A stretch of 64,000 nt of DNA from Amycolatopsis albispora (GTDB taxonomy: Bacteria; Actinomycetota; Actinomycetes; Mycobacteriales; Pseudonocardiaceae): NCBI RefSeq assembly GCF_003312875.1, contig NZ_CP015163.1, positions 7,998,001-8,062,000 on the forward strand, written 5' to 3'. Of this stretch, positions 1 through 64,000 are shown one piece after another (the stretch's first letter is position 1; each line of letters opens with the position of its first letter). The position numbers and the translations under genes are program-made. The notes under the pieces are model-generated. The model was not told where the DNA came from. It saw only the letters and a program-made list of their open reading frames with translations, and made no database searches.

Positions 1-208
1 GTGCGGCGGCATCCCGGCGCAGGCGGTGGTACGGCAGGACCGACGCCAGCCCCGGCCCGCCCGGCAGCACCAGCAGCGGGCAGTCACCCGGCGGCCCGGC
101 GCGGACGTAGTGCAGGTCGAAGTCGCGCCCGTCACCGACCGGACGGCGCAACCGCCGCACGCCCGGCATGGCGGCCACCCTCGCGCGCAGGGCTTCGCCC
201 TTGATCAT
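1..208 (-). CDS. alpha/beta hydrolase, N-terminal part (runs off window)
   Basis: Only about 69 N-terminal residues are visible; the gene continues beyond position 1. The translation starts MIKGEALRARVAAMPG and reaches LLVLPGGPGLASVLPYHRL, the first beta strand and oxyanion-hole HGGPG-like turn of alpha/beta-hydrolase-fold enzymes (proline iminopeptidase and related families). The ATG at 208 is preceded by GGGAGG a few bases upstream. The catalytic Ser, Asp and His lie outside the window, so substrate and exact family cannot be told. It follows cysNC on the same strand after 40 bp and may be read through from it. Confidence 0.6.
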   Translation of the reverse strand, partial: MIKGEALRARVAAMPGVRRLRRPVGDGRDFDLHYVRAGPPGDCPLLVLPGGPGLASVLPYHRLRRDAAA

Positions 209-248
209 CGTCGACCTCCCGCGGTCGAACATACAAGGGCGCGGCCGG

Positions 249-2084
249 TCAGTGTGGTTGTCGCAGGTGGGAAAGGACCATCGCGGCCATCGTCACCGGG
301 TCGCCGTCCTCCGGGTGGAGCACCAGCTCCGGTGCGTCCGGGGCTTCGTACGGGTCGTCGACGCCGGTGAAACCGGTGATCAGCCCGGCGCGCGCCTTGG
401 CGTACATGCCCTTCGGGTCGCGGCTCTCGCAGATCGGCAGCGGGGTGTCGACAAAAACCTCGACAAACGGCAGGCCCGCCAGTTCGTGCGCGGCCCGCAC
501 CTTCGCCCGGTCGGCGGTGTACGGGCTGATCAGCGACACCACCGCGACCACCCCGGCGTCGGCGAACAGCTTCGCCACCTCGCCGGCGCGCCGCACGTTC
601 TCCGCGCGGTCGGCGGCGCTGAACCCGAGCCCGGCGTTGATGCCGAGCCGCAGGTTGTCGCCGTCGAGCAGGTACGCGGGCTGTCCCGCGCCCACGAGCA
701 GGCGTTCGATCTCCATCGCCACCGTCGACTTGCCGGAGCCGGACAGCCCGGTCAGCCAGATCGTCGCGCCCCGCGTGCCGCGGTCCTCCCTGGTCACCGC
801 GGTCGCCTGCCAGACCACGTCGGCGGTGCCGCCGGGCGCGAGAATGGTGCCCGCGGCGACGGTGGCGCCGCTCTGCTCGTCGATCAGGATGAAACCGCCG
901 GTGGCGCGGTTGCGGCGGTACTCGTCGAAGAACAGCGGTTCCTGCGTGCGCAGGCTGATGCGGCCGATTTCGTTGAGCGCCAGCGCTTCCGCCTGCTCGT
1001 CGCGATGCAGGGTGGTGATGTCCAGCCGGTAGTCGACCGCGCGGACCAGCGCCCTGGTGCTGCGCGTGGTGTGGCGGATGACGTATTTCGTGCCCGGAGT
1101 CAGTTCGGTGCGATCGGTCAGCCAGCAGACCATCGCGTCGATTTCCTGGCTCACGTGCGGCTGGTTGCGCGGACGGCAGATCAGGTCGCCGCGGCCGACG
1201 TCGAGTTCGCCGTCGAGCTGCACGGTGACCGCCTGCGGCGGGAACGCCTCGGCCAGCGGTTCACCGCCGGGGCCGGAGATCGCCGAGATGGTGGTTCTGG
1301 TGCGCGACGGCAACACGAGCACTTCGTCGCCGGGCTTGAACACACCGCCCGCGATGGTGCCCGCGTAACCGCGGAAGTAGCCGGTTTCCTCCTGCCGCCG
1401 GATCACGTACTGCACGGGGAACCGCGCGTCGATCAGGTTCCGGTCCGAGGCGACGTGCACCTCCTCGAGGTGGTGCAGCAGCGAAGTGCCTTCGTACCAA
1501 GGCATCGGGGCACCGCGGTGCACCACGTTGTCGCCGGTGAGCGCGGACATCGGGACGAAGGTCAGGTCGTGCACGTCCAGCTTGGCGGCGAACCGGCCGA
1601 ACTCGGCACGCAGTTCGTCGAACCGCTCCCGCGACCAGTCCACCAGGTCCATTTTGTTCACGCACAGCACCAGGTGCGGAATTTCCAGCAGGGAAGCCAG
1701 GAACGCGTGCCGCCGCGACTGCTCGAGAATGCCCTTGCGCGCGTCGACGAGGATGAGCGCGAGGTCGGCGGTGGAGGCGCCGGTGACCATGTTGCGCGTG
1801 TACTGGGTGTGGCCGGGGGTGTCGGCGATGATGAACTTGCGCCTGGGCGTGGCGAAGTAGCGGTGCGCGACGTCGATGGTGATGCCCTGTTCGCGTTCGG
1901 CGCGCAGGCCGTCGGTGAGCAGGGCGAGGTTCGGTTGCTCTTCGCCGCGTTCGCGGCTGGTGCGTTCCACGGCGGCGAGCTGGTCGGTGAACAGGGCCTT
2001 GGAGTCGAACAGCAGCCTGCCGATGAGCGTCGACTTGCCGTCGTCCACGCTGCCCGCGGTGGCGATCCGCAGCAGTTCGCTCAT
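249..2084 (-). CDS. cysNC: bifunctional sulfate adenylyltransferase subunit 1 / adenylylsulfate kinase
   Basis: 611 residues, a CysN-CysC fusion. The N-terminal two thirds is an EF-Tu-like GTPase: P-loop GSVDDGKST (11-19), DTPGHTQY switch region and NKMD guanine specificity motif. It powers formation of APS from ATP and sulfate with CysD. The C-terminal third is APS kinase, with P-loop GLSGSGKST and the DGDNLR motif, making PAPS. The start ATG shares one base with the cysD stop (TGATG), so the two subunits are translationally coupled. The fused arrangement is common in actinobacteria. No PAPS or sulfite reductase gene is visible nearby, so the rest of the assimilation pathway, or a sulfotransferase needing PAPS, lies elsewhere. 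Confidence 0.95.
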
Positions 2085-2986
2085 CAGAAGTACCCCTCGC
2101 GTTTGCGGTCTTCCATGCCCGCCTCGGAAATCCGGTCGTCGGCGCGGGTGGCGCCGCGCTCGGTGACGCGGCTGGCGGCCACCTCGGCGACCACGGCTTC
2201 GGGGGTGGCGGCGGTCGAGGTCACGCAGCCGGTGCAGGTCGCGTCGCCGACCGTGCGGAAGCGGACCAGCGCCTCGTGCGGTTGTTCGCCTTCGCGCGGG
2301 CGCAGGTGCGGGCCGACGGCGAGCAGCATGCCGTCGCGCTGGACCACCTCCCGGCGATGCGCGTAGTACAGCGGCGGGAGTTCGATCCGCTCGTCCGCGA
2401 TGTATTGCCAGATGTCGAGTTCGGTCCAGTTGGACAGCGGGAACACGCGGATGTGCTCGCCGCGCCGGTGCCTGCCGTTGTACAGGTTCCACAGCTCGGG
2501 GCGCTGGTTGCGGGGATCCCACTGGCCGAATTCGTCGCGGAAGCTGAACACGCGTTCCTTGGCGCGGGCCTTTTCCTCGTCGCGGCGGGCGCCGCCGAAC
2601 ACCGCGTCGTAGCCGTTTTCGTTGATCGCGCGGAGGAGGGTCGTGGTCTGCAGCCGGTTGCGACTGGGCTCGTCGGCGACGCGTCCCGCGTCGATGTCGT
2701 CCTGAACACGGGCGACGGTCAGCCGGACGCCGAGTTCCGCGGTGGTGCGGTCGCGGAAGTCGAGGACCTCGGGAAAGTTGTGGCCGGTGTCCACATGCAA
2801 CACCCCGAACGGCACGGGGGCGGGCCAGAACGCCCTGGTCGCCAGGTGCAGCAGCACCACGGAGTCCTTGCCGCCGGAGAAGAGCAGCACGGGCCGCTCG
2901 AAAGTGGCCGCCACCTCACGCAGGATGTGCACTGATTCGGCTTCGAGGGTGCGCAGGTGGGTCAGCTGGTAGGTGCCCGCCGCCAT
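2084..2986 (-). CDS. cysD: sulfate adenylyltransferase subunit 2
   Basis: 300 residues. An N-type ATP pyrophosphatase of the PAPS-reductase-like fold with the PP-loop SGGKDS near residue 45. It catalyses adenylyl transfer to sulfate in complex with CysN. The conserved VDTGHNFPE and [16 protein letters not shown] stretches are intact. I chose the ATG at 2986 because GAGGAG lies about 9 bases upstream; a longer reading into the promoter palindrome is open but has no family support. First gene of the cysD-cysNC operon; its promoter region carries a perfect 14-bp palindrome at 3010-3023. Confidence 0.95.
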
Positions 2987-3009
2987 CGACCACGCTCCTC
3001 CACCGTTGG

Positions 3010-3023
3010 TAGAACGTGTTCTA
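3010..3023 (-). promoter_or_regulatory. palindromic operator in the cysD promoter (KstR-like consensus)
   Basis: TAGAAC-GT-GTTCTA is a perfect inverted repeat 24 bp upstream of the cysD ATG. It fits TnnAACnnGTTnnA, the consensus described for the mycobacterial TetR repressor KstR, but other TetR proteins bind similar sites. On the minus strand a TTGACC box (3047-3052) and a CAAATT box (3023-3028) with an 18-bp spacer could be the -35 and -10. The palindrome would then overlap the -10 and start point, where a repressor is expected. The binding protein is unknown. Confidence 0.5.
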
Positions 3024-3218
3024 ATTTGCCACCGGGGTGGGTGGTTGGTCAATGGGCGCGGCAGAACCACCCCCCGACTGCTGGGCTAGGTGGGCAACGG
3101 ACGCGGACGGCTCGCGGTTAGGTGGCACCGGGCGCGGACGGCTCGACGAGGCGGTTTGGGACGTCGGGCACGGATTACTCGGACGCGCCTGCGAAGGGGC
3201 TCGTGCTGCTGGCGCGTG

Positions 3219-3270
3219 TCACGAATGTGGCTTTCGAGACGTGTGGCGTCCCGAATGTGGCTTTCGTGAC
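3219..3270. repeat. GAATGTGGCTTTCG repeat pair with one arm reversed
   Basis: Two copies of GAATGTGGCTTTCG lie in the same orientation (3223-3236 and 3253-3266), flanked by TCAC and GTGA and separated by a core with GACG..CGTC symmetry. At the related locus 53543-53601 the second copy is inverted, giving a long hairpin. Here only the outer and inner few bases keep the dyad and the right arm reads the other way. Confidence 0.75.
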
Positions 3271-3404
3271 AGGGTGCGGCGTCGCGGTCGCGGGGCTGGG
3301 AAATCGGGATGTCGTCCAGCGGATGGCTCGGCGAGGCGCACGGCCCGGCCGTGATTGAGGTGGCCACGGCCGGATCGCGATCGCGGTGCCGAGGAGTGGC
3401 TGGC

Positions 3405-3580
3405 TCGTGCTGGTTCGGCGCCGTTCGAGGTGGGCGGGTGTGGTTCCGCCTCGCTCGGGGTGCCCGGGGGTGCGTCGCTCGGGGTGGGCGGGCGTGGCTC
3501 GGCGTCGTTCGAGGTGCTCGGGCGTGGCTCGGCGTCGTTCGAGGTGCTCGGGTGCGGTTCGGTGTCGCTCGGCGGGTGCG
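3405..3580. repeat. degenerate 30-bp tandem repeat
   Basis: The 30-bp unit beginning GGCGTGGCTCGGCGTC occurs as two exact copies at 3491-3520 and 3521-3550. Several diverged copies lie on both sides, with recurring TCGTTCGAGGTG and GCTCGGGG blocks. The period is a multiple of three, so all frames read as 10-residue repeats. It is not convincing as coding sequence. Confidence 0.7.
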
Positions 3581-3733
3581 GGTGCGGGCCCGTGTTAGCC
3601 CGGTGCCGCTTGACTCCGGCGCCGCTCGGTGCCTGGCATCGCTCGCGGGCTGGTTCGCCAAGTCCAGAGCCGGGAGCGCGTCGTGGGTGTCCGGGACCTG
3701 CTGGATTCAGTTGTGGGTGGCCGTTTCCGTGGC

Positions 3734-4360
3734 CTAACGCACTCCTCTCGGGCGGAATTGGATGCTGATGCGCGGTCCGACCGCCTTGCCGGTTTTCGGA
3801 ATGGCGTGTTCCCACGTGCGCTGGCAAGAACCGCCCATCACGATCAGGTCGCCGTGGCCGAGGGGGCGCTTCACGGACTCGCCGCCACCGCGGGGGCGTA
3901 GGGCCAGCGTTCGCGGGGCGCCGACGGACACGATCGCCACCATGGTGTCCTCCGTGCTGCCCCGGCCGATGGTGTCGCCGTGCCAGGCGACGCTGTCCCG
4001 GCCATCGCGGTAGTAGCACAGCCCCGCCGTGCGGAAGGGTTCGCCGAGTTCATCCCGGTAGTACGCCGTCAGCCGCCGCCGGGCTTCGGTGAGCACGGGA
4101 TGCGGGAGCGGCTGCGATTCCTCGTAAAAACACAGCAGCCGCGGCACGTCGACGATCCGCTCGTACATCCAGCGCTGCTCCCCGTACCACGGCACCTCGT
4201 GCACCAGCCGGTCGAACAGTTCGCTCGCGCCGGTGAGCCACCCGGGCAGCACGTCGATCCACGCGCCGTCGCCGAGCGTGGTGCGCTCGATGCCGTCGAG
4301 CGGGCGCAGCCCGATCTCGGCCGCGGTGTCGAAGAGAGACCCCTGGAGCTCAGTGGACAT
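3734..4360 (-). CDS. alkB: AlkB-type alpha-ketoglutarate/Fe(II) dioxygenase
   Basis: 208 residues. Repairs alkylated bases by oxidative demethylation. The iron triad is visible as H127-x-D129 in WHGDTIG and H185 in TWEHAIPK; R197 and R203 in PRISIQFR are the 2-oxoglutarate and substrate arginines typical of the family. NLRxY-like substrate-lid residues are less conserved, as in other actinobacterial homologues. The ATG at 4360 has GGAGGC just upstream. The 34 bp between it and the preceding response regulator gene contain a LexA-like box, so induction by DNA damage is likely. Confidence 0.92.
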   Translation of the reverse strand: MSTELQGSLFDTAAEIGLRPLDGIERTTLGDGAWIDVLPGWLTGASELFDRLVHEVPWYGEQRWMYERIVDVPRLLCFYEESQPLPHPVLTEARRRLTAYYRDELGEPFRTAGLCYYRDGRDSVAWHGDTIGRGSTEDTMVAIVSVGAPRTLALRPRGGGESVKRPLGHGDLIVMGGSCQRTWEHAIPKTGKAVGPRISIQFRPRGVR

Positions 4361-4381
4361 GCCTCCGACCATACACGAAGA

Positions 4382-4397
4382 TCGAACACCTGTTCTA
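4382..4397 (-). promoter_or_regulatory. LexA (SOS) box upstream of alkB
   Basis: TCGAAC-ACCT-GTTCTA matches the actinobacterial SOS box TCGAAC-N4-GTTCGA at 11 of 12 defined positions. It lies 21 bp upstream of the alkB ATG. It also covers the TAG stop codon (4395-4397) of the upstream response regulator gene, so alkB would have its own damage-inducible promoter at the end of that gene. Confidence 0.75.
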
Positions 4398-5054
4398 CTC
4401 GCCGAGGCGATATCCCACATTCCGCTCGGTATGGATCAGCGGCGGGTTCCGCAGCTTCCGCCGCAGCTGGGCGATCACCACGTCGAGCACGTTCGACGCC
4501 GGATCGGCCATTTCGTCCCACGCAGCGCGGATCAGCTCACGTCGCGGCACCGGCTGCCCGTTGGCCGCCAGCAGCAGCCGCAGCACGGTGAACTCCTTGC
4601 CGGTCAGCATGAGCAGCACCCCACCGCGGCGCACCTCGTGCCGCCCGGTGTCCATCTCCAGATCACCGTGGCGCAGCACGGGCGGCGGCCCGCCGCCTGC
4701 CCGGCGGCACAGGCTGCCCACCCGCGCCACCAGTTCCGGGATGGCGAACGGCTTGACCACGTAGTCGTCCCCGCCGTCGCGCAGGCCCGCGATCCGCTCG
4801 GACACCGCGTCCATCGCGGTCAGGAACAGCACCGGCACCGCCCAGCCGTCCCGCCGCCGCGCCCGCACGTAGTCGAGCGAGTCCCCGCCGGGCAGCTTCC
4901 GGTCGAAGACCACGCAGTCGTAGGAGTTCACGTACAGGTTTTCGTCCGCGGTCGCCAGGTCCACCGCCGTGTCCACCGCGAAACCGGTGCCGCGCAGGGC
5001 GGCGGCCACCGCCGTCCGGAGATCTTCATCGTCCTCGACCACCAGCACACGCAC
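4395..5054 (-). CDS. OmpR-family response regulator (orphan, paralogue of the one at 7395)
   Basis: 219 residues. Receiver domain: acidic pair EDDED (7-11), phospho-acceptor Asp about residue 51 in VVFDRKLPGGD, and Lys in VVKPF. C-terminal winged-helix DNA-binding domain ends RNVGYRLGE. The start is a GTG at 5054, inside the 3' end of the LuxR-type gene (29-bp overlap), because MRVLVVEDDED is the normal receiver N terminus; no strong ribosome site is seen, which suggests coupling. It closely resembles the regulator at 7395 (shared VRRGGVLL.L.GKEF block). It has no kinase of its own, so it may share the kinase at 8066. Confidence 0.9.
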   Translation of the reverse strand: MRVLVVEDDEDLRTAVAAALRGTGFAVDTAVDLATADENLYVNSYDCVVFDRKLPGGDSLDYVRARRRDGWAVPVLFLTAMDAVSERIAGLRDGGDDYVVKPFAIPELVARVGSLCRRAGGGPPPVLRHGDLEMDTGRHEVRRGGVLLMLTGKEFTVLRLLLAANGQPVPRRELIRAAWDEMADPASNVLDVVIAQLRRKLRNPPLIHTERNVGYRLGE

Positions 5055-5649
5055 CCACCGAGAGTACGGGAGCCGGGTCCGGCGAACCGGCGGGCAGCCA
5101 GCCGCGGTCCGCCGCCCGCGCGCCCGCCTGGAAGCGGCTGCGGGCGCCGAGCCGCAGCATCAGGTCGGCCGCGGTCCGCCGCACGGTCCGCACCGAGACG
5201 CCCAGCCGCAGCGCCGCCGACTCGTCGGTGATCCCGCTGGACAGCAGCGCCAGCAGTTCGCGTTCGCGCTCGTTGGGCAGTTCCTCACCGCGTGGCGGGG
5301 ACACCGCCCAGATCCGCTCGAACAGCTCGACCGTGGTGCCGACCACGCCGGGCAGCTCGAACACGGCGAACCCGTTGCGGTCGGCGGGCAGCACGGCGAA
5401 CTGGCGGTCCACCACCAGCGCGTCCGACGGCACCTCCGGCGCGGTGCGGATCTCCGCGCCACCCGGCAGCGGGAACTCGCCGGGGCAGAGCACGCGGTAG
5501 GCGACGCCACGCCGCAGGTTGTACCTGTCGATCTCACGCGGCCTGGCCAGCGCCAGCGAACCCGTGCTCATCACCAGCACCTCGGTGGTGGCCGAAGCCA
5601 GCAGGCCGGTCAGTTCCCGGTTCCCCCGGGTCAGGACGGCGACCCCCAT
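5026..5649 (-). CDS. LuxR-type helix-turn-helix regulator
   Basis: 207 residues. The C-terminal half has a LuxR/GerE-like HTH (LPNERERELLALLSSGITDESAALRLGVSVRTVRR region, described here by position about 130-175). The N-terminal part, with VLVMSTGSLALARP, resembles the TrmB/PLD-like effector domain found in many actinobacterial LuxR proteins. The ATG at 5649 overlaps the stop of the upstream AfsR-type gene by one base (TGATG), so I reject the longer open reading extending to 6018. The ligand is unknown. The three minus-strand regulators at 4395-7334 probably form one operon. Confidence 0.75.
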   Translation of the reverse strand: MGVAVLTRGNRELTGLLASATTEVLVMSTGSLALARPREIDRYNLRRGVAYRVLCPGEFPLPGGAEIRTAPEVPSDALVVDRQFAVLPADRNGFAVFELPGVVGTTVELFERIWAVSPPRGEELPNERERELLALLSSGITDESAALRLGVSVRTVRRTAADLMLRLGARSRFQAGARAADRGWLPAGSPDPAPVLSVGACAGGRGR

Positions 5650-7334
5650 CACGCCACCCTGGCCGGGAGACCGGCGGCGGCCACTGACCGGACCGCCGGA
5701 TGACAGGCGTAGACCTCGCCCGCCCGCGGGTCGAGCAGGTGCCGGTCGGCCAGCGTCTCCAGCGCGCGCATCGCCTCGGCGCGGCTCAGCCCTGCCAGTT
5801 TCGCGGCCAGCTGGACGTCCACCTCCGCGTACCGACCGAGACCGGCGAACAGCCGCCGTTCGGGCTCGGCCAGCCGCCGGTAGCTCGGCTCGAGCAGTTC
5901 GGCCATGCCGGGCAGCGGTTCCGCGGCCAGCCGGGTGGCCAGCCTTCCGACGGTCCACAGTGGACGGGAACGCAGCCGGGCCGCGGCGGCGCGGAGCACG
6001 GCGGGCAGGCCCCCGCACAACCCGACGATATCCGCCACCGCCGCGGGTTCCGCGTCGGTGCGCCAGTCACCGACCCCGGTGCGGAACATCTCCGCCGCGG
6101 ACCAGGCGTCCAGCGGCGCGAGCGTCAGGCCGCGGGTGCCTTCGACCGCCAGCGCGCGGTTCCGGGTGGTCACCAGCACCAGGCAGCCGGCCGTGCCCGG
6201 CAGCAGCGGCGTGACCTGCGCCGCGTCCGCCGCGTTGTCGAGCACCAGCAGCACCCGGCGGCCGTCCAGCTCACCTCGCCACAGCGCGGCCCGCTCGTCC
6301 AGATCGGCCGGGATCGCCGAATCCGGCACACCCGCCGCGCGGAGCAGCCTGGCCAGCGCGTCCTCGGCGGACAGCGGGTCGTTCGCCCGCAGGTCGACGA
6401 ACAGCCGAGCGTCGGGGTAGTCCTCGGCGACCTCGTGCGCGAAATGCACCGCCAGCGCCGTCTTGCCGACACCGGGCATGCCGTCGACCACCAGCACCGG
6501 CACCGGACCGCCGTGTGCCCGCTGCGACCGCAGCGCGTCCAGTTCGGACTCCCGCCCGGTCAGCGTCGGCAGGTCACGCGGCAGGTCGCAGCAGCGGCGG
6601 CGGCCGCCGGGTTCCAGCGCCTCGGTGAACGCGGCGCTCAGCTCGGGCCCCGGCTCGATGCCCAGTTCCTGGGACAGCAGGGTCCGCGCGCGGCCGAAGG
6701 CAGCGATGGCCTCGTCGCGCCTGCCTGCCCGGTGCAGCGCGCGCACCAGCCGGGACCACGCGGCTTCGCGCAACGGGTCCTCATCGGTGAGTTCGTGCAG
6801 CAGCGCGATGGCGTCGGGGTAGCGGTGCCCGGCGAGCCAGGCGTCGGCGAGGCCGAGCCGCAGCTCGTGCCGGAGTTCCTCCAGCCGGGTCAGCACCGGC
6901 TCGGCGAACTCGGGGTCCAGCCCGTCGAACGGGCGGCCTCGCCAGCGGGCCAGCGCCTCGGTGTACCGGCGCGCGGCCTCGTCGGCGTCGCCGTCGGCCA
7001 GCGCCTGCCTTGCCGCCGGGACCGCCGCGGCGACCAGGTCGGTGTCGAGCTCACCGTGCTCGACGCGCAGCCGGTAGGCACCGGGCCTGCTCTCGATCCG
7101 GTCGCCGGGCAGCGCCCGCCGCAGCTGCCAGATGTAGGTCTTGAGGTTCGCCTCGGCCGAGGCGGGCGCGGCCTGTTCATGCCAGGTCGCACCGATCAGC
7201 TGAGCCACACTGGTCCAGCCGTTAGGGTTCAGCAGCAGGGTGGCCAGCACCGTGGTCGGTTTCCTGGCCCCCAGCTCGAGCACAGTCCCGTCCGGCGTTT
7301 GTGCCTCGAGCGGCCCCAGCACCCGGAACAGCAC
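5649..7334 (-). CDS. AfsR/SARP-type regulator with BTAD and NB-ARC domains
   Basis: 561 residues. OmpR-like winged helix at 1-90, bacterial transcriptional activation (BTAD) domain at about 95-240, and an NB-ARC/STAND ATPase with P-loop GMPGVGKT near 284 and Walker B RVLLVLDN. It ends after a short helical region, without the long TPR tail of full AfsR, so it is a short version. The GTG at 7334 is used because GAGGAGGTG lies just upstream and the fold begins VLFRVLGPLEA. It is divergent from the response regulator at 7395 with a 60-bp shared promoter region. Targets are unknown. Confidence 0.88.
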   Translation of the reverse strand: MLFRVLGPLEAQTPDGTVLELGARKPTTVLATLLLNPNGWTSVAQLIGATWHEQAAPASAEANLKTYIWQLRRALPGDRIESRPGAYRLRVEHGELDTDLVAAAVPAARQALADGDADEAARRYTEALARWRGRPFDGLDPEFAEPVLTRLEELRHELRLGLADAWLAGHRYPDAIALLHELTDEDPLREAAWSRLVRALHRAGRRDEAIAAFGRARTLLSQELGIEPGPELSAAFTEALEPGGRRRCCDLPRDLPTLTGRESELDALRSQRAHGGPVPVLVVDGMPGVGKTALAVHFAHEVAEDYPDARLFVDLRANDPLSAEDALARLLRAAGVPDSAIPADLDERAALWRGELDGRRVLLVLDNAADAAQVTPLLPGTAGCLVLVTTRNRALAVEGTRGLTLAPLDAWSAAEMFRTGVGDWRTDAEPAAVADIVGLCGGLPAVLRAAAARLRSRPLWTVGRLATRLAAEPLPGMAELLEPSYRRLAEPERRLFAGLGRYAEVDVQLAAKLAGLSRAEAMRALETLADRHLLDPRAGEVYACHPAVRSVAAAGLPARVA

Positions 7335-7394
7335 GCCGCACCTCCTCGTTCGTCGATCTGCGGCCCACCTTCCACCAGCACACATGAGGATTCG

Positions 7395-8069
7395 ATGACA
7401 GCTTCAGGCCAGGCGCGGGTGATGGTCGTCGAGGACGACGAGGATCTGCTGGTCGCGGTCTCCGCCGAGCTGCGCGCCGCCGGGCTCGACGTGGTCGCGG
7501 TCGCCGACCTGGCCGGTGCCGCGCGGGTGCCGCCGCCGCTGGCGTGCGCCGTGTTCGACCGGATGCTGCCCGACGGTGACGCGATCACCCATGTGCACCA
7601 GCGTCGGCAGGAGGGCTGGGCGGTGCCGGTGTTGTTCCTGACCGCGCGCGACACGCTCGCCGACCGCGTCGACGGCTTCGCGCACGGCGGTGACGACTAC
7701 CTGGTCAAGCCGTTCGCGCCGGGTGAGCTGACCGCGCGCGTGCTGGCGTTGTGCCGCCGCGCGGGCGCGGGCAGGCCGTCGATCCTGCGGCACGCGGACC
7801 TCGAAGTGGACTGCGCGCGCCGCGAGGTCCGCCGCGGCGGTGTGCTGCTCACGCTCAGCGGCAAGGAGTTCGCCGTGCTCGAGTACCTGGCCGCCCGCCC
7901 GGAGCAGGCGGTGCCGCGCGCCGACCTGCTGGAGCACTGCTGGGACGCCGAGGCCGATCCGATGGCCAACGTGGTCGACGTGGTGGTCCGGCGGCTGCGG
8001 CGCAAACTGCGCGAACCCGAGCTGATCCACACCGTGCGCGGTGTCGGCTACCGGCTGGCGGCCTCGTGA
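7395..8069 (+). CDS. OmpR-family response regulator
   Basis: 224 residues. Receiver with VVEDDED (10-16), phospho-acceptor Asp in CAVFDRMLPDGD and Lys in LVKPF; C-terminal winged helix ends VRGVGYRLAAS. The ATG at 7395 follows TGAGGA. Its last bases overlap the kinase start (GTGA), so the two are a cognate pair. The acceptor-site motif FDRxLPxGD is shared with the paralogue at 4395, which differs from the more usual LDxxLP. Confidence 0.93.
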   Translation: MTASGQARVMVVEDDEDLLVAVSAELRAAGLDVVAVADLAGAARVPPPLACAVFDRMLPDGDAITHVHQRRQEGWAVPVLFLTARDTLADRVDGFAHGGDDYLVKPFAPGELTARVLALCRRAGAGRPSILRHADLEVDCARREVRRGGVLLTLSGKEFAVLEYLAARPEQAVPRADLLEHCWDAEADPMANVVDVVVRRLRRKLREPELIHTVRGVGYRLAAS

Positions 8070-9307
8070 GGAGCGTGTCCGCGCAGCGCCTCCGCCGCCT
8101 GCGCCTGGTGCTGACGCTGTTGTTCACCACGCTGAACGCGGCCGGGCTGATCCTGCTCGCGTGGCTGGTCGTGCGGTCGGACAGCCTGCACGGCGAGCAG
8201 CTGCTGGACGGCGACCTGCACCGCGTCACCTCGACCGCGGCGCGGCTGGTCCAGTACGGCGACGCCATCGTCACCGACTACATCGGCCGGGACGTGCTGG
8301 GCGACCAGTGCCCGCAGTTCGCCGTGCTCCCCGGTGGCGCGACGCCGTTCGCGCCTTACTACAGCGCGCGGAACTGTGTCGAGGTGAACCGCGCCGACCT
8401 GGATGTGCTGGCCACGCAGACGGTTTCCTCGAACCTCGTGCTGGAGACCTACATCAACGACGGTGACGTGCGCGTGCGCACCGAGCCGCTGCGCAACGAG
8501 TTCGCGCAGAACATCGGCGCGGTGGTGGCCTGGAGCGACGCGCGCGGGGTCGCCGCCGAGCACCAGCGGCTGGTGCTGAGCGTGGCGGGCGGCTGCCTGG
8601 TGCTGGTCGCCGCGGTCGCGCTGGCCGGGCACGCGCTGGCCGGTCGCGCGCTCCGGCCCGCCGCGGCGGCGCTGGAACAGCAGGAGTTGCTGCTCGCCGA
8701 GACCGCGCACGACCTGCGCACCCCGGTCGCCGCGCTGCGTGCGCTGGCCGAAACCGCGTTGCGGCACCCCGACCAGCGCGCCGAACTGCTGCCACGCACG
8801 GTCCGGCTGGCCGGCCGGATGGGCGGCATCATCGACGGTCTGCTGGTCCGCGCTCGGCTCGCGGCCGGGGTGGAGCAGCTGGCGATCCAGCCGGTGTGGC
8901 TGGACCAGCTGGTCACCAGCCTGGTCGAGGAGACGCCGCACGACGGCGCGCGGGTCACGGTCACCGCGGCGGCCACCAAGGTCTCCGCGGATCCGGCGTT
9001 GTTGCAGCGCGCCATCGGCAACCTGCTGGACAACGCGCTGCGGTACGGGAAGCAGCCCGACCAGCCGGCGATCGTGCACATCACGGTGGCGGGCGGCCGG
9101 GTCACCGTGGCCGACCACGGCCCCGGCATCGACGCTTCGCTGGCCGAGGACGCCTTCGACCGCTTCACCGGCGCGGGCGGTTCGTCCGGGCTGGGGCTGG
9201 CGATCGTGAGCTGGGTGGCGCAGTCGCACGGCGGCACCCTCAGCGTCTACAACGCCGAGGAGGGCGGCGCGATCTTCGAGCTGGCACTGCCGGTGCTGCG
9301 GGACTGA
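8066..9307 (+). CDS. sensor histidine kinase
   Basis: 413 residues. Two membrane segments (about 14-37 and 172-195) bracket an extracytoplasmic sensor region of about 130 residues. That region holds two cysteines (GDQCPQF and SARNCVEV) that could form a disulfide. The cytoplasmic part has the H box ETAHDLRTP, N box NLLDNALRYG, G1 DHGPGID and G2 GLGLAI. There is little HAMP sequence between the second helix and the H box. The GTG at 8066 overlaps the response regulator stop. It is the only kinase near two similar response regulators. Confidence 0.93.
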   Translation: MRSVSAQRLRRLRLVLTLLFTTLNAAGLILLAWLVVRSDSLHGEQLLDGDLHRVTSTAARLVQYGDAIVTDYIGRDVLGDQCPQFAVLPGGATPFAPYYSARNCVEVNRADLDVLATQTVSSNLVLETYINDGDVRVRTEPLRNEFAQNIGAVVAWSDARGVAAEHQRLVLSVAGGCLVLVAAVALAGHALAGRALRPAAAALEQQELLLAETAHDLRTPVAALRALAETALRHPDQRAELLPRTVRLAGRMGGIIDGLLVRARLAAGVEQLAIQPVWLDQLVTSLVEETPHDGARVTVTAAATKVSADPALLQRAIGNLLDNALRYGKQPDQPAIVHITVAGGRVTVADHGPGIDASLAEDAFDRFTGAGGSSGLGLAIVSWVAQSHGGTLSVYNAEEGGAIFELALPVLRD

Positions 9308-9331
9308 GCGGAGCGTCAAATGTACCGCTAA

Positions 9332-9362
9332 TGGACCGTCACTGGACCGGCTGGCCTATTCT
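9332..9362 (+). promoter_or_regulatory. promoter with 11-bp direct repeat, near-leaderless FN3 gene
   Basis: TGGACCG occurs at 9332 and 9343, exactly 11 bp apart, and a TATTCT -10 box follows at 9357-9362. A start point 6-7 bp after the -10 would fall on the GTG at 9369, giving a leaderless mRNA; no ribosome site is visible before that GTG. Repeats spaced by 11 bp suit an OmpR-type activator such as the neighbouring response regulator (inference). Confidence 0.4.
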
Positions 9363-9368
9363 CGCGGT

Positions 9369-11179
9369 GTGATGGCGCGGGGACGGGGCCGGTGGCGTGG
9401 TCGCACACCGATGGTGGTCACCGTGGTCGCGGTCGCGACCGCGGTGGGCGTCGCCGTTTCGGGCGCGGCGAAGCCCGACGGCGGCATCGACTTCTTCCAG
9501 TCCGGGCACTGGGTGTTCAGCAACCTGCTCGGCACGGTCTTCCACATCGACGGGGCCAGCCACAACGTGGACGCGCAGCTGAGCCTGCCCGGCGCCGATC
9601 CGGGCAGCCAGGTGGTCCAGGGCGAGACCGGCGGGTACGTGGTCGGCGGCAACCGGATCATCGAGTTCGGCAAGTCCGATCTGGCGGTGGAGAAAACCCA
9701 CACCCCGCCCGCAGACGAGCGGCCGGTGGCGCTGGAGGTCGCGGGCGGGCCGTACCTGGTGTACCGCGACGCCGGCCAGGTGGTCCGCCTCGGCGACGCC
9801 ATGCTGACCGTGTCCGCCGGGGGCAAGCTGGGCGAGCCGGTGGCCACCACGGCCGGTGATCTCTGGCTGCACCACACCGAAAGCAACTCGATCTGCCAGC
9901 TGGGCCGTGACGCCGACCGGCTCACCTGCCCGACGAACGCGCCGAGCGGCCACACCGGCGGGCTGACCGTGGTCGCCGATCGGCCGGTTTTTGTCGACAC
10001 CTCCACCGACACCGCGCACCAGATCGAAGGCAAGGACCTCGGCGCGGGGGTCGCGCTCGGCGTGGACGTGCCGCCGAACGCGCGTTTCGCGTCAACCGAC
10101 GTCGGCGGCCGGATCGCCGTGCTCGACAGCGCGGGCAAGCGCATGCACCTCGTCGACACCACGCCGGCGAAGGCCGCGCCGGTCACCGTAGACCTGCCCG
10201 ACGGGGACTACGCCGACGTCGCGTCCTCCGGGCAATCGGTGGTCCTGCTCGACCGCGCCAAGAACAACGTGCTCACCTACGACCGCGACGGCAAGCCGCG
10301 CAAGAGCACGCCGGTCCCGCCGAGCAAGCCGCGACTGTCCAAAGGGGAGGATTCGCGGGTCTACGTGGACAGCGCCGACGGCGGGCACGTGCTGGTGGTG
10401 GACAACGACGGCACGGTCGGCCCGGTCGAGGTCGGGCCCAAGCCGCCGCCGGTGCCCCCGGTCGAGCCGCCGCCCGTGCAGCAGCAGGCGCCACCACAGC
10501 AGCAGACACCGCCGCCGGTGCAGCAGCGCGACAATCCGCCGCCGGCAAGGCCGAAATCCCAGCCACAACCCAAACCGCAGCCGCCAAAGCCGGTCACGCA
10601 ACCGGCGAAACCGGCCAGCCCGCCGGGCGCGCCGCCCGGGGTCAAGGCGACCGCCGGGAACGCCGCGATCACGGTCAACTGGGGTGCCGCGTCCCCGAAC
10701 GGCGGTGCCATTTCGAACTACCACGTCGCCTGGAGTTCCAGCGCGGGCAGCGGCGAGAAGACCGTCGGTGGTGGCGTCCGGTCGACCACGCTGAGCGGGC
10801 TGAGCAACGACGTCACCTACGTGGTCACGGTGACCGCGCAGAACTCCGCCGGACGCGGCCAGGGCGCCAAATCCGCCGGGGTGACCCCGAAGTCGCCGAA
10901 GTCGATCACGATTTCGCGCGGTAAAACCGAGACCTACAACGAAACCTGCGAGGCTCCGGACTGCGCGCTCATCCGCGTCCAGGCCCAGGGTTTCAAACCG
11001 AACACCAGGTACCACTTCGACCCGCACGCCAACTCGTCGTACGAGAACGAAGGCAGAACGGTGAAAACCGACGCCGACGGCACGGTCGACTTCCAGGCGT
11101 TCCACTTCGGACAGGTCGGCCGCACGGTGTGGGTCACCGCGGACGGCATCGAATCCAATCGCATCGTGTGGGAGGAAGG

Positions 11180-11183
<4 letters not shown>
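9369..11183 (+). CDS. secreted or membrane-anchored fibronectin type III protein
   Basis: 604 residues. A basic N terminus and one hydrophobic segment (about 15-34) act as anchor or signal. Residues 40-350 form a repetitive, probably beta-propeller-like region. Then comes a Pro/Gln/Lys-rich linker (about 360-425), one FN3 domain (PPGVKATAGNAAITVNWG onwards) and a C-terminal beta domain with two Cys (NETCEAPDCAL). GTG 9369 or ATG 9372 can start it. It heads an operon with MoxR, DUF58 and transglutaminase-like genes. FN3-MoxR-DUF58-transglutaminase neighbourhoods are widespread in actinobacteria and are thought to act at the cell envelope. Confidence 0.8.
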
Positions 11184-12139
<956 letters not shown>

Positions 12140-12143
12140 CCTG

Positions 12144-13262
12144 ATGCGCCTGACCCGGCGCGGGGTGGCCGTGCTCGTGCTCGCCGTGGTGCTGTTCGGC
12201 GCCGGGAGCTGGCTGGGGCACCCGATGCTGCGTGCGCTCGGCGGCATCTGCGTCTGCGTGGTGCTGGTGGCCGTGCTGCTGGTGGGGCGTAGTCCGAAGG
12301 TGGCGGTTTCGCGGGCGGTGTACCCGGATCGGGTCGAACGCGGCCGCCCGGCGCTCGCGCGGTTGCTGGTGCGCAACGAAGGTACGCGGCGGCAGGCCGG
12401 GTTCACCGCGGGCGACCGCGTCGGTTCCGGCGTGCGCGCGGTCGGCGTGCGCGCGCTCGCGCCGGGTGCGGAGGCGGTGTACCACTACGAACTGCCCACC
12501 GAGCAGCGCGGCCGGTTCGAAGTGGGGCCGCTGGTGCTGGAGCGGTCCGATCCGCTCGGGCTGGCCAGGAACCGGCTCGCCAGCGGCGATCCGGTGACGC
12601 TGTGGGTGCACCCGCGCCGCCATCCGGTGCGCGCGGTGTCCGGTGGGCAGCCCCGCCACCACCACGAGGGCCGGGCTGCCGACGACGCGTTGCACGGTTC
12701 GCTCGACCTCCGCGAAGTGCGCGAGTACGTGCCCGGCGACGAGGTGCGGCACCTGCACTGGAAGGCCACCGCGCGCACCGGCAGGCTGATGGTCCGCGAG
12801 TTCGCCGACCCGGACCAGCCGCGGCTGACCGTGTTGCTGGACACCCGTGCCGAACGCCGGTTCGAGGATGCCATCGAGGTGGCGGCATCGATGCTGAACG
12901 CGGCCGCGTTGTCGGGGCACCGCTGCCGCCTGGTCACCCCGGCCGGGCTCGATGTGTCCGCTTCGGACGGTCCGCAGGGGGCGCGGCGGCTGCTCGACGA
13001 GCTGTGTGTCGCCGAGGCGGAACCGGCGCAGATTCCCTTGGTGCCGCCCGCTTTCTCGCTCGCGCGGTCGCGCGGTGGCGCGCTGGTGGTGGTGACCACC
13101 GGTGACTCCGATCCGGCGGCACTGGCGCGGCTGCGGCCGTTCTACCCGGTGCTCACCGTGTTCTCGCTCGGTGGCAAGGTGGAGCCCGTGCCCGGCGCGC
13201 GGATGCTCGAAGGCCCGTCGGCGGCCGGCCTCCTCCAGCGGTGGAACGCGGTGGTCGCGTGA
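12144..13262 (+). CDS. DUF58 (VWA-like) membrane protein
   Basis: 372 residues. Two N-terminal membrane segments (about 8-24 and 30-47), an immunoglobulin-like stretch, then the DUF58 signature with YVPGDEVRHLHWKATARTG, followed by a VWA-like fold starting LTVLLDTRAE. Usually encoded next to MoxR as its partner or substrate. Start ATG at 12144, four bases after the moxR stop. Its stop overlaps the GTG of the transglutaminase-like gene. Confidence 0.9.
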   Translation: MRLTRRGVAVLVLAVVLFGAGSWLGHPMLRALGGICVCVVLVAVLLVGRSPKVAVSRAVYPDRVERGRPALARLLVRNEGTRRQAGFTAGDRVGSGVRAVGVRALAPGAEAVYHYELPTEQRGRFEVGPLVLERSDPLGLARNRLASGDPVTLWVHPRRHPVRAVSGGQPRHHHEGRAADDALHGSLDLREVREYVPGDEVRHLHWKATARTGRLMVREFADPDQPRLTVLLDTRAERRFEDAIEVAASMLNAAALSGHRCRLVTPAGLDVSASDGPQGARRLLDELCVAEAEPAQIPLVPPAFSLARSRGGALVVVTTGDSDPAALARLRPFYPVLTVFSLGGKVEPVPGARMLEGPSAAGLLQRWNAVVA

Positions 13263-15355
13263 AGGCACGCGTGGAGACCGCGGGCGTGCTGCTCGCCGGT
13301 GCGGTCGCCGGACTGCTCTTCGCCCCGGTGTTCGGCTTCGGGGTGCTGCTGGTGCCGATCCTGGTGCTCACCGTGGTCGCCTTCGTGGTCGCGGAACTGG
13401 CCTCCCGGTCGCCGTCGGCGGTGCCGTGGCGGCCGCTGCTGGTCGCGCTGGCGGGCCTGCTCGGCGTGATCGAGTCGGCGTTGTTCGCGACCACCGCCGC
13501 CGGGCTGCCGACCGGGGAGACCTTCGGCGCGTTGTCCGCCGGGCTCACCGAATCCTGGCGGCTCGCCCTGCAGTCGACCTGGCCCGCGCGGCCGGAGGCG
13601 CAGCTGTTCCTCTTCGTGCCGCTGGCGGTTTTGGCCGGGGCCGTGCTCGGCATCGAACTGCTGCACCGCACCCGGAAGCCGTTGCTCGCGCTGCTGCCGA
13701 GCCTGGTGGTGCTGAGCCTGAGCCAGCTCTACTCGGCGATGCCGGGCACGTCGGCGGCACTGGGCGCGCTCGCCTACGCCGCGGCGGCCGCCATCGCGCT
13801 GGCCGCCGGGGCGCGCTGGTCGAAGGCGGCGGTGGCGGCCGTGGCGGCGCTGGTGGTGGTCGCGGTCGGCGGGGCGGCGGCCGCCACGGCGTTCGATCCC
13901 GTCGGCAGGCCCGCGTATTCGTTGAAGGAGAACGAATCCGCGCCGATCCCACCGGCCAGGGTGGCCAGTCCGCTCGCCGAGATCGGGGCCAGGCTGGAGG
14001 ATCCGGAGGCGCCGCTGTTCCGGTACACCGCGCCCGCCCCGGTCGACCGGTGGTCGCTGGTGGTGCTGGACTCCTTCGACGGCGTGAACTGGAAGCCCGG
14101 CGGGGAGTTCCGGCGGCTCGGCCAGGAGATCCAGCCCGGCCCGGGGCTGAACGTGCCGGTGACCAGGCGGGAAGCCACCGTCGCCACCGGCGGGCTGACC
14201 GGGCCGTGGCTGCCCAGCCAGCAGTGGCCCGCGTCGGTGACCGGCGCGGAACCCTTCGTCGACGAAAGTCGCGGCACGCTGCTCGGGCCCGGCACCCCGA
14301 CCGGCTACCAGCTGAGCTGGTGGGAACCGCAGGCCGACCGGAACATCGAGGACGCGCCGATCGATCCGGGCGCGCCCGGTGGCCTCAACGGGGTCGGCAC
14401 GATCCCGCCGGGGATCAGCGAACTGGCCGACCAGGCCACCGGCGGCCAGCGCCCGTCGTTCCGGTCGGCGCTGCTGCTGGAGCAGTTCCTCAGCCGGAAC
14501 TACCGGGTGGCCACCGGGCCGGAACGGCCGACCGGGCACTCCTGGCCGCAGCTGCGGCACTTCCTGCTGCAGAGCAAGCAGGGCACCAGCGAGCAGTTCG
14601 CCGCGGCCTACGTCGCACTGGCGCGGATGGAGGGCATTCCGGCGCGGCTGGTGGTCGGCTTCCAGTCGCCCGCGCTGCCCGGTCCGGACGGCACGTTCCA
14701 GGTGCGCAACGCGGACGTGCTGGCGTGGCCGGAGGTCGCGGTGGCCGGTGTCGGCTGGGTGCAGCTGGACCCCACCGGCACGGCGGCGAAGACCCGCACC
14801 ACCGGCGGGCTCGCCGAGGCGGCGGCGCAGGCCCGCGAGCGACTGCCCGATCCCGAAGCGCTCGACGAGCCGGACAGCGGCGACGACGCGGCGGCGCCGG
14901 GTGAGCAGGCGGAAGCCGAGGACAGCGCCCCGCCGGTCAGCCTGCTGTTGCTGCTGCCGGTGGCGCTGGTGCCGGTCGGCTGGCTCGGGGGAGTGCCGCT
15001 GCTCAAACGGATCCGGCGGCACCGACGGCGTCGCGCGCCCGGCACCGGCTCGGTGGCCGGGGCGTGGGCCGAGGTGCGTGACCGGCTTCGCGCGCACCGC
15101 GTGCCGGTGACCAGCGGGATGACCGTGCACGAACTTGCCGAGGCCACCGCGCGCGTGGCCGATCCGTCCACTGTGGAGGGTGTACGGGTGCTGGCCCGCA
15201 CGGTGGACGCCGCGCTGTGGTCGGGGGCGCCACCCAGTCCCGAAATGGCGGACTGGGCGTGGCGTGCGGAAGCCGTTGTCCGAAAAGGACTTTCGCGGCG
15301 CCCGCTGCGGGAACGGTTGCGTGCCGCCCTCGATCCGCGCGGCCTGCGTTCCTAG
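13259..15355 (+). CDS. TgpA-like membrane protein with degenerate transglutaminase domain
   Basis: 698 residues. About six N-terminal membrane helices (to about residue 215), an extracytoplasmic transglutaminase-like domain (about 390-515) and one C-terminal membrane helix (about 560-580) with a short cytoplasmic tail. The papain-like triad is mostly absent: the Cys position in the G-x-C-x-x-FA motif is Ser444 (GTSEQFA), the His of HAW is Leu488 (VLAWPEV), and only Asp504 (LDPTG) remains. Protein cross-linking or amidase activity is therefore unlikely; binding or scaffolding is more plausible. The same Ser/Leu-type variant seems common among actinobacterial relatives (recollection, not tested). 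Starts at GTG 13259, overlapping the DUF58 stop. Ends 6 bp from the convergent kinase-like gene. Confidence 0.85.
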   Translation: MKARVETAGVLLAGAVAGLLFAPVFGFGVLLVPILVLTVVAFVVAELASRSPSAVPWRPLLVALAGLLGVIESALFATTAAGLPTGETFGALSAGLTESWRLALQSTWPARPEAQLFLFVPLAVLAGAVLGIELLHRTRKPLLALLPSLVVLSLSQLYSAMPGTSAALGALAYAAAAAIALAAGARWSKAAVAAVAALVVVAVGGAAAATAFDPVGRPAYSLKENESAPIPPARVASPLAEIGARLEDPEAPLFRYTAPAPVDRWSLVVLDSFDGVNWKPGGEFRRLGQEIQPGPGLNVPVTRREATVATGGLTGPWLPSQQWPASVTGAEPFVDESRGTLLGPGTPTGYQLSWWEPQADRNIEDAPIDPGAPGGLNGVGTIPPGISELADQATGGQRPSFRSALLLEQFLSRNYRVATGPERPTGHSWPQLRHFLLQSKQGTSEQFAAAYVALARMEGIPARLVVGFQSPALPGPDGTFQVRNADVLAWPEVAVAGVGWVQLDPTGTAAKTRTTGGLAEAAAQARERLPDPEALDEPDSGDDAAAPGEQAEAEDSAPPVSLLLLLPVALVPVGWLGGVPLLKRIRRHRRRRAPGTGSVAGAWAEVRDRLRAHRVPVTSGMTVHELAEATARVADPSTVEGVRVLARTVDAALWSGAPPSPEMADWAWRAEAVVRKGLSRRPLRERLRAALDPRGLRS

Positions 15356-15361
15356 AGCTTT

Positions 15362-16585
15362 CTAGGGTTTGCAGGCCGCGCCGCGGATCGGCCGCGGTGG
15401 CGTTTCCACCGTCTGCGCGCCGTTGGTGCCCTGCACGGCGAAGCAGTACTGGAGGTCGCGGGAGACCGGCACTTCGAGCGTGTGCTCACGCTTGGCGTAG
15501 ATCGGGTTGTTGCGCTGGCCCGCCGGCGCGACGACCACCACGAAGTCCAGCACGTCCGGGCTCGACCAGGTCAGCTTCACCTTGTCGCCGAGGTCGACCG
15601 GCTCGTTGAGGACCAGCTCCAGCGGCTTGGTCGGGGTGGGTACCAGCGGCACCGCCGCACCGGCCGCGGCGGGCGGCGGCTCGGTCGAACGCTGGGACAG
15701 CAGCAGGATCGGCGCCACCGCGAGCAACGCGAGCGCGGCCGCGATGCCGAGGACCAGGCCGAGCTTGCCCTGTCGCTCGGCGCGGTCCACCGCGGCCCGC
15801 CGCTTCGACGGCGCCGGCCCGATCACCTTGATCGGCGTGCGCGGCAGTTCCGGTTCACGCAGCCACGACAGTTCCTCGGTGACCGTCGCCGCGTCCTCCG
15901 GGCGGTCCGCCGGGTCCTTCGCCAGCAGCCTGCCGATCAGCGCGCCGAGCCGTTCGTCGGCCACCGGCTCCGGTTCCGCGTGCAGCACCTTGAGCACGCG
16001 CTCGCCGGACTGCTCACCGGGGAGGAAGCGGAACGGCGGCTCACCGGTCAGCGCGAACCGCAGCACCGCGCCGAGGCCGTACAGGTCGGCGGCTTCGTCC
16101 ACGGTGCCGTCGCGCACGGTCTCCGGCGCGGTGAACTCCAGCCCCGGCAGCACATCGCGGGGGAAGGCGGCCCGCAGCACCACGCCGAAGTCGGAGATCA
16201 GCGGCTCGCCGGTCTCGCGGAACAGCACGTTGCCGGGGTGGACGCCGCCGTGCACGATGCCCGCTTCGTGCGCCGTGGCGAGCGCGGCCGACAGCGTCAG
16301 CCCGATGGTGACGGTGTCCTCGGCCGACAGCGGGCCGTTGCGCTCGACGAGCTGGGCGAGCGACTGCGCGCAGCGCTCCATCCGCAGCGCGGGCCTGCCG
16401 TCGGCCAGGATCTCGACGCGCTCGGGCACCAGGATCGGCCGGGCGTCGCGGAGGGTGCGCAGGGTGGCCAGCTCGCTCTCGAGGTCCGCGCGGGTCTGCC
16501 GGTCCAGCTGCGCCGGGAAGGTCTTCAGCGCGCTGTCGCCGACGGCGTACACCACCGCGACCGGTCCCTGGCCGATCGTCTCCAT
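15362..16585 (-). CDS. membrane Ser/Thr kinase-like protein, probable pseudokinase
   Basis: 407 residues. PknB-type fold: Gly loop GQGPVAVVY (5-13), ATP Lys21 (ALKTF) and DFG at 132-134. The catalytic loop, however, reads HGGVHPGN (112-119) where HRDLKPxN is expected: the catalytic Asp is Gly114 and the following Lys is His116. It may bind ATP but should be a poor kinase. One membrane helix (about 273-297) leads to a beta-rich extracytoplasmic domain ending with paired Cys (QYCFAV, GAACKP), probably FN3-like. It is 7 bp downstream of the TetR gene on the same strand and convergent with the TgpA-like gene. Confidence 0.85.
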   Translation of the reverse strand: METIGQGPVAVVYAVGDSALKTFPAQLDRQTRADLESELATLRTLRDARPILVPERVEILADGRPALRMERCAQSLAQLVERNGPLSAEDTVTIGLTLSAALATAHEAGIVHGGVHPGNVLFRETGEPLISDFGVVLRAAFPRDVLPGLEFTAPETVRDGTVDEAADLYGLGAVLRFALTGEPPFRFLPGEQSGERVLKVLHAEPEPVADERLGALIGRLLAKDPADRPEDAATVTEELSWLREPELPRTPIKVIGPAPSKRRAAVDRAERQGKLGLVLGIAAALALLAVAPILLLSQRSTEPPPAAAGAAVPLVPTPTKPLELVLNEPVDLGDKVKLTWSSPDVLDFVVVVAPAGQRNNPIYAKREHTLEVPVSRDLQYCFAVQGTNGAQTVETPPRPIRGAACKP

Positions 16586-16592
16586 GGGCCCA

Positions 16593-17207
16593 CTATTCCG
16601 GGTCGGTGGCGGCCTTGGCCACCGTGCGTCCGGATGCTGCCGGGGTGACGCGGTCCACCAGCGTGCCGATCACGTCGTCCAGCGGAAAGGGGGCGAGCAC
16701 CTCCGGCAGGGTCAGGTGCTCCACCACCAGGCCGGTCATCGCCAGGTAGAGCAGCAGCACGGTGTCGCGGTCGCCGGGCAGGCCCGCGGCGAGGTGGAAG
16801 TCGATGTTCTGGGCGAGGTTGGCCTTGAGGGTTTCGGTGAGCGTGGCCTGCAGTTCCGGTCGGCGGGTCGCTTCCAGGCGGAGTTCGAGGAGCGCGAGAT
16901 AGTTGCTGCGGCCGTCGGACAGGCGCCGGACGATGTCGCGCATCAGCCGGTGCACCAGCGCGCGATCGCGGGGCGCGCGCATGATCTCGTCGATTTCGCT
17001 CGGCTCGGGGCCGAGGCGCAGGTGGATGCGCTGCCCGGCCTGGGTGAGCAGATCGTCGCGATTGGCGAAGTAGTTGGACGCGGTGCCGACCGGGACGCCC
17101 GCCTCCGCGTCGACCGCGCGGAAGGTCAGCCCGCGCGCGCCCTCGCGGGCCAGCACCTCGATGGTCGCGTCGACGAGCGCCTCTCGCCGAGCCTGATTGC
17201 GCCGCAT
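16593..17207 (-). CDS. TetR-family regulator
   Basis: 204 residues. N-terminal HTH with VPVGTASNYFANRDDLL; C-terminal helical ligand domain. The ATG at 17207 is used. It lies 7 bp upstream of the kinase-like gene and divergent from the Drr-type ABC genes, about 295 bp apart. A classical arrangement would have it repress the exporter, through the 15-bp palindrome at 17470-17484, or itself through the imperfect repeat at 17217-17236. Confidence 0.9.
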   Translation of the reverse strand: MRRNQARREALVDATIEVLAREGARGLTFRAVDAEAGVPVGTASNYFANRDDLLTQAGQRIHLRLGPEPSEIDEIMRAPRDRALVHRLMRDIVRRLSDGRSNYLALLELRLEATRRPELQATLTETLKANLAQNIDFHLAAGLPGDRDTVLLLYLAMTGLVVEHLTLPEVLAPFPLDDVIGTLVDRVTPAASGRTVAKAATDPE

Positions 17208-17216
17208 GACCCCAGA

Positions 17217-17236
17217 CTACTACACCTGAAGTGGTA
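17217..17236. promoter_or_regulatory. imperfect inverted repeat before the TetR gene
   Basis: CTAC-TACACCTGAAGTG-GTAG reads as a dyad with CTAC/GTAG ends and CAC/GTG inner arms, one base out of register. It starts 10 bp upstream of the TetR ATG, a usual place for autoregulation. The symmetry is weak. Confidence 0.3.
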
Positions 17237-17292
17237 GACCCCGGCGGCGTCGGGGGGCGTTGGTCCGCGTTCCCGCCCCGGCGCTCACGTTG

Positions 17293-17345
17293 GACACGAA
17301 TGTGGCTTTCGGGGCGAAATCCGCCCCCAAAGCCACATTCGTGTC
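17293..17345. repeat. 53-bp hairpin of the GAATGTGG family
   Basis: Left arm GACACGAATGTGGCTTT pairs perfectly over 17 bp with the right arm at 17329-17345. After a C:C mismatch, GGGGCG pairs with CGCCCC around the loop AAATC. It sits between divergent genes, so it is not a terminator of either. It is nearly identical to 53825-53879. Confidence 0.85.
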
Positions 17346-17469
17346 GCTCGCCCCTCGCTCATCTCGCCCCTCGGTGCCGGGCGTCCGCGTCGCGCCCCAC
17401 CTGCCTCCCGGCGCGGCCTTGGCCCCCAATCCATCCCGCCTCTGCCCCCTTGCCCCTTCCGAACCGTAT

Positions 17470-17484
17470 GCTGTACGGTACAGC
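17470..17484. promoter_or_regulatory. 15-bp palindromic operator before the Drr-type ABC genes
   Basis: GCTGTAC-G-GTACAGC is a perfect dyad 17 bp upstream of the ABC ATPase ATG, next to a TATGCT sequence (17467-17472) that could be the -10. A TetR repressor is the likely ligand; the nearest TetR gene is at 16593-17207. Confidence 0.6.
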
Positions 17485-17501
17485 GCACGGAAGGGAGTTC
17501 G

Positions 17502-18460
<959 letters not shown>

Positions 18461-18464
<4 letters not shown>

Positions 18465-19270
18465 CCGCTCCCGTTGCCGACCACGGCGCGCGCTGGCTGC
18501 TCGCCGACAGCTGGACCCTGACCAAGCGCGGGTTCGCGCACTGGGCGCGCAATCCCGGGCCGATCATCTTCGGCCTGCTGTTCAACGTGCTGATCGTGCT
18601 GATGTTCGCCTACCTGTTCGGCGGCGCGATGCGCGTTCCCGGTGGCGGGGACTACCGCGAGTTCCTGATGCCGGGCATGTTCGTGATGACCATGCTGTTC
18701 GGCATCGGCATGACCGCCTCCGCGGTGCTCGCCGACGTCGAGCGCGGGGTGACCGACCGGTTCCGCGCGATGCCGATGGCGTCGGCTTCGGTGCTCGTCG
18801 GGCGGGCCGTGGCGGATCTGGTGCTGGCCGCGGTCACCCTGGTGGTGATGGTGCTGGCGGGGCTGGCCATCGGCTGGTCGGTGCACGGTTCACCGGCCGA
18901 GACGGTGACCGCCTTCGCGCTGCTCCTGTTGCTGCGCTTCGCGTTGATCTGGGTGGGTGTCTACATCGGACTGACGCTGAGCGGGCCGGAGGCGATGACC
19001 GGGGTGCAGACGCTGGAGTTCCCGGTCGGCTTCCTGTCCAGTGCGTTCGTCTCGCCGGACACCATGCCGGGCTGGCTGGGCGCGATCGCCGAGTGGAACC
19101 CGTTGTCCGCCACCTCGGCGGCGATCCGCGAACTGTTCGGAAATCCCGGGGTGACCGGGGATTCGTGGGTGGTCCGGCACGCCGCCGAAATGGCGCTGGC
19201 CTGGCCGCTGGTGCTGCTGGCGATCTTCCTGCCGCTGTCCGTCCGCGCCTACCGGCGGCTCAGCCGGTAG
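18461..19270 (+). CDS. DrrB-type ABC exporter permease
   Basis: 269 residues, ABC-2 type permease with six predicted membrane helices and the characteristic ABC-2 segment EFPVGFLSSAFVSPDTMPGW (about 187-206) and downstream EWNPLSATSAAIRELF. ATGA overlap with the ATPase gene. Its stop runs 11 bp into the end of the convergent DUF2993-like gene. Confidence 0.92.
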
Positions 19271-19988
19271 GCCGCAGCACCCAGTTCAGCAGGTCGAGCA
19301 GCGGCACCCTGGACAGCCGTTCCGGCCACTGGTCGGCGTTGAGCGAGAGCACCAGCTCGTCCGGCCGCAGCTCGATTCCGGTCAGCCGCAAGCCTTCCGG
19401 GAACTCCGGCAGGTCGATCGACACCGGGCTGACCCGCGGGGGCAGGCGCAGACCGGCGACGCGGAGTCCACGTGGGACGAGCCGCACCGCGTCGCCGGTC
19501 AGCTCCGGCTCCAGATCGAGGTGCCCGAGGCGGGGTGCCTTCACCCAGCGGACGCGCGTGAACCCGTCCGCCAGCTCGGTGACCAGGTCCGGGCGCAGTT
19601 CGGCGATCCGGCCGGTGACCACCTCCGCCGCGACCCTGACCTCCAGCTCCACCGAGGCCGGGGTCGCGGTGATCGACGGCAGGGACCGGATGCGGACGTC
19701 CCGCCCGAGCACGGTGACCCGCCGCAGCGGCACGTCCGGCCACGCCACCTCTTCGGCCACCAGCCGCACGTCGCCGAGCCTGCCCGCGGCCAGCCGCAGC
19801 GTGTCCGCCTCGTAGTCCAGCGCGGTCACGGTGAATTCCACCACCCGGCCGCCGACACGCACGGCGAGCCGCCGCCCGGTCGTCCGCTCGGCAGCCGTGC
19901 GCAGGATCGCCGCCGGGCTGAGCGCCGTTCCCGGCACCAGCGCCGCGGCCAGTCCGGCCAGCTCGCCGAACAAGTTCCCGCCGTCCAT
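19260..19988 (-). CDS. DUF2993 / LmeA-like protein
   Basis: 242 residues, rich in beta strand with alternating hydrophobic residues and no clear signal peptide. The central VRLVAEEVAWPDVPLRRV and C-terminal GLRLTGIELRPDELVL stretches resemble DUF2993 (LmeA-like, lipid-binding BPI-like fold). Family assignment is tentative. ATG at 19988. Divergent from the five-gene DUF4132 operon with a 102-bp gap. Convergent overlap with the permease gene. Confidence 0.55.
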   Translation of the reverse strand: MDGGNLFGELAGLAAALVPGTALSPAAILRTAAERTTGRRLAVRVGGRVVEFTVTALDYEADTLRLAAGRLGDVRLVAEEVAWPDVPLRRVTVLGRDVRIRSLPSITATPASVELEVRVAAEVVTGRIAELRPDLVTELADGFTRVRWVKAPRLGHLDLEPELTGDAVRLVPRGLRVAGLRLPPRVSPVSIDLPEFPEGLRLTGIELRPDELVLSLNADQWPERLSRVPLLDLLNWVLRPTG

Positions 19989-20090
19989 CCCCCCAGTGTG
20001 AACGACCGAAAAACCCCGAATCCCGTCAACCCCCCAGTTCTGTCAGACCCCCACCCTAATCTCCCCCCACCAACAACCAAGGGGGAAACC

Positions 20091-23000
20091 ATGCACCGCC
20101 CCGACCACCCCGCCGAGCACGCCTTCATCCGCCCGGATCACTGGCGCCGCCTGGTCCACCCTCGCCGCGGCGGGCTGCCCGGCCCGCCGGTGCGCCCTGG
20201 TGCGCAGGCGCGCAGCCAGCTCGCGCCTTTGCTGCCCGCGCTGCGTGACGCGGTGGATCACCACCTCGGCGAACCCGCTCCGGCCAAGGCCGCAGTGGCC
20301 TACTACGACGGTGAACCGAGCCCGCTCGGCGCCGCCGCGCTGGCCGCGCTGGCCGCCGCCCACCTCGGTACCGCCCCGAAAAAGGGTCAGTACGAACGCA
20401 TCGCGTCGCTCGCCGACCTGTGGTTGCTCGACCACGGCTACGCCTTCGCCGCCGAAGCGGCCGCCCACCTGCCGTTGCTGTCCGCGGCCTGCGACACGAG
20501 CGGTTTGCATGTGCGAGAACAGGTTCCGCCGCCACGTGACAGCGGCCCGCCCACCGATCCGGTGGTGCACCGGCTGCGCGCGCACCTGGCGTCAGCGTCC
20601 GAAGTGGACTATCAAGCCGCGGTCGGTGTGCTGGCCGGGTACCGGGAAACCGCCGGGCAGCGCGCGGTCGCCGCGTTCCTCGCGCCAGGCGAACGGGCCT
20701 GGGCGGCGGATTTTGTCGCCGAGGCCTTGGAACTGGGCCGTCATGCCCCGGCCGAAGCGGTGTTGTGCACCTTGGGCACCGGTGCCCAGCTCGCGTCGGT
20801 GTGCGCCGTCGGCACCATGGCCTGGGCACTGCGAAATCCTCGCGTGATCCCGACCCTGGTGGACGGTGTCGGTACCGGCGCGGTGCCCGTGCTGGCCGAA
20901 TGGGCTGGCTACTACGGCGCCGAAACGACCAAGCGGATCGCCGAGGCGCTCGCCGCGCTCCCGGTCGACGAAGCCTTCGAGCGCCTGCTGGACCTGGCCG
21001 ACCAGCGTCCCGCCCGCGAGTCGATACCCGTTGCCATGAAACGGTTTCCGGTGCGTTCGCTGCGGGTGCTGAGCCGTCGCTGCGACGGCCGGTCGAAACC
21101 GGCCAGGTTCGCCGCCCGCCTGCTCACCGCGCGCGTGCTGGCCGATCCCGCCGCCGTCGAGGAGGCACTGCCGGTGCTCGACGAGCGGGCCAGGGCCGTG
21201 ATCGAGCGGGTGCGCGAGGAACACCGCCCGGTCCCGGAAGCCCCGCCGGACGACGTGCCGCGCCTGCTCGCCGTGCCACCGTGGGCGAAGCCGCGCGCGA
21301 TCACCGAACAGGTGGTGCTCGACCTCGATCCCGGCCCGCCGCTGGTCGCGTGGGCGCCGGGAGAACGCCAGGCCTGGCGTGCCGAGCAGACCTGGGCCTT
21401 CCAGCAGCCGAACGCGATGGAGCGTGCCATCGCGCAGCTGCGGGAGGGCGTGCTCGACGCGCACCTCACCGGCCAGCTCGCCGCGCACGGCCCGGAGGAG
21501 GTCGGCAGACCGCTGCTCGAGCGATGGCGGCCCTCCGATCTGTGGTTCGCCGAATCGTGGCTGCCGCCCATGCTGGCCCGCTACGAACTGGCGGCGCTGC
21601 CGCTCGCCGTGCACGTGGCCAGGGCCGCGCCGCAGGCCGCGGGTGAGTTCCTGGCGCCGTTCGCCGGTGCGGAGGTCGCCGCGTTGATGGCGGACTGGCT
21701 GGCCCGGCTCAGAGGCCCGGCGCGCGAGGTCGCGCTGACCTGGCTGCGCCGTCACCACCGCACCGCCGCCCACCTGCTGATCCCGGCCGCGCTGGGGGAG
21801 CCGGGGCGCGCCCGTTCCGCCGCCGAGTCCGCCCTGCTCCACCTCGAACCTTCGGTGGTGGCCGAGGCGGCGAAGGCGTACGGCCGCCAGGTGGCCGCCG
21901 CCATCGCCCGGCTGCTGGCCACCGATCCGCTCGACGTGCTGCCCGCGCGTCTCCCGGACCTGCCGGACTGGGCCGAACCGGCCGCGCTGCCGCAGCTGCT
22001 CTGCTCCGGCGGCCTGGCGCTGCCCAGGTCCGCGGTCCGGAACTTCCTCGTCATGCTGGCGATTTCCCGGCCCGGCGAGCCGTATGCCGGCGTCGGCGTG
22101 GTCACCGAGCAGATCGATCCCGCTTCACTGGCCCGGTTCGGCTGGGAACTGTTCGAGGCCTGGCAGGCCGCGGGCGCGCCGAGCGCGCAGGGCTGGCCGC
22201 TCAGCGCGCTCGCGTGGCTCGGTGACGACCAGGTGGCCCGCGAGCTCGGGCAGGTCATTCGCGCCTGGCCGGGCGAGGGCGGGCACAGCCGGGCCGTGCT
22301 CGGCCTGGACGTGCTGGCCGAGCTGAGCACGGACACCGCGTTGATGCAGCTGCACGCCATCGCGCAGAAGGTGAAGTTCAAGGCGCTCAAGGCACGCGCC
22401 ACGGCGAAGGTCGCCGAAGTGGCCGCCGGGCTGGGGCTGACCGCCGAGCAACTGGCCGACCGGCTGGTGCCCGACTTCGGCCTGTCCGCCGACGGCAAGC
22501 TCCGGCTGGACTACGGGCCGCGTCAGTTCATCGTCGGCTTCGACGAGCAGCTCAAGCCGTTCGTCACCGACGCCGACGGCAAACGCCGCCGTGAGCTGCC
22601 CAAGCCGGGTGCCCGCGACGACGCCGAACTCGCGCCCGCCGCGCGCAAGCGCTTCACGACGCTGAAGAAGGACGTGCGCACCGTCGCCGCCGACCAGGTC
22701 CGCCGCCTCGAACGCGCGATGGTGCACAGTCGCGAATGGACGGTCGAGGAGTTCCGCCTGCTGTTCGTCGAGCACCCGCTGCTCTGGCACATCGCCCGCC
22801 GCCTGGTCTGGCTCGCCGAATCCGATGCCGGGGGCACGCGGGCGTTCCGGATAGCCGAGGACCGCACCTTCGCCGACGTCGGCGACAACCCGCTCCGCCT
22901 GGACGAACGCGACACCATCCGCATCGCCCACCCGCTGCACCTCGGGGAAACCGTGGCCGCCTGGGCCGAGGTCTTCGCCGACTACGAGATCCTGCAACCG

Positions 23001-23399
23001 TTCCGCCAGCTGGGCCGCGAGGTGCACAAGCTGACCGCGGACGAGCGCGCGAACAACCGGCTCGAAAGGTTCGCCGGGCACACCGTGCCCTCCGGGCGGC
23101 TGTTCGGCCTCGGCCGGTCCGGCTGGGAAAGGTCCGCCGCGCAGGAGAACGGCATGCAGCCGTGGTTGTTCCGCCGAGCGGGCACCCGGCACTCGGTGGT
23201 CATCGGCCTCGATCCGGGGATCGCGGTCGGAGTGCTCGACGAGTTCCCGGCGCAGCGGATCACCGCGGTCTGGCTGGACGACCAGTCGCCGGGCGATCCG
23301 TGCGAGCCGGGAACCGGCCCGTGCTTCGGCGCCCTCGATCCGGTGACGGCCTCCGAAGTGCTCGCCGAACTCACCGAACTCACCGGAGCGGGCCGATGA
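20091..23399 (+). CDS. DUF4132 protein (YehI/MolR-like)
   Basis: 1102 residues. The middle part is helical and repeat-like (ARM/HEAT-like leucine and alanine periodicity). The C-terminal 300 residues carry the DUF4132 signature region: LLFVEHPLLWHIARRLVW, the DERDTIRIAHPLHL stretch, and FRQLGREVHKLT. No enzyme motif is visible. ATG at 20091 after AAGGGGGAAA; longer open frame upstream to 19521 is an artefact. First gene of a five-gene operon with a MoxR-type ATPase, DUF5682, VWA and SWIM proteins, the gene set found around E. coli yehI-yehL-yehM-yehP-yehQ. It could be the large adaptor or substrate-recognition component of a MoxR-VWA machine (inference). Confidence 0.85.
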   Translation: MHRPDHPAEHAFIRPDHWRRLVHPRRGGLPGPPVRPGAQARSQLAPLLPALRDAVDHHLGEPAPAKAAVAYYDGEPSPLGAAALAALAAAHLGTAPKKGQYERIASLADLWLLDHGYAFAAEAAAHLPLLSAACDTSGLHVREQVPPPRDSGPPTDPVVHRLRAHLASASEVDYQAAVGVLAGYRETAGQRAVAAFLAPGERAWAADFVAEALELGRHAPAEAVLCTLGTGAQLASVCAVGTMAWALRNPRVIPTLVDGVGTGAVPVLAEWAGYYGAETTKRIAEALAALPVDEAFERLLDLADQRPARESIPVAMKRFPVRSLRVLSRRCDGRSKPARFAARLLTARVLADPAAVEEALPVLDERARAVIERVREEHRPVPEAPPDDVPRLLAVPPWAKPRAITEQVVLDLDPGPPLVAWAPGERQAWRAEQTWAFQQPNAMERAIAQLREGVLDAHLTGQLAAHGPEEVGRPLLERWRPSDLWFAESWLPPMLARYELAALPLAVHVARAAPQAAGEFLAPFAGAEVAALMADWLARLRGPAREVALTWLRRHHRTAAHLLIPAALGEPGRARSAAESALLHLEPSVVAEAAKAYGRQVAAAIARLLATDPLDVLPARLPDLPDWAEPAALPQLLCSGGLALPRSAVRNFLVMLAISRPGEPYAGVGVVTEQIDPASLARFGWELFEAWQAAGAPSAQGWPLSALAWLGDDQVARELGQVIRAWPGEGGHSRAVLGLDVLAELSTDTALMQLHAIAQKVKFKALKARATAKVAEVAAGLGLTAEQLADRLVPDFGLSADGKLRLDYGPRQFIVGFDEQLKPFVTDADGKRRRELPKPGARDDAELAPAARKRFTTLKKDVRTVAADQVRRLERAMVHSREWTVEEFRLLFVEHPLLWHIARRLVWLAESDAGGTRAFRIAEDRTFADVGDNPLRLDERDTIRIAHPLHLGETVAAWAEVFADYEILQPFRQLGREVHKLTADERANNRLERFAGHTVPSGRLFGLGRSGWERSAAQENGMQPWLFRRAGTRHSVVIGLDPGIAVGVLDEFPAQRITAVWLDDQSPGDPCEPGTGPCFGALDPVTASEVLAELTELTGAGR

Positions 23400-24463
23400 C
23401 CGAGGTGCAGCGGCCACCGGCCGAAGTGCGTTACGCGGCGGAACTGGCGCGCCTGCGTGAGACCGATCAGGATCCCCGGCCGCCGGGCTGGGCGCTGAGC
23501 CTGCGTGCCGCCCGCCGGTTCATCCTCGGTGACGAACGGGCTGGCATCCGCGGCAAGTTCGTCGGTGATCCGTCCCTGGTGGACAGGGCACTGGTGGCGC
23601 TGGCCACCGATCGCGGCCTGCTGCTGATCGGCCGCCCCGGCACCGCGAAATCCCTGCTGTCGGAGCTGATCGCGGCCGCGATCAGCGGCGATTCCACGCT
23701 CACCGTGCAGGGCGGCGCGGCCACCACCGAGGATCAGATCCGGTACTCGTGGAACTACGCGATGCTGGTCGCGGACGGGCCGTCGCCGCGGGCGCTGGTC
23801 CCGGCGCCGATGCTGCGTGGCATGCGTGAGGGCCGCATCGTGCGGTTCGAGGAGCTGACCCGCTGCCCGCTCGAGGTGCAGGACTGCCTGCTTTCCCTGC
23901 TGTCGGAACGGGTGCTGGCCATTCCCGAGCTGTCCGGTGCGGACGCCATGGTGTTCGCCGCGCCCGGGTTCAACGTCATCGCCACGGCCAACACCGAGGA
24001 TCGCGGCGTCAACGAGATGAGCACCGCGCTCAAGCGCCGCTTCACCTTCGAGACGGTGTTCCCGATCGCGGATTTCACCACCGAGCTGGAGCTGGTACGT
24101 GCCGAGGCGACCGAGCTGCTCAACCGGTCCGGGGTCGGACGGCCGCCGGATCCCGACCTGCTGTCCGTGCTGGTCACCACCTTCCGTGAACTGCGTGAGG
24201 GCACCGGTGCCGAACGCTCGTCAGCCGTGCTGAGCACCGCGGAGGCGGTTTCGGTGGCGCACGCGGTCGGCGTCCGGGCCTGGTACCTGCGTGGCGAGCC
24301 CGGCACCCCGGCGGATCTGGTCGACTGCCTCGCCGGCACGGCGGTGAAGGACAGCGAGCCGGATCTCGCGCGGCTCCGCCGCTACCTCGAGCAGCAGGTC
24401 CCTCGCAAGCAGGGCGCGTACTGGCGCGCGCTGCACGAGGCTCGTGATCGGCTGCCAGGCTGA
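23396..24463 (+). CDS. MoxR-type AAA+ ATPase (YehL-like)
   Basis: 355 residues. Walker A GRPGTAKS (79-86), a Walker B region at about 136-142 reading GRIVRFEEL (DE of the usual motif replaced by EE), sensor 1 NVIATANTEDRG and an Arg finger region ALKRRF. Differs from the MoxR at 11180 and matches the YehL subfamily by context. Overlaps the DUF4132 stop (ATGA). Expected to remodel a partner together with the VWA protein at 26655. Confidence 0.88.
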   Translation: MTEVQRPPAEVRYAAELARLRETDQDPRPPGWALSLRAARRFILGDERAGIRGKFVGDPSLVDRALVALATDRGLLLIGRPGTAKSLLSELIAAAISGDSTLTVQGGAATTEDQIRYSWNYAMLVADGPSPRALVPAPMLRGMREGRIVRFEELTRCPLEVQDCLLSLLSERVLAIPELSGADAMVFAAPGFNVIATANTEDRGVNEMSTALKRRFTFETVFPIADFTTELELVRAEATELLNRSGVGRPPDPDLLSVLVTTFRELREGTGAERSSAVLSTAEAVSVAHAVGVRAWYLRGEPGTPADLVDCLAGTAVKDSEPDLARLRRYLEQQVPRKQGAYWRALHEARDRLPG

Positions 24464-26661
24464 TGCCCGCCACCTTTCTCGGCGTCCGCCACCACAGCCC
24501 GGCGTGCGCACGGCTGGCCGCCTCGGTGATCGAGCGGCTCCGGCCGGCGTACGTGCTGGTCGAGGGCCCGTCCGAGCTCAACGACCGGCTCGGCGAACTG
24601 CTGCTCGGGCACGAACTGCCGATCGCCGTCTTCAGCCACTACCGCGACGAGCAGCGCACGGTGGCGTCCTGGAGCCCGTTCTGCGAGTACTCGCCGGAAT
24701 GGGTCGCGCTGACCGCCGGCCGGGCGGTGGGGGCACGGCTGCGGTTCATCGACCTGCCCGCCTGGCATCCCGCGCTGGCCGGGCGCCGCAACCGCTACTC
24801 CGACGCCGAAGACAGGTACCTCGGCGCGGTGGCCCGGCTCTGCGCGAAGTTCGCCGTGGACAACGTGGATTCGTTGTGGGACAGGCTGTTTGAGGTCGCG
24901 TCCCCGGAGGGTCTGCCGGAGCGGCTGACCGCCTACTTCGACCTCCTGCGTGGTGAGTCCGAGGTCGGCGAGGACGACGCCGCGCGCGAGCAGTACATGG
25001 CCTCCTGGGTGCGTGCCGCGGTTGCCGACGCCGGTCGGAAGCCGGTCGTGGTGGTCACCGGCGGCTTCCACCGGCCCGCGTTGCAGCGGCTGGCCGTCGG
25101 CGAATCCGACGGCTGGCCCGCCGTGCCCTCCCCGCCGGACGGCACGAGCGCGGAGAGCTTCCTGGTGCCGTACTCGTTCAAGCGGCTGGACGCGTTCACC
25201 GGCTACCAGTCCGGCATGCCATCGCCGGAGTACTACCAGCGCCTGTGGGAAAGCGGCCCGGACGCGGCGGCGGCCGGGCTGATCGAGGCGGTGGTGACCA
25301 GGCTGCGCCGCCGCGGGGTGCCGGTGTCCACCGCCGACCTCGTCGCCGCGCACGCCCTCGCGGCCGGGCTGGCGAACCTGCGCGGGCACCCGCGTCCCGC
25401 CCGCGCGGACATCCTGGACGCGCTCGCGGGCGCGTTGATCACGGACGACCTCGAACAGCGCCTCCCCTGGGGCACCCGCGGGGCGTTGCGGGCGGGCACG
25501 CACCCGGCGGTGGTCGAGATGGTCGCCGCGCTCAGCGGGGACCGCACCGGCCGTCTGCACCCGGACACCCCCGCGCCGCCGTTGGTCCACGTGGTGACCA
25601 CCGAACTGGCCTCGCTCGGGCTCGACGGCGACGGCCTGGTCCGCCTCGACCTCGGCCGCGACGGGCACCGGAGCCGCGTCCTGCATCGGTTGCGCGTGCT
25701 GGACATCCCGGGTTTCGAGCGGCAGAACGGCCCGTGCTCGGGTGCCGATCCGGTGAGCACCGAGCACTGGCGGCTCACCGTCACCGAACTGCGCCTGCCG
25801 CTGCTGATCGAGGCGGGTGCGCACGGCGGCACCCCGGCGGACGCGGCCGCCGCGGTGCTCGCCGAACGAGCGGCGGGCGCGGAGGTCGGCGAGCTGGCCG
25901 AAGTGCTGTTCGACGCGGTGCTGTGCGGTGTCGTCGAACTGGCGGACCAGCTGACGGCGGAACTCCGGACCGGCGTGGCCACCGCGTCCGACCTGGGTGC
26001 GCTGGGCCGGGTGCTGGCCGTGGTGCTCGGCCTGTGGCGGCACGGCGACCTCTGGCGCACCGACGGCAGCGCCGCGCTGGCCGGGGTGCTCGCCGCGGCG
26101 GTGCCCAGGATGTTGTGGCTGGCCGAGGGCGTCCGTGGTGGTCCGGCACCCGCCGATCCCGCCCGGATCGAGGCGATGGTCGCCCTGCGCGACACCACGC
26201 GGTACGCGGCGCTGGATCCGGCGCCGGTGCTCGCCACCTGCCGCCGGATCTCCGCCGATCCGGGTGCCCCGCCGGAGCTGCGGGGCGCGGCGTTCGGCCT
26301 GGTGTGGGCGTTGTCAGCGTCGGCCGTCAACCCGGCACGCGCGATCCCCGGTGAGCCGCGCACCGCCGGCGACTGGCTGGCCGGTTTGTTCGCGCTGGCC
26401 AGGGCACAGGTGCTCACCGGCACACGCGGGGTGCTCACCGTGCTCGACGAACTGGTCACCGGCATGGGCGACGAGGAGTTCCTGATCGCGTTGCCCGCGC
26501 TGCGCCAGGCATTCGCCTACTTCCCGCCGGGCGAACGCCAGCAGCTCGCCGGTGCCCTGCTGGCCCGGCCCGCGCCACCCGGCACCGAAGGCACCCCCGC
26601 CGATCCGGCGGCCATCGAGTCCACAGTGGACTCCATTCTGCACGCGGAGGGGTTGTGCTGA
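24463..26661 (+). CDS. DUF5682 protein (YehM-like)
   Basis: 732 residues. N-terminal GVRHHSPAC (7-15), VLVEGPSE (31-38) and the later VVTGGFHRPAL resemble the GxxH and GGxH motifs of the TraB/Tiki/ChaN-EreA superfamily, suggesting a hydrolase-like core with His and Glu ligands. The rest is helical with no recognised domain. ATG shares one base with the previous stop (TGATG). The superfamily link is inference from motifs; the context assignment to YehM/DUF5682 is firmer. Confidence 0.8.
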   Translation: MPATFLGVRHHSPACARLAASVIERLRPAYVLVEGPSELNDRLGELLLGHELPIAVFSHYRDEQRTVASWSPFCEYSPEWVALTAGRAVGARLRFIDLPAWHPALAGRRNRYSDAEDRYLGAVARLCAKFAVDNVDSLWDRLFEVASPEGLPERLTAYFDLLRGESEVGEDDAAREQYMASWVRAAVADAGRKPVVVVTGGFHRPALQRLAVGESDGWPAVPSPPDGTSAESFLVPYSFKRLDAFTGYQSGMPSPEYYQRLWESGPDAAAAGLIEAVVTRLRRRGVPVSTADLVAAHALAAGLANLRGHPRPARADILDALAGALITDDLEQRLPWGTRGALRAGTHPAVVEMVAALSGDRTGRLHPDTPAPPLVHVVTTELASLGLDGDGLVRLDLGRDGHRSRVLHRLRVLDIPGFERQNGPCSGADPVSTEHWRLTVTELRLPLLIEAGAHGGTPADAAAAVLAERAAGAEVGELAEVLFDAVLCGVVELADQLTAELRTGVATASDLGALGRVLAVVLGLWRHGDLWRTDGSAALAGVLAAAVPRMLWLAEGVRGGPAPADPARIEAMVALRDTTRYAALDPAPVLATCRRISADPGAPPELRGAAFGLVWALSASAVNPARAIPGEPRTAGDWLAGLFALARAQVLTGTRGVLTVLDELVTGMGDEEFLIALPALRQAFAYFPPGERQQLAGALLARPAPPGTEGTPADPAAIESTVDSILHAEGLC

Positions 26662-27764
26662 CCGATTCCACACGCTGGCGGCTCGTGCTCGGCGAGCAGG
26701 CCACCCCGCACGCCGGCCCGCTCGCCGACGAGCACGCCGAGCGCGACGCCGCGCTGGACTGGCTGTACGGCCGCGATCCTGAGCGCGCCGAACGCGGTGA
26801 ACGACGGGGCGGCTCCGGGCCATCGGAACTGACCACAGTGGACTGGCTCGATGGCATCCACCGCCTGTTCCCGCGCGCCACCGTCGAACGGCTGGAACGC
26901 GACGCCGTCGAACGCTACGAGATCCACGACGTGGTCACCGATCCGCGGGTCCTGGCCAGGATCGAGCCGAATCCCACGCTGCTGCGGGCGATCCTGCGCA
27001 CCAAGCACCTGATGCACCAGGGCGTGCTCACGCAGGCGCGGCGCATCGTCGAGACGGTGGTCGCCGAGCTGATCGCGAAGCTGGCCGTCGAGATCGGCCA
27101 GGCGTTGTCCGGCACCAGGACCAGGCGGCCGTCCCGGTTCCGCCAGGCCCGCGACTTCGACTTCCACGGCACGATCCGTGCCAATCTCGCGCACTACCGG
27201 CCCGCCACCGGGCGCATCGCGATCGAAAGCCCGCGGTTCGTCGCCCGCACCCGCCGCCACGCCGAGCGCTGGCAGCTGGTGCTGCTGGTGGACCAGTCCG
27301 CCTCGATGGCCGGATCGGTCATCCACGCCGCCGTCACGGCCGCCTGCCTGTGGCGCGTCCCCGGCCTCGCCACGCATCTCGTGGCCTTCGACACCGAACT
27401 CGCCGATCTCACCACGGAGGTGACCGATCCAGTGGAACTGCTGATGAAGGTGCAACTCGGCGGCGGCACGGACATCGCCCGTGCCGTCGCCTACGCCGCC
27501 ACGCTGATCGAAAACCCGCGTCGCGCGATCGTGGCGGTGATCAGCGACTTCTTCGAAGGGGGCAACGAACAGGAGCTGGTCCGCTCGGTCGCCAAGCTGA
27601 CCGGGCAGGGCACGCGGGTGCTCGGCCTGGCCGCGCTCGACGAGGAGGCCAACCCGGTCTACCACCGCGAACTGGCCCAGCGGCTGGCGAACGCCGGGGC
27701 GCGCGTCGGCGCTATGACGCCGGGTGAGCTGGCCGGTTTCGTCGCGGAACGGATCGCCCGATGA
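26655..27764 (+). CDS. VWA-domain protein (YehP-like)
   Basis: 369 residues. C-terminal VWA domain with a complete MIDAS: DQSAS (213-217), Thr272 in GGGTDIA and Asp298 in VISDFFEG. The N-terminal 200 residues are helical, with a TRTRRPSRFRQARDFDFHGTIR segment (about 154-175) typical of VWA proteins paired with MoxR ATPases. The GTG at 26655 lies 7 bp inside the end of the DUF5682 gene. Likely metal-dependent partner of the ATPase at 23396. Confidence 0.9.
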   Translation: MLTDSTRWRLVLGEQATPHAGPLADEHAERDAALDWLYGRDPERAERGERRGGSGPSELTTVDWLDGIHRLFPRATVERLERDAVERYEIHDVVTDPRVLARIEPNPTLLRAILRTKHLMHQGVLTQARRIVETVVAELIAKLAVEIGQALSGTRTRRPSRFRQARDFDFHGTIRANLAHYRPATGRIAIESPRFVARTRRHAERWQLVLLVDQSASMAGSVIHAAVTAACLWRVPGLATHLVAFDTELADLTTEVTDPVELLMKVQLGGGTDIARAVAYAATLIENPRRAIVAVISDFFEGGNEQELVRSVAKLTGQGTRVLGLAALDEEANPVYHRELAQRLANAGARVGAMTPGELAGFVAERIAR

Positions 27765-29668
27765 CCCGCCCGGACCTGCGTGCCCTCACGCCCGCCGCAC
27801 TCGTCACGCTGGCCAACCGCGGGCTGGTCAAGCGGGCGGTCAAGGAGCTGGACGCGGGCATCGTCCCGACCCTGGACCTGGCTGAGGACGGCACGTTGAC
27901 CGGCCGGTTCGCCGACGGCTCGGAGGCCGTACTGCCCGCCGGCGCGGGATTCGACGGGGCGCGGTGCTCGTGTGGTGCCGTCGGCACCTGCCGTCACCGG
28001 GTGGGCCTGGTGGTGGCGTACCAGCGCCGCCACCCCGCGGCCGAGCTGGTGGTCACCTCACCCGGGGCGATCACCGACGACGAACTGGCAGCCGCCTTCG
28101 GCAACCGCGCGCTCACCGCCGCCCGGCGCGTGCACAGTGCCGGGTATTCGGCCCGCATCCGCCGCCCGACCCCGGCCGATCCGGTGGCGGAGGTCGAGCT
28201 GTCCGCGTGCACGGTCCGTTTCCTCGTGCCGGGGGAGTTGGGGTACGTGCACACGGAAGCCAGCGAGGCGAAACGCGAACAGACGATCGTGCTCGCCGTC
28301 TGGGCGTTCCGGGCCGCCGACGAGAGCGCGCCGGAGATGCCGGAGGTACAGCTGGACGTCGGCGGCACGGGAACGCGGTCCACGAGCGGGCTCGAGTCCA
28401 CTTTGGAGGTTGCCGACCGGTTGCTGCTCGAAGGCGCCGCCGACGCCGGTCCGGTGCTGCTCGCGAGCCTCGATCGGGTGCGCGCGGACCTGGAGGCCGC
28501 CCAGCTGCGCTGGCCGTCCGAGGCGGTCGCCGAGCTGGCCGCGCAACTCGGCTTCCACCGGTCACGCAGTGCGCACTACCGCGCCCGGCGATTCGCCGAA
28601 CTGCTGGCCGAGCTGCATGCCCGCCACCGGGCGGCGCTGTCTGGCGCGAGTCCGCGTTCGCGGGTGCTGGGCACCGACGAGCCGGGCGAAACGCCGCTGC
28701 GCCGGGTGCGGCTGACCAGTCTCGGCTGCCGGATCTCCGGGGTGCCGGGGGAGCGGGTGGCCGAAGTGTACTTCGCCGACGCGCGCACGGCGTCGGTGCT
28801 GGTGCTGCGCCGGACCTGGCCGGTGGGTGACGGCGAGAAGCGCACCGGGCACGACCTCGCGAGCCAGCGGGTCAACGGCACTTCGCTGCTGGGGCTGGCG
28901 GGTTCGAACGTGGTCTCGGAATCGGCGTACCGCAGCGCGAGCCGCGTGCTGCGGCTGGCTTCCGCGCGCGTCGCGCAGACCACCACGACCCCGGTCGGCG
29001 ATTCGTGGGCGAGGCTGCCTTCGCCGCTGGTGGTGCGCGACTACCGGGCGTTCGCCGCGGAGATCGCCGCGCTGCCGCCACGCCTGATCCGGCCGCGGGT
29101 GGCCGCGGAACTGGTGCGCGTGCTGCGGGTCGCCGAAGTGCGGCGCGTCACCTACCACCCAGGCGACCAACGCCTGGACGCCGAAGTCACCGACGACCTC
29201 GGCACCCCGGCGAGGGTCTCCGCGCACTACTCGGAATACCGCCCGGGCGCCCTGGACGCCCTCGCCGCCGCCCTTTCCGCTGGCCCGCGCTACCTCTCGG
29301 GCGCCGTCCAGCACGCCCACAACTCCCTGCTCATCGACCCGATCGCCGTCCTGACCGCCGAGGGCCTAACCCACCCCGACCTAGCCCCCGACGACCACCC
29401 TGTGTCACTACCCCTGGCCCCCGCTCCCACCCCGGACGCCCTCACCTCGGCCCTCGACCTCCTAGCCCAAGCCGCCCACCAGGGCCTACTCCACACCCAC
29501 GACGCCGACGCTTTCACCCAAGCCGCCGCCGCCCTCAACGCCGCCGGCTACCCCGCAGCCGCCACCGCCCTAACCCCTTTCGCCGACGCCCTCACCACCC
29601 GCACGGACCTCACGCAAACCTGGCTGACCGCCCAGCTACGCCTACTCCTCACCTCACCCCCTTCGTGA
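27761..29668 (+). CDS. SWIM zinc-finger protein (YehQ-like)
   Basis: 635 residues. An early SWIM finger with C69-x-C71-x5-C77-x-H79 (RCSCGAVGTCRHR) suggests nucleic-acid or protein binding. The rest has no recognised domain; the last 150 residues become Ala/Pro/Thr-rich and the DNA there turns distinctly C-rich on the plus strand. ATGA overlap with the VWA gene. Last gene of the operon; no terminator hairpin found after it. Confidence 0.85.
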   Translation: MTRPDLRALTPAALVTLANRGLVKRAVKELDAGIVPTLDLAEDGTLTGRFADGSEAVLPAGAGFDGARCSCGAVGTCRHRVGLVVAYQRRHPAAELVVTSPGAITDDELAAAFGNRALTAARRVHSAGYSARIRRPTPADPVAEVELSACTVRFLVPGELGYVHTEASEAKREQTIVLAVWAFRAADESAPEMPEVQLDVGGTGTRSTSGLESTLEVADRLLLEGAADAGPVLLASLDRVRADLEAAQLRWPSEAVAELAAQLGFHRSRSAHYRARRFAELLAELHARHRAALSGASPRSRVLGTDEPGETPLRRVRLTSLGCRISGVPGERVAEVYFADARTASVLVLRRTWPVGDGEKRTGHDLASQRVNGTSLLGLAGSNVVSESAYRSASRVLRLASARVAQTTTTPVGDSWARLPSPLVVRDYRAFAAEIAALPPRLIRPRVAAELVRVLRVAEVRRVTYHPGDQRLDAEVTDDLGTPARVSAHYSEYRPGALDALAAALSAGPRYLSGAVQHAHNSLLIDPIAVLTAEGLTHPDLAPDDHPVSLPLAPAPTPDALTSALDLLAQAAHQGLLHTHDADAFTQAAAALNAAGYPAAATALTPFADALTTRTDLTQTWLTAQLRLLLTSPPS

Positions 29669-30369
29669 CACTGCGCGCCTCCACACACCGGGCTGCCCGC
29701 GATGCCAACGCCCCCACGACAGCGTCGACCCCCACGGCAGCGTCGCTGAACCCTTCCCAGCAGCCGCCGCCCATGCCGACCCGCCGATCCCCACGGCAGC
29801 GTCGCCGCTCTCACCGGCGGCGCGGCCGAACTCCGGCAGCCGCCGCCGCTCCCATGGCCGCGCCGCCGCCCCCGGAGCAGCCGCCGTTGTCCTGGCCAAA
29901 GAGCCAATCGCCTCTCGGCGAGCCGACGCCCGCCGCCCAAGCCGAGGCCCGCCGCCCAAGCGGAGGCCCGCCGCCCAAGCGGAGGCCCGCCGCCCAAGCG
30001 GAGGCCCGCCGCCCAAGCGGAGGCCCGCCGCCCAAGCGGAGGCCCGCCGCCCAAGCGGAGGCCCGCCGCCCAAGCGGAGGCCCGCCGCCCAAGCGGAGGC
30101 CCGCCGCCCAAGCGGAGGCCCGCCGCCCAAGCCGAGGCCGACGCATCCAGCCACATCCCCAAACACTCCAGACCACCTGAGCCCTCCAGCCCGAGCCTGG
30201 CCTCAAGCCGGGCCTAGCCCGAGCCTCCAGTCCCGCCGAGGCCTGGTCGTAGCCCTCCGGCCACACCCCAAGCCCCAGCACCGCCAGGTATCGCGACCGC
30301 TAAGCATCGAGGCGCAGGTCACCCCGCGCCTCCAAACCACCCCCGGCACCGCTGGGTAGCGTGGCGGGT
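29669..30369 (+). other. 701-bp spacer with C-rich low-complexity DNA
   Basis: Starts with short recurring CCCCACGGCAGCGTCG blocks (around 29715-29810), continues with the 19-bp tandem repeat at 29929-30139 and ends with the leader of the molybdopterin oxidoreductase gene. Open frames on both strands are produced by the repeats and resemble no protein family. Confidence 0.6.
29929..30139. repeat. 19-bp tandem repeat, about 11 copies
   Basis: The unit CGCCGCCCAAGCGGAGGCC is repeated about 11 times head to tail. The inner copies are identical; the first and last copies carry CCGAGG in place of CGGAGG. Near-perfect identity implies recent expansion or homogenisation, so copy number probably varies between strains. 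Confidence 0.92.
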
Positions 30370-32619
30370 ATGAGCAGGCCGCACCTTACTCACTGGGGCG
30401 CGTTCCAGGCGCGTTCCGACGGCACCCGGCTGACTGACGTCCAGCCCTTTCCCGGGGATCCTGAGCCGAACCAGCTCATTCACAACGTGGCCTCAGCTCA
30501 GCACCATCCCACCCGTGTGGACCGGCCCTACGTCCGCGCGGGCTGGCTTGAGCGCGGCCCGGGCCCCGCGCCCGGCCGGGGCAGCGAGCCGTTTGTGCCG
30601 CTCGACTGGGCCGAGGCCGAAGAACTCCTCGGTGCCGAGTTGCGCCGCGTGTACCACGACCATGGGGCGCGCAAAGTCTTCGGCGGGTCCTACGGGTGGG
30701 GCAGCGCGGGCCGCTTCCACCACGCCCAGAGCCAGGTGCACCGCTTCCTCAACACCCTCGGCGGCTACGTCCGCTCCTTCGGCACCTACAGCTACGGCAC
30801 CAGCGAGGCCCTCCTCCCGCACATCCTCGGCGACGCCTGGGCCGTGATCCGCGGCTCCACCTCCTGGGAGCAAATCGAGCGCCACACCGATCTGGTCGTC
30901 GCCTTCGGGGGGATTTCGGCCAAGAACGCGATGATGTCGTCCGGCGGCGTCGCCCGGCATCGGATTCGGGGGAGGCTGGCGCGGGCCAGGGCAGCCGGCA
31001 CGCGCTTCGTGTCGATCAGCCCGATCGCCGACGACACCCCGCCCGAAGCCGAGGCCGAGTGGCTCGCGCCGCGGCCCGGGACCGATGCGGCGCTGATGCT
31101 GGCCCTCGCCCACGTCCTGATCACCGAGGAACTGGCCGACCACACCTTCCTCGACCGCTACACCGTCGGCTACCACAAGTTCGCCGCCGACGTCATCGGA
31201 CAGGGACGCACACCGGAATGGGCCGCGGCGCGAACCGGCCTGCCCGCGGCCCGGATCCGGGAACTGGCCAGGGAAATGGCCGCCGGTCGCACGATGATCT
31301 CGGTCAGCTGGTCGCTGCAGCGCGCCCGCTTCGGCGAGCAGCCGCTCTGGCTGGGCGTGGTGCTGGCCGCCATGCTGGGCCAGATCGGGCTGCCCGGCGG
31401 CGGCTTCGGCCACGGCTACGGCTCCTCCGCCTATCCCGGCGAGGGCGGCTCGGCGATCTCCCTGCCCGCGTTGCCGCAGGGCCACAACCCGGTGCGGGAG
31501 TTCATCCCGGTCGCCCGCATCTCCGACATGCTGCTCAACCCCGGTGCGCCGTACGAGTTCAACGGCCAGCGACTGTCCTATCCGGACATCCGGCTGGTGT
31601 ACTGGTGCGGTGGCAACCCGTTCCACCACCACCAGGACCTGGCCCGGCTGCGCGAGGCGTTCACCAGGCCGGAGACGATCGTCGTGCATGATCCATTTTG
31701 GACGGCCACGGCACGCCACGCGGACTTCGTGCTGCCCTCGACGATGACCGTGGAGCGCGACGACTTCGGCATGGGCAACGCCGACGCCGAGCTGTGGGCC
31801 ATGCCCGCGCTCACCGCCCCGCACGCGCAAGCCCGCGACGACTACACGATCTTCAGCGCGCTGGCCGCCCGGTTCGGCGTCGAGCGGGAGTTCACCGAAG
31901 GCCGCGACGCCCGTGCCTGGCTGGAGCACCTCTACTCGACCTGGCGGAAGGACCTGCCCGACTTCGAGACCTTCTTCGCCAACGGTGTTGCCGAGTTGCC
32001 GGTGCGCCCGGCGGACCAGGTGCTGCTCGCGGACTTCCGCGCCGACCCGGAAGCCTCGCCGCTGCCCACGCCGAGCGGCCGCATCGAGATCCACTCCGCG
32101 ACCATCGAAGGCTTCGGTTACCAGGACTGCCCAGGGCATCCGGTCTGGCTCGATCCCGGCCCCGAACCCGAGGACCGCCCGCTGTACCTGCTCGCGAACC
32201 AGCCCAAGTCACGGCTGCACAGCCAGCACGACGTCGGCGCGCACAGCCGCGCCACCAAGCACCGCGACCGCGAACCCCTGCGCATGCACCCCGGAGACGC
32301 CGCCGCACGAGGTCTTGGCGACGGCGACATCGTGCTGGTGCGGGGCGAGCGCGGTGCGTGCCTGGCCGCCGTGCGGATTTCCGACGCGCTCCGGCCGGGC
32401 GTGGTGCAGCTGTCCACCGGCGCCTGGTACGACCCGGATCCGGCTGACCCGGCCTTCTGCCGCCACGGCAATCCGAACGTGCTCTTCGCCGACCTGCCGA
32501 CCTCGAACCTCGCCCAGGGCTGCGCCGGTGCGCACACGCGCGTGGAGGTCACCGCCTACGATGGTGAGTTACCGCCGCTCAGCGTACTGGCGCCACCGCC
32601 GAGCCAGAGTGATGCCTAG
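30370..32619 (+). CDS. molybdopterin oxidoreductase, BisC/TorA-like
   Basis: 749 residues, DMSO-reductase superfamily. No N-terminal Cys cluster for an Fe-S centre and no Tat signal, as in cytoplasmic biotin-sulfoxide or methionine-sulfoxide reductases. A probable Mo-ligand Ser141 lies in GTYSYGTSEALLPH. The molybdopterin-binding signatures GGNPFHHHQDL and the C-terminal MoPterin dinucleotide domain (NQPKSRLHSQ, SNLAQG) are present. Start ATG 30370; a GTG three codons earlier is possible. Reduces an S- or N-oxide (inference); the true substrate is not clear. It stands alone. Confidence 0.85.
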   Translation: MSRPHLTHWGAFQARSDGTRLTDVQPFPGDPEPNQLIHNVASAQHHPTRVDRPYVRAGWLERGPGPAPGRGSEPFVPLDWAEAEELLGAELRRVYHDHGARKVFGGSYGWGSAGRFHHAQSQVHRFLNTLGGYVRSFGTYSYGTSEALLPHILGDAWAVIRGSTSWEQIERHTDLVVAFGGISAKNAMMSSGGVARHRIRGRLARARAAGTRFVSISPIADDTPPEAEAEWLAPRPGTDAALMLALAHVLITEELADHTFLDRYTVGYHKFAADVIGQGRTPEWAAARTGLPAARIRELAREMAAGRTMISVSWSLQRARFGEQPLWLGVVLAAMLGQIGLPGGGFGHGYGSSAYPGEGGSAISLPALPQGHNPVREFIPVARISDMLLNPGAPYEFNGQRLSYPDIRLVYWCGGNPFHHHQDLARLREAFTRPETIVVHDPFWTATARHADFVLPSTMTVERDDFGMGNADAELWAMPALTAPHAQARDDYTIFSALAARFGVEREFTEGRDARAWLEHLYSTWRKDLPDFETFFANGVAELPVRPADQVLLADFRADPEASPLPTPSGRIEIHSATIEGFGYQDCPGHPVWLDPGPEPEDRPLYLLANQPKSRLHSQHDVGAHSRATKHRDREPLRMHPGDAAARGLGDGDIVLVRGERGACLAAVRISDALRPGVVQLSTGAWYDPDPADPAFCRHGNPNVLFADLPTSNLAQGCAGAHTRVEVTAYDGELPPLSVLAPPPSQSDA

Positions 32620-32679
32620 TTGGCTCAGCGACGCCGATCCGTCACCGGTCGCAACCGTCACCCCGATCGAGTGCCCAGG

Positions 32680-32716
32680 TTGCAATGGTGCCATGATGAT
32701 GCCATCATAGTGCCAT
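32680..32716 (+). promoter_or_regulatory. promoter/operator with three 11-bp iterons before the RHH gene
   Basis: TGCCAT occurs at 32689, 32700 and 32711, exactly 11 bp apart, the third overlapping the start codon. ATGATG-C-CATCAT forms an additional 13-bp palindrome within them. TTGCAA (32680-32685) and CATCAT (32703-32708) with a 17-bp spacer could be -35 and -10, which would start the transcript at or next to the ATG (leaderless). Ribbon-helix-helix proteins bind such tandem sites cooperatively, so autorepression is likely. Confidence 0.6.
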
Positions 32717-33227
32717 GGACTTGACGCCGTATGTCGACAACCTGCGTGCCGAGCTGGCGGTCGCCGCCGAGGCCGCGGGGGAGGACGCTCGCGCGCTCGC
32801 CGAGCGCCTGACCGGGCCGCTCGAGTCGGCGGTCCGGCTCACCCTGCTGGAGGCGCTGACCGCGGCCGCCGAGGAGATCACGCGCGATCTCGCGCCCGGT
32901 TCGGTGGATCTGCGGCTGCGCGGGCGCAACACGCCCAACTTCGTGGTCACCGCACCCGTCACACCCTCGGCCGACGCGCCGGAGCCCGAAACGCACCCGG
33001 TCGCCGACGACGACGGGCCGTCGGCCCGCATCAATCTCCGGCTGCCGGAGAACCTCAAGCAGCGGATCGAAGAGGCGGCGGGCGCGGAGGGGCTGTCGAT
33101 CAACGCCTGGCTGGTCCGGGCGGCCGCCGCCGCGCTCGCGCCCGGTGACCGCCGCGGCCGCGGGCGGCAGGCGCCGGGACAGTGGGACGGCCTCGGCGGC
33201 CAGCGCCTCACCGGCTGGGTCCGCTAG
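32715..33227 (+). CDS. ribbon-helix-helix (HicB/CopG-like) regulator
   Basis: 170 residues. The C-terminal part has an RHH motif, ARINLRLPENLKQRIEEAA followed by GLSINAWLVRAAAAAL (about 102-138). The N-terminal 70 residues are helical. Homologues are usually labelled HicB-family antitoxin, but no HicA toxin gene is nearby; the partner is the DUF4097 gene 51 bp downstream. The ATG at 32715 has no ribosome site, matching a leaderless transcript. Confidence 0.75.
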   Translation: MDLTPYVDNLRAELAVAAEAAGEDARALAERLTGPLESAVRLTLLEALTAAAEEITRDLAPGSVDLRLRGRNTPNFVVTAPVTPSADAPEPETHPVADDDGPSARINLRLPENLKQRIEEAAGAEGLSINAWLVRAAAAALAPGDRRGRGRQAPGQWDGLGGQRLTGWVR

Positions 33228-33278
33228 GGCACGCCCAAGCCCGCACACTCCACATCGGACACCTGTCAGGGGACGACC

Positions 33279-34124
33279 ATGCCTGTTTTCACCACACCCG
33301 CTCCGATCACCGTGCGCCTCGACCTCCCGGTCGGCGACGCCAAGATCATCGCGAGCGACCGCACCGACACGGTGGTGGAGGTGCACCCTGGCAATCCGGC
33401 GAAGAAGCACGACGTCGAGGCCGCCGAGCGGACCACCGTCGACTTCAGCGGCAACCGGCTGGTGATCCGGGCCCCGTCGCCCAAGTCCTCGCTGTTCGGC
33501 CGGACCAGTTCGGTGCGGGTCACCGTGGAACTGCCGGCCGGCTCGACGGTCCAGGCCGACGCGCAGTGGACCACGTTCAGCACCGAGGGCACGCTCGGCG
33601 CCTGCCGCTTCACCACCGGCGGCGAGGTGCGGCTCGACCGGACCGGCACGCTGTGGCTGAACTCGAGCATCGGCGACGTGCTGGTCGAGCACGTGGACGG
33701 CGACGTCGACGTCACCGCGGGCTCGGGCGAGGTGCGCATCCAGGAGGCCACCGGTGGCGGGGTGATCCGGAACTCCTCCGGCAGCTGCTGGATCGGCCGG
33801 GCCGGCGGTGACGTGCGGCTGAACACGGCCAGCGGGCACATCACCGTCGACCGGGCGGAGGCCGGTGTCGAAGCCAGGACGGCGTTCGGCGAGATCCGGA
33901 TCGGTGAGGTCTCCCGTGGCCGGGTCCAGCTGGAAACCTCGGCGGGCGAGATCGAGGTCGGCATCCGCGCGGGCGTCGCGGCCTGGCTGGAGGTGAGCAC
34001 CGGGTTCGGCCAGGTGAGCAGCGAACTCGACGACGCCGCCGAGCCGCCGGGAGACCCGGCCGAAACCGTGGAGGTCCGCGCGCGCAGCGGCTTCGGGAAC
34101 ATCCGGATCACCCGCGCCCGCTGA
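33279..34124 (+). CDS. DUF4097 beta-strand repeat protein
   Basis: 281 residues, no signal peptide or membrane segment. Repeating short strands such as GDVRLNTASGHITVDRAEAG and TAFGEIRIGEVSRGRV form the right-handed beta-solenoid of DUF4097/DUF4098 proteins. ATG at 33279 with AGGGGACG before it. Likely in an operon with the RHH regulator; in other actinobacteria this pair is often followed by ABC transporter genes, which are absent here. Function unknown. Confidence 0.8.
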   Translation: MPVFTTPAPITVRLDLPVGDAKIIASDRTDTVVEVHPGNPAKKHDVEAAERTTVDFSGNRLVIRAPSPKSSLFGRTSSVRVTVELPAGSTVQADAQWTTFSTEGTLGACRFTTGGEVRLDRTGTLWLNSSIGDVLVEHVDGDVDVTAGSGEVRIQEATGGGVIRNSSGSCWIGRAGGDVRLNTASGHITVDRAEAGVEARTAFGEIRIGEVSRGRVQLETSAGEIEVGIRAGVAAWLEVSTGFGQVSSELDDAAEPPGDPAETVEVRARSGFGNIRITRAR

Positions 34125-34127
34125 CCG

Positions 34128-35162
34128 TCAGGCCTTGGTGCGCGTGTCCGCCAGTGCGATGGCCTCGGCCAGCGGGGTGGTGCCGTTGGCGCGGGCACGG
34201 GTCAGGAGCAGGTCGGTGGTGGCCTCGATGCCGTGCACCTCGGCCGTGGCGCGCTCGTGCGACAGGCCGCGGATTTCCCTGGCCAGCGTGTAGATGATGC
34301 CCCCGGCGCTCGCCACGAAGTCCGGGATCCAGGTGAAGCCCTGGCTGTCGAGGCGGTGTGCCACCGAGTCCTCGGTCAGCTGGTTGTTCGCGGGCCCGAC
34401 CACCAGCGGCGCGGTGAGCAGGCTGATCACCGAAGGCGCCAGCACGCCGCCGACCGCGGCGGGCACGAAGATGTCGGCCTGCTCGGCGGGCGCGTCGTCC
34501 GGGTGGACCCAGCCGTAGCCGAGGTCCAGTGCCCGCGCGCGTTTTGCATCGTCCACATCGGACACCGTGACCGCCGCGCCGTCGGCGGCCAGTGCCTCCG
34601 CGAGCGCGCTGCCCACCGCGCCGAACCCGCTGATCACCACCTTTCGCCCGGCCACCGAGGCGCTGCCGAACACGTGCCGCGCGCCCGCCCGCAGCGCCGC
34701 CAGCACACCGACCGCGGTCGGCCCGCTCGACGAGCCGGCCCCGCCGTGCGTGGCGGGCAGGCAGAAGACCTGCGGTGCGTGCCGCCGGAGGATGAGCATG
34801 TCGTCCGGTCCGGTGCCGACGTCCGGACCCGGGATGTACGACCCGCCCAGCGAACCGATCAGTTCGCCTAGGTCCTCCAGCGCCGCGAGCCGCAGCTCCG
34901 GTGAGGTCGTGGCGGGCAGTCCGACCACGCTCTTGCCGCCGCCGAACGGCACCCCGGCGACCGCGCACTTCAGCGTCATCGCCTTCGCCAGCCGCAGCGC
35001 GTCGGTCAGGCCGTCGCGCCAGTCCGGGTAGTGCCGCAGGCGGCAGCCGCCGATGGCGGGGCCGAGTGCCCGCGAATGCGCGGCCACCGTGATCGGCAGG
35101 CCCGAGCGCGGCCCGCGCCGGAGCACGACCTCCTCGTGCTCCCAAACTCCTGTGTTCGACAA
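34128..35162 (-). CDS. Glu/Leu/Phe/Val dehydrogenase family protein (leucine/valine dehydrogenase-like)
   Basis: 344 residues. Reversible oxidative deamination of a branched-chain or aromatic amino acid with NAD+. Conserved GGCRLRHYPDWRDGLTDALR, the catalytic Lys region AKAMTLKCAVAGVPFGGGK, and a Rossmann fold with SGFGAVGSALAE. I place the start at TTG 35162 because AGGAGGG lies just upstream and the sequence before it is not family-like. Divergent from an Lrp-type regulator, which commonly controls such catabolic genes. The exact amino acid is not decided by sequence reading. Confidence 0.85.
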   Translation of the reverse strand: MSNTGVWEHEEVVLRRGPRSGLPITVAAHSRALGPAIGGCRLRHYPDWRDGLTDALRLAKAMTLKCAVAGVPFGGGKSVVGLPATTSPELRLAALEDLGELIGSLGGSYIPGPDVGTGPDDMLILRRHAPQVFCLPATHGGAGSSSGPTAVGVLAALRAGARHVFGSASVAGRKVVISGFGAVGSALAEALAADGAAVTVSDVDDAKRARALDLGYGWVHPDDAPAEQADIFVPAAVGGVLAPSVISLLTAPLVVGPANNQLTEDSVAHRLDSQGFTWIPDFVASAGGIIYTLAREIRGLSHERATAEVHGIEATTDLLLTRARANGTTPLAEAIALADTRTKA

Positions 35163-35238
35163 AACGCCCTCCTGCTTCCAAACTGAACAACCAGGCAGCG
35201 CCGAAGCTAGCCAGTAGCCCAGTCCCGGGGCATGATCA

Positions 35239-35253
35239 CCGAACGATATTCGG
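35239..35253. promoter_or_regulatory. Lrp-type palindrome in the dehydrogenase/lrp divergent region
   Basis: CCGAA-CGATA-TTCGG is a perfect 5-bp dyad with an AT-containing 5-bp centre, 19 bp before the lrp ATG and 77 bp before the dehydrogenase start. Lrp/AsnC proteins bind 15-bp palindromes of this shape. Confidence 0.5.
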
Positions 35254-35271
35254 CACGGGAGGAAACCAGCC

Positions 35272-35736
35272 ATGCTGGACGAACTTGATTCGGCGATCGT
35301 CCGGCATCTGCAGGAGGATGCACGGCAGTCGAACCGCGACATCGCGCGCAAGATCGGCATCGCGCCGTCGACCTGCCTGGAGCGCACGCGACTGCTGCGT
35401 GAACGCGGGGTGATCCGCGGGTATCACGCGGACATCGACCTGCCCGCGCTCAACCGCGGTGTGCAAGCGCTGGTCACCGCGCAGGTGCGGCCGCTGAGCC
35501 GGACGGTGATCGACGCCTTCTGGCAGTCCGTGGCGAAACTGCCCGAGGTGCTGTCGGTTTTTGTCACCGCGGGCAGCGACGACTTCCTGCTGCACGTGTC
35601 CGCCCAGGACATCGAGCACCTGCACTCGTTCCTGGTGGACCGGCTCGCGAAGCGACGCGAGATCGTCAGCTTCCGCACGTCCATCGTCTTCCAGCACCAC
35701 GTGAAGAACGTGCTGGCGCCGCTGCCCGAAGGCTGA
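35272..35736 (+). CDS. Lrp/AsnC-family regulator
   Basis: 154 residues. N-terminal HTH (ELDSAIVRHLQEDARQSN to IGIAPSTCLERTRLL, 4-50) and C-terminal RAM domain with the effector-site region VFVTAGSDDFLLHV. It likely senses an amino acid and controls the divergent dehydrogenase gene. Closest in type to regulators of branched-chain amino-acid degradation. Ends 8 bp from the convergent NDH-2 gene. Confidence 0.92.
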   Translation: MLDELDSAIVRHLQEDARQSNRDIARKIGIAPSTCLERTRLLRERGVIRGYHADIDLPALNRGVQALVTAQVRPLSRTVIDAFWQSVAKLPEVLSVFVTAGSDDFLLHVSAQDIEHLHSFLVDRLAKRREIVSFRTSIVFQHHVKNVLAPLPEG

Positions 35737-35744
35737 CCCCGGAA

Positions 35745-37052
35745 CTACCGCCTGAGCCGCGGCAGCTCCGGCGAATCGGTGTCCAGCGGCACGGTGCCCG
35801 AGCGGACCAGGCCCAGCTGCACGGTCTGCCGCTTCCCCATCGCCTCCAGCGCCCAGTCGACCGCGGTGCGCACGCGGTTGCCCGGCATCGCCATCAGGTG
35901 GTACCCGCGGGTGACCACCTTGGCCGGGAAGCCGGAAAGCGGGATGTGCAACGGATTCGCCGCCGCCTGCCACTCGCCGAGGTCGACCACGAAGCCGAGG
36001 TCGCGGTGGCGGTACTTCTTCAGCGGCTGGCCCTTCAGCGCCGCCGCCACGTTGCGCCCGGCGAGCTTGCCCTGCCGCTGCGCGTGCTGCGCGGTCATCG
36101 TGGTGATCTCGCCGGGGCGGGTGAGGTCCGGCACGGCCGCCGCGTCACCGCAGGCGAACACGTCCGGATGGCCGGGCACGTTCAGGCAGGCGTCGGTGAC
36201 CAGCCTGCCCTTCTCGGTGTCCAGCCCCAGTCCGGAAACCAGCGGGTCCGGCCGGACGCCGACGCACCACACCAGCGTGCGCGACGGCACGAATTCGCCG
36301 TTGGTGAGCTTGACCCCGTCGCGCTGGGCCTCTTCGATCGAGGTCTCCATGAGCACCTCGACCCCGCGCTCGCGCAGCACCCGGTCGGCCGCGCGAGAGA
36401 GCCGTTTGTCCAGCTCAGGCAGCACCTTCGGGGCCAGGTCGAGCAGCAGCCACCGGATCGGCTGGTCCGCCAGCTCCGGGTGCCGCGAGGCGAGCGCCTT
36501 GGTGAACGCGGGCCCCTGCGCGGCCACCTCGGTGCCGGTGTACCCGGCGCCGACCACCACGAAGGTGCAGCGCTGCGCGCGTTCCACCGGGTCGTCGCTG
36601 GCCGCCGCCAGCTCGATCTGCCGGGTGACGTGGTCACGCAGGTACAGCGCCTCCGGCACGCCGCGGAAACCGTGCGCGTGCTCGGTGACGCCGGGGATCG
36701 GCAGCAGCTTGTTCACGCTGCCCGCGGCCAGGATCAGCTTGTCGAAGCCGAGCTTGTGCTCTTCGTCCTCGGGATCGAGGTAGGTCAGTTCGTGTGCTTC
36801 GAGGTTCGCGTCCGTCACCTCGCCCAGCACCAGCCGGACACCACGCAGCGTGCCCGGCAGCGACACCGACACACGCCGCGGGTCGATCACACCGGCCGCG
36901 ACCTCGGGCAGCAGCGGCAGGTACAGGAAGTAGTCGGTGGGGTTGACCAGGACGATCTCGTGCTCCGCCGGGGTCAGCTCCTTGGCCAGTGCCTTCGCGG
37001 CGTGGTACCCGGCGAACCCGCCGCCGACGACGACCACCCGTTTCCGTGCCAT
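35745..37052 (-). CDS. ndh: type II NADH:quinone oxidoreductase
   Basis: 435 residues. Passes electrons from NADH to menaquinone without pumping protons; peripheral membrane flavoprotein. FAD-binding VVVGGGFAGYHAAKAL at 6-21, NAD-binding VVVGAGYTGTEVAAQ near 165, and the second FAD signature DVFACGDAAAVPD. C-terminal amphipathic region ends PELPRLRR. ATG at 37052. A 63-bp gap separates it from cobF upstream, enough for its own promoter. Confidence 0.9.
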   Translation of the reverse strand: MARKRVVVVGGGFAGYHAAKALAKELTPAEHEIVLVNPTDYFLYLPLLPEVAAGVIDPRRVSVSLPGTLRGVRLVLGEVTDANLEAHELTYLDPEDEEHKLGFDKLILAAGSVNKLLPIPGVTEHAHGFRGVPEALYLRDHVTRQIELAAASDDPVERAQRCTFVVVGAGYTGTEVAAQGPAFTKALASRHPELADQPIRWLLLDLAPKVLPELDKRLSRAADRVLRERGVEVLMETSIEEAQRDGVKLTNGEFVPSRTLVWCVGVRPDPLVSGLGLDTEKGRLVTDACLNVPGHPDVFACGDAAAVPDLTRPGEITTMTAQHAQRQGKLAGRNVAAALKGQPLKKYRHRDLGFVVDLGEWQAAANPLHIPLSGFPAKVVTRGYHLMAMPGNRVRTAVDWALEAMGKRQTVQLGLVRSGTVPLDTDSPELPRLRR

Positions 37053-37115
37053 TCCGCCTGCCTCCTGGAGATTGGGTCCGTCCGATTCGCGTACCCGGCA
37101 GGAGTGCTGCGGAAA

Positions 37116-37853
37116 CTAGGGACGCGACCGCAGCAGGTAGGTGTCCATGATCCAGCCCTTTTCGGCCCTCGCCTCGGCCCGGCGGCGCTCGATCTCCGGG
37201 CCGATCTCGGCCAGCGGGCCGGAAAGCAGGATCTCGTCGGGGGTGCCGAGGTAGGCGCCCCAGAAGATCTCCAGGTCCTCGCCGTAGTACCGCTGGAAGG
37301 TGCAGTTCGCGTCGAGCAGGACGACCGCGTCGCCCGGCCGGTCCTCGGCGAGCCGGCGTCCGGTGGTGAACTGCACGGGCTCGCCGATCCGGTTCAGCGG
37401 GATCCGGTGCCGCGCGGCGAGCGTGGACACACTGCTGACGCCGGGGATCACCGAGTAGTCGAGGTCCAGCTCCCGCGAAACGGCTTCGACCAGGGTGATC
37501 GTGCTGTCGTAGAGCGCCGGGTCGCCCCACACCAGGAAGGCGCCGTGGCCGTCGTCGGGGAGTTCGTCGCGGATCAGCCGGGCGTACAGCGTCACCCGCA
37601 GCCGGTGCCATTCGGCGACGGCGGCGCGGTAGTCCTCCGGCTGCCGGTCGCGTGGCGGGTCCTGGGCGTGCACCACCCGGTGGTCGCGGCCGTACTTCGC
37701 CAGGATGCCCTCACGCAAGGCCACCAGGTCCCGTTTGGCCTCGCCCTTGTCCAGCACGAAGAACACCCGCGCGCGCTCGATCTCGCGGATCGCCTGCACG
37801 GTCAGCTGATCGGGGTCGCCGGCCCCGATCCCGATCACCGATATCTTCCTCAC
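37116..37853 (-). CDS. cobF: precorrin-6A synthase (deacetylating)
   Basis: 245 residues, full length. SAM-dependent tetrapyrrole methylase of the aerobic cobalamin pathway: methylates C-1 of precorrin-5 with release of acetate. N-terminal SAM-binding IGIGAGDPDQLTVQAI, central LVWGDPALYDST and VIPGVSSVSTLAARH are typical. No other cobalamin gene is in the window. ATG at 37853, 31 bp from the divergent recD2 gene. Confidence 0.9.
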   Translation of the reverse strand: MRKISVIGIGAGDPDQLTVQAIREIERARVFFVLDKGEAKRDLVALREGILAKYGRDHRVVHAQDPPRDRQPEDYRAAVAEWHRLRVTLYARLIRDELPDDGHGAFLVWGDPALYDSTITLVEAVSRELDLDYSVIPGVSSVSTLAARHRIPLNRIGEPVQFTTGRRLAEDRPGDAVVLLDANCTFQRYYGEDLEIFWGAYLGTPDEILLSGPLAEIGPEIERRRAEARAEKGWIMDTYLLRSRP

Positions 37854-37884
37854 CGCCGGAAGTCTGCCTTAGTAGGGTCCGGGC

Positions 37885-40089
37885 ATGACCGAGCCGTTCC
37901 GCCACGCCACGCTCGAGGCGACGCTGGAGCGGATCACCTTCGCCAACGAGGAGACCGGCTACACCGTGGCGAAGGTGGACACCGGGCGCGGCGGCGACCT
38001 GGTCACCGTGGTCGGCGCGCTGCTCGGCGCGCAGCCCGGTGAGGCGCTGCGGATGCGCGGGCGCTGGGGCTCGCACCCGCAGTACGGGCGCCAGTTCCAC
38101 GTCGAGGACTACCGGACCGTGCTGCCCGCGACCGTCCAGGGCATCCGCCGCTACCTCGGGTCCGGGCTGATCAAGGGCATCGGGCCGAAGCTGGCGGACA
38201 AGATCGTCGAGCACTTCGGGGTGGACTCGCTCGAGGTGATCGAGCACAGCCCGGAGCGCCTGATCGAGGTGCCGAAGCTCGGGCCGAAGCGCACCAAGCT
38301 GATCGCCGACGCCTGGGAGGAGCAGAAGGCGATCAAGGAGGTGATGGTCTTCCTGCAGGGCGTCGGCGTGTCCACCTCGCTGGCCGTGCGGATCTACAAG
38401 CAGTACCACGACCGCGCGATCGACGTGGTGCGCACCGAGCCGTACCGGCTGGCCACCGACGTGTGGGGGATCGGCTTCAAGACCGCCGACACCATCGCGA
38501 AGGCGGTCGGCATCCCGCACGACAGTCCACAGCGGATCAAGGCGGGCCTGCAGTTCACCCTGTCCGAGGCCACCGGCAGCGGGCACTGCTTCCTGCCGGA
38601 CACCGAGCTGATCGCCGAGGCGATCAAGATCCTCCAGGTGGACACCGGGCTGGTCATCGACTGCCTGGCGGAGCTGGTCGAGGAAGAGGGCGTGGTCCGC
38701 GAGGAACTGCCCGATGGGGACGACCGGGTTTCCGCGATCTACCTGGTGCCGTTCCACCGGGCCGAGCTGTCGCTGGCCGGGCAGCTGATGCGCCTGCTGC
38801 GCACCAGCGCCGACCGGCTGCCCGCGTTCGCCGGGGTGGACTGGGGCAAGGCGCTGGCCTGGCTGCACCGGCAGACCCAGGCCGAACTCGCGCCGGCGCA
38901 GGAGGAGGCGGTCAAGCTCGCGCTGACCGAGAAGGTCGCCGTGCTGACCGGCGGGCCGGGCTGCGGCAAGAGCTTCACCGTGCGCTCGATCGTCACGCTC
39001 GCCGCGGCCAAGCGCGCGAAGGTGCTGCTGGCCGCGCCCACCGGCCGTGCCGCGAAGCGCCTCACCGAGCTGACCGGGCACGAGGCCGCGACCGTGCACC
39101 GGCTGCTCGAACTCAAGCCGGGCGGGGACGCCGCCTACGACAAGGATCGGCCGCTCGACGCGGACCTGGTGGTGGTCGACGAGGCGTCCATGCTCGACGT
39201 GCTGCTGGCGAACAAGCTGCTCAAGGCCATTCCGCCGGGTGCGCACGTGCTGCTCGTCGGGGACGTCGACCAGCTGCCGTCGGTCGGGGCCGGTGAGGTG
39301 CTGCGCGACCTGCTGGCGCCCGGCACGCCCGTGCCGCACGTCCGGCTGACGCAGATCTTCCGGCAGGCGGGTGAATCGGGTGTGGTCACCAACGCGCACC
39401 GGATCAACGGCGGTGATTTCCCGATCACCAAGGGCCTGGCCGACTTCTTCCACTTCGACGTGGACGACCCGGAGGAGGCGGCGAAGCTGACCGTGGACGT
39501 GGTGGCCCGCCGCATTCCGAAGAAGTTCGGCCTGAACCCGCGGCGCGACGTCCAGGTGCTGGCGCCGATGCACCGCGGCCCGGCGGGCGCGGGTGCGCTG
39601 AACTCGCTGCTGCAGGAGGCGGTCACCCCGCCGAAGGAGGGCGTGCCGGAGCGGCGGTTCGGTGGCCGGATCTTCCGCGTCGGCGACAAGGTCACGCAGA
39701 CCAGGAACAACTACGACAAGGGCGCGAACGGGGTTTTCAACGGCACGCAGGGCGTGGTGGTCGCGATGGACCTCGACGAGCAGACGCTGCTGGTGCGCAC
39801 CGACGAGGACGAGGACGTCGAGTACGAGTTCGCCGAACTGGACGAGCTGATCCACGCCTACGCGGTGAGCATCCACCGCTCGCAGGGCAGCGAGTACCCG
39901 TGCGTGGTCATCCCGGTGACCACCAGCGCGTGGATGATGTTGCAGCGCAACCTGCTCTACACGGCGGTCACCCGGGCGAAGAAGCTGGTGGTGCTGGTCG
40001 GCTCGAAGAAGGCGATCGCGCAGGCGGTGCGCACGGTCGGCGCCGGGCGCCGCCACACCGCGCTGGCCCACCGCCTCCGCACGGCCTGA
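37885..40089 (+). CDS. recD2: RecD2-type (RecD/TraA) 5'-3' DNA helicase
   Basis: 734 residues. N-terminal OB-like domain (LERITFANEETGYTVAKV), helix-hairpin-helix region (about 90-215), then helicase superfamily 1B motifs: Walker A GGPGCGKS near 355, Walker B VVVDEASMLD, motif III GDVDQLPSVG, and motif VI with HAYAVSIHRSQGSEYP and LYTAVTRAKK. Lacks RecBCD-specific partners, as in RecD2 proteins of organisms without RecBC. DNA repair or replication-fork role. ATG at 37885. Confidence 0.93.
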   Translation: MTEPFRHATLEATLERITFANEETGYTVAKVDTGRGGDLVTVVGALLGAQPGEALRMRGRWGSHPQYGRQFHVEDYRTVLPATVQGIRRYLGSGLIKGIGPKLADKIVEHFGVDSLEVIEHSPERLIEVPKLGPKRTKLIADAWEEQKAIKEVMVFLQGVGVSTSLAVRIYKQYHDRAIDVVRTEPYRLATDVWGIGFKTADTIAKAVGIPHDSPQRIKAGLQFTLSEATGSGHCFLPDTELIAEAIKILQVDTGLVIDCLAELVEEEGVVREELPDGDDRVSAIYLVPFHRAELSLAGQLMRLLRTSADRLPAFAGVDWGKALAWLHRQTQAELAPAQEEAVKLALTEKVAVLTGGPGCGKSFTVRSIVTLAAAKRAKVLLAAPTGRAAKRLTELTGHEAATVHRLLELKPGGDAAYDKDRPLDADLVVVDEASMLDVLLANKLLKAIPPGAHVLLVGDVDQLPSVGAGEVLRDLLAPGTPVPHVRLTQIFRQAGESGVVTNAHRINGGDFPITKGLADFFHFDVDDPEEAAKLTVDVVARRIPKKFGLNPRRDVQVLAPMHRGPAGAGALNSLLQEAVTPPKEGVPERRFGGRIFRVGDKVTQTRNNYDKGANGVFNGTQGVVVAMDLDEQTLLVRTDEDEDVEYEFAELDELIHAYAVSIHRSQGSEYPCVVIPVTTSAWMMLQRNLLYTAVTRAKKLVVLVGSKKAIAQAVRTVGAGRRHTALAHRLRTA

Positions 40090-40136
40090 GCGCGGAAGCC
40101 GGGTCGCCCCGCGCGGGAGCCTCGCTCCGGGGTGCT

Positions 40137-40271
40137 GGACACGAATGTGGCTTTCGAATAGACACCGCGCGCAGCCCCGTTGAGGGCGGCGGTGGGCGAC
40201 GGGCGGGCGGATGTCGCCCCGAAAGCCACATTCGTGTTCGCCCCGGCGACACATAAGCCACATTCGTGTCC
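40137..40271. repeat. composite GAATGTGG-family element with three arms
   Basis: One left arm (GGACACGAATGTGGCTTTCG, 40137-40156) and two right arms (CGAAAGCCACATTCGTGT at 40220-40237 and AAGCCACATTCGTGTCC at 40255-40271) lie between convergent recD2 and the AfsR-like gene. The left arm could pair with either right arm, over a loop of 63 or about 100 bases. It may work as a bidirectional terminator here. Confidence 0.8.
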
Positions 40272-40314
40272 GGGGGCGGCGGCACGGAGGCCACTGGTTC
40301 CTGAGCGCGCGCCA

Positions 40315-42780
40315 CTACGAGCAGGACGAAGCCTCTTCGGTGGCGGGTGCCGCCCAGGCGCCGGCCTTGGCCTGTTTTTCGGCGAGCACCCGCCGCGGCA
40401 GTTGCGAGCGGGCCACCTCACGCAGCAGCGGGCTCCGGAACGAGTACTCGACCTGGACGGCGGCGGCCAGCCGACGGTGCACCCGCAGCAAATCCCGTCG
40501 TGCCAGGGCTTCCAGCGGCTCCACCACGTCACCCACGTCGGCATCGGCCAGCACGGCGACCGCCTCTGGGGCGAACGGATCGTCGAGCACCGCCGCGTCC
40601 CGCAGCACCGCCTTCTCGGGCGGCGGCAGCGCGTCGAGCTGCGCGGCCAGCATCGCGTGCACGGCCGGCGGCACGGCCGGGGCCGCGCACACCGCCCAGC
40701 GCGTCGCCGCGGCCGGCCAAGCGGGTGCCGGCGCGGCCCGCCGCAGCACCCTGGCGTACTCGGTGGCGAACCGCGGATTGCCGCCGAGCCGGGGCGCCAG
40801 CCGCTCGTACTGCCTGCCCGGCTGCCCGGTCAGCGCGCCGAGCAGCCGCGCGGTGGCCCCGTCGGACAGCGGCTCCAGCGTCATCGTGGTGGTGTCGCGG
40901 TGGGCGGGCGCCCGCTGCCCCGCGGTGACCACCAGCAGCGGCAGCCGCTGCGCGAGGTCCTCGACGAACCGGTGCACCGGCTCGCCCGCGAGGTGCAGGT
41001 CGTCCAGCAGGACCACCAGCGGCGCGGTGGTGGCGGCGGCTTCGAGCAGCGCGCGGCAGGCGGGCATCGACTCCGCGAGCGCCGCGTTGCCCGGCTCCCA
41101 CACCAGCGGGCGCAGGTGCGCGGCCACCCACGACGCCTGGTTCCCGGTGCCGAGCAGCAACTGGACCGTCTCGGCGAGCCGCGCGGCCACGGTGCCGAAC
41201 GAGCTGCCCGCTTCGATGCCCGCACACGACCGCACCAGTTCCGCGAGCACCTCCAGCGGTTCCCCGCCGCGGGCCCGGACCACGCGCACCGGCTCCCGCA
41301 GTTCCCGCACCGAACGGCCGAACTCCGCCAGCAGCCTGCTCTTGCCGATCCCCGGCTCGCCGAGGAGCGCGACCAGGTGCGCGCGCCGCCACCGGCGTAC
41401 CTCGTCGAGCAGCCCGTGCAGCCTGCCGAGTTCGCGGTCGCGGCCGATCAGCTGGCCCGTGCCCGGCTCGCCCGACGCCGTCACCGGCCCGTCCACGCGG
41501 GCGGCCGCACCGGTGGTGGTGAACTCGAAGGCGTGCCCGGTGGCTTCCCTGGTGGCCGCGCAGACCCGCACCTCACCGGCGGCCGTGTGCGCGAGCAGGC
41601 GCAGCCCGGTTTCCAGCAGGCCGCCGGAAACCTCGGGCGCGCGCTGCCCGGACAGCGACACCAGCGCGTCGCCGGTGGTGACCGTGGCGTGCGCCCGCTG
41701 GAGCCGGTCGCGCAGCGCGAGCGCGGTCCGGACCGCGTTGACCGCGTCCTGCTCACCGGTGCGCGGCACGCCGAACAGCACCAGCCAGGTCGAGCCGATC
41801 GAAGCGCGGACGCTGCCGCCGAACCGCCGCGCTTCGGCGTGCACAGCTTCGCTCTGCTCGTCGTGCAACTCACCGAGGTCCTCGGGATCCTCGGTGGCGG
41901 GGTCCGGTTCGGCCCGCACGAGCACCGCGCTGATCCGCTTCCGTTCCAGCGTCACGCTCGGGCGCCCGGCGAACTCCAGCCGCGCGACGTTGCTCGGTGC
42001 GGGTGCGGTTCCGGCCGATGTGGACAGTGCCAGCGACGGATCGTGGTTGAGAATGGCGCGTTCCAGTGCCTGGAGGTCACGGCTGGGGTCGAGGCCGAGG
42101 CTGTCCACCAGCGCGGTGCGCGTGCGCCGGTACGCGGTCAGCGCGTCGGCCTGCCTGCCGCACCGGTAGAGCGCGAGCATCAGCTGCCCGGCGAGCCGTT
42201 CCCGCAGCGGCTCGGCCTCGGCGACGGCTTCGAGTTCCCCGATCACCTCGTGGTGCCGTCCACCGGCCAGCTCCGCCTCCATGCAGTCCTCGATCGCGGC
42301 GAGCTTGGCGTTCTGCACGGTGAGCAGTTCGGGCCAGCGGACCCCGGATTCGACCAGGTCGGCCAGCGCCGGGCCGCGCCACAGCGCCAGCGCCTCGCGC
42401 AGGGTGGCGGCGGCGGTGTCGAACGACCGCGCGGTCAGCTCGGCGCGGCCGCGCTCGACCAGCTCGTGGAAGCGGAACAGGTCGACCTGACGGGGGTCGA
42501 GCCGCAGCAGGTAGCCGGGTGCCCTGGTGAGCAGGTCGGGTGCGCCGGGACCCGCCGCGGCGAACACCCCGCGCAGGTCCGCGATCGCGTTGTGCAGGAT
42601 CTTGCGCGCGGTCTGCGGGGCGTCGCCAGCCCACACCGCGTGGAGCAGCCTGCTGGTCGCCACCACGTTGTTCGCGTGCAGCAGCAGAAAACCGAGCGTC
42701 GCGCGCCGATTGTGCCCGCTGATGCCGATCGGATCGTGCCCGGAGAATATCTCCAGTGGGCCAAGCAGCATGAATCGCAT
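40315..42780 (-). CDS. AfsR-like regulator: SARP domains, degenerate cyclase domain, AAA ATPase
   Basis: 821 residues. Winged helix and BTAD domain at about 1-240. Residues about 280-440 look like a class III nucleotidyl-cyclase domain (GSVRASIGSTWLVLFGVP, then DAVNAVRTALALRDRL) but lack the metal-binding Asp pair (LVRAEPD in place of FxDxxGFT), so no cyclase activity is expected. Then an AAA/STAND ATPase with LIGRDREL, Walker A GEPGIGKS and Walker B LVVLLDDLHLAG, and a short C-terminal helical part. ATG 42780 is chosen because RFMLLGPLEIFSG is the usual SARP N terminus and GAGGGCG precedes it. Divergent from the LAL regulator; probably a pathway regulator of the adjacent tetronate-type operon. 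Confidence 0.85.
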   Translation of the reverse strand: MRFMLLGPLEIFSGHDPIGISGHNRRATLGFLLLHANNVVATSRLLHAVWAGDAPQTARKILHNAIADLRGVFAAAGPGAPDLLTRAPGYLLRLDPRQVDLFRFHELVERGRAELTARSFDTAAATLREALALWRGPALADLVESGVRWPELLTVQNAKLAAIEDCMEAELAGGRHHEVIGELEAVAEAEPLRERLAGQLMLALYRCGRQADALTAYRRTRTALVDSLGLDPSRDLQALERAILNHDPSLALSTSAGTAPAPSNVARLEFAGRPSVTLERKRISAVLVRAEPDPATEDPEDLGELHDEQSEAVHAEARRFGGSVRASIGSTWLVLFGVPRTGEQDAVNAVRTALALRDRLQRAHATVTTGDALVSLSGQRAPEVSGGLLETGLRLLAHTAAGEVRVCAATREATGHAFEFTTTGAAARVDGPVTASGEPGTGQLIGRDRELGRLHGLLDEVRRWRRAHLVALLGEPGIGKSRLLAEFGRSVRELREPVRVVRARGGEPLEVLAELVRSCAGIEAGSSFGTVAARLAETVQLLLGTGNQASWVAAHLRPLVWEPGNAALAESMPACRALLEAAATTAPLVVLLDDLHLAGEPVHRFVEDLAQRLPLLVVTAGQRAPAHRDTTTMTLEPLSDGATARLLGALTGQPGRQYERLAPRLGGNPRFATEYARVLRRAAPAPAWPAAATRWAVCAAPAVPPAVHAMLAAQLDALPPPEKAVLRDAAVLDDPFAPEAVAVLADADVGDVVEPLEALARRDLLRVHRRLAAAVQVEYSFRSPLLREVARSQLPRRVLAEKQAKAGAWAAPATEEASSCS

Positions 42781-42840
42781 GACCGTTCGCCCTCGGTCGA
42801 TAATTTTCGTATTCCGGCCTGCCAGCAGCGCCCGATCGGG

Positions 42841-42858
42841 GCGGACTTTCTCAGAAAG
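42841..42858. promoter_or_regulatory. GCGGACTTTC palindrome, copy next to the AfsR-like gene
   Basis: GCGGACTTTC followed by TCA and GAAAG makes the dyad CTTTC-TCA-GAAAG, about 61 bp upstream of the AfsR-like ATG. The same 10-mer plus GAAAG recurs at 43174-43193 near the LAL gene. Confidence 0.45.
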
Positions 42859-42940
42859 CTTACCGAACGGCCAAGTTGATGTGAAGGGGCTGAGCGGGCG
42901 ATTAATCCGCTTGGTCAATTATTTACTTAGAAAAACCTGA

Positions 42941-42954
42941 TAACCAACCGGTTA
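42941..42954. promoter_or_regulatory. TAACC-AACC-GGTTA dyad
   Basis: Perfect 5-bp arms with a 4-bp centre, in the most AT-rich part of the spacer. Ligand unknown; could serve either divergent gene. Confidence 0.3.
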
Positions 42955-43173
42955 CGGTCCGCGGGTTGGGATAGCGCCGCTCGCTGGCCGTGTCGCGCGC
43001 TAATGGGCGGCGGTCCCGGTGCTGATCGGCGGCGGTTCCGGTACGGAAAATAATCGAACGTGCACCGAGAATGACTCCGCTGTTCGGCTTAGTCCGGCCT
43101 AGTGCAGATTCATCAGGCAAGCGTCCTGTGCTGGGTCGATGTGCGCCGAATTTCCGGCCAATGGGTCGGTTTC

Positions 43174-43193
43174 GCGGACTTTCCTACGAAAGT
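43174..43193. promoter_or_regulatory. GCGGACTTTC palindrome, copy next to the LAL gene
   Basis: GCGGACTTTC-CTAC-GAAAGT, with perfect ACTTTC/GAAAGT arms (43178-43193), lies about 87 bp upstream of the LAL ATG. It shares its first ten bases with the copy at 42841. Confidence 0.45.
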
Positions 43194-43223
43194 TGCTAGT
43201 TTGTTCAACGGTGCAACGACGCG

Positions 43224-43236
43224 CTGCTGTCAGCAG
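43224..43236. promoter_or_regulatory. CTGCTG-T-CAGCAG dyad before the LAL gene
   Basis: Perfect 13-bp palindrome 44 bp upstream of the LAL ATG, in the expected transcript leader or promoter. It could be an operator or a small leader hairpin. Confidence 0.35.
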
Positions 43237-43279
43237 GACAAAAGCAGCACCGTTGTGCGGTGCCGAGCGATCCGGGGGG

Positions 43280-46057
43280 ATGGCGATGGAACTGGTGGAA
43301 CGGGAAGAGCAGGTGCGGGTACTCGGCCTGCTGCTCAACGAAACACTGGTCAGGAAAGGTCAGGTCGTGTTGCTCGACGGCCCGGCGGCGAGCGGGAAAA
43401 CGGAACTGCTGCGGGTGTTCGCCGAACAGGCGCAGAAATCGGGGGTGCTATTCCTGAGCGCGCTGTGCTCGCGGTCCGAGCGCGAGCTGCCGTTCGGGGT
43501 GCTCAGCCAGCTGGTGCACAGCGCGGTGCTGCCTGCCGACCTGCAGGCGCGGCTGGTGCGCCTGGTCGACGAAGGGGTGGCCGAGGCGCTCGCCGCCCGG
43601 TCGCGGTCCGAACCGCCCGAGCTGGGCCAGGTGTTCCACGGCCTTTCCCTCGCCCTGCTGGAACTCGCCGCGCTCGACCCGCTGCTGATCGGCGTGGACG
43701 ACTTGCGGCACGTGGACGCGTTGTCCCTGCAGTGCCTGCTGTACCTGGTGCGGCGGCTGCGCTCGGCGCGGATCCTGGCCGTGTTGACCGACGACACCGA
43801 CCCGGTGCCGTCACAGCGGCCGTACGGCGCCGAACTGCTGCGCCAGCCCCACTTCCGGCGGATCAGGGTGGCGCCGTTGTCCGAGCGGGGCGTGGTGCGG
43901 CTGCTCGAGCAACGCGCCGACTTGCCCGCCGAACTGGCGCCGGAGTTCCACGCCGCCACCGGCGGCAACCCGCTGCTGCTGGCGTCGCTGGCCGAGGACC
44001 ACCGCGAGCTGGGCACCGCGCGGCCGGAGGGGTACGGGCTGGCCGTGCTGAGCTGCCTGCACCGCGGCGACCCCGTCCGGACGCGGGTGGCCCGCGCGGT
44101 CGCCGTGCTCGGCGGGGACGGGTCACCGGCGACGCTGGCCGAGCTGGCCGGGGCCGACCCGGACGTGGTGCGGCAGAGCTGCGCCGCGCTGACCGCGGCC
44201 GGACTGCTCGACACCGGCGTGTTCCGGCACCCGGTCGCCAGGCAGGCGGTGCTCGACGACCTGCCGCCGGACGAGCGGATCGAGCTGCACCGGCGGGCCG
44301 CGCGCCTGCTGCAGGAGGTGGGTGCCTCGGCGATGACGGTGGCGCATCACCTGATCGAGGCGGGTGACGTGCAACCGCCGTGGGCGGTCACCGTGTTGCT
44401 GGAGGCGGCCGAACAGGCGCTGCTGTCCGACCGGATGGAGCTCGCCGCCGACTCGCTGCGGCTGGCCCACCGCGCCAGCCTCGGCGACGAGGACCGCGCG
44501 GCCATCCGGGCGCGGCTGGCCTACGCCGAATGGCAGGTGAACCCGGCCGCCGCGGCCGAGCACCTGGCCCCGCTGGCCGCGGCCATGCGTGCCGACCAGC
44601 TCGACCGGCGCGACTGCATCGTGCTGATCCGGCAGCTGCTCTGGCACGGCCGTGCCGACGAGGCGATGGACCTGCTCGACCGGCTGCGGGCTTCGGTGCG
44701 CGAACAGCACACCGAGGCCGCCGCCGAACTGCGGCACACCGAGCTGTGGCTGACCAGCGTGCACCCGCCGCTGGCCAGCCGCCGCCCGCCCGCGCAGGGC
44801 GGCTCGCCACCCGCGCTGGTCACGCCCAGAGCCGATCCCGGACTGCAGTCCACCGCGATGCTGGCCGACGTGCTCGCGCGCGGGCGCAGCCACGAAGCGG
44901 TCGAACGCGCCGAGGGCGTGCTGCGGGACATCGACCTGAACCGCAGCACGTCGTGGGCCGAGGAATCGGCGATGCTGGCGTTGCTGGTGCTGATCACCGC
45001 CGGGCAGGCGAAGAGCGCGGCCGACTGGTGCGACCGGCTGCTCGGCGCGGCCGAGCACCGGCGGGCCCCGGTCTGGCGGGCGATGTTCGCCAGCGCCCGC
45101 GCCACCATCGCGGTCCGCCAGGGCGAACTGGCCGCGGCCGCCGAGCACGCCGAGCTCGCGCTGACCCAGATGGCCCGCAAGTCGTGGGGTGTGGCGATCG
45201 GCTTGCCGCTGGGCAGCCTGATCCTGGCGAAAACCCGGATGGGGCGGTTCGAGGAGGCCGCACAGCTGGTCACCTACACCGTGCCGGAGGCGATGTTCCA
45301 GAGCCGGTACGGGCTGCCGTACCTGTACGCGCGCGGCAACTACTACCTCGCGACGAACCACCACCACGCCGCGCTGGCGGATTTCCTGTCCTGCGGGGAG
45401 CTGACGCAGAGGTGGCGCCTGGAACTCGCCGGGCTGGTGCCGTGGCGGACTTCGGCCGCGGAAGCGTGGTTGCGACTGGGCAATTTGGAGCAGGCGCGGT
45501 TGCTCGTGCACGACCAGCTGGCGCAACCGGGCACCGACGGCTTCCGTACGCGCGGTGCGTCCCTGCGGTTGCTCGCGGCGTTGAGCCCGTCGCCGCGTCG
45601 CCTGCCACTGCTCACCGAAGCACTGGAACTGTTCGAATCGGCCGGTGACTGCTACGAACAGGCGCGCGTGCTGGTCGATCTGAGCCGAGTGCACTACGAG
45701 GCCGACGACAAGCGGCGCGCACGGAAGGTGTTCCGCCGGGCTTGGCACCTGGCGAAGGTGTGCGACGCGCAGCCGTTGTGCGCGGAGCTGCTGTCCGCGA
45801 GCAGCGATCTGTCCACAGGGGCCAGTGCCGGGGAGGACACCGCCGGCATCACCTCACTGACCAGTTCGGAACGCCGGGTCGCCGCGCTGGCGGTAATCGG
45901 TTACACCAACCGGGAGATCGCCGGGAAGCTGCACATCACCGCGAGCACGGTGGAACAGCACCTGACCCGCGTGTACCGCAAGCTCAACGTGAAACGCCGC
46001 AACGACCTGCCGCTGGACCTGCGGGCCGAGCCGGCACCGCGGATTCGCCTGGCATAA
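43280..46057 (+). CDS. LAL-type LuxR regulator (MalT-like ATPase)
   Basis: 925 residues. N-terminal STAND/AAA ATPase with LVEREEQVRVLGLLL and Walker A DGPAASGKTELL (about 32-43), Walker B LLIGVDDLRHVD, a long TPR-like middle, and a C-terminal LuxR HTH (LTSSERRVAALAVIGYTNRE region, about 860-915). ATG at 43280 after GGGGGG; the open frame extends upstream but only this start gives the normal ELVEREEQ beginning. LAL proteins are large pathway activators of antibiotic clusters. It points towards the convergent tetronate-type operon, ending 216 bp from the P450 gene. Confidence 0.9.
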   Translation: MAMELVEREEQVRVLGLLLNETLVRKGQVVLLDGPAASGKTELLRVFAEQAQKSGVLFLSALCSRSERELPFGVLSQLVHSAVLPADLQARLVRLVDEGVAEALAARSRSEPPELGQVFHGLSLALLELAALDPLLIGVDDLRHVDALSLQCLLYLVRRLRSARILAVLTDDTDPVPSQRPYGAELLRQPHFRRIRVAPLSERGVVRLLEQRADLPAELAPEFHAATGGNPLLLASLAEDHRELGTARPEGYGLAVLSCLHRGDPVRTRVARAVAVLGGDGSPATLAELAGADPDVVRQSCAALTAAGLLDTGVFRHPVARQAVLDDLPPDERIELHRRAARLLQEVGASAMTVAHHLIEAGDVQPPWAVTVLLEAAEQALLSDRMELAADSLRLAHRASLGDEDRAAIRARLAYAEWQVNPAAAAEHLAPLAAAMRADQLDRRDCIVLIRQLLWHGRADEAMDLLDRLRASVREQHTEAAAELRHTELWLTSVHPPLASRRPPAQGGSPPALVTPRADPGLQSTAMLADVLARGRSHEAVERAEGVLRDIDLNRSTSWAEESAMLALLVLITAGQAKSAADWCDRLLGAAEHRRAPVWRAMFASARATIAVRQGELAAAAEHAELALTQMARKSWGVAIGLPLGSLILAKTRMGRFEEAAQLVTYTVPEAMFQSRYGLPYLYARGNYYLATNHHHAALADFLSCGELTQRWRLELAGLVPWRTSAAEAWLRLGNLEQARLLVHDQLAQPGTDGFRTRGASLRLLAALSPSPRRLPLLTEALELFESAGDCYEQARVLVDLSRVHYEADDKRRARKVFRRAWHLAKVCDAQPLCAELLSASSDLSTGASAGEDTAGITSLTSSERRVAALAVIGYTNREIAGKLHITASTVEQHLTRVYRKLNVKRRNDLPLDLRAEPAPRIRLA

Positions 46058-46098
46058 CAAGGGTTATGGCCCGCCGCGTGGCGAAGAAGAGTTAAGAA

Positions 46099-46136
46099 AG
46101 CCCCCGGCGCTCGAGGGGGAGGTGGCGCCGGGGGCT
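46099..46136. terminator. bidirectional hairpin terminator between LAL gene and P450 gene
   Basis: AGCCCCCGGCGC (46099-46110) pairs perfectly over 12 bp with GCGCCGGGGGCT (46125-46136) across a 14-base loop, 42 bp after the LAL stop. There is no U-tract, as is common for high-GC actinobacterial terminators. It also lies 137 bp after the P450 stop on the other strand. Confidence 0.75.
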
Positions 46137-46272
46137 CAAGGGTCGGCCGAGGGGGGTGGCCGACTGGTCCAGCGTACCGCGTGGTCTGGCTCCGTGGGGG
46201 GCGAAGGCCGGAATTCTCGATTCTCCCGGCCAAGTTCACCCGATACGCCCGGCTCCGGTTCGCCCTTCCCGG

Positions 46273-47472
46273 CTACCAGGCCACCGGCAGTGCGTGCAGT
46301 CCGTACACCGCGCCCTGCCGCTTGTAGGGCAGGTCCTCCACCGGCGCGGCCAGCCGCAACGTGGGAATTCGCGAGACCAGTTCGCGGAACAGGATTTCCA
46401 GCTCCAGCCGGGCCAGGTTCTGCCCGACGCACTGGTGCACCCCGTAACCGAAGGCGATGTGATGGCGGGCACCCCGCCGGATGTCGAACACCTCAGGACT
46501 GGGGAAAACCCCAGGATCCCAGTCGGCGGCACCGAGCAGCGCGATGATGCCTTCGCCCGCCTTGATCGTTGTTCCACCCACCTCGATGTCCTCGGTGGCG
46601 ATGCGCGCGGGCACGATGTCGCCGATGCTCAGGTAACGCAGCATTTCCTCCACCGCGGAGCCGACCAGTGCGGGATCGGCGCGCAACGCGGCCAGCTGGT
46701 CGGGGTTTTCCAGCAGTGCCAGCGTGCCGAGGGAAATCATGTTCGCCGTGGTTTCGTGCCCGGCGTTGAGCAGCAGCAGGATGGTGGCCAGCAGGTTCTC
46801 CCTGGTGACATCGCCGGTTTCCAGGTGGTTGTGCACCAGGCTGCTGACCAGATCGTCGTCCGGCGTGTGCTGCTTCTGCGTGATGAGGTCGCCGAGGAAC
46901 GCCCTGATCTCGGTCATCGCCGTGGCCACCTCCTCCGGCGTGCTGTCGAAGGAGAGCAGGACGCCGGTTTTGTCCTGGAAGAACTCGTGGTCGGCGTACG
47001 GCACGCCGAGCGTGCGGCAGATCACCAGCGACGGCACCGGAAGCGCCAGGTGCGTGACCAAGTCGGCGGGCTGGTCCTGGGCCAGCAGGTGGTCGAGCTG
47101 CTCGTCGACGATCCGCTCGATCGCCGGGCGCAGCACCTTCATCCGCCGCACGGTGAACTCCGGGATGAGCATCCGGCGGTACAGCGTGTGCTCCGGCGGG
47201 TCCTGCCGCATGAACGGCGGTTTGTGCCCCTGCTTGACGATGTCCTTCTGGATCGGGATCAGCGGCGGGAACCCCGGCTTGGTGATGTCCGCGCTGACCG
47301 TGGGGTGGGCCAGTACCGCGCGGGCGTCGGCGTACCTGGTGAGCAGCCAGGCCGGGGTGCCGTCGGGCAGCTGCGCGCGGCTGACCGGCTCGGTTTCCCG
47401 CAGCTTGGCGTATTCGGACGGCGGGTCGAACGGGCACCTGCGCGCCATCGGGAACTCGGGGTCCTGCGTCAT
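46273..47472 (-). CDS. cytochrome P450
   Basis: 399 residues, CYP105-like bacterial P450. I-helix AGHETT (237-242), ExxR at 276-279 and heme-ligand loop FGYGVHQCVG with Cys348. Soluble, so needs external ferredoxin and reductase; none is encoded here. The ATG overlaps the acyltransferase stop (ATGA), so it is the last gene of the five-gene operon. Likely oxidises the product or an intermediate of that operon. In spirotetronate clusters the equivalent position after the acyltransferase is held by the AbyA5/Agg5 dehydratase, which is missing here. Confidence 0.93.
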   Translation of the reverse strand: MTQDPEFPMARRCPFDPPSEYAKLRETEPVSRAQLPDGTPAWLLTRYADARAVLAHPTVSADITKPGFPPLIPIQKDIVKQGHKPPFMRQDPPEHTLYRRMLIPEFTVRRMKVLRPAIERIVDEQLDHLLAQDQPADLVTHLALPVPSLVICRTLGVPYADHEFFQDKTGVLLSFDSTPEEVATAMTEIRAFLGDLITQKQHTPDDDLVSSLVHNHLETGDVTRENLLATILLLLNAGHETTANMISLGTLALLENPDQLAALRADPALVGSAVEEMLRYLSIGDIVPARIATEDIEVGGTTIKAGEGIIALLGAADWDPGVFPSPEVFDIRRGARHHIAFGYGVHQCVGQNLARLELEILFRELVSRIPTLRLAAPVEDLPYKRQGAVYGLHALPVAW

Positions 47473-48272
47473 CTCGACTCCTGGGTGGTCGCCCTCGCGG
47501 TGGGGGTGAGGGGGTGGGCGTCGGTGAATCCCTCCAAGCTCTCCTTGAGCTCGGCGAGCACGTCGGCGGCTTCGGCGCCGTCGATCACGCGGTGGTCGAA
47601 GGCCAGGCTCAACCGCATGACCGGGGCCGCGGTCACCACCCCACCGCGCACCACGGGCCGGTCGGTGATCCGGCCGAGGCCGAGGGTGACGGTGGTGCCG
47701 CCGACCGAGTGGAACCCGTCCACCGGCCGGTGGCCCAGCGAGGTGACCGCGAAGGTGCCGAACCGGGCCGCGCGCACTTCGAGCGGGCGCACCGCCAGTG
47801 CGAACAGCACCCGCCCCAGCCACGGTGGCAGGCGGTGCAGCTTGCGGGCGCCTTCGAACTCCGGCATGGTCTCGGCATCGCCATCGCGGAAGTGGTCCAC
47901 TCCGGACTGGATCTCGGCGAGCCCGGCCTCGTGCACACCGGTGAGCACAGTGGACAGTACGATCCGCTGCCCGTTGATCCGCTTGTCCAGGGTGACCTTG
48001 GCGGCCACCCCGCCGAACCGCGCCACCTTCGCGAACAGGCCACCGCGGACCGCCGCGTTCGCTTCGGGATGCCTGGTGAGCACACGGGCGGCGGAGTGCA
48101 CCACGTAGGTGAGCACGGAGATCCGCTCACCGGCCGCCTTCGCCCGTTCGCGGTGCTCGACCACCCGGCTCATGTCGATTTCGGTGTCCAGGAAAACCGG
48201 GGAGAAGCGCCGGATCTCACGCAGGAAGTAGAGCGTGTGCCGCCGCTCGCGGGCGATCGCCGGGAAGCTCAT
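47469..48272 (-). CDS. E2-type acyltransferase without lipoyl domain (Agg4/AbyA4-like)
   Basis: 267 residues, only the catalytic domain of 2-oxoacid dehydrogenase E2. The catalytic His227 in FDHRVIDG is present; no lipoyl or E1/E3-binding domain and no E1/E3 genes, so it is not part of a dehydrogenase complex. In agglomerin and abyssomicin pathways such a protein acetylates the hydroxymethyl group of the tetronate ring before elimination. ATG 48272 overlaps the ACP stop (ATGA). The specific tetronate role is inferred from gene order. Confidence 0.85.
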   Translation of the reverse strand: MSFPAIARERRHTLYFLREIRRFSPVFLDTEIDMSRVVEHRERAKAAGERISVLTYVVHSAARVLTRHPEANAAVRGGLFAKVARFGGVAAKVTLDKRINGQRIVLSTVLTGVHEAGLAEIQSGVDHFRDGDAETMPEFEGARKLHRLPPWLGRVLFALAVRPLEVRAARFGTFAVTSLGHRPVDGFHSVGGTTVTLGLGRITDRPVVRGGVVTAAPVMRLSLAFDHRVIDGAEAADVLAELKESLEGFTDAHPLTPTARATTQESR

Positions 48273-48493
48273 GCCGCGACCAGCGAGTACACGTCTTCGA
48301 GGCTGCCCGCTTCGAGCAGGTCCGGCAGCGAGACGGGCCTGCCGGTCTTCTTCTCGACCACGGTCAGCAGCCACAGCAGGTACACCGAATCCCACCCCGG
48401 CAGCTCGTCCAGGCTGCGTGCGGCGTCGGAGGTGGTGACCGCCAGGCCCAGTTCGTCGCGGACCAGCGTGACCAGATCGTCCACTGTGTTCAC
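48269..48493 (-). CDS. acyl carrier protein (glyceryl carrier)
   Basis: 74 residues. Phosphopantetheine attachment at Ser36 in LPGWDSVYLL. The preceding Gly-Trp matches the type of ACP that receives a glyceryl unit from FkbH-like proteins. Start GTG 48493 overlaps the fkbH-like stop (GTGA). Confidence 0.85.
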   Translation of the reverse strand: MNTVDDLVTLVRDELGLAVTTSDAARSLDELPGWDSVYLLWLLTVVEKKTGRPVSLPDLLEAGSLEDVYSLVAA

Positions 48494-50319
48494 TGGAGTG
48501 CTCCTCCGAAGTCGAGTTCTACGTGTGGTGGGACGGCGACGATCTCGCCGAGGTCGTGCCGGAATTCACCCGGTTCGGGCAAGGCGGTGAACCCGTAGCG
48601 GGGATAGAAGTCGGCGACCTTGCCGTTCTTCGCGGTGGGCCGGTAACTGCCGAACACCTCGGTGATGCCGTTTTCCCGGGCGTGGTGCAGCAGGGCGGAA
48701 AGGCAGGCCCGCTCGATTCCGCGCGAGAACACCCGGCAGCTGAGCACAAAATTGTCCAGGTGGAGTGAATTGCCCCCACGCCGGGCAAAAACGACGCCCA
48801 CCAGCCCGTTTTCCCCGAAGCGGTCACCCGACCGGATGGCGAGCACGTGCCACGCGGGATCGCCCGCCAGTTCGCGGACCTCGGGCAGCTGCAACCGCCG
48901 GGTGGTCAGGTTGAACTGGTTGGTGCGCAGGGTCAGCTGGGAAACCCGCGGGAGTTCCGCCTCGGTGGCCGGGGCGAAGCGGACTCGCACGCCCAGCTCG
49001 GCCAGGTACTGCTCGATCGAGTCGAAGCTGTCCAGGAAGTCCTTTCTGGACAGCTCCTCGCGGTACTTGTCCACGCGTGCCCGGTCTTCGACGGTCAGTT
49101 CGCGCACGTCGAACCAGCCGTCGGCGAGCAGGGTCCCCACGTGCAGCGCCGGGTCCCCGGTCACCGGCAGCACCGCCACACCGGGCAGCTGGTCGCGCAC
49201 CAGGCCGCATTCCAGCGTGCTGTCGTCGACGAAGGCGAACGCATCCACGCCGAGATTGAGGTCGGCCGCCAGCTGCCGGAGGTTGTCGTGCTTGGGCTGC
49301 CAGTTCGCGATGATCCGGACGAAGTCGTTCTCGCCCAGCGTCATTGCCGGGTTCTCGGTGAGCGCGCGGCGCACCGGTTCGAGGTCGTTCTTGCTGACCA
49401 CGGCGAGCAGCACGCCCTGTGATCCGATCTGCTTGACCACCCGTTGGAACGCGCGGAAGGCCTCACCGTGGTGACCCTCCGCGACCTCGATGCCGTCGTG
49501 CCCGTCCTCCCCGAGAATGCCACCCCACACCGTGCCGTCGAGGTCGAGCACCAGGCACTTCTTCGTGCGGCCCGCCGCGCCCCTGGCCAGGTGCCCGATC
49601 TCGCGGGCGTAGCGGGCGAGCAGTTCGGCCGAAAGGTGCATCTTCGCGTAGACGGCCAGTCGCGGGTCTTCGACCGGGATTCCTTCGGCCAGCAACGGTT
49701 CCAGGTCTATCACCAGCACACCCGGGTGCTGTTCACCGAAGCGCAGCAGCCGCGCGTTGGCTTCCCGCCACAGCGCACCGAGTTCGGCGCGCGAGCGGTG
49801 GTCGACCAGCTGCGCGGTGAAGCGGTGGGGCAGCGGCAGGGTGTTCAACACCAGGGTGCCCTTGCTGTTCGCCTCGAAGATCGACGCCAGTTTGTCCAGA
49901 ATGGACAGTTTCTCGTCGAGGGCCGCGCGCACGTCGGCTGGTCGCCACGGCACCGGTACCTCGGCGAAGATGGCCTCGGCGTCGAGCACGCAGAGGGTGA
50001 GCTCGGCTCCGGCCCGGTAGATGGCACTGTCCGGATCGGACAGTTCGGTGAGGTAGCCACCGAAGTCGCCGACGGTCGGGCGCAGCCGCAGGCCGTGCCG
50101 GGCGACCTCGGCGGTCAGCGACGGGACCAGCGGGGAAAGCGTGCCGTGCCCGGTGATCGCGACTCGTATCACGGTCGCCTCGTCGTCGTTGACGTCGAGC
50201 TGCGCGAGCAGCCGCCCGGCGCGGGCCAGCTCCGCGGGCGCCAGGTCGGCGAGCAGGGCGGGCACGCGGTGGTAGGCACCGGCGAGTTGCCCTTCGCGGT
50301 AGGCGGTGAAGAAGTCCAT
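48490..50319 (-). CDS. FkbH-like HAD protein, glyceryl-S-ACP synthase
   Basis: 609 residues. N-terminal SGNH-like region (about 50-245), HAD domain with D259-x-D261 in LVLDLDGTVWGG, and a C-terminal GNAT-like domain (about 455-600). FkbH-family proteins dephosphorylate 1,3-bisphosphoglycerate and load a D-glyceryl unit onto an ACP. ATG 50319 overlaps the KASIII-like stop (TGATG). The stop overlaps the ACP start. Confidence 0.9.
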   Translation of the reverse strand: MDFFTAYREGQLAGAYHRVPALLADLAPAELARAGRLLAQLDVNDDEATVIRVAITGHGTLSPLVPSLTAEVARHGLRLRPTVGDFGGYLTELSDPDSAIYRAGAELTLCVLDAEAIFAEVPVPWRPADVRAALDEKLSILDKLASIFEANSKGTLVLNTLPLPHRFTAQLVDHRSRAELGALWREANARLLRFGEQHPGVLVIDLEPLLAEGIPVEDPRLAVYAKMHLSAELLARYAREIGHLARGAAGRTKKCLVLDLDGTVWGGILGEDGHDGIEVAEGHHGEAFRAFQRVVKQIGSQGVLLAVVSKNDLEPVRRALTENPAMTLGENDFVRIIANWQPKHDNLRQLAADLNLGVDAFAFVDDSTLECGLVRDQLPGVAVLPVTGDPALHVGTLLADGWFDVRELTVEDRARVDKYREELSRKDFLDSFDSIEQYLAELGVRVRFAPATEAELPRVSQLTLRTNQFNLTTRRLQLPEVRELAGDPAWHVLAIRSGDRFGENGLVGVVFARRGGNSLHLDNFVLSCRVFSRGIERACLSALLHHARENGITEVFGSYRPTAKNGKVADFYPRYGFTALPEPGEFRHDLGEIVAVPPHVELDFGGALQ

Positions 50320-51350
50320 CAGCTCTTCTCCACCGCGAAGCCGGACTTGATCCACTTGCTGGATTCGACCGCGATGCCCGCCACCCGGTCGCCCGGCGAA
50401 AGCCACGGCAGCACCTTCGCCAGCTGCACGAACGGCATCGCGTTGCCGATGTTGCCGGTGTCCGCCACACAGGTGACCTCGTGCGCGTCCGGCACACCGA
50501 GGTGCTCGACGATCCGCGCGGTCATCTTGCCCGACAGCTGGGGCGGCAGGAGGTAGTCGAGATCGGCGGCGGACCAGTCCAGCTCGCCGAGCACCTCGTC
50601 CAGCGCCTCGGCCGCCAGCGCGGGCACGGACTCCTCGATCGCCTTGTAGTCCTCGAGCACCGGCGCCCGGTCGTCGTCGCGGTCGGCCACGCCGAACCAC
50701 TCCACCACCTGGCCGGGCGGACGGCCGAGCCCGACCAGCCGGACGAACACGTGCCGCAGTTCCACCGCCTCCGGTCCCGGTTCGCTGCTGAGCACGGCCG
50801 CCCCGGCGCCATCACCGAAAAGGATGAAATTCACCTGCTGCGCGGGCGGCAGTGCGGCGAAGTCGGTGTCGAAGTCGAGGTGCTTGACGCACACGTCACC
50901 GCCGAGCACGAGCGCGTTGCGGTGGCGGCCGGTGGACAGCAGCTGCCTGGCCAGGTCGAGCGCCTGCACCGCGCCGGTGCAGCCGGACTGGAGCTGGTAG
51001 GTGGGCACCTGGTCGATGCCGAGCCGGTCGGCGATCAGGTTCACCGTGGCCGGCATCAGCTGATCGGGAGTGGCACTGCCCATCACCACCAGGTCGATGT
51101 CACCGGGGGCCAGCCCGGCCCCGGTGAGCGCCTGGCGACCGGCCTCTTCGCCGAGGTCGGCCAGCGTCGCGTGCGGTTTTCCGGTTTCGGGGTCGATCGC
51201 GAGGTGGCGGGTGCGGGTGCCGATGAAGGTGTCCACCCACTGCCGCCACGCGCCGGTGGTGCCGAAGCGCGCGGCCAGCGCCGCGTTGTCCACCAGCGGC
51301 CCGGGAAAGGCCGTGCCCGCGGCCAGTACGTACGTTTGACGGGCGCCCAT
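50319..51350 (-). CDS. KASIII-like synthase, tetronate ring-forming type (AbyA1/RkD-like)
   Basis: 343 residues. Thiolase fold with nucleophile Cys124 in QLQSGCTGAV. The His of the usual HQAN motif is Pro270 (LLPPQLS), while the Asn of the GNTS motif is kept as Asn300 (TGNIGNA). In tetronate pathways this enzyme joins glyceryl-ACP to a beta-ketoacyl chain, making the C-C and C-O bonds of the ring; FabH-type decarboxylative initiation seems unlikely without His. ATG 51350 with GGGAGGAAA upstream. First gene of the operon. Confidence 0.85.
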   Translation of the reverse strand: MGARQTYVLAAGTAFPGPLVDNAALAARFGTTGAWRQWVDTFIGTRTRHLAIDPETGKPHATLADLGEEAGRQALTGAGLAPGDIDLVVMGSATPDQLMPATVNLIADRLGIDQVPTYQLQSGCTGAVQALDLARQLLSTGRHRNALVLGGDVCVKHLDFDTDFAALPPAQQVNFILFGDGAGAAVLSSEPGPEAVELRHVFVRLVGLGRPPGQVVEWFGVADRDDDRAPVLEDYKAIEESVPALAAEALDEVLGELDWSAADLDYLLPPQLSGKMTARIVEHLGVPDAHEVTCVADTGNIGNAMPFVQLAKVLPWLSPGDRVAGIAVESSKWIKSGFAVEKS

Positions 51351-51396
51351 CGAGTTTCCTCCCTGCCGAGAATTCGCCTCATGCTCGGGCGGTGGG

Positions 51397-51412
51397 CTAA
51401 ATCCTTTCTTTC
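51397..51412 (+). promoter_or_regulatory. possible response-regulator site CTAAA-N6-CTTTC
   Basis: Two pentamers 11 bp apart, in the spacer between the KASIII-like operon and the response regulator gene, 95 bp upstream of the latter. Resembles the inner half-site pairs at 53939 and 57447. Short and degenerate, so could be chance. Confidence 0.25.
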
Positions 51413-51506
51413 GCGGTACTTACGCCGCCGAACTCAGGAACGTCTAATCAGGCTGTGCGATGGTGTTTTCGAGATGGCGTTTCCGGTGGTGCGAAAGGGC
51501 GGGACG

Positions 51507-52172
51507 ATGCGGGTTCTGGTGGTCGAGGACGACGTCCGCCTCGCCGAAGTGCTGTCGTCGGGTCTCACGGCCGAGGGCTTCGACGTGGACGTGGTCCACG
51601 ACGGGTTCGACGGCTACTGGCAGGCCCGCGAAGGCGCGCACGACGTGGTGGTGCTCGACGTGCTGCTGCCGTCGATCAGCGGTTACGCGGTGGCGAAGCG
51701 GCTGCGGGCCGAAGAGGTGTGGACGCCGGTGCTGATGCTCACCGCGAAGGACGGTGAATACGACGAGGCCGACGGCCTGGACGTGGGCGCCGACGATTAC
51801 CTCCGCAAGCCGTTCTCGTTCGTGGTGCTGGTGGCGCGGCTGCGTGCGCTGGCCAGGCGCGGCGCGACCCCGCGCCCGCGGCTGCTCAGCCACGGCGGGC
51901 TTTCGCTCGACCCGGAGTCCGGCGAGTGCATGGTCAACGGCAAGCAGCTGACCCTGCAGCCGCGCGAGCGCGCATTGCTGGAGGCGCTGCTGCGCAACCG
52001 CAACCGGGTGATGTCGAAGGACCGGCTGCTCAACGCGGTGTGGGGGCTGGACTCGGCGGGGGACACGAACCTGGTCGAGGTGTACGTGTCCTACCTGCGC
52101 CGCAAGATCGGCGCGGCCCGCATCGAGACGATCCGCAGCCTCGGGTACCGCCTGGTGGACCCGGATGCCTAG
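51507..52172 (+). CDS. OmpR-family response regulator
   Basis: 221 residues. Receiver with VVEDDVRL (5-12), phospho-acceptor Asp51 in VVVLDVLLPSISG and Lys in RKPFSF; winged helix ends RSLGYRLVDPDA. ATG 51507; the open frame extends far upstream but this is the normal receiver start. Overlaps the kinase gene by 8 bp. Likely controls the two downstream modules whose promoters carry matched direct repeats. Confidence 0.93.
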   Translation: MRVLVVEDDVRLAEVLSSGLTAEGFDVDVVHDGFDGYWQAREGAHDVVVLDVLLPSISGYAVAKRLRAEEVWTPVLMLTAKDGEYDEADGLDVGADDYLRKPFSFVVLVARLRALARRGATPRPRLLSHGGLSLDPESGECMVNGKQLTLQPRERALLEALLRNRNRVMSKDRLLNAVWGLDSAGDTNLVEVYVSYLRRKIGAARIETIRSLGYRLVDPDA

Positions 52173-53514
52173 GGTGCGGCCGCGCTCGCTGCGGTTGCGG
52201 CTGACCCTGGTGGTCACGCTGGCGGTCGGCCTGGCGCTGACCGTCGCCTCGTTCGTGCTGGTCAACAGCATGTCGAACACGTTGTTCGGGGACATGGCCG
52301 ACGCGGCGGCGCGCCAGGTGGACAAGGTGGCCGACGCGGTCGAGCACGGGCAGCCGCTGCCGCCGGAGGACCCGTCGGCGGCGACGATGATCCGCGTCGA
52401 GGACCAGGACGGGAAGCTGGTCACCTCGGTGCCGCAGACCGGCGCGAAGGCGGCGGCCGACCGGCCGGTGCCCGCCGAACGCACCCGCGCGGCCGGTTCG
52501 GCGGGCGCCGAGCCGAAGCCGCCGGCCGAGGACTTCGAGATAGTGCCCGCGCGCACGGTGACCACCCCGCAGGGCGAGGTGCGCACGATCCGGGCGATCT
52601 CGCGGTCGGGGCAGATCACGCAGAGCATCGACCTGGTGGTGAACTCGCTGCTGGTGGCCGCGCCGGTGCTGACGATCTTTGTCGGCTGGCTGACCTGGTT
52701 CGCGGTGGACCGCGCCCTGCGCCCGATCGAGGCCGTGCGACGGCGCGCGGAGGCAATCAGTCACTCCACTTTGGACGAACGACTGCCGGAGCAGGACACC
52801 GGCGACGAGGTCGGCAGGCTGACGCGGACGCTGAACCGCATGCTGGACCGCATCGCTTCGGGCGCGCGGCGGCAACGCGAATTCGTTTCGGACGCTTCCC
52901 ACGAACTGCGCACGCCGCTGGCGGCGATGCGGGCGGAGCTGGAGGTTTCGCTGGCGCACCGGGACAGCGCCGACTGGCGGAACGTGGCGACCCGGTTGCT
53001 GGACGACCACCGCCGCCTGGAGCGGCTCACCGGCGACCTGCTCACCCTGGCGCGGCTCGACGAGGCGGCGGTGTCCCGGCGGGCGGAACCCGTGCGGCTG
53101 GATGAGCTCGTGGCGGGGGAAACCAGCGCGGTGCGGCACGCGGAGGTGCGGGCTTCGCTGGTCCCGGTGCGCGTGACCGGCGTGGTGCCCGAACTGGTGC
53201 GGCTGGTGCGGAACCTGCTGGACAACGCCGACAAGCACGCGGCGGGGGTGGTCGCCGTTTCGCTGCGGGTGGACGGCGGTTCCGCGGTTTTTGCCGTGGA
53301 GGATGACGGCCCGGGCGTGCCACCGGATCAGCGGGAACGCGTCTTCGACCGGTTCCACCGCGTGGACGGCAGCCGAGACCGCGCCAGCGGCGGCGTCGGA
53401 CTCGGTTTGGCGCTGGTCCGCCGAATCACCCGCAGCCACGGCGGGGAGGTCACCGCCACCGCTTCCCCCACTTTGGGCGGTGCCCGGTTCGAGGTCCGCC
53501 TCCCCCTGAACTGA
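52165..53514 (+). CDS. sensor histidine kinase
   Basis: 449 residues. Two membrane helices (about 11-33 and 158-182) flank a 125-residue extracytoplasmic sensor that is Ala/Pro-rich in part. HAMP domain, H box SDASHELRTPLAAM, N box NLLDNADKHA, G1 EDDGPG and G2 GVGLGLAL follow. ATG at 52165 within the end of the response regulator gene. Cognate kinase of the regulator at 51507. Confidence 0.93.
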   Translation: MPRVRPRSLRLRLTLVVTLAVGLALTVASFVLVNSMSNTLFGDMADAAARQVDKVADAVEHGQPLPPEDPSAATMIRVEDQDGKLVTSVPQTGAKAAADRPVPAERTRAAGSAGAEPKPPAEDFEIVPARTVTTPQGEVRTIRAISRSGQITQSIDLVVNSLLVAAPVLTIFVGWLTWFAVDRALRPIEAVRRRAEAISHSTLDERLPEQDTGDEVGRLTRTLNRMLDRIASGARRQREFVSDASHELRTPLAAMRAELEVSLAHRDSADWRNVATRLLDDHRRLERLTGDLLTLARLDEAAVSRRAEPVRLDELVAGETSAVRHAEVRASLVPVRVTGVVPELVRLVRNLLDNADKHAAGVVAVSLRVDGGSAVFAVEDDGPGVPPDQRERVFDRFHRVDGSRDRASGGVGLGLALVRRITRSHGGEVTATASPTLGGARFEVRLPLN

Positions 53515-53542
53515 GGCACACACCCCGATTCGCCCCTGGCCC

Positions 53543-53601
53543 GACGTCACGAATGTGGCTTTCGAGACATCTGGCGTCTCGAAAGCCACATTCGTGACGT
53601 C
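53543..53601. repeat. 59-bp perfect hairpin of the GAATGTGG family
   Basis: Arms of 26 bp (53543-53568 and 53576-53601) pair without mismatch around the loop ATCTGGC. It starts 29 bp after the histidine kinase stop, so it could act as its terminator, although there is no T-tract. The arms end in GACGTC. Confidence 0.92.
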
Positions 53602-53672
53602 CGGCCGCGCGCGCCGGGCCGCACTCGAACCCGAGACGCTCGGCGGGCCGCCTCGGGCTGCCGCGCCCGCCG

Positions 53673-53762
53673 CGCAATGAATGTGGCTTTCATTGCGCCC
53701 GCCGCCCGCTGCCCGCTCAACGGAGTTGCGCGCTGTCCTGTCGCGCTATGAAAGCCACACAT
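53673..53762. repeat. divergent GAATGTGG-family element
   Basis: CGCAATGAA-TGTGGCT-TTCATTGCG (53673-53697) is itself a 9-bp-arm hairpin around the TGTGGCT core. A second arm ATGAAAGCCACACAT lies at 53748-53762. Flanks read AAT..ATT in place of the ACG..CGT of the other copies. Confidence 0.7.
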
Positions 53763-53823
53763 CCAGCGCACCCACCGCTCGTCGGCATCCGCCCCTCCCA
53801 GCAGCCTCGCCTCCTCTCCCCAC

Positions 53824-53880
53824 CGGACACGAATGTGGCTTTCGGGGCGAAATCTGCCCCCAAAGTCACATTCGTGTCCG
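53824..53880. repeat. 57-bp hairpin of the GAATGTGG family
   Basis: CGGACACGAATGTGGCTTT pairs with 53862-53880 with one mismatch (GTCACA in place of GCCACA), and GGGGC pairs with GCCCC in the centre. Core and arms are almost identical to 17293-17345, 36 kb away. Confidence 0.85.
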
Positions 53881-53917
53881 CCCCTAGCGATCGCGGCTGT
53901 TCCCGTCAATCCCGCCA

Positions 53918-53971
53918 TTCAGCGTTTCCTCAGCGCGGCTAAGTCCGGTCCAAGCCGCGCTCGGCACAGTG
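53918..53971 (+). promoter_or_regulatory. four-half-site activator promoter, module A
   Basis: Pentamers TTCAG (53918), CTCAG (53929), CTAAG (53939) and CCAAG (53950) are spaced 11, 10 and 11 bp. TCGGCACAGTG (53961-53971), with CACAGT as possible -10, follows 11 bp later. The promoter at 57426-57479 has the same order, spacing and tail. No -35 box is seen, as expected when an OmpR-type activator fills that place. Confidence 0.7.
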
Positions 53972-53999
53972 GGGGCATCCGAGAGAGAAGGGGACGGCG

Positions 54000-54452
54000 A
54001 TGTTCCGCCTGTCGATGCTGGTGACGGCCGCATGCCTGGCCGGGTTCCTCACCGCCTGCACCACCGAGGAGCAGGCGCCCCCACCGAACGTGTATCTCCA
54101 GTACGCCCAGTGCATGCGCGACCGAGGCGTCCAGGTGCCCGACCCCCGCCCCGGCGATCCGAGTGCGATGTACGAGGGCGTCGACACGGCGTCCCCCGCT
54201 TTCGAGAGTGCCGACCGCACCTGCGGCGCGATTCTCGCCAACGTGGTGCAGGAGCGGCAGAAGCAGGACCCCGAGCAGCTCAAGCACCAGCAGGAGGAAC
54301 TGCTCGCGCTCGCCAAGTGCCTGCGCGAGCAGGGCATCGAGGTCCCGGACCCGGTACCGGGACAGGCCGGTGGTGCCTTCGGCCCCGGTCTCGACCGCAA
54401 CGACCCCGCCACGGCCGAGGCGCTCAAAACCTGCGCCACCGCCGGGAAGTAG
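54000..54452 (+). CDS. lipoprotein with paired CMR/CLR motifs, module A
   Basis: 150 residues. Signal peptide with lipobox LTAC (Cys20). Two similar motifs, YAQCMRDRGVQVPDP and LAKCLREQGIEVPDP, are spaced about 62 residues apart, with two more Cys (RTCGAI, KTCATA), so two disulfides or metal sites are possible. ATG 54000. First gene of an operon with HlyD-like adaptor, ABC ATPase and permease. Paralogue at 57516. Function unknown; probably an envelope sensor or accessory of the transporter. Confidence 0.8.
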   Translation: MFRLSMLVTAACLAGFLTACTTEEQAPPPNVYLQYAQCMRDRGVQVPDPRPGDPSAMYEGVDTASPAFESADRTCGAILANVVQERQKQDPEQLKHQQEELLALAKCLREQGIEVPDPVPGQAGGAFGPGLDRNDPATAEALKTCATAGK

Positions 54453-54464
54453 AGGACAACAGCC

Positions 54465-55523
54465 ATGAAAAAGCGCACGATCGCCTTCATCGCGGTCCCG
54501 GTGGTGGTCGCCGGAGCGGTCACCGCGGTGCTGCTGACCACCGGCCGTCCCGCGCCGCCCGCCGGCGCCGGGCAGCCCGCCACGAACACCGCGCAGGTCT
54601 CGGTCCGCGACCTCAGCCGGACCGAGACGATGAACGGTGTCATCGCCTACCGCGACGAGCGCGACCTGCCCACGGCGAAGGGCGGCATCGTGACCATGCT
54701 CCCCGGTGTCGGCGAAACGGTGAAGTCCGGCGGCGTGCTGATGCGCGTGGACGAGCGGCCGGTGGTGTTGTTCAACGGCACCATTCCCGCCTACCGCGAC
54801 CTCGGCCCCGGCATCACCGACGGCCCCGACGTGGCGCAGCTCGAGGAAACGCTGGTGAACCTCGGCTACGGCAAGAAGTCGAGCACCTATCCCGACGCGC
54901 ACTGGAACTCGGTGACCACCACCGCGCTGAAGAAGTACCAGGAGGACGTCGGTGCGGTCATCGACGGCATCGCCTCGCTCGGCGACATCGTGTTCACCCC
55001 GGGAGACGTGCGCATCGCCAAGCGGAACACCACGGTCGGCGCGCCGGTGGTGCCGGGGCAGGCGGTGCTCACCGTGTCGAGCACCGAGCGCCTGGTCACG
55101 GTGGACCTCGATCCGGTGAACCGCGATCTGGTGACGGTCGGTGCCGCGGTCAAGGTGGAACCACCGAGCGGCGACAAGCTCGACGGCACCATCGAGGAGG
55201 TCGGCACCGCGCTCGAAGCCGACGCCGACGGCAAGCAGGTCTACAAGCTCAAGGTGAAGCTGGCCGACGCCGCCGCCGCGGGGGACAACGTCGCGCTCGC
55301 CCCGGTGACCGTGCGGTACACGACGGTTGTCGCGGAGCAGGCGCTGACCGTGCCGGTGGCCGCGGTGGTCGGCGTGCCCGGTGGCGGTTACGCGGTCGAT
55401 GTGCTGCCCGCGCAGGGCGGCGCCGCCGTCCGCACCCCGGTCGAGCTGGGGGCCTGGGGTGACGGGTTCGTCGTGGTGTCCGGTGGCGTGCAGGCCGGTG
55501 ACAAGGTGGAGGTGCCGAAATGA
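54465..55523 (+). CDS. HlyD-like adaptor with peptidoglycan-binding domain, module A
   Basis: 352 residues. One N-terminal membrane segment (6-25), an adaptor beta-barrel/lipoyl-like region (VVLFNGTIPAYRDL), a peptidoglycan-binding helical domain (DGPDVAQLEETLVNLGYG to ALKKYQEDVG, about 105-165), then a second beta-barrel and C-terminal domain (VPVAAVVGVPGG). Such fusions occur with MacB-type ABC genes in Gram-positives. Stop overlaps the ABC ATPase start (ATGA). Confidence 0.85.
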   Translation: MKKRTIAFIAVPVVVAGAVTAVLLTTGRPAPPAGAGQPATNTAQVSVRDLSRTETMNGVIAYRDERDLPTAKGGIVTMLPGVGETVKSGGVLMRVDERPVVLFNGTIPAYRDLGPGITDGPDVAQLEETLVNLGYGKKSSTYPDAHWNSVTTTALKKYQEDVGAVIDGIASLGDIVFTPGDVRIAKRNTTVGAPVVPGQAVLTVSSTERLVTVDLDPVNRDLVTVGAAVKVEPPSGDKLDGTIEEVGTALEADADGKQVYKLKVKLADAAAAGDNVALAPVTVRYTTVVAEQALTVPVAAVVGVPGGGYAVDVLPAQGGAAVRTPVELGAWGDGFVVVSGGVQAGDKVEVPK

Positions 55524-56203
55524 CCAGGCCCGTACTGGAAATCACCGAAGCGGTCCGCGAATACCCCGGTGTGCCACCGGTCCGCGCGCTCGACGGCGTC
55601 GACCTGACCGTCATGCCCGGCGAGTGGCTGGCGATCGTCGGCCCGTCTGGTTCCGGCAAGTCGACCCTGCTGAACCTGATGGGCGCACTGGACAAGCCGA
55701 CCTCGGGCTCGGTCCGGATCGACGGGCACGAGGTGGGCAAGCTCAACGACGAAAAGCTTTCCGCGTTGCGCGGCCGCTCGCTCGGCTTTGTCTTCCAGTC
55801 GTTCCACCTGCTGCAGAGCCTGAGCGCGCTGGACAACGTGGGCACCGCGCTGATGTACCGCGGGATTCCGGCGGCCGAACGCCGTCGCCGCGCGGAGTCG
55901 GCGCTGACCAGGGTCGGGCTCGGGCACCGGCTCGGCCACCGGCCGTCACAGCTCTCCGGTGGCGAGAGCCAGCGGGTGGCGATCGCGCGGGCGCTGGTCG
56001 GTGATCCGGCGCTGGTGCTGGCCGACGAGCCCACCGGCAACCTGGATTCCCGCAACGGCGAGGAGATCATGCGGTTGTTCGGCGAACTGCACGCCGACGG
56101 CGCGACGCTGGTGCTGATCACCCACGACGACGAGATCGCCCGCGCCGCCCCGCGCCGGGTGCACATCCGCGACGGCCGGATAGTCCAGGGGGCACTGGTA
56201 TGA
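55520..56203 (+). CDS. MacB/LolD-type ABC ATPase
   Basis: 227 residues. Walker A GPSGSGKST, signature LSGGESQRVAIARA, Walker B LVLADEPTGNLDS and switch His in LITHDDE. ATGA overlaps with both neighbours. Drives the permease at 56200. Confidence 0.95.
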   Translation: MTRPVLEITEAVREYPGVPPVRALDGVDLTVMPGEWLAIVGPSGSGKSTLLNLMGALDKPTSGSVRIDGHEVGKLNDEKLSALRGRSLGFVFQSFHLLQSLSALDNVGTALMYRGIPAAERRRRAESALTRVGLGHRLGHRPSQLSGGESQRVAIARALVGDPALVLADEPTGNLDSRNGEEIMRLFGELHADGATLVLITHDDEIARAAPRRVHIRDGRIVQGALV

Positions 56204-57420
56204 CCACCACCGAGGAAAGGCCGCCGCGGCTGGAGAAGTCCGTGCTGCGCTTCCGCGACGCGATCGCGCTGGGCAAGCTGGGTGTGCTCGGCAGGCGGGG
56301 CCGCGCGATGCTGACCGCGGTGGGCATCTCGATCGGCATCGCCGCGATCGTCGCGGTGGTCGGCATTTCCGCCTCCTCGCAGGCGAACCTGCTGCAGGTG
56401 CTGGACGATCTCGGCACCAACTACCTGACCGTGAAGCCGGGCCAGTCGTTCAGCAGCGACGAAGAGGCGCAGCTGCCCGCCGAAGCCGGTGGTCGTCTGT
56501 CCATTCTGGACCAGGTGCAGGCGGTGTCCACAGTGGCGCAATTGGACGTCACCGTCCGGCGCACCGACCAGATGCCCGCCACCGACACCCGGGGCGTGGT
56601 GGTGCTGGCCGCCGAAGCCGACCTGCTGTCCACTTTGAACGGGAAGCTGGCGTCGGGCCGCTGGCTCGACGCGGGTCTGTCCGGTTATCCGACCGTGGTG
56701 CTCGGCACCACCGCCGCGCAGCGCCACGGCGTGGACATCAGCGAGGGCGGGCAGCTGGTCTGGCTCGGCGAGCAGTGGTTCGCCGTGGTCGGCATCCTGC
56801 AGCCGATGCCGCTGGCGCCCGAGCTGGACAGCGCGGCGCTCATCGGCACCGGCATCGCCACGCAGCAGTTCGGTTACCAGGGTTCGCCGACCACGGTCTA
56901 CGTGCGCGCGAACCCGGACGACATCAACGCGGTGCGTGACGTGGCCGGCGCGACGGCGAACCCGGAGAGCCCGCAGGAGGTGGAGGTGACCCGGCCGTCG
57001 GACGCGCTGGAAGCACGGGCCGCGGCGGACACCGCGTTCACCACCCTGCTGCTCGGCCTCGGCGGGGTCGCGCTGCTCGTCGGCGGCGTCGGCATCGCGA
57101 ACGTCATGGTGATCTCCGTGCTGGAGCGGCGCAACGAGATCGGCGTGCGGCGCGCGCTGGGCGCCACCCGGCGGCACGTCCGCTCGCAGTTCCTGGTCGA
57201 GGCGCTGGTCCAGGCCGGGCTCGGCGGTTTCGCCGGGGTGCTGCTCGGCGCGGGCGTGACCGTGGTCTACGCGCTGGTGATGGGGTGGCCGATCGTGCTG
57301 CCGGTGGCCGGGCTGGCCGGTGGCGTGCTGGCCGCGCTGCTGGTCGGCGGTCTGGCCGGGCTCTACCCGGCCAGCCGCGCCGCCCGGCTCGAACCAGCCG
57401 AAGCGGTGCGGCCGGCCTGA
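56200..57420 (+). CDS. MacB-type ABC permease
   Basis: 406 residues. Four membrane helices: one near the N terminus (about 39-60), a large extracytoplasmic MacB-like domain, then three C-terminal helices with the FtsX signature GGVGIANVMVISVLERRNEI (about 292-311) and GVRRALGATRRHV. Probably extracts or exports a peptide or lipid-like compound in mechanotransmission fashion (family knowledge). Confidence 0.93.
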   Translation: MTTTEERPPRLEKSVLRFRDAIALGKLGVLGRRGRAMLTAVGISIGIAAIVAVVGISASSQANLLQVLDDLGTNYLTVKPGQSFSSDEEAQLPAEAGGRLSILDQVQAVSTVAQLDVTVRRTDQMPATDTRGVVVLAAEADLLSTLNGKLASGRWLDAGLSGYPTVVLGTTAAQRHGVDISEGGQLVWLGEQWFAVVGILQPMPLAPELDSAALIGTGIATQQFGYQGSPTTVYVRANPDDINAVRDVAGATANPESPQEVEVTRPSDALEARAAADTAFTTLLLGLGGVALLVGGVGIANVMVISVLERRNEIGVRRALGATRRHVRSQFLVEALVQAGLGGFAGVLLGAGVTVVYALVMGWPIVLPVAGLAGGVLAALLVGGLAGLYPASRAARLEPAEAVRPA

Positions 57421-57425
57421 GCCGG

Positions 57426-57479
57426 TTCAGCGCGTTCCAAGGCGTGTTAAGGCCGGTCCAAGGCTGGATCGGCACAGTG
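57426..57479 (+). promoter_or_regulatory. four-half-site activator promoter, module B
   Basis: TTCAG (57426), CCAAG (57437), TTAAG (57447) and CCAAG (57458) are spaced 11, 10 and 11 bp, and TCGGCACAGTG (57469-57479) follows 11 bp later, exactly as in module A. CCGGTCCAAG is identical at both. It starts 6 bp after the permease stop, so module B has its own promoter. Confidence 0.7.
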
Positions 57480-57515
57480 CTTGACCAAAGCGAAGTTCCA
57501 TGGAGGTGGACGGCC

Positions 57516-57998
57516 ATGTCGAAGCGGTTGCTCAACGGCGGGCTGCCGGTGCTGGCCCTGCTGTTCGCGTTGACCGCCTGTGGCGGGACCGAACCGGCCC
57601 AGCCGCAGGAGAACCAGACCCAGCACAGCCTGCTGCAGTACGCCCAGTGCATGCGGGACAACGGGGTGCAGCTCGCGGACCCGCAGCCGGACAGCCCCGG
57701 CGCGATGTACGAGGGCGTGGACAAGGAGTCCGCGGCGTTCGTCGCGGCGAACAAGACCTGCGGGCACTTCCTCGACGGGGTGGTGCAGGACCGGCAGAAC
57801 CAGGATTCCGGCGACCAGGCCCAGCAGGACGAGGAGATGCTCGCGCTGGCGAAGTGCCTTCGGGAGAAGGGCATCGACGTGCCGGACCCGACCCCGGGCT
57901 CGGACACCCCGTTCGGCGACAAGCTGGACCGCACCGATCCGGCCACGGCGAAGGCGCTCAAGGAGTGCCAGCAGGCGCCCGCGCCGTCGCAGGGGTGA
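57516..57998 (+). CDS. lipoprotein with paired CMR/CLR motifs, module B
   Basis: 160 residues. Lipobox LTAC (Cys22), then YAQCMRDNGVQLADP and LAKCLREKGIDVPDP; clear paralogue of the protein at 54000, including AMYEGVD and the C-terminal LDRTDPATAKALKEC. ATG 57516 with GGAGGTGG upstream. Followed 4 bp later by an adaptor gene. Confidence 0.8.
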   Translation: MSKRLLNGGLPVLALLFALTACGGTEPAQPQENQTQHSLLQYAQCMRDNGVQLADPQPDSPGAMYEGVDKESAAFVAANKTCGHFLDGVVQDRQNQDSGDQAQQDEEMLALAKCLREKGIDVPDPTPGSDTPFGDKLDRTDPATAKALKECQQAPAPSQG

Positions 57999-58002
57999 GG
58001 TC

Positions 58003-59049
58003 GTGAAGGCGAAGGTCGCGGTGCCCGCCGCGCTGGGCGTGGTGGCCATCGCCGGTGCCGCGGTCTGGTTCGCCGCGGACAGCGGGACCGAGCCGGCCAC
58101 CCCCGCCGGCTCGGTCCCGACCGCCGACGTCGCGGTGCGCGACCTGACCCGTACGGAGAAGCTGAGCGGAGTGGTCGCCTACCAGGACATGCGTGAGCTG
58201 TCCACGGCGCAGAGCGGGGTCATCACCGAACTGCCGTCGCCGGGGACCGACCTGGCCAGTGGTGACGTGCTGATGCGGATCAACGACAAGCCGGTGGTGC
58301 TGTTGAACGGCGCGGTACCCGCGTGGCGGGACCTGAAGGCGGGCGTCACCGACGGCCCGGACGTGCACCAGCTGGAGTCCGCGTTGCTGGCGCTGGGCTT
58401 CGGCAAGCCGAGCGCCAGCTACCCCGACGACGACTGGAGCCAGAAGACCACCGACGCGGTCAAGCAGCTCCAGAAGAAGATCGGTGCCGAGGACGACGGT
58501 GTGCTCTCGCTCGGGGAAGTGGTGTTCACCGAAGGAAACGTGCACATCGCCAAGCTCAACGCGCACGAGGGCGGGATGACCTCACCGTCGGCGCCGGTGC
58601 TCACCGTGCAGAGCACGGACCGGGTGGTCACCGTCGACCTCGAACCGCTCGACCGCGACCTGGTCGAGGTCGGCAAGGCGGTGGAGGTGGAGCTGCCCAG
58701 CGGGGGCCAGGCGCCGGGCAAGATCGAGTCGGTCAGCACCACGCTGGAGACGAACGCCGACGGCAAGGGCGTTTTCAAGGTCACCATCGCGCTCGACGAC
58801 CCGGGCCAGGTGAGCGGGCTGGCGCTGGCGCCGGTGACCGTGCACTACGTGGCGACCGTGGCGCAGCAGGCGCTTTCGGTCCCGGTGTCCTCGGTGATCG
58901 GCCTGCCGGGCGGCGGGAACGCGGTGGTGGTGGTCGCCCCGGACGGCACCAGCAAGCAGGTTCCGGTGCAGCTCGGCGAATGGGGTGACGGCTTCGTGCA
59001 GGTCACCGGGGAGCTGCCGGCCGGGACCAAGGTCGAGGTTCCGCTCTGA
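58003..59049 (+). CDS. HlyD-like adaptor with peptidoglycan-binding domain, module B
   Basis: 348 residues. Paralogue of the protein at 54465 with the same domain order: membrane segment (5-22), VVLLNGAVPAWRDL, peptidoglycan-binding region DGPDVHQLESALLALGFG, then the C-terminal barrel ending GTKVEVPL. GTG start at 58003. No ABC gene follows; it may share the module A transporter. Its stop codon lies within the terminator stem at 59041-59074. Confidence 0.82.
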   Translation: MKAKVAVPAALGVVAIAGAAVWFAADSGTEPATPAGSVPTADVAVRDLTRTEKLSGVVAYQDMRELSTAQSGVITELPSPGTDLASGDVLMRINDKPVVLLNGAVPAWRDLKAGVTDGPDVHQLESALLALGFGKPSASYPDDDWSQKTTDAVKQLQKKIGAEDDGVLSLGEVVFTEGNVHIAKLNAHEGGMTSPSAPVLTVQSTDRVVTVDLEPLDRDLVEVGKAVEVELPSGGQAPGKIESVSTTLETNADGKGVFKVTIALDDPGQVSGLALAPVTVHYVATVAQQALSVPVSSVIGLPGGGNAVVVVAPDGTSKQVPVQLGEWGDGFVQVTGELPAGTKVEVPL

Positions 59050-59074
59050 CCCCGCACCCGCGGGGCCAGAGCGG
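59041..59074. terminator. bidirectional hairpin terminator
   Basis: CCGCTCTG-A-CCCCGC pairs with GCGGGG-C-CAGAGCGG around ACCC: 14 paired bases with one A:C mismatch. It overlaps the stop of the module B adaptor and lies 7 bp from the stop of the convergent secreted-barrel gene. Confidence 0.8.
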
Positions 59075-59080
59075 AGGCGC

Positions 59081-60211
59081 CTAGGTGGTGGGCGGGTCCC
59101 ATTCCCAGTGCTCGACCAGGCCGTCGCACAGGAACACCTGACCGTCCAAATCAGACTGTCCGGTGACCTTGAACCGGCGGCTGCCGATCATGCCGGCGTA
59201 GCGGCCGCTCACGCCGTCGGCCCACATCGCGTGCCATTCGTAGACGTTGCTCAGCGTCAGGTTGTACACCCCGGAGGTGCGGATGGTGCCGTCGCGGAAG
59301 GTGATGGTCTGCTGCACGAACTTCAGCCCGATGTCGTTGGCCGGGTCCTTGAAGGGCGTGTACGAATAACCCTTCGAAATGGCGACGAGCCTGCCGTCCT
59401 TGCGGAACTCGGACTTGTAGTGCATGGATGATCCGGCACCGGGCGGCCATTCCCCGCCGTCACCGGGGGCGGGCCCGTATTCCTCGGTCAGTTCCTCGCG
59501 GAGGCCGACGTGCACCGCGCAGTCGTTCGGCGGGACCGGGCTGTCGGCGGGATCCTTGGGTGGCTCGGCCGCCTCGAGCGCGGCCAGCGCGTTGGACTGC
59601 TTCTCCGCCAGTGTTTCCCCGGTCTTGGGCTGCTTCGGGTTCCAGTCCCAGTTCTCTTCGAGCCCGCCGCACAGGTACAGCCCGGCGTTCAGGCTCAGCC
59701 CCAGTTGCGTGATCTGGAAGGTGCGCGCGCCGATCATGCCCGCGTACCGGCCGCTGACGCCTTCCGCGGAGATGTAGTTCCATTCGTGGTAGTTGTTCGG
59801 GGTGACGCTGTACACGCCGGACGTCCGGATGACCCCGTCGGCGAGCGTGATGGTTTCCTGCGCGTACTGCAGGATCACGTCGTCCTTGTCGTCGCGGTAG
59901 GGGACATAGGAATAGCCCTTCGAGGTGGCCACCCAGTTGCCAGCCGGGTCACGCAGTTCGGCCTTGAAGTAGACCTGGTGCCCCACCTGCAGCCTGCTGC
60001 CCACCGGCGGATTGCTTGGATCGGGGAAAATCGGGTACTTCTCCACGATCAGTTCGCTCAGGTTGTTGTGGTTGACGCAGTCGTGCGGCACCCCGGCGGA
60101 ATCCGCGGCGCCCGCGGTGGCCGGAACGACCAGCGAGAGCGCCACGAAGGCGCTCGCGAACAGGGCGATCCGGCTTCTGCGCCGACGCGCCTGATGGCGG
60201 AAAATGTGCAT
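59081..60211 (-). CDS. secreted protein with two tandem allene-oxide-cyclase/dirigent-like barrels
   Basis: 376 residues. Arg-rich signal peptide cleaved after about residue 36 (ATAGAA). Two homologous domains (about 40-190 and 225-376), each with SKGYSYxPxxD, a TxxxGxIRTSGVYxxT strand, a GVSGRYAGMIG turn and a Cys near each end (DCVNHNN/LYLCGG and DCAVHVG/VFLCDG), suggesting one disulfide per domain. The GxSGRYAGxxG motif resembles that of dirigent/AOC-like barrels. Function unknown. Divergent from the PQQ-type protein gene. Confidence 0.7.
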   Translation of the reverse strand: MHIFRHQARRRRSRIALFASAFVALSLVVPATAGAADSAGVPHDCVNHNNLSELIVEKYPIFPDPSNPPVGSRLQVGHQVYFKAELRDPAGNWVATSKGYSYVPYRDDKDDVILQYAQETITLADGVIRTSGVYSVTPNNYHEWNYISAEGVSGRYAGMIGARTFQITQLGLSLNAGLYLCGGLEENWDWNPKQPKTGETLAEKQSNALAALEAAEPPKDPADSPVPPNDCAVHVGLREELTEEYGPAPGDGGEWPPGAGSSMHYKSEFRKDGRLVAISKGYSYTPFKDPANDIGLKFVQQTITFRDGTIRTSGVYNLTLSNVYEWHAMWADGVSGRYAGMIGSRRFKVTGQSDLDGQVFLCDGLVEHWEWDPPTT

Positions 60212-60266
60212 GGTTCTCCTTTCGGCGGGTCGAGGCTAGGAGCGGCCGCTAAACCGTGCCTTAGGC

Positions 60267-60278
60267 CGGAATATTCCG
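60267..60278. promoter_or_regulatory. CGGAATATTCCG palindrome in divergent promoter region
   Basis: Perfect 12-bp dyad, 56 bp upstream of the secreted-barrel ATG and 106 bp upstream of the PQQ-type gene. Directly preceded by CTAAA-N6-CTTAG (60249-60264), a possible response-regulator half-site pair. Could coordinate both secreted proteins. Confidence 0.45.
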
Positions 60279-60383
60279 CCTTCGTCCGTCCATAGGGGAG
60301 TAACAGGGGGCTTGGGGACGCCCTCGGCGGCTGGCATGGTCTAGCGAGCCCGCACGCGATCCGCGTGAGAGAAGAGGGAGACC

Positions 60384-61985
60384 ATGACCCGATCCAGAAC
60401 GGCTCGATGGCGCCCGGTCCGCTGGGCGATTCCGGTGGTGTGCGCACTGGTCGCGGTGCTCGCGCCGACCCCGGCGGTGAGCACGCCCGGTTTCACCGGC
60501 GGGGACTGGCCCACCTGGACCAAGGACGCCAGGGGGAGCAGGCACAACGCCGCCGAACGGCGGATCAACCAGTTCACTGTGGACGATCTTTCGGTCAGGT
60601 GGGCCCACGCCTTCCCGCGTGGCGGCCCGACCCTGCGCAGCCAGCCGGCGGTGACCGGCGGCCGGATGTACTTCGGCGGCCCGGACGGGCTGTTCTACGC
60701 GCTGGACGCCAAAACCGGCGCGACGCTGTGGACCTTCGACCTGGGCACCGTCGATCCGGCGGTGGGTGCGGCCAAGGTGGTGCGCGACAGCCCGTCCGTC
60801 GCGAATGGACGCGTCTACTTCGGAGACGGCCGTGGTTACCTGTACGCGCTGAACCAGTGGACCGGCGCACTCGAGTGGGCCGAACGGCTGGACACCAATC
60901 CGGCCGCACGGCTGACCAGCTCCCCGATCCACTTCGACGGCCGCGTCTACGTCGGCGTGGCGAGCGCGGACAACGCCGGCGGTGTGGACTCGGCGTGTTG
61001 CACCTTCCGCGGGCACGTGGACGCGCTCGACGCCGAGACCGGTGAGCTGGTTTGGCGCTACTACACGGTTCCCGAGCCCAAGGCGGTCGGCACCTGGCCC
61101 AGCGGCGCGATCCACTGGTCGCCGTCCGGCGCCGGGGTGTGGAGCTCACCGGTGATCGATCCGGCCACCCGCACGCTCTACGTGGGCACCGGCCAGAACT
61201 ACACCGGCACCGAAGGCGACTCGGATTCCGTGCTCGCGCTGGACGTGGGCACCGGTGCCGTGCGGTGGACCAAACAGCTGACGCATCCGGACACCTGGCG
61301 CGTGCTGTGCGCCGATCCGAAGGCGCCGCCCGGTTACTGCCCCGGTCTCGAAGACGGTTCCGCGCTGGACTACGACATCGGCACCGCGCCCAACGTGTTC
61401 ACCGTCAAGGGCCGCACGTACGTCGGCGTGGGGCAGAAGAGCGGGGTCTACCACGTGCTCGACACGGCCACCGGCGCGATCGTCTGGCAGCGCCAGCTTT
61501 CCTCCGGTGACACCACCTATTCCGAGTCCGGCATCCAGTGGGGCGCCAGCTACGACGGTGAACGGCTCTACGTGGCCACGAACCAGGGCAACCCGGGTGC
61601 GGTGCACGCGCTCGACCCGGAAACCGGGGCGCTGCTGTGGCGAACGCCGAATCCGGCGGACGGTTGCGCGTGGGGTGGTGCCGCGCTCGCGCCGGCCAGC
61701 TGCCTGCTGGCACACGCGCCCGCGGTGAGCAGCAGCCCCGGTGTGGTCTACGAGGGCAGTTCCGACGGCAAGATCCGGGCCTACCGCGCCAGGGACGGCA
61801 AGGTGCTCTGGCAGTTCGACACCATCCAGGACTTCCCGGGCGTCAACGGACTCGTCGGCCGCGGCGGCGGGCTGGCCGGTGGCGGCGGTGCGGTGGTGGC
61901 CGACGGCATGCTCTACGTGATGTCCGGGTTCCGGCCGCTCTACCCGAGCGACAAGGGATTTGTGCTGCTGGCCTTCGGTGTGTGA
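60384..61985 (+). CDS. secreted PQQ-type beta-propeller dehydrogenase-like protein
   Basis: 533 residues. Signal peptide (about 1-33), then WPTWTKDARGSRHN and repeated propeller blades with LDAKTGATLW, LDAETGELVW, LDVGTGAVRW and LDPETGALLW. A vicinal disulfide Cys205-Cys206 (SACCTFRG) as in PQQ-dependent dehydrogenases and polyvinyl-alcohol-dehydrogenase-like proteins. No heme c motif CxxCH, so electrons would go to a separate acceptor. ATG 60384 with GAGGGAG upstream. Substrate unknown. Confidence 0.82.
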   Translation: MTRSRTARWRPVRWAIPVVCALVAVLAPTPAVSTPGFTGGDWPTWTKDARGSRHNAAERRINQFTVDDLSVRWAHAFPRGGPTLRSQPAVTGGRMYFGGPDGLFYALDAKTGATLWTFDLGTVDPAVGAAKVVRDSPSVANGRVYFGDGRGYLYALNQWTGALEWAERLDTNPAARLTSSPIHFDGRVYVGVASADNAGGVDSACCTFRGHVDALDAETGELVWRYYTVPEPKAVGTWPSGAIHWSPSGAGVWSSPVIDPATRTLYVGTGQNYTGTEGDSDSVLALDVGTGAVRWTKQLTHPDTWRVLCADPKAPPGYCPGLEDGSALDYDIGTAPNVFTVKGRTYVGVGQKSGVYHVLDTATGAIVWQRQLSSGDTTYSESGIQWGASYDGERLYVATNQGNPGAVHALDPETGALLWRTPNPADGCAWGGAALAPASCLLAHAPAVSSSPGVVYEGSSDGKIRAYRARDGKVLWQFDTIQDFPGVNGLVGRGGGLAGGGGAVVADGMLYVMSGFRPLYPSDKGFVLLAFGV

Positions 61986-61988
61986 AAA

Positions 61989-62016
61989 AGGCGGTGAGCG
62001 CCGTTGCTCACCGCCT
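61989..62016 (-). terminator. intrinsic terminator for the DUF5988-like gene
   Basis: Perfect 11-bp stem AGGCGGTGAGC / GCTCACCGCCT around a 6-base loop. On the minus strand it is followed by TTTT, forming a classical rho-independent terminator 12 bp after the small gene. On the plus strand the stem directly follows the PQQ-type gene stop. Confidence 0.85.
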
Positions 62017-62027
62017 CACCCCCGGCG

Positions 62028-62246
62028 TCATTCGGCGACGTAGGTCCGCCCGGTCCATTCGAAGACGCGCAACCGGCGGCCCGCGTGCGTTTCGGTTTCG
62101 GCCGTCGGGCGGAAGTGTTCGTAACGATTCCCGTTCGCCAGCTTCAGCGGGCTTTCCTCGTCGTGCACTCGGTGGAAGCGCGGGTTTCCGCCAGGTAACG
62201 CGAGCGGGCCGCCGCGCAGCACCACATTGGGCCCGATATCACTCAT
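62028..62246 (-). CDS. small DUF5988-like protein
   Basis: 72 residues: VVLRGGPLALPGG near the N terminus, KLANGNRYEHFRPTAE in the middle and VFEWTGRTYVAE at the C terminus, the pattern of DUF5988 proteins often found beside secondary-metabolite regulators. ATG 62246 with AGGA upstream. Divergent from the SARP gene. Function unknown. Confidence 0.7.
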   Translation of the reverse strand: MSDIGPNVVLRGGPLALPGGNPRFHRVHDEESPLKLANGNRYEHFRPTAETETHAGRRLRVFEWTGRTYVAE

Positions 62247-62494
62247 GGCACCGTCCTTTCCCCGGATGGTTTCGCTGGGTGACGGAAGCCATCGTCGGCA
62301 CGCCGGCTAAAGCGGTGCTTTCGGGTGTCTTGCCCTCGTGCGCGGGTGTGCGCAGGGGAGGGCCGGTCGGTGCGTAGGGGCGGTTTCACGAGGCGGTTAG
62401 GGGCTTGGGTGAACCTCCGAACAGTGGCAAAGTCGCCGTTACCGGAACTGAGAAAGGGACCCGGTCGGGGGAAGACGAGTCACCGGAGGGCAAG

Positions 62495-63262
62495 TTGCGA
62501 TACGAGATCCTGGGCAGACTCAGAGTGGTCGACGACGAGGGAGCCACCTCGCTGACCGCGCGCAAGATGGAAACGCTGCTGGCCGTCCTGCTGGGCCGGG
62601 CGGACCAGGTGGTGACCACCGATCAGCTGATCACCGAGATCTGGGGGGACCGCCCGCCGCAGCGGGTGAACGCGGCACTGCACGTCTACATTTCCCAGCT
62701 GCGGAAGTTCCTGGACCGCCCGGGGCGCCGGGCCAGCCCGATCGTCACGCGCCCGCAGGGGTATCTGCTGCACCTCGGCGAGGACACGCTGGACGTCAAC
62801 GACTTCCAGCGGAAGGTGAACCGCGGCCGGGAGGCGGCGCAGCGGGGGCGGCACGAGGAGGCGGTGGCCCAGTTCGAGGCGGCGCTGGCGCTGTGGCGGG
62901 GGCGCGCGCTCAACGACGTGCAGGACGGCCCGATCCTCTACTGGTACGTGACCTGGCTGGAAGAGGCGCGGCTGGAGTGCGTGGAGATGCTCAACGACGC
63001 CTACCTGATGCTGAGCAGGCACCGCGAGGTGGTCGGCAGGCTGTACGTGCTCACCGGGGAGCACCCGTTGCGCGAGTCGTTCTACCGGCAGCTGATGCTG
63101 GCGTTGTTCCGCTCGGAGCGCCAGGCCGACGCGCTGAAGGTCTACCAGCACGCCCGCGAACGGCTCAACGCCGAGCTGGGCCTGGAACCGTGCCGTCCGC
63201 TGCGTGAACTGCAGGGCGCGATCCTGCGCGGTGACGAACTGCTCAAGCACACCGTCGCGTAA
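62495..63262 (+). CDS. SARP-family regulator (short)
   Basis: 255 residues. OmpR-like winged helix (1-90, beginning LRYEILGRLRVVDD) and BTAD domain (95-250, ending RPLRELQGAILRGDELL); no ATPase domain. Start TTG at 62495 is chosen because GGAGGGCAAG directly precedes it and this is the usual SARP beginning; in-frame extension upstream lacks similarity. The promoter region contains CTAAA-N6-CTTTC (62307-62322). Ends 3 bp before the convergent aminotransferase gene. Confidence 0.85.
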   Translation: MRYEILGRLRVVDDEGATSLTARKMETLLAVLLGRADQVVTTDQLITEIWGDRPPQRVNAALHVYISQLRKFLDRPGRRASPIVTRPQGYLLHLGEDTLDVNDFQRKVNRGREAAQRGRHEEAVAQFEAALALWRGRALNDVQDGPILYWYVTWLEEARLECVEMLNDAYLMLSRHREVVGRLYVLTGEHPLRESFYRQLMLALFRSERQADALKVYQHARERLNAELGLEPCRPLRELQGAILRGDELLKHTVA

Positions 63263-63265
63263 GTC

Positions 63266-64000
63266 CTAAGTAGACAACGCGGTGAGCAGCCGGTCCACTT
63301 CCCCGGCGGTGTTGTAGTGGATGATGCTGGCGCGGACCGCGCTGCCGGTGTCGCGGATGCCCAGTGCGCCGGTGAGTTCCCACGCGTAGTTGTGGCCGTT
63401 CCACACGTTGACGCGGGCCGCCGCCAGCCGTTCCGCGGTCTCGCGCGGGGTTTGGCCTTCGACGGTGAAGTAGGCGACCGCGGTCCGGCGCGCCGGTGCG
63501 CCGTGCAGCTGGATGCCGGGAATTCCGCGCAGGCCGTCGAGCAGCCGGCTGGACAGTTGTTGCTCGTGGGCTTCGGCCGCCGTCATCGAGGCGAGGATGC
63601 GTTCGCGGCGGGTGCCCTCGTGGCTGGTGAGCCCGGCGAGGTGGTCGACGGCCGCGGTCACCCCGGCGAGATCGGCGAACGGCAGCGTCCCGGTCTCGAA
63701 CCGGTTGGGCACGTCGTCGCTGGACGAGGCCAGCTTGTCGGGGCGCAGCGTGTCGAGCAGGGCGGGATCGGCGACCACCGCGCCGATGTGCGGTCCGCAC
63801 CACTTGTAGGCGCTGGTGGCGTAGAAGTCGGCGCCGAGCGCGGTCCGGTCGGTGGGGCCGTGCGGGGTGGCGTGCACCCCGTCGACGTAGGTGAGCGCAC
63901 CGGCCGCGTGGGCGGCGGCGGTGATCGAGGCGACGTCCGGCCGGGTGCCGAGCACGTTGCTCGCCGCGGTGCCGGCGACCAGCCGGGTGCGCTCGGAGAG
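63266..64000 (-). CDS. cysteine-desulfurase-like class V aminotransferase, C-terminal part
   Basis: 245 residues visible; the N terminus is beyond the window. PLP-dependent fold type I: YVDGVHATPHG, ATSAYKWCGPH with the Schiff-base Lys, and RFETGTLPFADLAG. No active-site Cys loop typical of IscS is visible in this part; best match is the cysteine-desulfurase-like group (isopenicillin-N-epimerase relatives) of uncertain substrate. Confidence 0.8.
   Translation of the reverse strand, partial: LSERTRLVAGTAASNVLGTRPDVASITAAAHAAGALTYVDGVHATPHGPTDRTALGADFYATSAYKWCGPHIGAVVADPALLDTLRPDKLASSSDDVPNRFETGTLPFADLAGVTAAVDHLAGLTSHEGTRRERILASMTAAEAHEQQLSSRLLDGLRGIPGIQLHGAPARRTAVAYFTVEGQTPRETAERLAAARVNVWNGHNYAWELTGALGIRDTGSAVRASIIHYNTAGEVDRLLTALST

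Follow-up and report, generated by a model that had tools for sequence, protein, structure and literature searches.

The closest described system is quartromicin, whose cluster qmn in Amycolatopsis orientalis is entered as BGC0000133 in a table in PMC5859366. PMC10402262 describes a quartromicin synthase with a terminal ACP, believed to yield hexaketide and pentaketide chains, and PMC4979870 ascribes two tandem VstJ sequences to qmnH and treats acetylation–elimination as confirmed for quartromicin. Agg4/Agg5 and QmnD3/QmnD4 are presented as pairs for acetylation and elimination in PMC4979870 and PMC5819245, the former of which also has FabH-like tetronate enzymes using a beta-ketothioester. 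A quartromicin A1 cluster is reported for Amycolatopsis albispora in PMC10455768, and two quartromicin clusters were found in a cyclase-directed survey, according to PMC7176366.

We analysed a window of 64,000 nucleotides (G000:C1:7998001-8062000; five-digit coordinates below are those of the window) in a one-contig genome of 9.12 Mb and conclude, with a probability of about 0.9, that a five-gene operon within it serves as the tetronate-forming part of a spirotetronate cluster of the quartromicin type, whose inferred ends lie roughly at window position 40 kb and, 33 kb beyond the right edge, at G000:C1:8095000. The operon runs on the minus strand from 51350 to 46273 and begins with a KASIII-like tetronate-forming ketosynthase of the AbyA1/RkD type (50319..51350, 343 aa; PF08545, PF08541; nucleophile motif QSGC124TG), followed by an FkbH-like glyceryl-ACP synthase of the AbyA2 type (48490..50319, 609 aa; HAD motif LDLDGT), for which TIGR01686 scored 292.7 bits against a cut-off of 146.65. 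The third gene encodes a discrete, AbyA3-type ACP for the glyceryl unit (48269..48493, 74 aa; WDS motif), its PF00550 score of 21.0 bits being barely above the cut-off of 20.8, and the fourth an E2-type acyltransferase of the AbyA4/Agg4/QmnD3 type (47469..48272, 267 aa; PF00198, 80.6 bits; FDHRVIDG). The last gene is a CYP105-like cytochrome P450 (46273..47472, 399 aa; PF00067, 107.8 bits). The motifs expected of KASIII, FkbH, ACP and E2 (QSGC, LDLDGT, WDS and FDHRVIDG, respectively) are intact. Read from the DNA in the direction of transcription, neighbouring genes overlap by one base (TGATG) and then by four bases three times (GTGA, ATGA and ATGA), which bears out the initial annotation in its five genes, their order and their overlapping stops and starts. 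FkbH, a discrete ACP and KASIII thus occur together in overlapping genes, and the tetronate cassette in AbyA1-A4 order that had been claimed is confirmed. All five genes recur, with their order unchanged, in three of three same-genus genomes, at 85-97% identity, so that the arrangement is not a matter of chance. In the methoxymalonyl-ACP pathway (FkbG-K), FkbH lies beside O-methyltransferase and dehydrogenase genes. Such a pathway, which had been named as the contrary case, was rejected because FkbH is paired here with KASIII, ACP, E2 and P450 and the operon holds no genes that would fit it.

The KASIII sequence places the operon further. It lies inside the tetronate clade and apart from FabH in a tree in which 92 tetronate-side sequences separate from six FabH-like ones, at a split where the tool warns of long branches; a position of this protein and of the E2-type one outside the tetronate clades had been named as what would speak against the assignment. 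The protein is 95% identical to the A. orientalis entry K4FDR4, probably a member of the quartromicin cluster judging by its organism and gene type, and both fall within one clade of five with support of 100/100. Identity to tetronate-type KASIIIs is 56-95%; to the genome's three remaining KASIII-like matches it is 32-34%. In alignment Cys124 and Asn300 are retained, and Pro270 occupies the position of the FabH catalytic His. By pattern match, proline stands there in 92 of 92 tetronate-side sequences (the pattern found His in two of the six FabH-like sequences and was unmatched in four), and it is invariant in an 18-sequence alignment; we therefore regard Pro270 as a family trait rather than a defect. 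Across 80 genomes of the genus, KASIII matches at 92-100% identity were found in four (own included) and at 56-65% in six more. The three close relatives (G026, G053 and G057) carry 20 of the 20 window genes tested, in the same order and within 80 kb around the cassette. The survey thus adds four genomes (of the 80 searched, own included) with this KASIII type, each with six AT domains listed nearby.

The initial annotation reported neither a PKS nor a fifth gene and proposed that the acyl chain might come from fatty-acid metabolism. This held for the window, where neither was found among the genes scanned, and failed for the genome. A class V aminotransferase gene (63266..64000, minus strand) runs off the right edge in a frame open to G000:C1:8062439; beyond it, on the same strand, come a beta-lactamase-fold gene and then PKS genes. 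The nearest gene of this type I PKS, likewise on the minus strand, ends 2.1 kb past the edge (at 8064127), and a whole-genome AT-domain search located six AT domains at G000:C1:8065354-8090071 (minus strand); every one of the three relatives likewise has six listed at the corresponding position (four of four genomes with our own). Domain scans and motifs resolve the PKS into a KSQ loading module and five modules, all on the minus strand. PKS gene 1 comprises KSQ (VDAAQSSS)-AT(malonyl)-ACP and then three AT/DH/KR modules (methylmalonyl, methylmalonyl and malonyl), gene 2 is a single module with AT(methylmalonyl), DH and KR, and gene 3 is KS-AT(malonyl)-ACP without a reducing domain or thioesterase. 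We take the signatures GHSIG/HAFH and GHSQG/YASH as the basis for these extender assignments. In the DH of module 2 the His is conserved and the usual HxxxGxxxxP motif carries Asp instead of Gly, which leaves the activity of this domain uncertain, and the last ACP retains its serine within GFSS. An unreduced final module and the lack of a thioesterase domain are features of a spirotetronate PKS, and a malonyl-specific, unreduced last module agrees with the beta-ketothioester substrate given for FabH-like tetronate enzymes in PMC4979870.

These data bear directly on the reading of the operon as PKS-independent, fed by fatty-acid metabolism and with the P450 performing the elimination. Such a pathway is plausible in principle for the agglomerin/RK-682 type, and the genes scanned in the window were in keeping with it. 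We nevertheless consider it to have a negligible chance of being right and rejected it on the strength of the AT-domain search and the domain scans of the region, since a PKS with the expected unreduced, thioesterase-less last module stands 2.1 kb beyond the edge, a suitable hydrolase is present, and AT domains and hydrolase recur in all three relatives. With a PKS just past the window, the acyl chain need not derive from fatty-acid metabolism, and membership of an agglomerin/RK-682 type, with no modular PKS in the cluster, does not apply. The initial annotation had suggested looking around the window for PKS and Agg5-like genes; carried out across 80 kb in both directions, this search spoke against a PKS-less pathway. 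The operon itself is real, and the striking part of the PKS-less claim is an effect of the window edge; the locus is mainly an example of how an ordinary cluster can seem exotic when such an edge falls 2.1 kb short of its PKS.

The fifth gene was sought with the ORFs that follow E2 in 61 tetronate loci of named genomes. Forty-two of the 61 hit a single place, inside G000:C1:8092536-8091547, with 45-54% identity; of the other 19, 11 form a second family, joined to the first solely via a long ORF of locus L125, and eight appear to be different genes or ORFs in a wrong frame. The place matched encodes a 322-residue hydrolase of the AbyA5/Agg5/QmnD4 type (G000:C1:8092530-8091562), directly upstream of PKS gene 1 and 42 kb from the KASIII gene. 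At E<=0.001 the genome contains no other match, and each of the three relatives has one match, at 83-93% identity. By sequence, the cluster thus contains both an E2 acyltransferase and an alpha/beta hydrolase, a putative pair for acetylation–elimination. Two other candidates for the fifth gene, the beta-lactamase-fold gene (G000:C1:8062453-8063604) and a thioesterase at 8092657-8093412, were rejected because an AbyA5-type hydrolase is present.

The conserved hydrolase leaves no step for the P450 to replace, and the proposal that the P450 stands in for the elimination enzyme is not required. A contribution of the P450 to the exocyclic double bond, with or in place of the hydrolase, draws on gene position, as the P450 ends the operon directly after E2 in four of four genomes (own and three of three same-genus relatives) and the hydrolase is located elsewhere. 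This is highly improbable, given that the hydrolase is present and conserved, that oxidative tailoring is a known role of P450s in such clusters and that the nearest solved relatives are CYP105-like hydroxylases; the nearest solved structures include the CYP105 enzymes compactin hydroxylase and P450-SU1. In tetronate loci elsewhere, a P450 match was found in 16 of 86 and directly after E2 in none, in a weak scan that took the best match per locus and was hampered by contig ends truncating many of the loci. In the abyssomicin cluster, AbyV catalyses a late epoxidation (PMC10107801) and abyX is a further P450 gene (PMC3625739). The P450 described here is most likely a hydroxylase, probably oxidizing a chain carbon.

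Modelled step by step on the named pathways, and laid over the genes, domains, motifs and synteny observed here, biosynthesis would begin with a hexaketide synthase that loads through KSQ and extends with methylmalonyl, methylmalonyl, malonyl, methylmalonyl and malonyl units, the first four modules acting with KR and DH and the last leaving its unit unreduced, to give a methylated polyene beta-ketothioester. FkbH would load a glyceryl unit (from glycerate) onto the discrete ACP, and KASIII would couple it to the beta-ketothioester on the last PKS ACP, releasing the chain as a hydroxymethyl tetronate. Next, the E2-type enzyme would acetylate the hydroxymethyl group, the separately placed hydrolase would eliminate acetate to form the exocyclic methylene, and the tandem cyclase would join units by [4+2] cycloaddition. 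Oxidation of a chain carbon is the role that we infer for the P450.

Possible cluster regulators near the operon are a BTAD/AAA (AfsR/SARP-type) protein (40315..42918, minus strand; PF03704, PF13191) and a LuxR-type ATPase regulator (43139..46057, plus strand; PF13191, PF00196). Further genes on the plus strand encode an OmpR/PhoB-type response regulator (51507..52172, its start approximate as matches begin at residues 342-346 of ORF 50481-52172), a sensor histidine kinase (52165..53514; PF02518, PF00512, PF00672), a MacB-type ABC exporter made up of HlyD adaptor, ATPase and FtsX/MacB permease (54465..57420), a second HlyD/PG-binding adaptor protein (57580..59049) and a SARP regulator (62405..63262; PF03704, PF00486).

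On the minus strand between them lies a tandem two-barrel spirotetronate [4+2] cyclase of the QmnH type (59081..60211; PF18678 in two stretches). Its sequence matches solved AbyU, AbmU, PloI4 and Cyc15-type entries, and PyrI4 weakly (E 0.07); a low-confidence fold model (mean pLDDT 58.6) predicts 8+8 strands, with AbyU as best fold match. The cluster thus contains a beta-barrel cyclase of the VstJ/AbyU type and, more specifically, one with two tandem VstJ domains. The N-terminus resembles a signal peptide (an Arg-rich stretch, a hydrophobic core and an AGA-type end), is preceded by GAAAGGAG and has the same layout in four of four genomes; a good ribosome site precedes the signal-like start in the four tandem cyclases whose DNA was read. 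Each barrel has a pair of cysteines (45/181 and 231/362). Seven of seven tandem-cyclase sequences were positive in a crude signal test. The test also fires on four of 19 other window proteins, where the call for 35745-37052 is probably false, and it is positive for 20 of the region's 115 ORFs. In all seven tandem cyclases, each barrel also appears to have one Cys immediately ahead of strand 1 and another where strand 8 ends, with strands taken from the model of the window cyclase; since P0121 and the G057 sequence are the same protein, they represent six distinct tandem cyclases.

Beyond the four genomes, 12 of 13 cyclase matches were examined, L107 being omitted as its frame looked wrong. Single-domain cyclases of other tetronate loci (L062, L085, L120 and L124) have a signal-like start and such cysteines, and the short 134-residue cyclases of loci that the KASIII tree puts on the abyssomicin branch (L070, L091, L100, L105 and L123) have neither cysteines nor signal in five of five. 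Exceptions to the pattern are L080, with the pair and no signal-like start, L065, with neither, and L115, with the pair and a failed signal test. The combination of a signal-like N-terminus with a conserved Cys pair per barrel in the tandem cyclase looks to be a new lead: no report of an exported spirotetronate cyclase was found in the literature searched, where returns were partly dominated by unrelated papers. We tentatively suggest, as a possibility that we rate below even odds, that the quartromicin-type tandem cyclase is exported and disulfide-closed, that monomers leave via the MacB-type exporter and that assembly of the tetrameric ring is extracytoplasmic. PMC10946715 reports that its method failed to yield the individual QmnH domains, which would agree with a disulfide protein made in the wrong compartment; export, if true, may explain why these domains resisted production. 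It would also represent an unusual assembly of a natural product by cycloaddition outside the cytoplasm and suggest a logic of self-protection.

Agglomerin and RK-682 are linear tetronates made without cycloaddition. The present cluster shares glyceryl-ACP and KASIII with these systems and differs in the presence of a PKS and a [4+2] cyclase; with agglomerin it also shares acetylation–elimination chemistry, as PMC4979870 describes it. The abyssomicin cluster (abyA1-A5, abyB1-B3 and AbyU) is closer, with the same KASIII-FkbH-ACP-E2 order, an AbyU-like cyclase fold and, according to PMC3625739, SARP and LuxR regulators and P450 genes. However, abyA5 directly follows abyA4, whereas the hydrolase here is 42 kb away beside the PKS; abyssomicin has seven PKS modules, compared with a KSQ loading module and five modules; and the five abyssomicin-branch cyclases differ from the tandem cyclase in the Cys and N-terminal features set out above. 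For quartromicin, the gene-level match to A. orientalis is that of KASIII alone, the likeness otherwise being one of described features. A product that is a quartromicin relative with different tailoring, made by a cluster of the same architecture, is unlikely. The difference would concern the tailoring genes, which here encode the P450, the class V aminotransferase, the beta-lactamase-fold protein and a PQQ-propeller protein; the tandem cyclase, the hexaketide synthase with its terminal ACP and the KASIII match to A. orientalis all speak against such a relative. These same three features make quartromicin the best assignment and, together with the shared genus and the E2/hydrolase pair, indicate that the cluster is most likely a spirotetronate one of the quartromicin type, a kind already described.

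The N-terminus of the tandem QmnH-type cyclase (window 59081-60211, minus strand) resembles a signal peptide and is conserved, and each of its two barrels carries one conserved cysteine pair. Because of these features, the sequence suggests that the cyclase is exported and contains disulfides; our search of the literature for an exported spirotetronate cyclase found no report of either property for this type of protein.

Adjoining the cyclase gene is a gene (window 60384-61985, plus strand) that is present in all three same-genus relatives; it encodes a beta-propeller protein of the PQQ type whose N-terminus is also signal-like. Downstream of the last PKS gene, and on the same strand, lie a beta-lactamase-fold gene, just outside the window (8062453-8063604 of the A. 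albispora contig), and a class V aminotransferase gene.

Three further genomes of the genus (G013, G060 and G014) contain loci (L011, L012 and L013, respectively) whose KASIII forms a deep branch (55-57% identity) and is adjoined by a divergent FkbH (48%). These loci possibly represent another tetronate-like pathway.

The window KASIII (50319-51350) retains Cys124 and Asn300. In this enzyme and in 92/92 tetronate-side sequences of the KASIII tree, the catalytic histidine of FabH is replaced by proline (LPPQLS), a substitution that is a simple marker of the tetronate KASIII family.
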